A DNA stretch of 34,581 bases from Flavobacteriaceae bacterium (lineage in GTDB: Bacteria > Bacteroidota > Bacteroidia > Flavobacteriales > Flavobacteriaceae): positions 1-34,581 of the forward strand of contig NVRM01000017.1 in NCBI GenBank assembly GCA_002400885.1. Reading direction: 5' to 3'. The notes beneath the pieces were generated by a model that was given only the letters and a program-made list of their open reading frames with translations, was not told the origin of the DNA and made no database searches. The translations under genes were made by a program, and so were the position numbers. This document shows positions 1 through 34,581 of the stretch, one piece after another (the first letter of the stretch is position 1; each line of letters opens with the position of its first letter).

Positions 1-5
1 CGTCT

Positions 6-1313
6 CTAGCTATGGATGGCTTGTTTGATTAAAAATTCTTTTAAATCTTGATAGGTCTTGATGTTTGTGGCTACTTTTTTCTTGTCAATTACTTCTATGA
101 TTTGTGGAGGTAATTCTAATTTAATACCCAAAACAGGCTCTACCACGTTCGCAAATTTGATGGGATGTGCGGTTTCTAAAAATACGCCTTGTAATGGTTG
201 TTCTTGTAAATATTTTTTAAGCCCTAAATATCCGATGGCTCCATGTGGGTCGGTAACATATCCTGTGGTGTCGTGTATTTTTTTCATGACAGCTCTGGTG
301 GTGTCATCATCAAAAGAATAGGAAGAGATATGTTTGCTTAATTGGTCAAAATCATTATTAAAAACTTCTTGAATTCTGATAAAGTTACTTGGATTTCCTA
401 CATCCATCGCATTAGAAATGGTTTGTTTGGATGCTTGAGGCGTGTATTTTTTTGACTTAAAAAAGTTTGGAACCACATCGTTTATATTACAAGATGCCAC
501 AAATTGATGTACTGGTAAACCTAATTGTTGTGCCATGACTCCTGCACAAATATTTCCAAAATTTCCGCTGGGAACAGAGAAAACCAAGCCTTTGTTTTTA
601 TGTTTTAATTGTTTGTATGCAAAAAAGAAATAAAACATTTGCGGCAACCATCGGGCAACATTTATAGAATTTGCGGAAGTCAAGGTACGCTGGTCAGTAA
701 TTTCAGTATCTAAAAAGGCTGTTTTTACCATTTCTTGACAATCATCAAATACGCCATCTACTTCCAAGGCTACAATGTTTTGACCTAAAGTAGTGAGTTG
801 TTTCTCCTGTACATCACTCACCTTACCGGAGGGGTATAAAATAACAACATCTACTCCTTTTACCCCTAAAAAACCATGTGCCACAGCCCCTCCAGTATCC
901 CCAGAAGTTGCGACTAAAACCGTCACGTTTTCGTCTTTTTTATCCCTGTTAAAATAGCCTAGGCATCGGGCCATAAAGCGGGCTCCTACATCTTTAAAAG
1001 CCATGGTAGGACCATGAAATAATTCCAAGGCATGGATATTGTTTTCCACCTTTACAACCGGGAATTCAAAATTGATGGTTTCTTTAATAATATTTTTTAA
1101 AATTGATGTTGGGATTTCATCTCCTACAAATTGTTCAATCACTTTAAAAGCAATTTCTTCATTGCTGTAATTCTCTATGTTTTTAAAAAAAGCTCGTGGA
1201 AGCGGTGTGATGTTTTGGGGAAAATACAAGCCTCTGTCGGGAGCGATTCCTCGGACAACGGCCTCTTCAAAACTACTTTTATTGTCTTTGTTGTTTAAGC
1301 TGTAGTAATTCAT
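6..1313 (-). CDS. thrC: Threonine synthase
   Basis: 435 residues, the usual size of the E. coli-like threonine synthase class. It makes L-threonine from O-phospho-L-homoserine with pyridoxal phosphate, in the cytoplasm, the last step of the pathway. The N terminus MNYYSLNN and the block RGIAPDRGLYFP are typical of the family. The PLP lysine lies in HGPTMAFKDVGARF (Lys about 107), and SGDTGGAVAHGF (from about residue 138) and PSGNFGNICAG form the phosphate and cofactor loops. It is last in thrA-thrB-thrC, 10 bp after thrB, so almost certainly cotranscribed. Its stop codon lies 5 bp from the window edge, so no terminator can be seen. Family assignment is firm. Confidence 0.96.
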   Translation of the reverse strand: MNYYSLNNKDNKSSFEEAVVRGIAPDRGLYFPQNITPLPRAFFKNIENYSNEEIAFKVIEQFVGDEIPTSILKNIIKETINFEFPVVKVENNIHALELFHGPTMAFKDVGARFMARCLGYFNRDKKDENVTVLVATSGDTGGAVAHGFLGVKGVDVVILYPSGKVSDVQEKQLTTLGQNIVALEVDGVFDDCQEMVKTAFLDTEITDQRTLTSANSINVARWLPQMFYFFFAYKQLKHKNKGLVFSVPSGNFGNICAGVMAQQLGLPVHQFVASCNINDVVPNFFKSKKYTPQASKQTISNAMDVGNPSNFIRIQEVFNNDFDQLSKHISSYSFDDDTTRAVMKKIHDTTGYVTDPHGAIGYLGLKKYLQEQPLQGVFLETAHPIKFANVVEPVLGIKLELPPQIIEVIDKKKVATNIKTYQDLKEFLIKQAIHS

Positions 1314-1323
1314 CCTTTATTTT

Positions 1324-2244
1324 TTATATTATTTTTATCCCTTGTTGATTTATTTTTGATACATGAATGTCAAAATCGATGCCTACATTTTTATAGACAG
1401 ACTTCATCGATGCAGCCACTTTCTCGGCAGTTTCCTCGCCTTTACTCAATGCGAAAATAGAAGGCCCTGAACCTGAAATACCACAGCCCAAAGCGCCTGC
1501 TTTTATGCTGTTACGTTTGACCGTGTCAAAAGCAGGTATTAGGATAGAACGAATAGGTTCTACAATTGTATCGTGCAAAGATCTTCCGATTAATTCGTAA
1601 TCTTCGGTATACAATCCGCTAATCAATCCACCTACATTTGCCCATTGTGTAATGGCATCTTTTAAGAGAACTGTAGATTTTAAAATTTCCCGAGCATCGG
1701 ATGTTTTTACTTCTATTTGTGGATGAATGACCGTGGCGTATAATTGGTCGGGCGTGTGTATTTTAACGATCTCTAAGGGGTCGGTGCTACGTACTAATGT
1801 AAACCCTCCAAATAGGGCAGGAGCTACATTGTCTGCGTGTGCTACACCACTAGCCAGTCGTTCTCCTTCCATTGCGAATTGTACCAATTGTGTGTTGTTA
1901 AAAGGCTTTCCCAGTAATTCATTCATTGCCCAAACGGCACCAGCACTACTCGCGGCACTGCTTCCAATACCACTTCCAGGTTTTATGTTTTTGTAAATTT
2001 CTATTTCAAAGCCATGATCATAATTCAAGGCAGATAAAAAAGCGAGTCCAGCAACACCTGCTACATTTTTATGTGTTTCTAAGGGTAAATCTTGGCCTAC
2101 AATTTTGGTGATTTTAATCCCTTTTTGACTTGTTTTTCTAATGACCATTTCATCACCCACCGTATCCAAGGCGAGTCCTAGGACATCAAAACCACAGGAT
2201 ACGTTTGCGATAGTTGCTGGGGCAAAAATTTTAATACTTTCCAT
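1324..2244 (-). CDS. thrB: Homoserine kinase (GHMP kinase family)
   Basis: 306 residues, normal for ThrB. It phosphorylates L-homoserine with ATP to give the substrate of threonine synthase. The GHMP nucleotide-binding motif PGSGIGSSAASSAGA sits at about residues 89-103. The N-terminal FAPATIANVSCGFDVLGLAL and the C-terminal block GCGISGSGPSIFAL also match homoserine kinases, which separates it from other GHMP kinases such as mevalonate or galactokinase. Its start codon lies 2 bp after the thrA stop and thrC begins 10 bp after its own stop, so the three genes form a tight operon and are probably translationally coupled. Nothing is truncated or unusual. Confidence 0.96.
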   Translation of the reverse strand: MESIKIFAPATIANVSCGFDVLGLALDTVGDEMVIRKTSQKGIKITKIVGQDLPLETHKNVAGVAGLAFLSALNYDHGFEIEIYKNIKPGSGIGSSAASSAGAVWAMNELLGKPFNNTQLVQFAMEGERLASGVAHADNVAPALFGGFTLVRSTDPLEIVKIHTPDQLYATVIHPQIEVKTSDAREILKSTVLLKDAITQWANVGGLISGLYTEDYELIGRSLHDTIVEPIRSILIPAFDTVKRNSIKAGALGCGISGSGPSIFALSKGEETAEKVAASMKSVYKNVGIDFDIHVSKINQQGIKII

Positions 2245-2246
2245 AA

Positions 2247-4694
2247 TTAGTTATTTCCGATTCTAATAATATCTGCAAATAATCCCGCAGCGGTTACATC
2301 TGCTCCGGCTCCGGCTCCTTTTATAATAAGCGGTTGTGTAGGGTACCTGTCTGTAAAGAATAGTACAATATTGTCACTTCCATCTAAATTATAAAATGGA
2401 TGGTCGCTCCCTACAGATTGTAAACTCACATTGGCCTTTCCATCTTTAAATTCTGCCACGTACTTTAAGCGTTCATTTTTAGCGGAAGCAGTTGCGAAAA
2501 TAGCATTGTAATGTTCGGGCTCTGATTGTAAACTTTGGTAAAAATCTTCGATACTATCCGCTTTTAATCCTTTGGGCCCTAAAAAGGTTTTATTTTGGAT
2601 CTCATCCAATTCCATGTTATAACCACTTTCTCGTGCAAGGATTAATATCTTTCGGGCCACGTCTACACCACTTAAATCTATACGTGGGTCTGGCTCCGTA
2701 TATCCTTCTACTCCAGCTTGTTTTACAACATCATAAAAGGTAGCATCGGTATTGAAATTATTAAAAATAAAATTTAAACTTCCAGAGAGTACGGCCTGAA
2801 TTTTTCGAACTCGATCTCCAGAATCGATTAGGTTATTTAAGGTGTTTATAATGGGAAGCCCGGCACCAACATTGGTTTCAAATAAAAATGGTGCATTGTA
2901 TTTTTTAGACAAACGCTTTAAGTTTTTATAACTCGAATAGTCGGAAGAACAGGCTATTTTATTACAAGTTACTACGGCCACACTCTCTTTTAAATACTGT
3001 GCGTATACTGTAGAAACAGTGGCGTTGGCGGTATTGTCTACAAAAATGCTGTCTTGTAAATTGAGGCTTGTGACTTGCTGGTGAAAGTCTTCCAAGCTAA
3101 AAGGGACTTCAGAGGTATCCAATTGTTGTTGCCATGTAGCAAGGTTAATTCCATCATCGTCGATCAGCATTTTTCGAGAATTAGCCATTCCGACAATTCG
3201 AATATTTAACTGTAAATTATCGACTAAATAATCATGTTGTTGTGCTATTTGTTCAATCAATTTTCCTCCTACATTTCCAACACCCACTATAAATAAATTG
3301 AGTTGCTTGGTTTGATTTTCAAAGAAGGTATTGTGCAAAGCGTTCAATGCTTTTTTAATGTCTTTATGGGCAATTACCGCTGAGATGTTTTTTTCTGAGG
3401 CTCCCTGTGCAATGGCACGTATATTTACATTGTTTTTTCCTAAGGTACTGAACATTTTCCCACTTATTCCTTGGTGATTTTTCATGTTTTCACCCACCAA
3501 TGCAATGATCGCATTGTCCTTTTCTATCAATAAAGGAGCTAACTTATGCTGGTCTATTTCATATTCAAAAGTGGTATCTACTACTTTTTTTGCCTTTTCG
3601 GCCTCCTTGGAATCAATAGAAAAACAAATCGAATGCTCCGATGAGGCTTGGGTAATTAAAGACACATTTATTTTATTCAAATACAAGGCCTCAAAAAGTC
3701 GGTTAGAAAAACCGGGAATACCGATCATGCCGCTTCCTTCCAAAGTGGCAATGCACATGTTATCGATATGACTAATTCCTTTAATCGGATTTGTGTTTTT
3801 CGAAACTTTAGAAATGATGGTTCCATCGTCAGCGGGTGCAAATGTATTTTTGATGCAGATCGGGATTTCTTTTTCCAATACCGGTTGAATGGTAGGAGGG
3901 TACAAGACCTTGGCTCCAAAATGAGACAATTCCATGGCTTCTTGATACGAAATACTCGCAATAGGAAACGCCTGTTTTACCAAGTTAGGATTGGCAGTGT
4001 ACATCCCGCTTACATCGGTCCATATTTCCAAGGCGCTTACGTCCAGAGCAGCGGCTATAATGGCAGCCGTATAATCTGAGCCTCCTCTTCCTAAAGTGGA
4101 AACTTCGCCGTTTTCTGTGGAAGAAACAAAGCCGGGTAATAATACAATGTCGGCTGTTTGAGTTTCAAAATAGCTAATTATTTTTTTATTTGTCAATTTA
4201 GGAAGCACGCTGGCGTTTCCAAAATTAGCATCGGTTACAATAAGTTCTTGAGTGTTTTTTCGTGTCGCATTTAAATCAGTAGATTTCATGCCTTCTGTGA
4301 TGATATACGAAGACAATAATTCACCAAAACTTACAATTCTATCCGTAGTTTTGTCTGTTAATTCATGAATTAAATAGACACCCTCTAAAATGCTATCCAG
4401 TTGGTTGAGCATTTTTTTAACCTGACCTAAAATACCGCTTTGAGATTTGATAGGGATGAGGTTACGAATAATAACGAGGTGTATGTTTTCTATTTCTTTA
4501 AGGCTATTTAAATAGGAGTCATCTCCTTTAGCCGCAGTATGTGCAGTTTTTAATAATAAATCGGTGACACCTCCTACGGCTGAAACTACGACGACTACTT
4601 TCTGATTGTAAACACTTTCTTTTACAATTTGTATGACTCTTTGGATACTTTCTGATGATTTAACGGAAGATCCTCCAAACTTTAAAACTTTCAT
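2247..4694 (-). CDS. thrA: Bifunctional aspartokinase / homoserine dehydrogenase
   Basis: 815 residues, the length of ThrA/MetL-type fusions. The N-terminal aspartokinase domain starts with MKVLKFGGSSV and carries the GELLSSYI and GRGGSDYTAA motifs. A central regulatory region (about residues 310-460) has ACT-like stretches, including MIGIPGFSNRLFEAL and the GKNNVNIRAIAQGASEKN block that binds effector amino acid in relatives. The C-terminal homoserine dehydrogenase begins near residue 465 with the NAD(P)-binding FIVGVGNVGGKLIEQ and has NKIACSSDY, NVGAGLPI and the catalytic-region EGYTEPDPRIDLSG. It catalyses the first and third steps from aspartate to threonine. It is the first gene of the operon; ATG 4694 follows about 100 nt of leader after a candidate leader peptide. 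Feedback inhibition by threonine is likely by family. Confidence 0.97.
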   Translation of the reverse strand: MKVLKFGGSSVKSSESIQRVIQIVKESVYNQKVVVVVSAVGGVTDLLLKTAHTAAKGDDSYLNSLKEIENIHLVIIRNLIPIKSQSGILGQVKKMLNQLDSILEGVYLIHELTDKTTDRIVSFGELLSSYIITEGMKSTDLNATRKNTQELIVTDANFGNASVLPKLTNKKIISYFETQTADIVLLPGFVSSTENGEVSTLGRGGSDYTAAIIAAALDVSALEIWTDVSGMYTANPNLVKQAFPIASISYQEAMELSHFGAKVLYPPTIQPVLEKEIPICIKNTFAPADDGTIISKVSKNTNPIKGISHIDNMCIATLEGSGMIGIPGFSNRLFEALYLNKINVSLITQASSEHSICFSIDSKEAEKAKKVVDTTFEYEIDQHKLAPLLIEKDNAIIALVGENMKNHQGISGKMFSTLGKNNVNIRAIAQGASEKNISAVIAHKDIKKALNALHNTFFENQTKQLNLFIVGVGNVGGKLIEQIAQQHDYLVDNLQLNIRIVGMANSRKMLIDDDGINLATWQQQLDTSEVPFSLEDFHQQVTSLNLQDSIFVDNTANATVSTVYAQYLKESVAVVTCNKIACSSDYSSYKNLKRLSKKYNAPFLFETNVGAGLPIINTLNNLIDSGDRVRKIQAVLSGSLNFIFNNFNTDATFYDVVKQAGVEGYTEPDPRIDLSGVDVARKILILARESGYNMELDEIQNKTFLGPKGLKADSIEDFYQSLQSEPEHYNAIFATASAKNERLKYVAEFKDGKANVSLQSVGSDHPFYNLDGSDNIVLFFTDRYPTQPLIIKGAGAGADVTAAGLFADIIRIGNN

Positions 4695-4779
4695 ATTTGA
4701 TTTTTTATAAAAATAACTAATTGAGATGTGTTATTCCATTGTTTTTTTTAGAAAACGGAATAGTAAAACGGACGAATAT

Positions 4780-4803
4780 GTAAAAATGAAACCCCTAAGG
4801 GGT
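4780..4803 (-). terminator. Hairpin with U-rich tail in the thr leader
   Basis: On the - strand ACCCC-TTA-GGGGT (4803-4791) is a perfect 5-bp stem with a 3-nt loop, followed by TTTCATTTTTA. It overlaps the stop codon of the candidate leader peptide. It could be the attenuator terminator, but the stem is short and a ribosome sitting at the stop codon would cover it, unlike the classic layout. Confidence 0.35.
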
Positions 4804-4887
4804 AATGGTGCCAGTAATAATCATAGAAATACACGTTACACGAGTAACGATGGTTGTAGAGTTTGTATTTCTTTTAGTTGATTGCAC
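4795..4887 (-). promoter_or_regulatory. Candidate Thr/Ile-rich leader peptide upstream of thrA
   Basis: On the - strand an open frame reads GTG (4887) to TAG (4795), 30 codons. Its second half reads TTIVTRVTCISMIITGTITP: seven Thr and five Ile codons in 20, plus Cys, Ser and Met. This resembles the E. coli thrL leader in composition. The stop codon lies inside a perfect hairpin (4791-4803). The start is uncertain: GTG 4887 falls near the predicted transcription start, so translation may be leaderless or may begin at the in-frame ATG 4824, giving a nine-residue peptide MIITGTITP. Transcription attenuation by Thr/Ile supply is inferred, not shown. Confidence 0.5.
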
Positions 4888-4891
4888 CTAA

Positions 4892-4920
4892 CAAATGTAT
4901 ATATTTTTATGATACGACAA
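4892..4920 (-). promoter_or_regulatory. Predicted thr operon promoter
   Basis: On the - strand, TTG (4920-4918), 18 bp, then TACATTTG (4899-4892), an exact match to the Bacteroidetes -7 consensus TAnnTTTG with a -33 TTG. The predicted start of transcription is about 4886, giving a leader of roughly 190 nt before thrA, enough for an attenuator. Confidence 0.55.
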
Positions 4921-5277
4921 TGGTTTGTGTTGTTTTTTATGATTATTTATTTTTACAGCTAAATCGATTGTGTTATATATTGCAATAATGCTATTTTGTT
5001 GGTGATTTGCTAAAAAACAATATTGAGTGCGTACTTTGAGATCGCTGTAAGCTGGTAGTAATGTTAGATTACGTGGTTTGTTGTAAGTCATATTATTACA
5101 TAAATGTTCTTTCAATGATGCCTCAACTATTTCATTTTTACAGAAAAAACTTTTGCTAGGGTATCATGAATACACTTGAATTTTAATTTGAAGATTTTTA
5201 AACTTGACGTTTTTCAAAATATAGATAGATAACATGTGTTGTAATTTATTACCTTTAACCAAATTAAAAATTCTTTT
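4921..5277. other. Intergenic region between divergent thrA and nhaC
   Basis: About 360 bp with no supported gene. A weak reading frame of 75 codons on the - strand runs through it and ends at 4888, but its composition is not protein-like. An isolated AATCGATT palindrome is at 4962-4969. No full TTG/TAnnTTTG promoter for nhaC was found; the best -7-like string is TACCTTTA at 5250-5257, without a correctly spaced TTG. Confidence 0.5.
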
Positions 5278-6753
5278 ATGGAATACGGATTTCTTTCAGT
5301 TATACCCCCAATAGTTGCTATTATTTTGGCATTAAGAACCAAACAGGTCTATATAGCGTTGTTATTTGGTATCTGGTTTTCTTGGCTAATTATTAAAGGA
5401 TGGCATCCTTTAGATGGTACTTTAGCAATGATTGAAGCATTGGTAAATGTTTTTCAATCAAAAGGAAATACAAGAACAATCATGTTTAGTGCCTTGGTGG
5501 GTGCGCTGTTAATTTTTATTCAATATTCTAGAGGAGTCGAAGGTTTTATCAATATTATAAACAAAGTATTGGTGAAACTTGAAAATAAAAAAAGTGGTTA
5601 TAGTAGAGTCATGGTACAAGTTTTAGCGACAGTAACTGGTTTGTTGTTGTTTGTAGAAACAAGTATTAGTTCTTTAACTGTGGGTACTTTATACAGACCT
5701 ATTTTTGATAAGTTAGGAATACCAAGAGAAAAGTTAGCGTATATAGCTGATTCTAGTTCTGCACCATCTTCAATTCTAATGCCGTTTAATGCTTGGGGAG
5801 CCTTTATTATGGGGCTATTATTAACGCAAGGAATAGACCGTCCTTTTGCAGTGATGATTGCTTCTATAAAATATAATTTTTATCCTTTATTAGCGATTTT
5901 AATTCTCTTTATCGTCATTTTAAGTAAAAGGGATTTTGGTCCCATGAAAAAAGCTGAAAAAAGAACCAGAGAAACAGGTGCTTTAATGAACCCAAATGCG
6001 AAACCACTGGTTTCCGACGAGATAACTTCCTTTCCGCCAAAAGAGGGGATAGAAGCCAAAGCGTATAACATGATTGTACCGCTTTTAGTCATGGTTTTTA
6101 TGATGCCAATAAATTTAATTTATACAGGTTGGGGAGCTGTAAAAGGTGCCTCTTCATTTATAAATCACGCTTCAGAAGCAATAGGGAAAGGCTCTGGATC
6201 ATCCTCGGTTTTATATGCTGTAATTGCGGCATTATTAGTGGCTATGATCATGTATTTTATACAAGGAATTATGAAACCAAAAGAAGCCGTACACTTAACG
6301 TTAAAAGGGATTAGTGAATTAATGCCTTTGGCCTTGTTAATGTTGTTGGCTTTTGCAATTGGGGATGCTTGTAAAGAATTGCAAACAGGAATTTATGTGG
6401 CAAATGTCACGAAAGACTGGTTGTCACCTGAATTATTACCCGCCGTAGTTTTTCTCATTAGTTCTTTTATTGCATTTTCTACAGGAACTTCCTGGGGAAC
6501 ATTTGCTATTATGTTGGCGATTTCGGTACCAATGGCAAATATGCACGGTGCAGATATTACCATTGTTGTGGCAGCTACTTTAGGTGGTGGGATTTTTGGA
6601 GATCATTGTTCACCCATTTCAGATACTTCTATTATCTCTTCCATGGCTTCTGCAAGTGATCATATAGATCATGTAAAAACACAATTACCATATGCTATAA
6701 TTGGAGGGGTAATTACGACCGTTTTGTATTTGATTCTTGGTTTTTTTGGGTAG
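5278..6753 (+). CDS. nhaC: NhaC-family Na+/H+ antiporter
   Basis: 491 residues with about a dozen hydrophobic segments, the normal size for NhaC/IT-superfamily transporters. It would exchange Na+ for H+ across the inner membrane, serving sodium and pH balance. Diagnostic blocks are VETSISSLTVGTLYRPI, ADSSSAPSSILMPFNAWGA and the strongly conserved GGGIFGDHCSPISDTSIISS followed by ASDHIDHVKTQLPYA near the C terminus. A hydrophilic loop lies at about residues 220-262. Relatives labelled NhaC include antiporters for malate/lactate (MleN-like), so the exact substrate is not certain. It is a single gene; its TAG stop is also the first three bases of a repeat cluster that fills the gap to the next, convergent gene. 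Confidence 0.9.
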   Translation: MEYGFLSVIPPIVAIILALRTKQVYIALLFGIWFSWLIIKGWHPLDGTLAMIEALVNVFQSKGNTRTIMFSALVGALLIFIQYSRGVEGFINIINKVLVKLENKKSGYSRVMVQVLATVTGLLLFVETSISSLTVGTLYRPIFDKLGIPREKLAYIADSSSAPSSILMPFNAWGAFIMGLLLTQGIDRPFAVMIASIKYNFYPLLAILILFIVILSKRDFGPMKKAEKRTRETGALMNPNAKPLVSDEITSFPPKEGIEAKAYNMIVPLLVMVFMMPINLIYTGWGAVKGASSFINHASEAIGKGSGSSSVLYAVIAALLVAMIMYFIQGIMKPKEAVHLTLKGISELMPLALLMLLAFAIGDACKELQTGIYVANVTKDWLSPELLPAVVFLISSFIAFSTGTSWGTFAIMLAISVPMANMHGADITIVVAATLGGGIFGDHCSPISDTSIISSMASASDHIDHVKTQLPYAIIGGVITTVLYLILGFFG

Positions 6754-7025
6754 GACTTCGCGCTGTTTTGGATAGGACTTTGCACTGTTTTGGATAGGAC
6801 GTAGGAGTTAGGAACCAAGACATAGGACTTCCTGTTGTTGTGTATAGAAAGAAGGCCTCTGGAGCCAAGAATCAAGACATAGGACTTCCTATTGTTGTGT
6901 ATAGGAAGAGGGAGTCAAGAACCAAGATAAAGGACTAGTTAGTAGCAGGATTTCAGTCACTAGTTATCAGTCACCATTTACCGATAAGCTGTCCTGTGTC
7001 CTATGTCCAGCAGTCTTACGTCCTT
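6751..7025. repeat. TAGGAC-type repeat cluster between convergent genes
   Basis: A non-coding patch built from short related units. A 22-bp unit (TAGGACTTcGCgCTGTTTTGGA) occurs twice in tandem at 6751-6772 and 6773-6794. A 43-bp unit occurs at 6813-6855 and 6870-6912 with four mismatches, 57 bp apart; both contain GACATAGGACTTCCT. The inverse, GTCCTATGTCC, is at 6998-7008, next to TCTTACGTCC (7013-7022), the complement of GGACGTAGGA (6797-6806). The patch therefore has an overall inverted-repeat character. It starts exactly at the nhaC stop codon and ends at the stop of the AsmA-like gene. It may act in transcription termination or be a decayed mobile repeat. Confidence 0.75.
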
Positions 7026-7032
7026 TTAACAG

Positions 7033-9681
7033 CTATTCTTTCTTCTTTTTCTTGCCAAATAATCCGCCTAAAACATTTTTTACTGCATCTTTGGCGGCGT
7101 CTTTTACTGCGTCTTTTGCGGTTTCCTTGGTGGTTTTTGTGCTGTCAGTTTTAGTAGTATCTGTTTCTTTTGGAACTGTTTTGTTTCCTTTTAGGACATT
7201 GCCTAATAAGTCAGATAAGGCACTAGTTCCTTTACTTATTAGCTTCTCTTTTTGAACTTGAATCAATTGTTTTGTAAGGTTTGCAACGGACTGTTTTAAG
7301 TCTGTTTTTATAGCAGGGCTAGAGAATGAACCGCCAATAGTTGCAATTACAGGTATGGTGATGTTTTTAACATCTTCGGCCTTTAATTTTGATAAAATAC
7401 TACTTACTTCATTTCCGAAATACTTGGCAGGTACATCAAATGTTGCTGTGTATCCCAAGGTATTGTCAAAACCATGTCCACCAGCAATGTTTATTTTAAT
7501 GTCTTGGTAAGCGATAGTAAACGGCTTAATTTTAACCGCTCCATTTTCAAAAGTTAAAATGGTTTTCAAATGCTCTAAATTTAATTTTTCTAAATTTATA
7601 AACGGTAGTTTGTCGTTTAGTAACTTAAAGGCAGCGCCTTCTTTTGGTGTGATTTTACTGGTTAAAACCTCCGCCAATGCATTCCCTGTAAGTGTATTCA
7701 TATTAGGAGAAAACTCCTTGTCCAAGGTTCCTTTTAATTTTAAATTGGTGTTAAACTTTCCTTGCATCAAGTCCGCAATAGGAGCAATGCTAGTTAACAT
7801 GTCCATTCCTTTAAAAGATTGTCCAATGTCAAATTTATCTATCGCCAAGTCTAAATTAAACGTTGGTACTTCCGTTTTAGTAGAAACCGTTCCATTGATA
7901 ATCATGGAGCCATCAAAGGTATTGGTTTTTAAGTTTTGAAGGCTTACCGCTTCGTTTTTGATAACGAGATCTCCTTTTACATTTTTTAAAATCAAATTAT
8001 CATACAATACGGTTTTAGCATTTGCATGAATTTTAGCGTCTATAAATGCGGGTATTTTTAAGGCTTCTCCTTGGCTGGATTTCTTTTGAGTGTTATCCGG
8101 AGTACTGGTATTGTCTACCATAAAATCACTCACTTTAAATAAGGTAGAGTTTACGTTAAAATTTCCTTTCAAATCTTTTCCGCTGAATAGGAAACCTACT
8201 AAATTATCGATAGTCCCTGTGGCTTGTATATCACTTTTTCCACTGGTGGCATTGAATTTTTCTAAGGTAACCGTTCTCGGGTTAAAGGTGATATTTGCTT
8301 TAGAAATATGAATTGGATTTACGATGTCCTTGGAGGAAAATTCAAAATCTGAAATACTAAAGTCTCCATTATTTTTAATTTGTTCGTATTGATTTTTTTC
8401 AATGGCTTTCTGCGTAAAATGGGTTGTTAAGTTGGCAGTAACTATCCCTTTTAAGTCATTTTCTAGGGCAATAGGGTAGGCTTTGGAAATGTTTGCCAAA
8501 TTTAAGGTGCCATCCAATGTAGCATTTACAGAAGCGTTTGTAGTTAGATTTCTAATTGTTGCTTTTCCATTAAAAACATCTTCATCTATTTGTAAAGACA
8601 TTTTTTTAATGTCTAAATACGTGTCTTTTTCCAAGCCTGTATTGTTTGCAATACGTGCGTCAAATTGTATATTTTCTACTTTTTTTGGTAAATCTGGATA
8701 TTTAAAAGAAGCATCTTTAGATAAAATTTGAATGTCAAATTTTGGGATTGTTTTATCGCTTAACATTCCTTTAGCAAAACCATTCACGGTAAAACTACCA
8801 TTAGTGGTAATGTTAGCAATATCCTTGGTGTATTGGGCAGGAAGTAGGGCAATGAAGTTTTTAAAACCAGCACTTAAGGTGTTGAATTTTAAATCGAACT
8901 CGTTTCCGTTTGCATGTTGTTGTACAAAACCATCAAATTTTAATTGCAATTGGTTGATGGAGAAAGTGTTTTCTAAAAAGGTGTATTTCTGAGCTTCAGG
9001 GTTAATCTCAAAAGTAGCATCCAAGGCTAATTGTTGCTTTTTTAAATAGTTGGTGCCTTCCATTTCTATAGAAACTAAAGCATCTGTTTTGGTGATTAAG
9101 GTGATTAATTCGTCGGATAAATCTCCAGAACCTGAATGGTTTAATTGGTGTATTTGGGCTTTTAGTTGGCCAGGTTCATCTATATAATTGATGCGTGCAT
9201 TTTTAATGGCATAATTAGCGATGGCGAATTGGAACCCAGTACTCTCAGTGTTTTCTTCTGTACTAGCAGGACTGTCACTTTCTTTGGTAATGTCGTAATT
9301 TACATTTCCTTTTTTATCTGTGATTATATTGATTACAGCATCTGTTATGCTAAACGAATTTATTTCTATTTGCTCTGCTGCCGTTTTGAATAAACCTCCA
9401 ATAGGCATTTTTAAGGCTATTTCTTTGGCATAAAACAAGGTGTCTCCTTCGAAAGGAGCGACGTTTATGATGCTCATATTTTCCAGAAGAATACTCGCCT
9501 TCGGAAAGTTTCTAAGTAGACTGATATCTACATCAGAAAAATCTACGGTGGCATTTAAATTATCATTGAGCTGTTTTTTAGCGATTTCAGCAAATTTATC
9601 TTTGAATAATACTGGTATGGCAATGGCTGCTATAATAAATAATACGATAAATATTCCAAAAATCTTTAATCCCTTTTTCAT
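7033..9681 (-). CDS. AsmA-like inner-membrane protein
   Basis: 882 residues. One N-terminal membrane segment (about residues 5-27, IFGIFIVLFIIAAIAIPVLF) is followed by a long beta-rich chain with many fatty, glycine/asparagine-rich repeats typical of AsmA/TamB/YhdP-type proteins, e.g. LNDNLNATVDFSDVDISLLRNFP at the start and the region GHGFDNTLGYTATFDVPAK near residue 740. Such proteins span the periplasm and are implicated in moving phospholipids to the outer membrane; this role is from family knowledge only. The last 60 residues form a Lys/Thr/Ala-rich, probably helical tail (KDAVKDAAKDAVKNVLGG) ending in KKKKKE. It is a single gene; a TACTTTTG -7 match precedes it at 9706-9699. Confidence 0.82.
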   Translation of the reverse strand: MKKGLKIFGIFIVLFIIAAIAIPVLFKDKFAEIAKKQLNDNLNATVDFSDVDISLLRNFPKASILLENMSIINVAPFEGDTLFYAKEIALKMPIGGLFKTAAEQIEINSFSITDAVINIITDKKGNVNYDITKESDSPASTEENTESTGFQFAIANYAIKNARINYIDEPGQLKAQIHQLNHSGSGDLSDELITLITKTDALVSIEMEGTNYLKKQQLALDATFEINPEAQKYTFLENTFSINQLQLKFDGFVQQHANGNEFDLKFNTLSAGFKNFIALLPAQYTKDIANITTNGSFTVNGFAKGMLSDKTIPKFDIQILSKDASFKYPDLPKKVENIQFDARIANNTGLEKDTYLDIKKMSLQIDEDVFNGKATIRNLTTNASVNATLDGTLNLANISKAYPIALENDLKGIVTANLTTHFTQKAIEKNQYEQIKNNGDFSISDFEFSSKDIVNPIHISKANITFNPRTVTLEKFNATSGKSDIQATGTIDNLVGFLFSGKDLKGNFNVNSTLFKVSDFMVDNTSTPDNTQKKSSQGEALKIPAFIDAKIHANAKTVLYDNLILKNVKGDLVIKNEAVSLQNLKTNTFDGSMIINGTVSTKTEVPTFNLDLAIDKFDIGQSFKGMDMLTSIAPIADLMQGKFNTNLKLKGTLDKEFSPNMNTLTGNALAEVLTSKITPKEGAAFKLLNDKLPFINLEKLNLEHLKTILTFENGAVKIKPFTIAYQDIKINIAGGHGFDNTLGYTATFDVPAKYFGNEVSSILSKLKAEDVKNITIPVIATIGGSFSSPAIKTDLKQSVANLTKQLIQVQKEKLISKGTSALSDLLGNVLKGNKTVPKETDTTKTDSTKTTKETAKDAVKDAAKDAVKNVLGGLFGKKKKKE

Positions 9682-9698
9682 GCGACTTCTTTTTTTGT

Positions 9699-9706
9699 CA
9701 AAAGTA
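9699..9706 (-). promoter_or_regulatory. -7 element before the AsmA-like gene
   Basis: The - strand reads TACTTTTG, an exact TAnnTTTG match 17 bp before ATG 9681. No TTG is seen at the right distance upstream, so the -33 box is weak or absent and the predicted 5' UTR would be only about 12 nt. Confidence 0.3.
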
Positions 9707-9751
9707 CCTTATTTATTAGGGTTGGTCGTTAATATTAGGCTAATGTTTTAG

Positions 9752-10173
9752 AAAGGCTAGAGATGTGATTATTTAATTGATTGGTGCTTGAATTGATGTG
9801 TATTAGTTAATGGGGTAATTGGGTAGTGTAGTTGTGCTGGCTCAAATTGGAGACTTTGCGTAGCGGGGGAGGCTGCAATGTTGCTGCAAGTCACAACTCA
9901 AATACTATGAATAAAATTGAGATAAAATGGGCAATAGATCCTTTTTCGAAAGTTGATTTAAAAGAATAATAGTTTAATAAATGAGAGCCAATAAAATCAA
10001 TAATAATGTTTTTATAGATTTCCATTATCAATGTAACGCTTTGGATATCTATTATATAAGCGGTGCTAAATTAATTATTAATAAAGGAACATTAAAACGA
10101 GCTAATTGTTATTGTCGATACGTCGTGAATAGCTTATGCGCATTCATAGGCTGTTAAAAACAGTCCATTTATG
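9752..10173. other. Intergenic region with two tiny unassigned frames
   Basis: About 420 bp without a recognised gene. It has a locally GC-richer patch near 9850-9895 containing two direct copies of GCTGCAA (9872-9890 area). Two short + strand frames follow each other: 9907-9969 (20 codons, MNKIEIKWAIDPFSKVDLKE) and 9981-10157 (58 codons, starting MRANKINNNV and ending in a Cys-rich stretch). Neither resembles a family I recognise; they may be decayed coding sequence. Near the end GGCTGTT-AAA-AACAGtCC (10149-10166) can fold and could help end the - strand gene at 10174, though it lacks a T-tract. Confidence 0.4.
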
Positions 10174-10833
10174 TTAGCTTTTTAAATCTTCCAATACTTG
10201 AAAAGCGATGCTGGTATTTTTTTTAGAAATAACAATGGTAAACTCGTTTGAAGTAGATATTAACTCTACAATATTTACATTTTTGGCGGCTAATTTTTTG
10301 AATATAAAATAAAAAACTCCAGGTATACAGAGTACATCATTAGGGAAACGCATGGTTAAAGAAGTGAGGTCTTTTATACTACTGATCAATGTTTCGCTTT
10401 TGTAAATTCGTTCGATATCAACGGATATAATCGAGTTGACAATTATATTTGTTTCATATAGCCCTTTTGAAGTATAGTAAAAGGCTTCTGTATTTTCTTT
10501 TAAAACATTCAGTAATTCCAGTGGTTTATCCAACATGGTTTCTGAGTTCTTGAATGTATATTCTACAAGATTACTGCGTACAATGGTATCTCCTAAATTT
10601 GAAATATAATTAGATATTTTCCGCTCATGCATCTGAGTACCTAAAGAAGTATCATGTCTTTTTATGGCCATAACAATGGAGCCTTTCTGGACTACTTTTC
10701 TACTTATCTTTTCTATCTGTGGTTTAAATTTACTTGCCAATGCCGATAAGTTGATATATCCTTCGGCCAATCCATCTTGTATAAAAGGAGACTCTTTTAA
10801 TAAGTCGTTTACAATTTTCTGAACGGTTTTCAT
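10174..10833 (-). CDS. Small protein with C-terminal ACT-like domain
   Basis: 219 residues, no signal peptide or membrane segment, so probably cytoplasmic. The N-terminal half (KIVNDLLKESPFIQDGLAEG, then INLSALASKFKPQIEKI) resembles conserved bacterial and archaeal proteins in which a short helical, HTH-like region precedes an ACT-type domain. The C-terminal part, with GVFYFIFKKLAAKNVNIVEL followed by ISTSNEFTIVISKKNTSIAF, matches the ligand-binding ACT fold as found at the end of aspartokinases. Such stand-alone proteins are often annotated as aspartate kinase, but no kinase domain (no KFGGSS) is present here. A sensory or regulatory role is likely; the ligand is unknown. It is divergent from susC and 448 bp from it. 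A -7 match TACTTTTG lies at 10856-10849. Confidence 0.65.
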   Translation of the reverse strand: MKTVQKIVNDLLKESPFIQDGLAEGYINLSALASKFKPQIEKISRKVVQKGSIVMAIKRHDTSLGTQMHERKISNYISNLGDTIVRSNLVEYTFKNSETMLDKPLELLNVLKENTEAFYYTSKGLYETNIIVNSIISVDIERIYKSETLISSIKDLTSLTMRFPNDVLCIPGVFYFIFKKLAAKNVNIVELISTSNEFTIVISKKNTSIAFQVLEDLKS

Positions 10834-10843
10834 GCTTTCACTT

Positions 10844-10859
10844 TGTTACAAAAGTAACA
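10844..10859 (-). promoter_or_regulatory. Inverted repeat over the -7 element of the ACT-domain gene
   Basis: TGTTAC-AAAA-GTAACA, a 6-bp-arm inverted repeat 10 bp before ATG 10833. It contains the - strand -7 match TACTTTTG (10856-10849), so a dimeric repressor bound here would block the promoter. No properly spaced -33 TTG is seen. Confidence 0.35.
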
Positions 10860-11061
10860 TTCAATATAGAAAACGTATGTTGTCTATTATCATATATTGC
10901 AACTAAATTACCCTTTAAAGAGTAAAACACACCTTTAATAGGGAGATGCGTCATGTTCTCGGAAACTTACTGTTTTAAGGGAAACCAATGTAGGATAACC
11001 CATCCAAAGATTTTTTTATGATAATATTATTTTACAGCAATGCTTAAAAGGTGTTTTTAAG

Positions 11062-11097
11062 AGATTGTTCCATTTGTAACAATCTGTTTTAGTTTTG
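11062..11097 (+). promoter_or_regulatory. Predicted susC promoter with overlapping inverted repeat
   Basis: TTG (11065-11067), 22 bp, then TAGTTTTG (11090-11097), a full Bacteroidetes promoter. A perfect inverted repeat AGATTGTT-N8-AACAATCT (11062-11085) covers the -33 box and most of the spacer. The transcription start would be near 11103, giving a 5' UTR of about 180 nt. Confidence 0.55.
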
Positions 11098-11122
11098 TTT
11101 TTTATCCTTCCTTTTTTTTTCT

Positions 11123-11136
11123 CGAAATCGATTTCG
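11123..11136. promoter_or_regulatory. 14-bp perfect palindrome downstream of the susC promoter
   Basis: CGAAATCGATTTCG, centred on TCGA as in many LacI-family operators. It lies about 26 bp after the -7 box, where a bound repressor could block elongation or initiation of susC-susD. Which regulator would bind is unknown. Confidence 0.4.
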
Positions 11137-11281
11137 TCTAATTTCGTTACTCCTTTAAATGTAATAATGACGTTTATTTATAATAAACCACCATGCTTTT
11201 TGATCGAAAGGAACTGGGGATACTCGGTGTAAAATGTAGAATTCAATTTAAACATTAATATTAATTCAAACTATTTACCTT

Positions 11282-14200
11282 ATGAAAGAAATCATAGAAA
11301 AAAAACTTTTTTCTACGTTAAACCCAAAAATACTAGCGTGTGTAGTGTTTTTTGTGTTTGCGTTGCAAACAGTATCGTATGGTCAACAAAAAACAGTGAC
11401 AGGAATTGTTTCTGACGAAAGTGGAACTCCACTAATGGGGGTGACTATTATAGAGAAAAACACTCAAAATGGTACTTCTACCGGTTTTGATGGAGAATAC
11501 TCTATAAATATTGAAACGGGTGCAGCCCTTCATTTTAGTTATGTTGGTTTTGTTGCAAAGACGGTTCAGGTTGGTGGACAGTCTATCATCAATGTACAAT
11601 TATTAGAAGATAGTGAAAGTTTAGACGAAGTAATCGTGGTTGGTTATGGAACTCAAAAGAAAAGCGATGTTACAGGAGCCGTTGGTCAAGTAAAATCTGA
11701 CGAATTAACAAAAGTAGCGACGGTGAATGCTACGGAAGCATTGCAAGGGCGTGTTGCTGGTTTAACAGTGACTAAATCTTCTGGATCACCAGGAGCAGGT
11801 GTTGATATTAAAATTCGTGGGGCAGGTACTTACGGAAACAATCAACCCTTGTATATTATAGATGGAGTACAGGCTTCTTCTTATTATGTAGATCCAAACA
11901 ATATTGCTTCTATAGAAGTATTAAAAGATGTTTCTTCTGCGGCTATTTATGGAACAAGAGCAGCAAATGGAGTGGTAATAATCACGACTAAAAAAGGAAA
12001 AAGTGGGAAACCAAAAGTATCTTTTGATTCTTATATAAGTTTTAATTCTGCACGTAATAGCTACGATTTATTAGATGGTAAAGGCTATGCAAAAGTACAC
12101 AAACAAATGTACCAAAATGCAGGGAAGGATTTATTGTCTTATATGACAAGTACTCCAGATGTTAATTCAGATTGGATGGACGCTATTTTTAAAAGTGCAA
12201 TCCAAACAAACCACAGTGTACGTGTAAGTGGAGCTAGTGAGTTTGTTGATTATAGTGTGAACGGTAGTTCTGCGAAAGAGGAAGGGATTATTTTAGGATC
12301 CGATTTTAATAAGAAAACCTTAGGGGTGAATCTTGGTATTAAAAAAGGAAAGTTTACCATGCGTAATAACTTAACCTATGCTGAAACTAGAAAAGAAGGG
12401 TTTAAATTTAGTTTAAAAGAGGCCTATCATATTTCTCCGTTAATTCCTATTTATGATACGGATAGAGGATCTGGATTTGGGTATAGTAATGGAGAATTAG
12501 CCGATCATATGAATCCAATTGCATATGACCACTTTAAAGAAGGATATACCAAACTAAAATACTTTCATGCAAAAACAACATTGAGTTATGAAATTATAGA
12601 CGGTTTAACAGCCTCTACTAACTTGGCAGTTTCTAATACAGCAGACAATACCTTTAATTTTCACAAGGGATTTGTCTCAAGAAATAAGGTGTCGGATTAT
12701 GATAAATATGCTCAAATAGGGGTATATAATTCTACTTTTAGAAGAAATACCATGGAAGGAATCTTAAATTATAAAAAAGATTTCGGAAAACACAGTTTTG
12801 ATGTATTGTTAGGGTATTCTCGTATTTCAGAAAAATTTGACTGGAGTAAAGCAACAGGAGAAGGATCTAAAATAGTCGCAGATAAAAAAGTAAAAGCGGT
12901 ATTGTTAGATGAAAACTTTAAAACCTTAAACGCATTTATCGACGGAACTAGAACTGCAACAGGGTCTAATTATGAATACACCTTGGCTTCTGAGTTTGGT
13001 CGTGTTAATTACTCTTTTGATGACACATACTTATTTCAAGCAAGTATCCGTAGAGATGGAAGTTCTAAATTTGGTAAAAACAACCGTTATGGTACGTTTA
13101 CTTCTTTTGCTTTGGGATGGAAAATTACAGAAGAAGAATTTATGCAAGGTCAAGAAATCTTTGATTTCTTAAAACTAAGAGCTTCTTGGGGTCAAGCAGG
13201 AAATGATTCTTCTTTAGATAACTATTACTACAATGCGAGTATTTCTTCAGGTAAGAGTTCTTATAATGGAGGTTATGTTTTTGGATATGGAGATCAATCG
13301 ACACCTGTTCAAGGAAGTATTTCTAAAGAATTACAAAACGATAATTTAAAATGGGAAACCAATACCTCTAGTAATATAGGGATAGATTTTACCATGTTAG
13401 ATTATAAATTAAAAGGATCTTTAAACTATTATAAAAGTTTAACCTCAGACTTGTTATTTAAAAAAGAACTATCTCCATCTGCAGGAATTAATACGCCTAC
13501 CATTAATGTTGGAGAGTTTAAAAATACGGGGATTGAGATTGATTTAACGTATAGTAATAACGTAAACGATTTTAATTATAGCCTAGGTGGAACATTTTCT
13601 ACCAATAATAATGAGGTGACTAAGTTAGCGAATAGCAATCAAGTTATTTATGGAACTGGGTTGAAATTTGGAACAGATCACTATGTGAATCAAACTCAAG
13701 TAGGATATGAAGCAGGTGCTTACTTTTTAACAGAAGCCGATGGGATTTTCCAAAACCAAGCAGAAATTGATGCTCACAGTGTAAATGGAGTACTTATTCA
13801 GCCAAATGCAGCTCCTGGAGACATGCGTTTTAAAGATCAAAATGGCGACGGTACACTAAATTCAGATGATATCGTATACGCAGGGACAGGAATGGCAACA
13901 TTTGAATACAGTTTAAATTTCTCTGCAGATTATAAAGGATTTGATGCGACCGTATTCTTCCAAGGTGTAGGAGGAAATAAAATTTATGATGGAAATGCCT
14001 ACGAATTGATAGGCTTGGATTCGAATAGAAATTTCACGTCAAATGCTTTAAATGCATGGACACCAGAGAATACAAATACGGATATTCCTAGAGCTGTTTT
14101 TGGAGATCCTAATCAAAACAACCGTGCTTCTACACGCTTTTTACACAAAGGAGATTATTTGAGAATTAAAACAATTCAGTTTGGGTATACTTTACCGGAA

Positions 14201-14386
14201 AATGTATTGGAGAAATTACAAATAGACAAGGTGAGATTGTATGTAAGTGGGCAAAACTTATTTACCATTACAAACTATCCAGGGCTAGATCCAGAGGTAG
14301 CAGGTTCTATTTTAACCTATGGAGTGGATAGAGTATTGTACCCAAAGTACAAGTCTTTTATCATGGGAGTTCAATTACAGTTCTAA
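11282..14386 (+). CDS. SusC-family TonB-dependent outer-membrane receptor
   Basis: 1,034 residues, typical of SusC/RagA proteins. It imports oligosaccharides or peptides across the outer membrane using TonB energy, as the barrel under a SusD lid. A signal peptide is followed by a predicted cut after SYG (residue 34). A carboxypeptidase-regulatory-like domain follows (about 37-110, TGIVSDESGTPLMGVTI to FSYVGFVAKTVQV). The SusC signature DEVIVVGYGTQKK (from about 115) leads into the plug domain (GAGTYGNNQPLYIIDGV, then SAAIYGTRAANGVVIITTKK). The barrel shows the common block FQASIRRDGSSKFGKNNRYG and ends in an aromatic-rich strand (SFIMGVQLQF). susD starts 12 bp after. The substrate cannot be read from sequence, and no glycanase follows. 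Confidence 0.95.
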   Translation: MKEIIEKKLFSTLNPKILACVVFFVFALQTVSYGQQKTVTGIVSDESGTPLMGVTIIEKNTQNGTSTGFDGEYSINIETGAALHFSYVGFVAKTVQVGGQSIINVQLLEDSESLDEVIVVGYGTQKKSDVTGAVGQVKSDELTKVATVNATEALQGRVAGLTVTKSSGSPGAGVDIKIRGAGTYGNNQPLYIIDGVQASSYYVDPNNIASIEVLKDVSSAAIYGTRAANGVVIITTKKGKSGKPKVSFDSYISFNSARNSYDLLDGKGYAKVHKQMYQNAGKDLLSYMTSTPDVNSDWMDAIFKSAIQTNHSVRVSGASEFVDYSVNGSSAKEEGIILGSDFNKKTLGVNLGIKKGKFTMRNNLTYAETRKEGFKFSLKEAYHISPLIPIYDTDRGSGFGYSNGELADHMNPIAYDHFKEGYTKLKYFHAKTTLSYEIIDGLTASTNLAVSNTADNTFNFHKGFVSRNKVSDYDKYAQIGVYNSTFRRNTMEGILNYKKDFGKHSFDVLLGYSRISEKFDWSKATGEGSKIVADKKVKAVLLDENFKTLNAFIDGTRTATGSNYEYTLASEFGRVNYSFDDTYLFQASIRRDGSSKFGKNNRYGTFTSFALGWKITEEEFMQGQEIFDFLKLRASWGQAGNDSSLDNYYYNASISSGKSSYNGGYVFGYGDQSTPVQGSISKELQNDNLKWETNTSSNIGIDFTMLDYKLKGSLNYYKSLTSDLLFKKELSPSAGINTPTINVGEFKNTGIEIDLTYSNNVNDFNYSLGGTFSTNNNEVTKLANSNQVIYGTGLKFGTDHYVNQTQVGYEAGAYFLTEADGIFQNQAEIDAHSVNGVLIQPNAAPGDMRFKDQNGDGTLNSDDIVYAGTGMATFEYSLNFSADYKGFDATVFFQGVGGNKIYDGNAYELIGLDSNRNFTSNALNAWTPENTNTDIPRAVFGDPNQNNRASTRFLHKGDYLRIKTIQFGYTLPENVLEKLQIDKVRLYVSGQNLFTITNYPGLDPEVAGSILTYGVDRVLYPKYKSFIMGVQLQF

Positions 14387-14398
14387 TATAAAAAGAAA

Positions 14399-15943
14399 AT
14401 GATGAAAACTATTAAATTACTTATAATGTCGCTTCTCGTATTAGCCTTTACTGGATGCGACGACGACGAATTTTTGACGCAAAAATCACCTGATGCATTG
14501 GATTCTGCTTCCTTTTGGAGAGATGCAACCGATGCAAATGCAGGACTTACAGCAGCCTATGGTGAATTAGAATCTAGATCTGAATTTTGGGATGGATGGC
14601 AAGAAGGCCGCCCAATTGTAGAATGGTACAGATCGGATTATGTAGTTCCAGGAGTAGATGGAAGTAACTATGCGCACTGGATGTCTATCTTTAATTTTAC
14701 TTATACAAACGGGCACACCTTTGTAAACTTACTTTGGAGAACAAACTACAAAGGATTGAATTATGCAAATCAGGTAATTGCAAAGGTAGGAGCGATGACA
14801 GAGGAGCAGATTTCTCCAGCGCAACGTAAACAAATTATTGGAGAAGCTACTTTTTTACGTGCGTATTATCACTTTAAATTATTAACGATATACAAGCAGA
14901 TAATTTTGCGTACGGATTTAATAAGCGAGGAAACACTAGAGTTGCCTTTAGCATCCCGTAGCGAAGCATATGCTCAAATTATCGAAGATTTTAAAGCGGC
15001 GGCTAGCATGTTACCCGTAAATAATACCGTAGGTAATATTGGACGTGCTAATAAAGGAACTGCGATGGCCTATTTAGGTAAAGTGTATTTATACAAAGCA
15101 GGAGATGCTAGCGCAACAGCAAGTGACGATTTTAAAAATGCTGCCGATGCAATGGCTGTAGTCGTAAATTCTGGAGCCTATAGCTTGGAAGTAGATTTTG
15201 AAAGTAGTTTTAACGGAGAAAACGAAAACAATCAGGAGTCTATATTTGAATTGCAATTTAAGACAGCTGATGGAGATATTTTTAATGCGACAATGTTGCA
15301 TGCTTTTATTGCAGATCCTTCTTTTGGAGGATGGGGTGGAATTGAAGGAAGTCCTGCTTTATTAACAGAAATGAAATCGGAAGGTGAAATATCTTCTGAA
15401 GGTATGTATGATGCACGATTGTATGGAAGTTTGTATTTTAAAGATCCGTATTATAATGCAGGAAATAACATGCAAGGATCTAATTGGGATGCCTTAATGT
15501 TAGATACTTATAAAGAGAGTGCTGCGTCGAAAGATAATACAGTGTACTTTAAAAAATTCTTACCGCTGGATGTTGAAAATGCAGGGTATAATGGATTAAA
15601 CGTTGTGTTAATGCGATACGCAGATGTATTGTTAATGTATGCAGAAGCATTAAACGAAACAGGAGACACTTCTAAAGCGATTGAAATTATTAATAAAATT
15701 AGATTGATTCATGGAAATATGCCTGCAATTACAGCCACAAGTACAGCAGGGGTGAAAACACAATTGATACATGAACGTACCATGGAGTTTAGCCTAGAAT
15801 CTTCTCGTTTTTACGATTTACGTAGATGGGGAATGTTAGATGCAGCGATGCAAACAGCAGGAAGAACAGGTTTTAGTGCCGAAGCGCATGGGTATTTACC
15901 AGTGCCATTAAGCGAAATTAACGCAAATTCCAAAGTTGATTAA
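14399..15943 (+). CDS. SusD/RagB-family surface lipoprotein
   Basis: 514 residues, the usual SusD size. The N terminus is a lipoprotein signal with lipobox LAFTGC (Cys20 counting from the first ATG; a second ATG is codon 2). DDDE directly after the cysteine fits the acidic lipoprotein-export signal that sends Bacteroidetes lipoproteins to the cell surface. The body has the SusD helical (TPR-like) pattern, with FLRAYYHFKLLTIYKQI, NKGTAMAYLGKVYLYKAGD and the C-terminal family block VVLMRYADVLLMYAEALNE followed by LIHERTMEFSLESSRFYDLRRWG. It captures glycan at the surface and hands it to the SusC partner just upstream. A strong terminator follows, so the transcript probably holds only susC-susD. 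Confidence 0.95.
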   Translation: MMKTIKLLIMSLLVLAFTGCDDDEFLTQKSPDALDSASFWRDATDANAGLTAAYGELESRSEFWDGWQEGRPIVEWYRSDYVVPGVDGSNYAHWMSIFNFTYTNGHTFVNLLWRTNYKGLNYANQVIAKVGAMTEEQISPAQRKQIIGEATFLRAYYHFKLLTIYKQIILRTDLISEETLELPLASRSEAYAQIIEDFKAAASMLPVNNTVGNIGRANKGTAMAYLGKVYLYKAGDASATASDDFKNAADAMAVVVNSGAYSLEVDFESSFNGENENNQESIFELQFKTADGDIFNATMLHAFIADPSFGGWGGIEGSPALLTEMKSEGEISSEGMYDARLYGSLYFKDPYYNAGNNMQGSNWDALMLDTYKESAASKDNTVYFKKFLPLDVENAGYNGLNVVLMRYADVLLMYAEALNETGDTSKAIEIINKIRLIHGNMPAITATSTAGVKTQLIHERTMEFSLESSRFYDLRRWGMLDAAMQTAGRTGFSAEAHGYLPVPLSEINANSKVD

Positions 15944-15970
15944 TGCAACGAGGAGAATTGTTTGAGAATT

Positions 15971-16005
15971 AAAAACGGAGCGCCAAAAGCGCTCCGTTTT
16001 TTTTA
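15971..16005. terminator. Strong, probably bidirectional intrinsic terminator
   Basis: CGGAGCGC-CAAAA-GCGCTCCG (15976-15996), an 8-bp GC-rich stem flanked by A5 on the left and a T-run (TTTTTTTT) on the right. It ends the susC-susD transcript; the A-run makes it work on the - strand too, ending the convergent amino-sugar operon. Confidence 0.9.
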
Positions 16006-16054
16006 TTACAATAAATCAATCAAAATCCTTGTAACAAGTAAAAAAAATAGATTT

Positions 16055-16402
16055 TTAAACAGGACTGTATTTTAATAATTGCTGATGTATGTTTTCCAAT
16101 TGTTGTAAGGTTTTTTTTCCTTCAGGCAACGTCTTGTCGTATATGTATATTTGGACACAGGATCTATTTTGAGCATCTTTTTGCATGGTGATATCAAACC
16201 ATCCATTTGGGTAATACACTTTTAAATTATCCGCTGTTTCTACCTTAAAATTTAACGCGTAATTCCCAGCTATATGATTCAGGTAATCTTCTCCTTCGAT
16301 GGCATCTAACTCCTTAAAACTATATTTAATTGTGTGATATGGTTTTGTGAATTCTATAGATACCTTTTCCAGGAGTTCTTCATTTAATTTTGTCATCATC
16401 AT
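16055..16402 (-). CDS. Small protein of unknown function
   Basis: 115 residues, no signal peptide or membrane segment, so probably cytoplasmic. I do not recognise a family. It begins with three consecutive Met codons (16402, 16399, 16396), so the exact start is open. The middle (NYALNFKVETADNLKVYYPN, then GWFDITMQKD) looks like alternating beta strands, and the C terminus (TLQQLENIHQQLLKY) like an amphipathic helix. It lies 40 bp after nagB on the same strand and before the shared terminator, so it is probably the last gene of the amino-sugar operon. A role in that pathway is guilt by association only. Confidence 0.6.
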   Translation of the reverse strand: MMMTKLNEELLEKVSIEFTKPYHTIKYSFKELDAIEGEDYLNHIAGNYALNFKVETADNLKVYYPNGWFDITMQKDAQNRSCVQIYIYDKTLPEGKKTLQQLENIHQQLLKYSPV

Positions 16403-16442
16403 ATAACTGTTATAAATTACTTTTTAAAGTTTTATTCAATTC

Positions 16443-18371
16443 TTAATATCTCCAGCGAACAAAAGCTTCCATAGCTGCATAATGCGCCATTCCTAGCTCG
16501 TCATATATATCAGCAGTTTCTTTGTTACGTACTTCTGCACGTTGCCAAAACTCTCTACTGTCAGCTCCTAGGAATACCACACCATCTTTTTGAGATTGAT
16601 GCTTGAAAATTCCATGTCTTTTTTCTAAGACTTGATCTGGTCCCATTGGGACAGCCATTTCAATTTCATCAATTCCCCATTCTTGCCATGCTCCACGGTA
16701 TAACCATACCCAACAGTCTTTCATGTAAGTTTCCTTTTTTAATCGTTTTACTGATTCAAAAATAGCATCTAAACATACTTTATGTGTTCCGTGTGGATCG
16801 GCTAAATCTCCTGCAGCAAAAATCAAATGAGGTTTTACTTCAGCAATCAATGCCATGGTAAGTTCAATGTCTTTTTCTCCTACTTCGTCTTTTTCAATAC
16901 GACCGGTTTCGTAGAAAGGAAGGTTCATAAAATGGATGTGATCATCGTCTAGGCCAATAAAATGACTGGTAGCTCTAGCTTCACCTTTTCTAATAATTCC
17001 TTTAATATCTCTAACTTCCTGAGTATCTATGTCGCTGTTTTTCTTGTTTTGCAAGAAGGCAGTGGCTTTGTTATAAATAGCTTCAGCTTCGTTATTTTTA
17101 ATTCCAAAATTCTCGTTGTAGTCACATACAAAATTAGCGAAACGCAAAGCTTCAGCATCAGCTACAGCAATGTTTCCAGAGGTTTGGTAGGCAACATGTA
17201 CATCGTGTCCTTGCTCTTGTAAGCGTTTAAAAGTACCTCCCATACTAATGATATCATCATCGGGATGCGGGCTAAAAATTAAGACTCTTTTTCTTGCTGG
17301 TTCTGCACGTTCAGGACGTTTACTATCATCAGCATTTGGTTTTCCTCCTGGCCAACCTGTAATGGTGTTTTGTAATTTATTGAAAATTATAATGTTGATG
17401 TCATAAGCAGGACCTTTGTCTGCCAATAAATCACTCATTCCGTTTTCGATATAATCTGCATCGGTTAGCATTAAAATAGGTTTGGCTATTTTTAAGGCCA
17501 ATCCTAAGACTGCTTTGCGGATCATGGTATCTGTCCATGCTACTTTTTCTACCAACCAAGGTGTATTAATCCTTGTTAGTTTTGAAGAAGCTTCTTTGTC
17601 AATTACAAATACAACATTGTCATGTTCTTGTAAGAAAGATGCAGGGACTTGGTTTGTAACAGGTCCTTCGACAGCTGTTTTTATAATGTTAGATTTTCCT
17701 TCACCCCATGCCATTAAAATAACACGTTTGGCTTCCATTATCTTTTTAACTCCTAAAGTAATCGCCGTTCTTGGTGTATTGTTTAAACCAGAAAAATCAT
17801 TACTAGCAGCGACTCTTGTAATATGGTCAAGTGCTACTAATCTTGTTTTTGAATTCTGTAAAGACCCAGATTCATTGAATCCAATATGTCCGTTTCCTCC
17901 AATTCCAAGAATTTGAATATCTAATCCTCCTAAAGATTCGATTTTGGATTCATAAGCTGCACAGTAATCTGCAATTTCAGATTTCTTTAACAATCCATTT
18001 GGAATGTTATAGTTCTCAGGTAAAATATCAACGTGGTCAAAAAGTAAACTCTTCATAAAACGAACGTAACTATTTACAGAATCTGGTTCCATAGGGTAGT
18101 ATTCGTCCAAGTTAAAAGTGATTACATTTTTAAAACTCAAGCCTTCTTCTTTGTGTAGTTTCACCAATTCTGAATACAATCCTTTTGGAGAAGAACCTGT
18201 AGCCAACCCTAAAATACAGGGTTGTTTTAATGCTTGTTTTACACGAATTAAATCAGCTATTTCCTTAGCGATTGCTTTTGATGCATTGGTTGAATGCTCA
18301 AAAATGATGGTGTCAATGTTTTCGAATCTTTGTTCAAAATCTGTTGAGGCATCGATGTTACTTTTTAACAT
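16443..18371 (-). CDS. nagB: Glucosamine-6-phosphate deaminase fused to PIG-L/LmbE-type deacetylase
   Basis: 642 residues, about 2.4 times a plain NagB (about 260). The N-terminal domain (about 1-330) is NagB: LGLATGSSPKGLY (phosphate loop), FNLDEYYPM (catalytic Asp region) and GIGGNGHIGFNES (active-site His). It converts glucosamine-6-phosphate to fructose-6-phosphate and ammonia. The C-terminal domain (about 365-640) is PIG-L/LmbE-like: FSPHPDDDIISMGGTF carries the zinc ligands of the HPDD motif and GDLADPHGTHKVC the third ligand region. PIG-L enzymes remove the acetyl group from GlcNAc compounds, so the fusion may deacetylate and deaminate; this second activity is inferred. The fusion is common in Bacteroidetes and no separate nagA is nearby. 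It is fourth in the operon, 23 bp after the transporter. Confidence 0.92.
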   Translation of the reverse strand: MLKSNIDASTDFEQRFENIDTIIFEHSTNASKAIAKEIADLIRVKQALKQPCILGLATGSSPKGLYSELVKLHKEEGLSFKNVITFNLDEYYPMEPDSVNSYVRFMKSLLFDHVDILPENYNIPNGLLKKSEIADYCAAYESKIESLGGLDIQILGIGGNGHIGFNESGSLQNSKTRLVALDHITRVAASNDFSGLNNTPRTAITLGVKKIMEAKRVILMAWGEGKSNIIKTAVEGPVTNQVPASFLQEHDNVVFVIDKEASSKLTRINTPWLVEKVAWTDTMIRKAVLGLALKIAKPILMLTDADYIENGMSDLLADKGPAYDINIIIFNKLQNTITGWPGGKPNADDSKRPERAEPARKRVLIFSPHPDDDIISMGGTFKRLQEQGHDVHVAYQTSGNIAVADAEALRFANFVCDYNENFGIKNNEAEAIYNKATAFLQNKKNSDIDTQEVRDIKGIIRKGEARATSHFIGLDDDHIHFMNLPFYETGRIEKDEVGEKDIELTMALIAEVKPHLIFAAGDLADPHGTHKVCLDAIFESVKRLKKETYMKDCWVWLYRGAWQEWGIDEIEMAVPMGPDQVLEKRHGIFKHQSQKDGVVFLGADSREFWQRAEVRNKETADIYDELGMAHYAAMEAFVRWRY

Positions 18372-18394
18372 GATAGTATGTTTTAGTTAGTAGT

Positions 18395-19732
18395 TTATTG
18401 GTTTTTTTTAGACCAGCTAGTTATTTTATGTCCCCATAAAGCAAAGAATAAAATCATGGCATAACAAGGGATTAAAATCCAGTAGCTACTAGTAGCTGCG
18501 CTAGCCATTGCGTCAGAATGATTCACCCCTGAAGCGATGAGTACTTCTTTTCCTGAGTCTACCAATCGTCCATATAATAAAGGAATAATCGCTCCCCCAG
18601 AAATAGCCATTACCAATAGGGCAGAGGCTGTTTTTGTATGTTTTCCAAGTCCTTCTAAGGTTAGAGGCCACACTGCTGGCCATACCAATGCATTTGCGAT
18701 ACCTAAAGCAGCAACAAACATAATAGAGGTAAATCCTGTGGTGGATAGGATACAGGTACTAAATATAATTCCTAGTAAAGCGCTTACTTGTAAGGCTGTT
18801 TTTTGTTGGATGTATTTAGGGATTAAGAAGACACCTAAACCGTAAGTGGCGACCATGGCCATTAATGTTAATGTGGTGAAAAACTTCGCGTCTTCTGCAG
18901 TAAATCCTAAAGAAATTCCATAAGCAATAATCGTATCTCCTGCAATTACTTCTGCTCCAACATATACAAATAAGGTCAATACACCTAACCATAAATGTGG
19001 GAATTGGAAGATGGTTTTAGTACTTACGTCTCCTGTTCCTTCAGTTTCTAAAGGGGCTGCTTCTACATCCGGTAATGGTGCTTTTCTAATAAGTAAAGCC
19101 AATACAAATAATACTGCTGCCATGACTAAATATGGTGTAAAAACACTGTCTGCCATTCCATCTAACATGGTGGCTTTTTCTGTGTCAGATACATGTGCTA
19201 ATTTTTCTTTCACATCATCAATACCTGAAAGTAACAAGGCTCCAAATATTAAAGATCCTAGGGCACCAGCTACTTTATTAGCAATTCCCATAATGGCAAT
19301 ACGCTTGGCCGCACTTTTCATTGGGCCTAAAATAGTAATGTAAGGGTTAGACGCAGTTTGTAAAATCGTCATCCCTAATCCTTGGATGAAAATAGCGATT
19401 AAAAACAACCAGTAAGTTCTAGATTCTGCAGCGGGAATAAATACTAAAGCTCCGATAGCCATGATAAATAATCCCAATGACATCCCTTTTTTATAGCCTA
19501 TTTTCCCTAAGATATAAGAAGCGGGTAGTGCCATTACCACAAACGAAATATAAGAGGCCGAGGCCACTAAGTAAGATTGTGCATCGGTTAATTCGTTAAT
19601 GGTTTTCATAAACGGAATTAAGGCACCGTTTATCCATGTTATAAATCCAAAAATAAAGAATAATCCGGCAATAATAAGTATTGGTACAAGCGTATTATTT
19701 TTACCTGCTGGGTTGTTGGTTGTTGTTGACAT
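18395..19732 (-). CDS. FHS-family MFS sugar:H+ symporter (NagP/GluP-like)
   Basis: 445 residues with 12 predicted membrane helices, the FucP/GluP (fucose-galactose-glucose/H+ symporter) type of major facilitator. The N-terminal block FFIFGFITWINGALIPFMK is characteristic of this family, as are FIQGLGMTILQTASNPYI and ANALVWPAVWPLTLEGLGKH. Relatives carry glucose, galactose, fucose or N-acetylglucosamine across the inner membrane. Given the NahK-like kinase and NagB in the same operon, GlcNAc or GalNAc is the most likely substrate (inference). It lies 14 bp after the kinase gene and 23 bp before nagB. The central loop between helices 6 and 7 (around residues 215-235) is acidic and poorly conserved, as usual. 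Confidence 0.88.
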   Translation of the reverse strand: MSTTTNNPAGKNNTLVPILIIAGLFFIFGFITWINGALIPFMKTINELTDAQSYLVASASYISFVVMALPASYILGKIGYKKGMSLGLFIMAIGALVFIPAAESRTYWLFLIAIFIQGLGMTILQTASNPYITILGPMKSAAKRIAIMGIANKVAGALGSLIFGALLLSGIDDVKEKLAHVSDTEKATMLDGMADSVFTPYLVMAAVLFVLALLIRKAPLPDVEAAPLETEGTGDVSTKTIFQFPHLWLGVLTLFVYVGAEVIAGDTIIAYGISLGFTAEDAKFFTTLTLMAMVATYGLGVFLIPKYIQQKTALQVSALLGIIFSTCILSTTGFTSIMFVAALGIANALVWPAVWPLTLEGLGKHTKTASALLVMAISGGAIIPLLYGRLVDSGKEVLIASGVNHSDAMASAATSSYWILIPCYAMILFFALWGHKITSWSKKNQ

Positions 19733-19746
19733 AATAAGTGGTTTTA

Positions 19747-20838
19747 TTAATTTACCGTAGACGCGTTGATTGTCATAGCATCATATTGTTGGGTTAAACT
19801 TTCTATCAATTTGAATTGATTTTTTGCACGGTCTAAATTGTGCATCGTATATTTTGTTTTATAGTATACATCATCATTTAAAAAGTCCGTTAGAAAGCGT
19901 AAGGCCATAATAAATATCATGGTTTTTGCACCTAAGGGTAAATGGTCTATTTCGACTTGAGACAATGTGTCTTTGGTTTCTCCTAAAAACCCTTTTACAT
20001 AGGCTTTATAATAAGTGATATTAAAGTTTACCAAGTCTAAATTTTTCTCATCCTCATTGGCTGTATTACAAATAGTACGGATGGCATCTCCAAAATCGTA
20101 ATGTACAATTCCAGGCATCACCGTGTCGGTATCTATGACACACAAACCTTTGTTTTCTTGATCAAAAAGAATGTTAGAAATTTTGGTGTCATTATGTGTA
20201 ACACGTGTTTTTATTTTTCCAGCTTCCTTTAAATATTGGATAATGTGCATTTCCTCTTTTAGGTCATCTACAATGTCAATATATTGTTGGGCTTGAGATA
20301 AGCGTTCTTCAGAGGCGTTTTTTAAGGCATCGTTAAATTGCTCAAAACGGAAGGACATGTCGTGAAACTTAGGAATCACATCTATCAAGACAGCTGCGTC
20401 AAAATCATCCGTTAGGTTTAAAAAATTACCGATTAATTTTCCGCCTTCATAGGCTACGTTTTCATCTGTTACGGCTTCATAAGTGATGCTGTCATGAATA
20501 TAAATCATCACATTCCAGTAATTTTTGTCGGCATCTAAGTGATAATACAAACCGGTAGAGGCTGGTAAAAATGACAATACGCGACGTTTGAGCTCTGCAG
20601 CTGGTAAGTGATTCATTTTTTTTAATAAATGCTGACTTACATGTGTTTTATTAGAAATTAAGCCGGGAACATCCTTAAATACACCGTGGTTGATACGTTG
20701 TAAAATATAAGAAACTTCTTTTTCGGTTTTAATTAAATAAGTGTCATTAATATGACCAGAGGCTAATTCTTTATAAGAAGCAACAGCATCTGATTTGTCA
20801 AAATTAGTGAATATTGATTTTAAGTGATCTAGTATCAT
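19747..20838 (-). CDS. nahK: NahK-like N-acetylhexosamine 1-kinase (APH fold)
   Basis: 363 residues, the length of Bifidobacterium NahK, which it matches over its whole length as far as I recall that sequence. Features: GHINDTYLI and SYILQRINHGVF in the N lobe; KFHDMSFRFEQFNDAL; the aminoglycoside-phosphotransferase catalytic motif RVTHNDTKISNILFD (about 208-222); the metal-binding IDTDTVMPGIVHYDFGD; ANEDEKNL; and ALRFLTDFLNDDVYY with TKYTMHNLDRAKNQFKLI near the end. NahK transfers phosphate from ATP to the anomeric OH of GlcNAc or GalNAc. The nucleotidyltransferase gene 1 bp upstream would turn the product into a UDP-sugar. AmgK (MurNAc/GlcNAc 1-kinase in cell-wall recycling) is the alternative relative and should be tested. 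Confidence 0.85.
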   Translation of the reverse strand: MILDHLKSIFTNFDKSDAVASYKELASGHINDTYLIKTEKEVSYILQRINHGVFKDVPGLISNKTHVSQHLLKKMNHLPAAELKRRVLSFLPASTGLYYHLDADKNYWNVMIYIHDSITYEAVTDENVAYEGGKLIGNFLNLTDDFDAAVLIDVIPKFHDMSFRFEQFNDALKNASEERLSQAQQYIDIVDDLKEEMHIIQYLKEAGKIKTRVTHNDTKISNILFDQENKGLCVIDTDTVMPGIVHYDFGDAIRTICNTANEDEKNLDLVNFNITYYKAYVKGFLGETKDTLSQVEIDHLPLGAKTMIFIMALRFLTDFLNDDVYYKTKYTMHNLDRAKNQFKLIESLTQQYDAMTINASTVN

Positions 20839-20839
20839 A

Positions 20840-21748
20840 TTACCAAAGATTTATTGGATAAATTTTGTGATTTTTCAATGTTTCAATAGCCGATTGTACC
20901 ACGGCTTTGTCTTCTTTATAAGTGACTCCAAACCATAGGGAAGAAGATTTTAACACCTGTACGCTGGCCTTTTTTTCTTTGATCATTTCGTTTACGATTA
21001 AAGGAATAAAGAACTCAGATTTTGGGGCGTCGTGATTTTTTTCTAAAAAGTTTTCAAATAATGTTTCGGCATAGTCAAAACATTTATGAGTGAATCCCCA
21101 AAAGTTCATGGAAACAATGGTGTTTTCATCTATTGGAATAAGTTCTCCATTTTCATCTTTACGAAATAATTCAGAAGCTATTTTTTCTATATGTGTGCGT
21201 TCCGTTACATCTGTTAATAAGCCTTCCTTATTTACGACACATTCACCCCGAGATACAAAACCATGTTCTGAAATGGTGTTTTTTAATTGATAAGCAATCA
21301 TATTAAACTGAGTGGAATCTTGTGGCGTTTCCTGTAAGGATTTTGCCATGATTTCAAAAGCTTCTCTCCCGTAAAAATCATCTGCATTAATGATGGCGAA
21401 ATTTTCGTGAACCACTTCTTTTGCCATTAACAAAGCATGTCCTGTTCCCCAAGGTTTTTCTCTTTTGTTAGGCTTGAATTTTTCAGGTATGTTTTCCGTT
21501 TCTTGGAATACATAGGCAACTTCTGCTTTTCCTATTAGCTTTTTATCAAAAATAGCTTTGAAATCAGCTTCAATGTTTTTTCTGATAATAAATACAAATT
21601 TTCCGAATCCTGCTTGCAAGGCATCATAAATTGAAAAATCTAAAATAGTATCTCCTTCTGGAGTAAAACTATCCAATTGTTTTAAGCCTCCATACCTGCT
21701 TCCGATTCCGGCCGCTAAGATAACTAGGGTTGGTTTTATAGTGTTCAT
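20840..21748 (-). CDS. Sugar-1-phosphate nucleotidyltransferase
   Basis: 302 residues, a Rossmann-type nucleotidyltransferase. The nucleotide loop is at the N terminus, LVILAAGIGSRYGGLKQLD. FIIRKNIEADF, GTGHALLMAK and the metal-site region INADDFYGREAFEIM follow, then FWGFTHKCFDYAETLFENFL and SSSLWFGVTYKED. The enzyme joins a nucleoside triphosphate to a sugar-1-phosphate. Next to a NahK-like kinase (start 2 bp after its stop, tight coupling) the expected reaction is UTP plus GlcNAc-1-P or GalNAc-1-P to the UDP-sugar. It lacks the C-terminal acetyltransferase half of GlmU. It is the first gene of the operon, 110-170 bp downstream of three regularly spaced near-palindromes. Substrate is inferred from context only. 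Confidence 0.82.
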   Translation of the reverse strand: MNTIKPTLVILAAGIGSRYGGLKQLDSFTPEGDTILDFSIYDALQAGFGKFVFIIRKNIEADFKAIFDKKLIGKAEVAYVFQETENIPEKFKPNKREKPWGTGHALLMAKEVVHENFAIINADDFYGREAFEIMAKSLQETPQDSTQFNMIAYQLKNTISEHGFVSRGECVVNKEGLLTDVTERTHIEKIASELFRKDENGELIPIDENTIVSMNFWGFTHKCFDYAETLFENFLEKNHDAPKSEFFIPLIVNEMIKEKKASVQVLKSSSLWFGVTYKEDKAVVQSAIETLKNHKIYPINLW

Positions 21749-21856
21749 TTTTAGTTGATTGAGGTTTTATTATGTATGGATAACTGTGAGCTCTCCCTAC
21801 TTGGTTCCGCTAAATTAGACAGGATTATTGGATTTACAAAAGTTTTTCGGCGAAAA

Positions 21857-21916
21857 TGTGCTCGAACACACGAAAAAAGTGTTCTCGAGCACACATAAAG
21901 GTGTTTTCGAGCACAC
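21857..21916. promoter_or_regulatory. Three phased near-palindromic sites (GTGYTCGARCAC type)
   Basis: TGTGCTCGAACACA (21857-21870), GTGTTCTCGAGCACAC (21879-21894) and GTGTTTTCGAGCACAC (21901-21916), each centred on TCGA. Centres are 23 and 22 bp apart, close to two helical turns. They lie upstream of the amino-sugar operon. A weak - strand -7-like box AACTTTTG (21844-21837) would put site 1 over the -33 position. Sites 1 and 2 can also pair with each other as one RNA hairpin with a 2-nt bulge, so an RNA role is an alternative. Confidence 0.6.
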
Positions 21917-21968
21917 TTTTATAATTTTAGTAGAATTTTGTGTCTTTGTGAACTGTAATATGTGCTTT

Positions 21969-22190
21969 TTAGATGGTAGGAATTAATTGTTTGTATGCTT
22001 GTGTCACATGAGGAGTAAACGATATTGAAAGATGACCTTGCGATTCAAAATGATGGATTGAGAGTATCTGACAATTTTTTTCAGGAACTAGTATAGATGT
22101 GAAACTCACAAAGGGTAGAAATGTAGATGTTTTTGTAGCTAGTATTTTACTTGTATTGTAAAGGCTCAAAAGAGGAGCTATCCAAGGGGC
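21969..22190 (-). pseudogene. Possible gene remnant, 73 open codons
   Basis: The frame from a stop just above 22190 to TAA at 21969 reads as plausible protein, e.g. LVPEKNCQILSIHHFESQGH and the ending HVTQAYKQLIPTI, but has only a TTG (22169) as start and no promoter. The tail looks like the C terminus of a globular enzyme, but I could not place the family. It may be the decayed 3' end of a lost gene, or chance. Confidence 0.25.
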
Positions 22191-22478
22191 TTAGAGTAGG
22201 TGTAAAAAATACAGTGAGATAATTCCTTTTGTGTTTTGAATATTCATACAGAATTTGAGGTGTTCAAGACGGCGTTACTAGTGAGAGAGGTTACATTCAA
22301 ACCCTAAAGAGCATGATTTTACAGCGGTTTTTTCTATAATAAAAACAACTAATTATTTCTTTTATTGATCTAAAAAGGTTATTGTCAGTGTGTAATGTGA
22401 GGGAGAGTCTGTGTTTTAATCCTTTTTTCTTTAAAACAATGCAATACTTGAATGGGTTTTAAATGTTGATAAATAGCA

Positions 22479-22509
22479 TTGTACAACAACAAATAAAAGT
22501 TTAAATTTG
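22479..22509 (+). promoter_or_regulatory. Predicted lacI-family regulator promoter
   Basis: TTG (22479-22481), 20 bp, then TAAATTTG (22502-22509), exact on both Bacteroidetes elements. The transcription start would be near 22516, about 50 nt before ATG 22566. No palindrome overlaps it, so autoregulation is not evident. Confidence 0.65.
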
Positions 22510-22565
22510 ACCGCTCGAATAAGAAAGCAGATTTAAGGGGATATAGAAGATCTTTATACTGATTA

Positions 22566-23612
22566 ATGGATAAAAAATATACAATAAAAGACATTGCTGC
22601 ATTGGCTGGAGTATCTAAAGGTACTGTGGATAGAGTGTTGCACAAACGAGGTAAAGTTTCAGAAACAGCATTGGTGAAAGTCAATAATGTATTGGATGAA
22701 ATTGATTATCAGCCTAATCCTATGGCTAAAAACTTACGAATTAATAAAGTTTTTAAATTGTTTGTATTGATACCCAATGTAGGGAAAGATTCCTTTTGGT
22801 TACCTTGTAAGGATGGAATTCAAGAGTTTGAGGATGCCTATAAAGGCTTTGGAATTAAAGTAGAAAATTACTTTTTTGACCCTGCGAGTACCGCGTCTTT
22901 TTTGGAAACAGCAAGAGGAATGATTGCACTTCAACCAGATGCGATTCTAACTGTTCCTATTTTTGCTAAAGAAGCCCATGTGATTGTAAAGGAATGTTAT
23001 GAGGCAGGAATTAAAGTCTCTATTTTCAACAACTTTATTGCCTCTGATTATGTACATAATTTTATTGGTCAGGACTTATATCAGAGTGGGAGAGTAGCGG
23101 CAAATTTGTTACACATGCTCCTTAAAAAAGGACATATAGGAATCATTCATATTGATGAAGAATCCAGGAATGCCACCCACTTACAAGAAAAAGAAAAAGG
23201 ATTTCGAAATTATTTTTCAGGATTAAAATCTGATAATTATCAAATATCAACCTTAAGTATTTCGCATAAAGACCCGGTGAAATTCAAAGCTACCTTATTG
23301 GAATTTTTAGATGAGAACGAAAACTTAGAAGCGATGTTTGTCACGATCTCTAAATCACATTTAGTGGCGGATGCCATCAAAGATAGAAAGCAAAGGCAAT
23401 TAATTGTAGGCTATGACTTGGTCGATAAAAATGTCCATTATTTAAAAAATGGAGGGGTAAATTTCTTAATCAACCAAAAGCCAAAAGAACAAGTAACATT
23501 GGCATTGAATTATTTAGCCGAATATTTCTTGTTCGATAAACCCATTCCTTCTGAAGTATTATTACCTATTGTAATTGTAAATGCAGAGAGTGTGGATGGA
23601 TATTTGGTGTAG
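22566..23612 (+). CDS. LacI-family transcriptional regulator
   Basis: 348 residues, normal for LacI proteins. The N-terminal helix-turn-helix and hinge are clear: YTIKDIAALAGVSKGTVDRV then LHKRGKVSETALVKV and the hinge region IDYQPNPMAKNLR (residues about 4-60). The rest is a periplasmic-binding-protein-like ligand domain, e.g. KVFKLFVLIPNVGKDSFWLP at its start, DAILTVPIFAKEAH and FINQKPKEQ-like signature FLINQKPKEQVTLALNYL near the end. It would bind DNA as a dimer or tetramer and respond to a sugar. It is divergent from the amino-sugar operon and convergent with the KDG operon, so it may control either. Its TAG stop touches the stop of the CBM9-like gene, with no terminator between. Confidence 0.93.
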   Translation: MDKKYTIKDIAALAGVSKGTVDRVLHKRGKVSETALVKVNNVLDEIDYQPNPMAKNLRINKVFKLFVLIPNVGKDSFWLPCKDGIQEFEDAYKGFGIKVENYFFDPASTASFLETARGMIALQPDAILTVPIFAKEAHVIVKECYEAGIKVSIFNNFIASDYVHNFIGQDLYQSGRVAANLLHMLLKKGHIGIIHIDEESRNATHLQEKEKGFRNYFSGLKSDNYQISTLSISHKDPVKFKATLLEFLDENENLEAMFVTISKSHLVADAIKDRKQRQLIVGYDLVDKNVHYLKNGGVNFLINQKPKEQVTLALNYLAEYFLFDKPIPSEVLLPIVIVNAESVDGYLV

Positions 23613-24257
23613 TTATTTTACAAATACGAGTTTTCCAAAAGAACTTGCAATATGGAAATTAGGAGTTTCTGTCTGTGGGTTTACCCATGGAATCCATGTA
23701 GGTTCGTAAGTTCCGTTCGCTTGTTTATTATATTTTGCACGGTAAATTCCTGTTTCAATCACATTGTTTTTTAAGAGATCTAAGGCTTTTAGAGACTTTA
23801 AGCTTAGGGCTATTTCTACGGTAAAATGAGTTTTTGAGATATGAGATTTTACTGATAGCTCTTCTGAGGGCCATTGCCAGTTAAAATCAAAGTCATTATT
23901 AGGCTTGGCTTTGAAATCCATGACTCTCGGACTCGGGTCAATTTCCAAACAATAATAAGGGTTCAATTGGTCGTTACTTCTAAAAAACAATTCTACTCTG
24001 TCTGATTCTCCAATGGTTTCTGTGCAGATAGTGCTCTTACTATCGTTCAGATGTATTTGAGAATCTTCTACTTGGAATTTAAGATATAGGTGGCTTTCAC
24101 TCCAGAGTGCTTTAAATGCTATTTGTTTAATAGGAGCATCATCCCAGGGAGAACAAAAATCTGTCATTTCAGTTGCTTTGTCCCACTGTACATCATCACC
24201 TTTACCAGATAAAATAATGTTTGTTGATGCGATATGTGCTACGTTGTATGTTTTCAT
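23613..24257 (-). CDS. CBM9-like carbohydrate-binding protein
   Basis: 214 residues from the start I choose, ATG 24257 (MKTYNVAHIAS). A longer frame opens at 24314, but its extra 19 codons run through the stem and T-tract of an intrinsic terminator, and their Phe/Ile-rich sequence is just the T-tract translated, not a real signal peptide (no Lys/Arg n-region). The protein has the family-9 CBM-like beta pattern: ALWSESHLYLKFQVEDSQI, SDRVELFFRSND, YYCLEIDPSPRVMDFKAK, and TGIYRAKYNKQ with EPTWIPWVNP. Without a signal peptide it would act in the cytoplasm, unusual for a sugar-binding domain. It is last in the KDG cluster and would need readthrough or its own promoter. Role unknown. Confidence 0.72.
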   Translation of the reverse strand: MKTYNVAHIASTNIILSGKGDDVQWDKATEMTDFCSPWDDAPIKQIAFKALWSESHLYLKFQVEDSQIHLNDSKSTICTETIGESDRVELFFRSNDQLNPYYCLEIDPSPRVMDFKAKPNNDFDFNWQWPSEELSVKSHISKTHFTVEIALSLKSLKALDLLKNNVIETGIYRAKYNKQANGTYEPTWIPWVNPQTETPNFHIASSFGKLVFVK

Positions 24258-24281
24258 AAGTTTTAACTCTAAAAAAATGAT

Positions 24282-24321
24282 AAAAAAAATCACATGAAAA
24301 TACGAGATTTCCATGTGATTT
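24282..24321 (-). terminator. Intrinsic terminator between the MFS and CBM9-like genes
   Basis: On the - strand AAATCACATG (24321-24312), a 15-nt loop, CATGTGATTT (24296-24287), then a run of T continuing to 24282. The 10-bp stem is perfect. It follows the MFS stop by 16 bp and precedes the chosen CBM9-like start. Confidence 0.8.
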
Positions 24322-24336
24322 GCAATGTAGGTTTAT

Positions 24337-25665
24337 TTATTTAATTTTTGTAATTGGTTCTAAGTTTTCGTCTACACCTTCTAGGTTTGGTAATAATAAG
24401 TGTATGATAAGTAAGATGACTAAGTATAAAAGTCCAGCCACTAAGAACATCCAAAAGTAGAATGAATTTCCACTAGCATCTAGTCCATTACCCAATACAA
24501 AATCCACTACCATACCAGCAATAGCTCCCACCATACCTCCAATTCCTACAACTGAGGCAATGGCTTTTTTAGGCATAACGTCAGAGACAAGGGTAAATAA
24601 GTTGGCAGACCAAGCTTGGTGTCCACCAGAAGCCAATGCAATCAATCCAACAGCAACCCATACATTATCTGTTAAGGCGGCTAATGAAACTGGGGCAATA
24701 CATAAAGCACAGATTAATAAAGACATTTTACGTGCAGCATTTAAACTCCATCCTTTGTCTATAAATATTTTTGAAAGGTATCCTCCACCAATACTTCCGA
24801 TATCGGCAACTACGTAGATTACTACTAAAGCCCCTCCAAGTTCTTTCATACTGTCTAATCCAAACTGTTGTTTGAAAAAGATACCACTCCAAAACATAAA
24901 GAAAAACCATACTGCATCCGTAATCTTACCCACAGCAAATGCCCAAGTTTGACGTAATGGAAGTACTTTAGACCACGATAATTTCTCTTGTTTTACTGTA
25001 GGGTCTTGTGGTTGAGAGTCTTGGTTGATATACGCCAATTCTTCCGGAGTAACCTTTGGGTGTTCCTCTGGTTTGCGATAGGTTCTTAACCATAATACAA
25101 CCCAAATCATACTAAAAAAACCTGTCATTAAAAAGGCATACTGCCAGTTATCTCCATTACTAGAAACTACCAATGGAATAAGAAGTGGTGCTAAGACTGC
25201 TCCAATATTGGAACCTGCATTAAAAATACCTGTAGCAAAAGCACGGTCTTTTTTAGGGAACCATTCTGCCACTGTTTTTACTGCTGCCGGAAAGTTTCCT
25301 GCTTCTCCAAATCCAAGTCCAAAACGTGCAGCCATAAATCCGATGAATGCAAATGCGGGTCTAACTGCAGCGTGCAACATTCCGAAAATTGACCAGATAA
25401 TAATAGATAAGGTGTATCCAAACCGGGTGCCGAATCGATCAATGATACTACCCATGGTAATCATACCAATGGCATAGGCTGCTTTAAAAGCCATGTTAAT
25501 ATACCCGTAATCGGCATTGGTCCAGTTAAATTTTTCTTGTAGTGTTGGGCCTAAAATTCCCATAATACTACGGTCCATATAATTAATGGTCGTAGCTAAA
25601 AATAGCATGGCAAGGATACGGTATCTGTAATTCCCAGCCGGCTTACTTATGTTTAATGTACTCAT
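24337..25665 (-). CDS. MFS hexuronate-type transporter (anion:cation symporter family)
   Basis: 442 residues, 12 membrane helices. The N terminus RYRILAMLFLATTINYMDRSI and the block FGEAGNFPAAVKTVAEWFPK followed by KDRAFATGIFNAGSNIGAVL are signatures of the anion:cation symporter (ExuT/GudP) branch of the major facilitators, which carry hexuronates, glucarate and related sugar acids with H+. The gene order kdgK-kdgA-transporter supports uptake of a uronate or KDG-like acid; the exact substrate (galacturonate, glucuronate, KDG or unsaturated uronate) cannot be read from sequence. The gap to kdgA is 39 bp and holds a hairpin; a terminator follows the gene. It belongs to a different family from the FHS transporter at 18.4-19.7 kb. 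Confidence 0.9.
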   Translation of the reverse strand: MSTLNISKPAGNYRYRILAMLFLATTINYMDRSIMGILGPTLQEKFNWTNADYGYINMAFKAAYAIGMITMGSIIDRFGTRFGYTLSIIIWSIFGMLHAAVRPAFAFIGFMAARFGLGFGEAGNFPAAVKTVAEWFPKKDRAFATGIFNAGSNIGAVLAPLLIPLVVSSNGDNWQYAFLMTGFFSMIWVVLWLRTYRKPEEHPKVTPEELAYINQDSQPQDPTVKQEKLSWSKVLPLRQTWAFAVGKITDAVWFFFMFWSGIFFKQQFGLDSMKELGGALVVIYVVADIGSIGGGYLSKIFIDKGWSLNAARKMSLLICALCIAPVSLAALTDNVWVAVGLIALASGGHQAWSANLFTLVSDVMPKKAIASVVGIGGMVGAIAGMVVDFVLGNGLDASGNSFYFWMFLVAGLLYLVILLIIHLLLPNLEGVDENLEPITKIK

Positions 25666-25679
25666 TGTAATTGATTTTA

Positions 25680-25696
25680 TCGCTTAGGGAAAGCGA
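25680..25696 (-). promoter_or_regulatory. Intercistronic hairpin kdgA / MFS transporter
   Basis: TCGCTT-AGGGA-AAGCGA (6-bp stem, 5-nt loop) fills the gap between the kdgA stop and the transporter start. On the - strand it is followed by TAAAATC, not a T-tract, so it is more likely an mRNA-stability or processing element than a terminator. Confidence 0.5.
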
Positions 25697-25704
25697 AGGG
25701 TTAT

Positions 25705-26373
25705 TTATTTTCTAACGGTCTTTATAATTTCTAAGGCTTTTGCAACGTTTTTTGCTAACAATGCATAATCTTGATTGGCAATAATTTCCTTAGAAATTAA
25801 TTGTGATCCCATTCCTACACAAGTAACTCCGGCACCAAACCATGCTGCTAAGTTTTCTTTTGTAGGTGATACACCTCCTGTAGGCATAATGTTAGTCCAA
25901 GGTTGAGGGCCTTTAATTCCTTTTACAAATTGAGGTCCGTAAATATCTCCAGGGAATAATTTGATGATTTCACATCCTAATTCTTCGGCTCTTGTAATTT
26001 CTGTAAGTGTTCCACAACCAGGAGACCACAATACTTTACGGCGGTTACATGCTAGGGCTATGTCTTCTCTTAATACAGGTGTTACAATAAAGTTTGCACC
26101 CAAAGCCATATATAATGAGGCAGCTCCTGCATCTGTTACAGATCCCACTCCCATAATCATTCCTGGTAATTCTGCGATGGCATATTTGGTTAATTCACCA
26201 AAAACTTCATGTGCAAAATCTCCTCTTGCGGTAAATTCCATCAATCTTGCTCCTCCATCGTAACAAGCTTTTAATACTTTTTTACTCAGTTCAATGTCGC
26301 TGCTAAAGAACAAAGGAATCATCCCTGTTTCTTTCATTACTGTTGCAACTTCTATACGTGTAAATTGTGCCAT
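25705..26373 (-). CDS. kdgA: 2-keto-3-deoxy-6-phosphogluconate (KDPG) aldolase
   Basis: 222 residues, normal for KDPG/KHG aldolases. It splits KDPG into pyruvate and glyceraldehyde-3-phosphate in the cytoplasm. The class I aldolase residues are present: Glu46 in MEFTARGD, the Schiff-base lysine Lys138 in EIIKLFPGD, and the phosphate-binding PTGGVSPTKENLAAWFGAG. GVGSVTDAGAA and WSPGCGTLTEI also match. The motif MEFTARGD differs from the proteobacterial VTLRT form but is common in Bacteroidetes copies. It follows kdgK after 83 bp that contain a strong hairpin and precedes the transporter by 39 bp; with kdgK it completes the route from KDG to central metabolism. Function is firm; the upstream sugar (alginate, pectin or another uronate) is not. 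Confidence 0.94.
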   Translation of the reverse strand: MAQFTRIEVATVMKETGMIPLFFSSDIELSKKVLKACYDGGARLMEFTARGDFAHEVFGELTKYAIAELPGMIMGVGSVTDAGAASLYMALGANFIVTPVLREDIALACNRRKVLWSPGCGTLTEITRAEELGCEIIKLFPGDIYGPQFVKGIKGPQPWTNIMPTGGVSPTKENLAAWFGAGVTCVGMGSQLISKEIIANQDYALLAKNVAKALEIIKTVRK

Positions 26374-26392
26374 TTTATATTGTTTTTTATTA

Positions 26393-26431
26393 AAGGAGTG
26401 CTGTAAATAAAATTATTTAACAGCCCTCCTT
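26393..26431 (-). promoter_or_regulatory. Intercistronic hairpin kdgK / kdgA
   Basis: AAGGAG-t-GCTGT on the left pairs with ACAGC-c-CTCCTT on the right (11 pairs, one mismatch) around an AT-rich loop. On the - strand it is followed by TTTAATAAAAAAC, a poor T-tract, so full termination is unlikely. It may protect the kdgK end, set the kdgK:kdgA ratio, or block early translation. Confidence 0.55.
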
Positions 26432-26456
26432 GTACTAATACTAATGATTATTGTGA

Positions 26457-27497
26457 TTAGCGAGCGACTCTTCCTGAAGCGTCTCCTCCCATTAATTTTT
26501 CTACTTCTTCTACGGTTACCAAGTTGGCATCTCCTTTAATAGTGTGTTTTAAACAAGAAGCTGCTACGGCAAAATCCAATGCGTTTTGGTCGTCTTCAGG
26601 ATATTTTAATAATCCGTAAATTAATCCTCCCATAAATGAATCTCCACCACCTACACGGTCTACGATATCTGTAATTTGATACTGTCTGGTTTCTAACATT
26701 TTGGTTCCATCATATAAAACACCTGCCCATGTATTGTGTGATGCAGAGATAGATCCGCGAAGTGTCGTAATAACCTTCGTTGCTTTTGGGAATTTGCGCA
26801 TCATTTGTTTACAAACTGATAAAAAAGCTTCTGCCTTTACATCATGTCCTTGGGTGGTAATGTCCAACCCTTCTGGCTTGATATTGAAATGTTTTTCTGC
26901 ATCTTCTTCATTTCCTAAAATAACATCACAATATGAGGTTAATGCGGTCATAATAGCTTCTCTGTCTCCTCCGTAATTCCATAATTTGGCACGGTAATTT
27001 AAGTCGGTAGAAATGGTAATTCCCATACTACTAGCTACTTTTACAGCTTCTAAACAAACATCTGCTGCTCCTTGTGAGATGGCAGGGGTAATTCCCGTCC
27101 AATGGAACCATTCTACCCCTTCAAAAGCTACTTTCCAATCGATCATTCCTGGTTGAATTTCTGCAATGGAAGAATGGGCACGATCATAGACTACTTTAGA
27201 ACCTCTTGATACTGCTCCAGTTTCTAAAAAGTAAATCCCTAAGCGGTCTCCTCCATAGATAATCTTGTCTACATTTACACCTTGTTTTCTCATTTCCATC
27301 ATCGCACATTTTCCTATATCGTTCTTAGGTAAGCGTGTAATGAAATCTACAGGAACTCCATAGTTTGCTAATGAAACTGCTACATTCGATTCTCCTCCTC
27401 CATAAACAACATCAAAGTTGTTGGCTTGGGAAAATCTTAAAAATCCTTGAGGAGATAATCTTAACATGATCTCTCCAAATGTTACTACTTTTTTCAT
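26457..27497 (-). CDS. kdgK: 2-keto-3-deoxygluconate kinase (PfkB family)
   Basis: 346 residues, normal for PfkB/ribokinase-type KDG kinases. It phosphorylates KDG with ATP to KDPG, the substrate of the aldolase encoded next. The N-terminal FGEIMLRLSPQG and VYGGGESNVAVSLANYG form the sugar-binding lid region, and the C-terminal DIVDRVGGGDSFMGGLIYGL carries the catalytic Asp in the family's GxGD motif. VILGNEEDAEKHF is the usual mid-domain nucleotide-side motif. It is the first gene of the operon, with a Bacteroidetes promoter and a 24-bp palindrome just upstream. PfkB kinases overlap in sequence (fructokinase is the alternative), but the neighbouring kdgA supports KDG. Confidence 0.92.
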   Translation of the reverse strand: MKKVVTFGEIMLRLSPQGFLRFSQANNFDVVYGGGESNVAVSLANYGVPVDFITRLPKNDIGKCAMMEMRKQGVNVDKIIYGGDRLGIYFLETGAVSRGSKVVYDRAHSSIAEIQPGMIDWKVAFEGVEWFHWTGITPAISQGAADVCLEAVKVASSMGITISTDLNYRAKLWNYGGDREAIMTALTSYCDVILGNEEDAEKHFNIKPEGLDITTQGHDVKAEAFLSVCKQMMRKFPKATKVITTLRGSISASHNTWAGVLYDGTKMLETRQYQITDIVDRVGGGDSFMGGLIYGLLKYPEDDQNALDFAVAASCLKHTIKGDANLVTVEEVEKLMGGDASGRVAR

Positions 27498-27550
27498 TTT
27501 ATGTATGATTAGTGTTGAGTGTAAACTCGGTGTTTATGATTTTAAAAGTG

Positions 27551-27581
27551 TAAAGGTATAAAAAAACCATTAAAAATACAA
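27551..27581 (-). promoter_or_regulatory. Predicted kdgK promoter
   Basis: On the - strand TTG (27581-27579), 20 bp, then TACCTTTA (27558-27551), one base off TAnnTTTG. The transcription start would be near 27545, about 48 nt before the kdgK ATG. The -33 box lies inside the 24-bp palindrome. Confidence 0.55.
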
Positions 27582-27595
27582 TCGATTGTATTTTT
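27572..27595. promoter_or_regulatory. 24-bp perfect palindromic operator of the KDG operon
   Basis: A perfect palindrome with the core TACAATCGATTGTA (27577-27590), extended by A5 on the left and T5 on the right. It is centred on CG, the usual layout of LacI-family operators, and covers the -33 box of the kdgK promoter, so a bound protein would repress. The LacI gene at 22566 is a candidate regulator. Confidence 0.7.
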
Positions 27596-27691
27596 TGTAA
27601 TTCACTATGTTTTAGTGTTCTAGTAAAAGTTCTTATGAATTACTTAATTGGTTTTCTGTTCATTACATCGTTTGTAAATTTTTATTTATTC

Positions 27692-28060
27692 TTAATTTGA
27701 TTTGTTTTTCAAAATCAATAATAAGACTAGAGGAGCGCCCCAATTCGCAGCACGTTCTACAAATGCCCAAATGGGTTCTCCTGCAAATGGACGCACAAAG
27801 GCTGTAGCAAAGGCCCAAATAGCTGCCCAAGCCAGTATGTATTTGTTAGGTTTTATTAAAATGAATAAAGCCACTAAAATATCTAAATATCCAATTCCAA
27901 TAACCATTGATTTGGCTGTTTCCATGGGGAAACCTACGACTTGTAAATAGCGATACCAAGATTGATAGCCGAGAATTGCAAACATGCCGTGACCTATGTA
28001 GGTACAACTGATGGCAATTCGGAGTATGTATTGTACTGTATTGGTTTCCTTTAAATTCAT
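27692..28060 (-). CDS. DoxX-like small membrane protein
   Basis: 122 residues with four hydrophobic segments (about 10-30, 48-65, 70-88, 95-117), the size and layout of DoxX-type proteins. TYIGHGMFAILGYQSWYRYL near the N terminus and GIGYLDILVALFIL are like members of that broad family, which has no single known function. It lies 194 bp upstream of kdgK on the same strand, but the kdgK promoter and operator sit between them, so it is probably a separate unit. No signal peptide beyond the first membrane helix. The family label is moderate; function unknown. Confidence 0.6.
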   Translation of the reverse strand: MNLKETNTVQYILRIAISCTYIGHGMFAILGYQSWYRYLQVVGFPMETAKSMVIGIGYLDILVALFILIKPNKYILAWAAIWAFATAFVRPFAGEPIWAFVERAANWGAPLVLLLILKNKSN

Positions 28061-28514
28061 TTCATCGGAATTAATTTATTTTTATGCAAGTTACTTAAGA
28101 GGAGAATGGAATTGGAAGACAGAAGGTTCTTTGATAGGGGGTATTTGAACCATTTTGTTCTTATAGAATAAAAAGACGATGAGAATTCTTGATTTCGCAA
28201 TAAAAGGAATTATAGAGATATTAAATCTATAATTTTTCAGCAATGTTTTATATATATATATTGTTATTCGTTTTGGCGTGTTTTTTTATTATAGGATTCA
28301 TTTACTTCAGAATGAAGTAACGATAGATTAAATTAAATAAAGTAAACGGATCTTTTCACTTGTTAAATGGTATCTTTGTGTTAATAATTAGCTTTTTAGA
28401 AAAATAGAATTTAACAATTTAAAGTTTTTCTTTCTCCAAGAAAATGTATTTCCCTTTTTATTTTTAGTCATTGTTAAAACAATAATTTTACTATTAAGTA
28501 TGTAAAATATTTAT
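28061..28514. other. Regulatory region before the giant surface protein gene
   Basis: About 450 bp without a gene. A TA dinucleotide run is near 28248-28260. A perfect inverted repeat TTACTTCA-GAA-TGAAGTAA lies at 28302-28320. A -7 match TATCTTTG is at 28371-28378 on the + strand, about 137 bp before ATG 28515, but without a correctly spaced TTG; the inverted repeat is 50 bp upstream of it, an activator-like position. Confidence 0.45.
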
Positions 28515-31500
28515 ATGATTAAGAGATTAACTATAGGAGCATATATTTGCTTTGTGAGTTTTTTTACTTCATTTTTAAATGCACAATGTGGTGTTAATAT
28601 TGGAGAAGAAGGAGAACGTGTTGTTTGTAGTACTCAGTCCTTGTTTTTTAGAGCTGGATTAACGGGTGCTTATAGTGATGCGCGTTGGGTACGATTAGAT
28701 CCTAACGATAATTCTATTGAAGTAACTAGTGATTTTCCTCCCGCCATTAATTATAATGAGTTTGACCTTAAATCAGACATTACTTCGGCTGATAATACGG
28801 GTTTGGTGCCAGCAGGGACATATCATTTTAGATTAAAATACAGCTGTGAAGGGGACGAAAAAGAAGCTTCCGATATTGTTAAAATTAAAGTATTGGATAA
28901 TACCTTAGCGGATGTTAGCGAAGATTTCGACAATCCTTCTTTTGTAGAAATTACGACTCCAAATAAAGACTGGGCTCCATACTTAGCAGATAGGGTTACC
29001 TTGGATCCTGATTATTCAAAATATTATAGTTATATCGGTTGTTTTAATGATGTTATTAGTATTACAGGAAATGGAGGGAAAGTAACGGGTGAAATTGGTG
29101 AATGGGTATTGGTTAAAAAGTTTAGTGCAAATCAAATAGTTCATACTCATAGTGGAGATCAGCTTACTATTAATTTAGGTGTTTATCCAAAATTGAGTTA
29201 TGTGATTTATGATTATATAATTAGCAATCCTTCTAATAATTCATGTGTTTCAAAAATTAGAGTTAAAATTCAAAATTCTGCGGGACAACCTGTAAATGCA
29301 GGTGTGGACACTACGATTGGTTGTTATACTACCACCACAACTTTTAAGGCGAATGCATCAATACCTTCTGTTGGGGGACAAGGAAGGTGGAGTTTTGTTT
29401 CAGGCCCCAATACACCAAGAATCAGTAATGTTTATGTGAATAGAGCCACTTTTTCTAACTTAATAGAAGGTGAATATGTTTTTAGATGGACTGTAATAGG
29501 AGTCTGTATAAATGGATCGGACGAAGTTAATATTTCAGTATTGCCGGCTAGCCAATCCGTATCTGTTATTAATGTTCCCAATTCAAAAATCTTCCTTTGT
29601 GATTTTAGTGTAACGGAAGTTGTTTTAGAGGCAACGGAGCCTTTGCTTAAAGGAGAAGAAGCTCTATGGGAATTGAAGTCTCCAGTAAATGAAATTCCAA
29701 CTATAACCATTGATCATCCTACTACAGGAAATACGATTGTAAGAGGTTTGAATGGAGCTATTCCGAAGTATGTGTTTAAGTACAGTATAAGTAATGAATT
29801 TGGATGTGTTTCTTCAAAGAATGTGGAAGTGTATTTTAATGAGTCACCAGAATTAGATTTATCAAATGTAGCGGATGGTATCCAAATACTTGCCTGTGGA
29901 ATAAGTGATACTACAATAGAATTTAATTATAGAGCAGGTACAGCAATTACGTATAAGTTTTTATCAGGTCCTAGCGGTTTTCCAACAAAAACACTTTATA
30001 GTGCTAGAAATACTACGGCAAAAACAGGGAAGATTTCATTAAAAGAACTTGCCATAGGAGTGTATGTTTTGGAAATTAAAAATAGTAATGACAAAGCCAC
30101 ATTAAATACCGCATGTGACGCAGCCGTTGAAAATGTAACTATTTTTGTAAGTGCAAAAATAGAAAATCCTATTTTAGGAGAAAAACAAATAATTACGTGC
30201 CTAGATTCAACCGCAAATTTATTAGGAAATGAAATCTTTTTATTTGGAACAAATGTAGTTGCTAATGTAGCTATAAATTGGTCGCAAGTGTCTGGTCCAG
30301 TGTTAGCAACTATCGAAAACAAGAACAATAGGGAGTCCCTTGTAACGGGTTTTTCGGAGAAAGGGACGTATGTATTTAGGTATACCGTAAATAGTGGTCC
30401 TGGATGTGAGGAGAAATTTGCGGATATGGAGGTACTGGTAGTAAAGGATCCAGAACCTCCCTATGCAGGTGTGGATAAAAGTGTATGTATTAACGAAACT
30501 ATAACTTTGGATGCAGAAATTTCAGATGGACAAATTGGTGAATGGACCGTGAGTCCTTCTGCAGATGTTAGTTTTTCTGATACGACCGATCCTAAAGCAA
30601 TTGTGACGGGCTTAAGTGTTCCTGAAAACGCATATACCTTTACGTGGACCGTAGAAAACGAAGCCGTTTTTAATTGTGGAACACCTGCTTCTTCTTCTTT
30701 TATACTTACGACAGGGGTTAGAGATATTGGAACTCAGGCTGATGCTGGACCAGACCAATGTGTCGAAAAAGAAGCAAATGGAGATACGGTGTTTTATTTA
30801 CAAGGTAATAGGCCAGAAAGCCATCAAGGAATATGGTTTGTAGATCTTGGCGAAAATGTATTGATAGCCGATATTAATGATCCATTATCCAAAGTTACCG
30901 TGTCGAATATGAACTCTATGAATTATGAGTTTACATGGAAACTGGAAAAGGAAGGAGCCTTTTGTGAAACGGAAGATGTTGTAAATATTTCGATTAGCCA
31001 TAACCCAGATGGAGTTATTCTAGATGCGGGAGAGGATTTAGAATTTTGTGGAACTAGTTTTCAATTCTCTGCCACGAGTAATGTGTCAGATTATCAAAGT
31101 GGAACTTGGTTGTTAGTATCAGGAATAGTAGGTTTCGAAATTGATGATCCTAGCAGTTTAACCGCAAATGTTTCTAATTTAGTACCTGGAAATTATACAT
31201 TTAAATACCTGTTAAGTTTTGAAGGATGTACTATTATTTCAGATATAGTTAATATTAGAGTTGGTGCAGAAATTAATACGGTAAATGCAGGTGAGGACGC
31301 TTTTGTTTGTCATACTCTAAATACCTATCAGTTACAAGGAAGTCCATTAGTTGATGGAGAAATAGGGGTATGGTCTATTCTTGACGATACGGTAGGAACT
31401 CCTATTTTTAGTGATGTTTCAGATCCGAATGCTCATATTTCTAGTCTTACCTCTGGAACGTATAATTTAAGATGGAGTGTTACCAATAGTTCGGCTTGTG

Positions 31501-34500
31501 ATATACAAAAGGACGATGTTGTAATTACGGTAGATACGCAAGTTTTTACGGGTGATGATCAAAAAATTTGTATTGCAAACGGTGCCAATTTTGCCAATGC
31601 GATACTTACAGCCCAACCGAGTCAGATAGATGGGGAATGGACATTGTTTTCAGGGCCCAATGGAAGTAATATAGAGGATTATTCAGCATTAAATATCAAT
31701 CAGGGAATAGGGAGTGTAAATGCTGCTGTTGAAGGTTTAATAATAGGAGGTTTTACGTTTAAATTTACAGCAAACCCTTCTGAAATTGGATGTTTAGAAG
31801 AAAACAGCGTATTGATTAACGTACAGGTAACTGGAGCCATTAGTGCAGGTCCTAACGCAGGGGTAGATCGTTCCTTGTGTTTGTCAGATTTAGTAGATTT
31901 AGGAAATAAAATCACATTAAATGGGAATGCTTTTCCTTCGGACGGTACTGTGAATAATGCCTATTGGAATATTGCATCTGCACCCAAAATACATTCAATT
32001 TCCTTATCGGATATTAATTCTCCTAATAGTGATGTTACGGGTAAGTTTTTTGCGGGTATTTACGTTTTTGAATGGGTCTATGAGAATAATTGTAGTATCA
32101 TAAAGGATATTGTAAAAGTACAGCTTTTTGAAGATAATATTTCTGCAGATGCAGGATTAGATCTACTAATTTGTGCCTTGGATCAACCAGTTATGAATGC
32201 CAAATTCCCATTGAATGCTATCGGAAAATGGTCGGTAATTGAAGAGCCATTAGGAGCGGCATTATCTATTAATGCACCTAATGATCCAAAAACATCCATT
32301 AATAATTTAAGAGTCCCAGGAACCTATAAATTACAATGGTATGTGAAAGGGCTTGGTGGGTGTGGAGAGGATTCTGATGAGGTGTTAATTGTTGTGAAAG
32401 CGCTTCCAAATATCAGCAATGCTAGCCTCAAACAATGTGATTCAAATACGCTAACGGAATTAGGAGGTGTTTTTACACTTTCTGATGCAAATAGTCAAAT
32501 TTACACAGCAGATTTAAGTGAGGTAACAATTAGTTATTATTCAAATATAGAAACTTTAGGAGATCCGTTAGTTGATAGGTATGCTACAATTACGGACCAT
32601 ACCATTGTATATGCAAAAGTAGAAGATACTACGACAGGTTGTTCCGATGTTTCTGCACTGGAGCTGATTGTTGAACAAACCAAAGTTCCCGTAATTACAA
32701 GTCCCCAATCTTTTTTAGGGACAGCACATACATTGGCGGAAATACGCATAGAAAATGGAGCTAATATTAAATGGTACAGCGACCCCGAAGGTTTAGTCCC
32801 AGTATCTGAAAATACAGTAATTTCTGATTCTACCGAGTTTTATGCTACACAAACACCCGATGGTTGTGTAGAAAGTATCCCTATAAAAGTAATTATAAAT
32901 ATTAGAATACTTGATGATTTTGATAATGATGGAGTACCAGATATAACTGATATTGATGATGATAATGATGGGATACTTGATGTTCACGAGACAGGAACAA
33001 ACCTAGAAGGAGTATTAAACTCCTTAAATATAGATTCGGATAATGATGGATGTACAGATGCTAACGAAGCTTATAATGACCTATCCACAGATCCAAATAA
33101 TGATGGGACCTACGGCGGGAAATTAGAGGGGGAATCAAGTGTAGAAGTAAATGGAGGGATTAAAGATCTTCTTTATCCAGCAGATGTAAGCGGATATGAA
33201 AGTTTATCAAATTCAACATCTTCTAATGGCCCTACGTCCATAGTAAATCAATCTGTAAATATAGAGGTTAATGAATTGGATACGGTTCAAATGTCAGGTC
33301 TTCAATTGTCAGGAAATGAAACATTAGTGTTTTCTTGGGAATATAGAGCGACTGTTGATGATGAATGGATAGTAATTGTAGGAAGTTCAATTGCAAGTAA
33401 TTTTCAGGATATAAATACATTGAACCCTCGTATCGTAAACACACCGTTTTCTTTTGGTCAATATGAATTTAGAAGCTATGTAACAAGTACTAGTAATATT
33501 TGTTTGGGATTATATAGTGATGTTTTTAAGTTGTCAGTACATGAATTACCAAAAGACACGCTTGTTGTAACAGGAGATAACACCATTTGTTTGGGTGAAA
33601 CTAGTATTATAACTGTTAAATTATCTGAGATAGGTGTTCGATACGAACTCAGAAATGAGAATGATACCACGATCGTATTACTAGCTGTAAATGGAACTAG
33701 TTTTGACATTAGTTTTAGTGTAGAACCTACTGAAACTTCTACTTATAGTTTGTTGGCTGTAAATGTTGTCAGCTCAGCGTCCATTGTATTGAAAACAAAA
33801 GTAATAATTACTGTAAAATCAATTCCGGAAGTTTCTTCTGTTGTATTAGGAGATACTGTTTGTGAGCGTGAAACGGCCACAGTAATTGTAAAAAATACGA
33901 ACAGTTCTTTTTGGTATACATTAAGAAATGATATAGATGGTAGTGTTGTTGGAATCCCTTTACAAGGGAATGGAAGTGATCTTAGTTTTAGTGTCGAAAA
34001 TTTAACACTAACAAGTACATTTAATGTATTGATATCAAACTCTAATTGTGAAGCTATATTGTCAGATAAACCGATTGTAGCGATTATAACAGCACCAGAC
34101 TTACCTGTAGTTTTAGATTCAAATATTTCCTATTGTTTAAATGATACCGCTTCTTTACTAAGTGCAAATGGGGAGCGTTTAAAATGGTATGATCAATCGG
34201 GAGTACTATTAGCACAGGCACCAACTCCAAACACTAGTTCCGCTGGAAGTGCGCTGTATTATGTTACGAGTACAAATGTTAGTGGTTGTGAAAGTCTTAA
34301 AAAACAAATAAAAGTATCGGTTTATGAGAAACCTATAGCCGTTTCAGATTATGAAACTAGCCTAAATAATGTACTTACATGTTCTAATTTGACGGTAAAA
34401 TTGAATGCGAGTAAGTCATCTTCTTCAAATGGTGTTTTGAGCTATGAGTGGACTGGGCCGAATGCATTTACCGCAAGTACTTCTTTGATTGAAGTATCCG

Positions 34501-34581
34501 AACCTGGACAATATAATTTGAAAGTAATAATTACTGCAACAGGGTGTTTTTCTATAGATTCAATTACCGTAGGAGAAAATA
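28515..34581 (+). CDS. Giant secreted surface protein with Ig/PKD-like repeats (5' part only)
   Basis: Open from ATG 28515 to the window end, 2,022 codons, with the stop beyond. A signal peptide (cut after FLNA, residue 23) starts it. From about residue 260 to 1295 runs a series of roughly 80-110-residue modules, each of the form AGxD..C.. then GxW, then DP.A.V.GL..G.Y.F.W and a second Cys before a D.V.I.V strand. Examples: NAGVDTTIGC, YAGVDKSVC, ADAGPDQCV, LDAGEDLEFC, NAGEDAFVC. A thrombospondin type 3 calcium-binding block (DDFDNDGVPDITDIDDDNDG and DSDNDGCTDANE) lies at about 1466-1530, then more Ig-like modules. This is the build of gliding adhesins such as SprB, exported by the type IX system. 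The C-terminal sorting domain, if any, is outside the window. Confidence 0.88.
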   Translation, partial: MIKRLTIGAYICFVSFFTSFLNAQCGVNIGEEGERVVCSTQSLFFRAGLTGAYSDARWVRLDPNDNSIEVTSDFPPAINYNEFDLKSDITSADNTGLVPAGTYHFRLKYSCEGDEKEASDIVKIKVLDNTLADVSEDFDNPSFVEITTPNKDWAPYLADRVTLDPDYSKYYSYIGCFNDVISITGNGGKVTGEIGEWVLVKKFSANQIVHTHSGDQLTINLGVYPKLSYVIYDYIISNPSNNSCVSKIRVKIQNSAGQPVNAGVDTTIGCYTTTTTFKANASIPSVGGQGRWSFVSGPNTPRISNVYVNRATFSNLIEGEYVFRWTVIGVCINGSDEVNISVLPASQSVSVINVPNSKIFLCDFSVTEVVLEATEPLLKGEEALWELKSPVNEIPTITIDHPTTGNTIVRGLNGAIPKYVFKYSISNEFGCVSSKNVEVYFNESPELDLSNVADGIQILACGISDTTIEFNYRAGTAITYKFLSGPSGFPTKTLYSARNTTAKTGKISLKELAIGVYVLEIKNSNDKATLNTACDAAVENVTIFVSAKIENPILGEKQIITCLDSTANLLGNEIFLFGTNVVANVAINWSQVSGPVLATIENKNNRESLVTGFSEKGTYVFRYTVNSGPGCEEKFADMEVLVVKDPEPPYAGVDKSVCINETITLDAEISDGQIGEWTVSPSADVSFSDTTDPKAIVTGLSVPENAYTFTWTVENEAVFNCGTPASSSFILTTGVRDIGTQADAGPDQCVEKEANGDTVFYLQGNRPESHQGIWFVDLGENVLIADINDPLSKVTVSNMNSMNYEFTWKLEKEGAFCETEDVVNISISHNPDGVILDAGEDLEFCGTSFQFSATSNVSDYQSGTWLLVSGIVGFEIDDPSSLTANVSNLVPGNYTFKYLLSFEGCTIISDIVNIRVGAEINTVNAGEDAFVCHTLNTYQLQGSPLVDGEIGVWSILDDTVGTPIFSDVSDPNAHISSLTSGTYNLRWSVTNSSACDIQKDDVVITVDTQVFTGDDQKICIANGANFANAILTAQPSQIDGEWTLFSGPNGSNIEDYSALNINQGIGSVNAAVEGLIIGGFTFKFTANPSEIGCLEENSVLINVQVTGAISAGPNAGVDRSLCLSDLVDLGNKITLNGNAFPSDGTVNNAYWNIASAPKIHSISLSDINSPNSDVTGKFFAGIYVFEWVYENNCSIIKDIVKVQLFEDNISADAGLDLLICALDQPVMNAKFPLNAIGKWSVIEEPLGAALSINAPNDPKTSINNLRVPGTYKLQWYVKGLGGCGEDSDEVLIVVKALPNISNASLKQCDSNTLTELGGVFTLSDANSQIYTADLSEVTISYYSNIETLGDPLVDRYATITDHTIVYAKVEDTTTGCSDVSALELIVEQTKVPVITSPQSFLGTAHTLAEIRIENGANIKWYSDPEGLVPVSENTVISDSTEFYATQTPDGCVESIPIKVIINIRILDDFDNDGVPDITDIDDDNDGILDVHETGTNLEGVLNSLNIDSDNDGCTDANEAYNDLSTDPNNDGTYGGKLEGESSVEVNGGIKDLLYPADVSGYESLSNSTSSNGPTSIVNQSVNIEVNELDTVQMSGLQLSGNETLVFSWEYRATVDDEWIVIVGSSIASNFQDINTLNPRIVNTPFSFGQYEFRSYVTSTSNICLGLYSDVFKLSVHELPKDTLVVTGDNTICLGETSIITVKLSEIGVRYELRNENDTTIVLLAVNGTSFDISFSVEPTETSTYSLLAVNVVSSASIVLKTKVIITVKSIPEVSSVVLGDTVCERETATVIVKNTNSSFWYTLRNDIDGSVVGIPLQGNGSDLSFSVENLTLTSTFNVLISNSNCEAILSDKPIVAIITAPDLPVVLDSNISYCLNDTASLLSANGERLKWYDQSGVLLAQAPTPNTSSAGSALYYVTSTNVSGCESLKKQIKVSVYEKPIAVSDYETSLNNVLTCSNLTVKLNASKSSSSNGVLSYEWTGPNAFTASTSLIEVSEPGQYNLKVIITATGCFSIDSITVGEN

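Follow-up and report, generated by a model that had tools for sequence, protein, structure and literature searches.

A perfect palindrome upstream of kdgK as the probable operator of a KdgR-type LacI-family regulator in Flavobacteriaceae

Introduction

Which protein would recognise the 24-bp perfect palindrome that lies in front of kdgK, the gene for a 2-keto-3-deoxygluconate kinase, in a genome of the family Flavobacteriaceae? The palindrome is part of a stretch of 34,581 nucleotides (GenBank assembly GCA_002400885.1, contig NVRM01000017.1), here called the window. A gene for a LacI-family regulator (22566-23612, plus strand) lies 4 kb away; it is the nearest regulator gene and of the right family, and a preliminary description of this DNA had named its product as the candidate regulator acting at 27551-27595, a span bounded by the -7 box of the kdgK promoter on one side and the outer edge of the palindrome on the other.

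The literature offers few points of comparison. LacI-type genes figure among the regulators of alginate clusters (8/29), with no operator given in the available text of PMC7874173, and the alginate cluster of strain UMI-01 is described without the word LacI in that of PMC4306948. A study of LacI-family regulators (PMC4052901) sampled Bacteroides, and the term "Flavobacter" is absent from its main text as far as this is accessible. Open-licence full texts yielded no description of the motif or of a flavobacterial LacI/kdgR regulon, and a 12-mer of the motif turned up there only in a paper on a plant retrotransposon.

Results and Discussion

The palindrome and its gene neighbourhood

The palindrome precedes a presumed operon of four minus-strand genes: kdgK itself (26457-27497), of the PfkB family (PF00294 above cut-off, no NCBIfam model above cut-off); a kdgA-type KHG/KDPG aldolase gene (25705-26373; NF005499 above cut-off); an MFS transporter gene (24337-25665), of the galactonate/hexuronate type by best match and below the NCBIfam cut-offs; and, as the last gene, one for a CBM9-like protein (23613-24314). 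The LacI gene at 22566, previously placed at the far end of this same operon, is on the opposite strand: it adjoins the CBM9-like gene convergently and, on its other side, is transcribed away from a second minus-strand operon, made up of nucleotidyltransferase-like, phosphotransferase-like, NagP-like and glucosamine-6-phosphate-deaminase-like genes (the amino-sugar operon). Elsewhere in the window, a gene for a DoxX-like small membrane protein (27692-28060) immediately precedes the kdgK promoter in the same orientation, as it also does in genomes G003 and G199, and an ORF of 2022 amino acids, open at the window end (28515-34580), begins with a signal-like sequence and contains many domains that look repeated.

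The palindrome, AAAAATACAATCGATTGTATTTTT (27572-27595, no strand), is perfectly symmetric about a central CG, the next pair outward no longer being symmetric, and contains a 14-bp core, TACAATCGATTGTA (27577-27590), which ends 79 bp upstream of the kdgK start codon. No other perfect palindrome in the window reaches 24 bp; two with arms of at least 8 bp occur there, the second being 16 bp long (4358-4373). The region is AT-rich and the palindrome's arms finish in runs of A and T, as might befit a chance palindrome or a structural element that binds no protein. However, 150 dinucleotide-preserving shuffles of the window contained on average 0.93 palindromes with arms of at least 8 and 0.08 with arms of at least 10, and none with arms of at least 12 (24 bp); the core is moreover conserved in promoters across genera. 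A chance origin was rejected on the shuffles and is contradicted by this conservation, and the explanation as a whole retains a negligible probability. The perfect 24-bp symmetry and CG centre reported in the preliminary description are real. Even palindromes with a central CG are characteristic of LacI-family operators, for which 140 to 30 bp is given as the usual range (PMC4052901, in the text available), and the present site shares form and upstream distance with such operators generally, differing in that its symmetry is perfect over 24 bp. Judged from its sequence, the palindrome is a candidate LacI-type operator, ordinary in kind.

Within its own genome (2.96 Mb in 154 contigs, 75% complete) the core, searched for with no more than 1 mismatch, has exactly two sites, and a reversed control pattern has one under the same limit. 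Matches with 2 mismatches (23 places beyond the two exact ones; reversed control pattern, 10) were counted as background. The bases flanking the 14-bp core are variable in relatives.

Relation to the kdgK promoter

On the minus strand, the half-site TTG (27581-27579) within the palindrome is followed, after 20 bp, by TACCTTTA (27558-27551). These are the proposed -33 and -7 elements of the kdgK promoter, and they resemble the flavobacterial -33/-7 consensus TTTG/TANNTTTG quoted in PMC6847099. The overlap with the -33 region noted previously is thus borne out by the position of TTG inside the palindrome, 20 bp from the -7 box, with the caution that -33 is a weak motif in this group, much less evident in Flavobacterium johnsoniae than the -7 motif according to the accessible text of the same source. 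The geometry was surveyed in 83 distinct promoters of kduI, kdgR and kdgK that lie behind the CAATCGATTG core (spacings of 8 to 59 bp, counted without tie-breaking). A TAnnTTT(G/A) box lies 16-22 bp from the half-site TTG in 67 of them, with 13, 29 and 10 matches at 18, 19 and 20 bp (52 at 18-20), 6 at 16 bp, 5 at 22 bp, and 0 to 4 at each remaining value from 8 to 59. It is mainly because the spacing clusters at 18-20 bp that repression through covering of the -33 region is proposed.

A second copy beside kdgR on contig C55

The only other copy of the palindrome found in the 75% complete genome, identical over 24 bp, is located outside the window. On contig C55 it separates kduI-kduD from a divergently oriented LacI-family gene (G000:C55:4096-5109, G000 being this genome) that is here called kdgR, a name given by function and by analogy with KdgR of Bacteroides. 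Four LacI-type genes were found in the genome, and the palindrome is upstream of the C55 gene only. There, a single palindrome supplies the TTG to both divergent promoters, and in each of them the distance to a TAnnTTT(G/A) box is 19 bp. KduI, KduD, KdgK and KdgA catalyse consecutive steps that convert an unsaturated-uronate product to pyruvate and glyceraldehyde 3-phosphate, and the two palindrome sites therefore cover the whole route. Further along C55, past kdgR, there are genes for a hybrid-sensor-like protein, SusC/SusD-like proteins, a PL8-type lyase and a sulfatase, together with a GH88-like fragment that matches below its cut-off.

Linkage of the core to KdgR across the family

The same 199 genomes of the family were searched for the exact core, for the C55 LacI (KdgR) and for the window LacI. 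The 20 matches taken as KdgR orthologues, spread over 19 genomes, all have at least 54% identity and are set well apart from every paralogue, the next best match being at 45%. The exact core was found in 17 of these 19 genomes, as against 4 of the 180 lacking an orthologue, and in three of those four it lies within predicted ORFs; the corresponding Fisher p value (6e-19) is not a true probability, as the genomes are related and not independent. The core thus tracks a single LacI orthologous group, and it is often situated upstream of the regulator's own gene. Two KdgR genomes lack the exact core, and with up to 1 mismatch all 19 have it (reversed control pattern, 10/19). Among KdgR genomes the core is mostly located in the kdgR-kduI gap, upstream of kdgR or of divergent kduI, an arrangement that recurs in named genomes of Lutibacter, Flavobacterium, Wenyingzhuangia, Seonamhaeicola, Aureibaculum and Maribacter.

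A similar picture was obtained from 51 KdgR loci, which come from two sources with some contigs present twice and are hence not 51 independent genomes: the exact core is present in 36 and a match with up to 1 mismatch in 44, while six control patterns were each seen in 0-1. Seven of 39 loci with identities of 45% or less (L185, L187-L192) had been omitted from this count beforehand, and the CAATCGATTG core was found in none of these seven. All 51 proteins fall into a single clade (support 0.95), and the recognition helix SSTVSRAL is present in nearly all rows.

The two regulators can be separated by genomes that have only one of them. With KdgR and without the window LacI, 7 of 8 genomes carry the core, and with both regulators 10 of 11 do; with the window LacI alone the count is 0 of 14, so that the palindrome does not follow this protein across genomes. 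The core does occur in 10 of 25 genomes with a window-LacI orthologue, yet all 10 also have KdgR. At up to 2 mismatches it is found in only 1 of the 25 orthologue loci of the window LacI; these carry a different motif, of the TGTGYTCGARCACA type, in 25 of 25. This motif, searched for as TGTGTTCGAGCACA with up to 2 mismatches, gave 42 sites in 100,788 bases, a descriptive count given that the pattern was picked by eye after inspection of the loci; seven control patterns were found in 0 to 2 loci. The recognition residues also differ, KGT in the window LacI against SST in KdgR, and the window-LacI recognition helix SKGTVDR was detected in 24 of the 25 loci, the text pattern missing L087. In spite of its proximity and family, the LacI protein encoded at 22566 is a most improbable binder of the palindrome. 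Its own proposed operators are ATGTGCTCGAACACAC (21856-21871), GTGTTCTCGAGCACAC (21879-21894) and GTGTTTTCGAGCACAC (21901-21916), three CG-centred 16-bp sites (no strand) about 22 bp apart and 108 to 168 bp upstream of the amino-sugar operon (nucleotidyltransferase-kinase-nagP-nagB), and from the sequences it is predicted to form with them a separate LacI regulon. Of the repressor site originally postulated at the kdgK promoter, the LacI-type operator stands and the named protein does not: the genome search that the preliminary description had suggested links the motif to a different LacI protein, that of C55, elsewhere in the genome, an outcome which it had itself listed as speaking against its assignment.

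Another regulator might bind the palindrome instead, either a GntR-type protein like AusR of Zobellia galactanivorans or a LacI paralogue missing from the incomplete assembly. AusR, a GntR-family protein, represses alginate genes in a flavobacterium and is released by degradation intermediates (PMC8286568, PMC7874173, as far as their text is available). Furthermore, 25% of the genome may be missing, so that a closer regulator in it is possible, and the kdgK of other genomes lies opposite a LacI paralogue whose operators are related. Set against this, the core follows KdgR across genomes, and its sites are on C55 and C85, not beside any of the three GntR-type matches on C40, C63 and C93 of the 75% complete genome, on which ground the GntR-type candidate was rejected; the kdgK-linked LacI paralogue, for its part, goes with GTTCAATCGATTGAAC or GCTTAAACGTTTAAGC. 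A search for this paralogue in G000 and in G003 (75% and 80% complete) did not find it. We consider the whole of this alternative very unlikely, if slightly less so than binding by the window LacI.

Further sites in other genomes

For KdgR, sites precede uronate-to-KDPG genes, namely kduI-kduD and kdgK-kdgA here and further genes elsewhere. Additional exact sites were found before DctP-type (TRAP) transporter genes (G119, G002 and G121); before GH88 or GH88-like genes (G169, and G162 with a match just below cut-off); before a GH28 gene (G061); before a gene that matches several glycosidase families weakly (G021); and before the glucuronate isomerase gene uxaC, followed by kdgK-kdgA (G173). A core site also precedes an MFS gene in L157 and L183. 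The transporter, GH88, GH28, uxaC-kdgK-kdgA and MFS genes behind these sites would fit a uronate regulon. Some further sites, annotated in part, lie inside predicted ORFs or before SusC-like genes. In locus L098, of the Galbibacter-like genome G030, two CAATCGATTG cores 23 bp apart (about 4980-5014) precede a susC-like gene, and there is no close KdgR orthologue.

kdgK under different LacI paralogues

A near-full-length kdgK (83% identity or more) is present in 15 of the 19 KdgR genomes, at 16 loci. The core lies within 300 bp upstream of it at only two of the 16, both of this genus, which counts against assigning the palindrome to KdgR. At nine loci another LacI paralogue lies opposite kdgK, with GCTTAAACGTTTAAGC-like palindromes in six cases and GTTCAATCGATTGAAC-like ones in three, and at five loci neither the core nor such a palindrome was found. 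Of four genomes of the genus, all have the kduI/kdgR site and three have the kdgK site; G200, of the same genus, lacks the core at its kdgK copies. As seen in the KdgR genomes, the predicted operator at kdgK is conserved in this genus only. There is about an even chance, in our estimate, that kdgK changed its regulator in this lineage, its own LacI paralogue being replaced by a KdgR operator, so that the whole kduI-kduD-kdgK-kdgA route came under one repressor.

Paralogues divergent from kdgK were recorded at L126, L127, L128, L129, L132, L133, L134, L135 and L138. The recognition triple tracks the type of palindrome: PAA or AAA goes with GCTTAAACGTTTAAGC-like and PSA with GTTCAATCGATTGAAC-like sequences, while KdgR has SST (in a few cases AST or PST) and the window LacI KGT. 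This correlation over few loci may possibly represent a readable specificity code for flavobacterial LacI proteins.

Proposed mechanism and relation to known systems

Taken together, the sequence of the palindrome, its identical second copy, the linkage to KdgR across genomes, the pathway neighbours and the promoter spacing make it very probable that the palindrome is a KdgR operator, blocking the -33 region and linking the control of kduI-kduD to that of kdgK, kdgA and the transporter gene; these five lines were computed, and from them we infer binding by KdgR, repression, the effector and the operon. A KdgR dimer would sit on TACAATCGATTGTA, with one subunit on each half-site, and would cover the kdgK -33 region, blocking the start of RNA polymerase. 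On the identical 24 bp between kdgR and kduI it would shut both divergent promoters, and kdgR would be autoregulated. KdgR would be released by an intermediate in the breakdown of unsaturated uronates, 2-keto-3-deoxygluconate being the most likely one, and kduI-kduD and kdgK-kdgA-transporter would be switched on together.

The nearest described system is KdgR (BT0487) of Bacteroides thetaiotaomicron, a LacI-family regulator of a glucuronate/galacturonate regulon (PMC3878776, PMC4052901). To judge from the available text, the two systems share the protein family, the phylum and control of glucuronate/galacturonate use and the 2-keto-3-deoxygluconate route; what sets the present system apart is that its genes are flavobacterial and that its regulator lies beside kduI-kduD, and the likeness is drawn from the published descriptions. 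The AusR regulon resembles the present one, as far as its published text is accessible, in the repression of uronate-polymer genes in a flavobacterium and in release by degradation intermediates (here proposed), but belongs to a different protein family, and the present sites are not beside a GntR gene.

In the window, the amino-sugar operon and the kdgK operon adjoin (16443-27497), each tied to a different LacI protein. C55 for its part has the PL8-type lyase, the sulfatase and the GH88-like fragment; possibly, each of the two operons handles one half of the same glycosaminoglycan-type disaccharide, with a separate repressor for each half.

Conclusions

Little regulation has been described in Flavobacteriaceae for the last common steps in the breakdown of alginate, pectin and glycosaminoglycan-type polymers, and the reading of the palindrome as a KdgR operator would assign both a regulator and an operator to these steps in many members of the family. 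The nearest regulator gene proved a poor guide to the operator's protein, and kdgK provides a case of one gene that has apparently passed between two related repressors. The 14-bp sequence lets further uronate genes and transporters be predicted.
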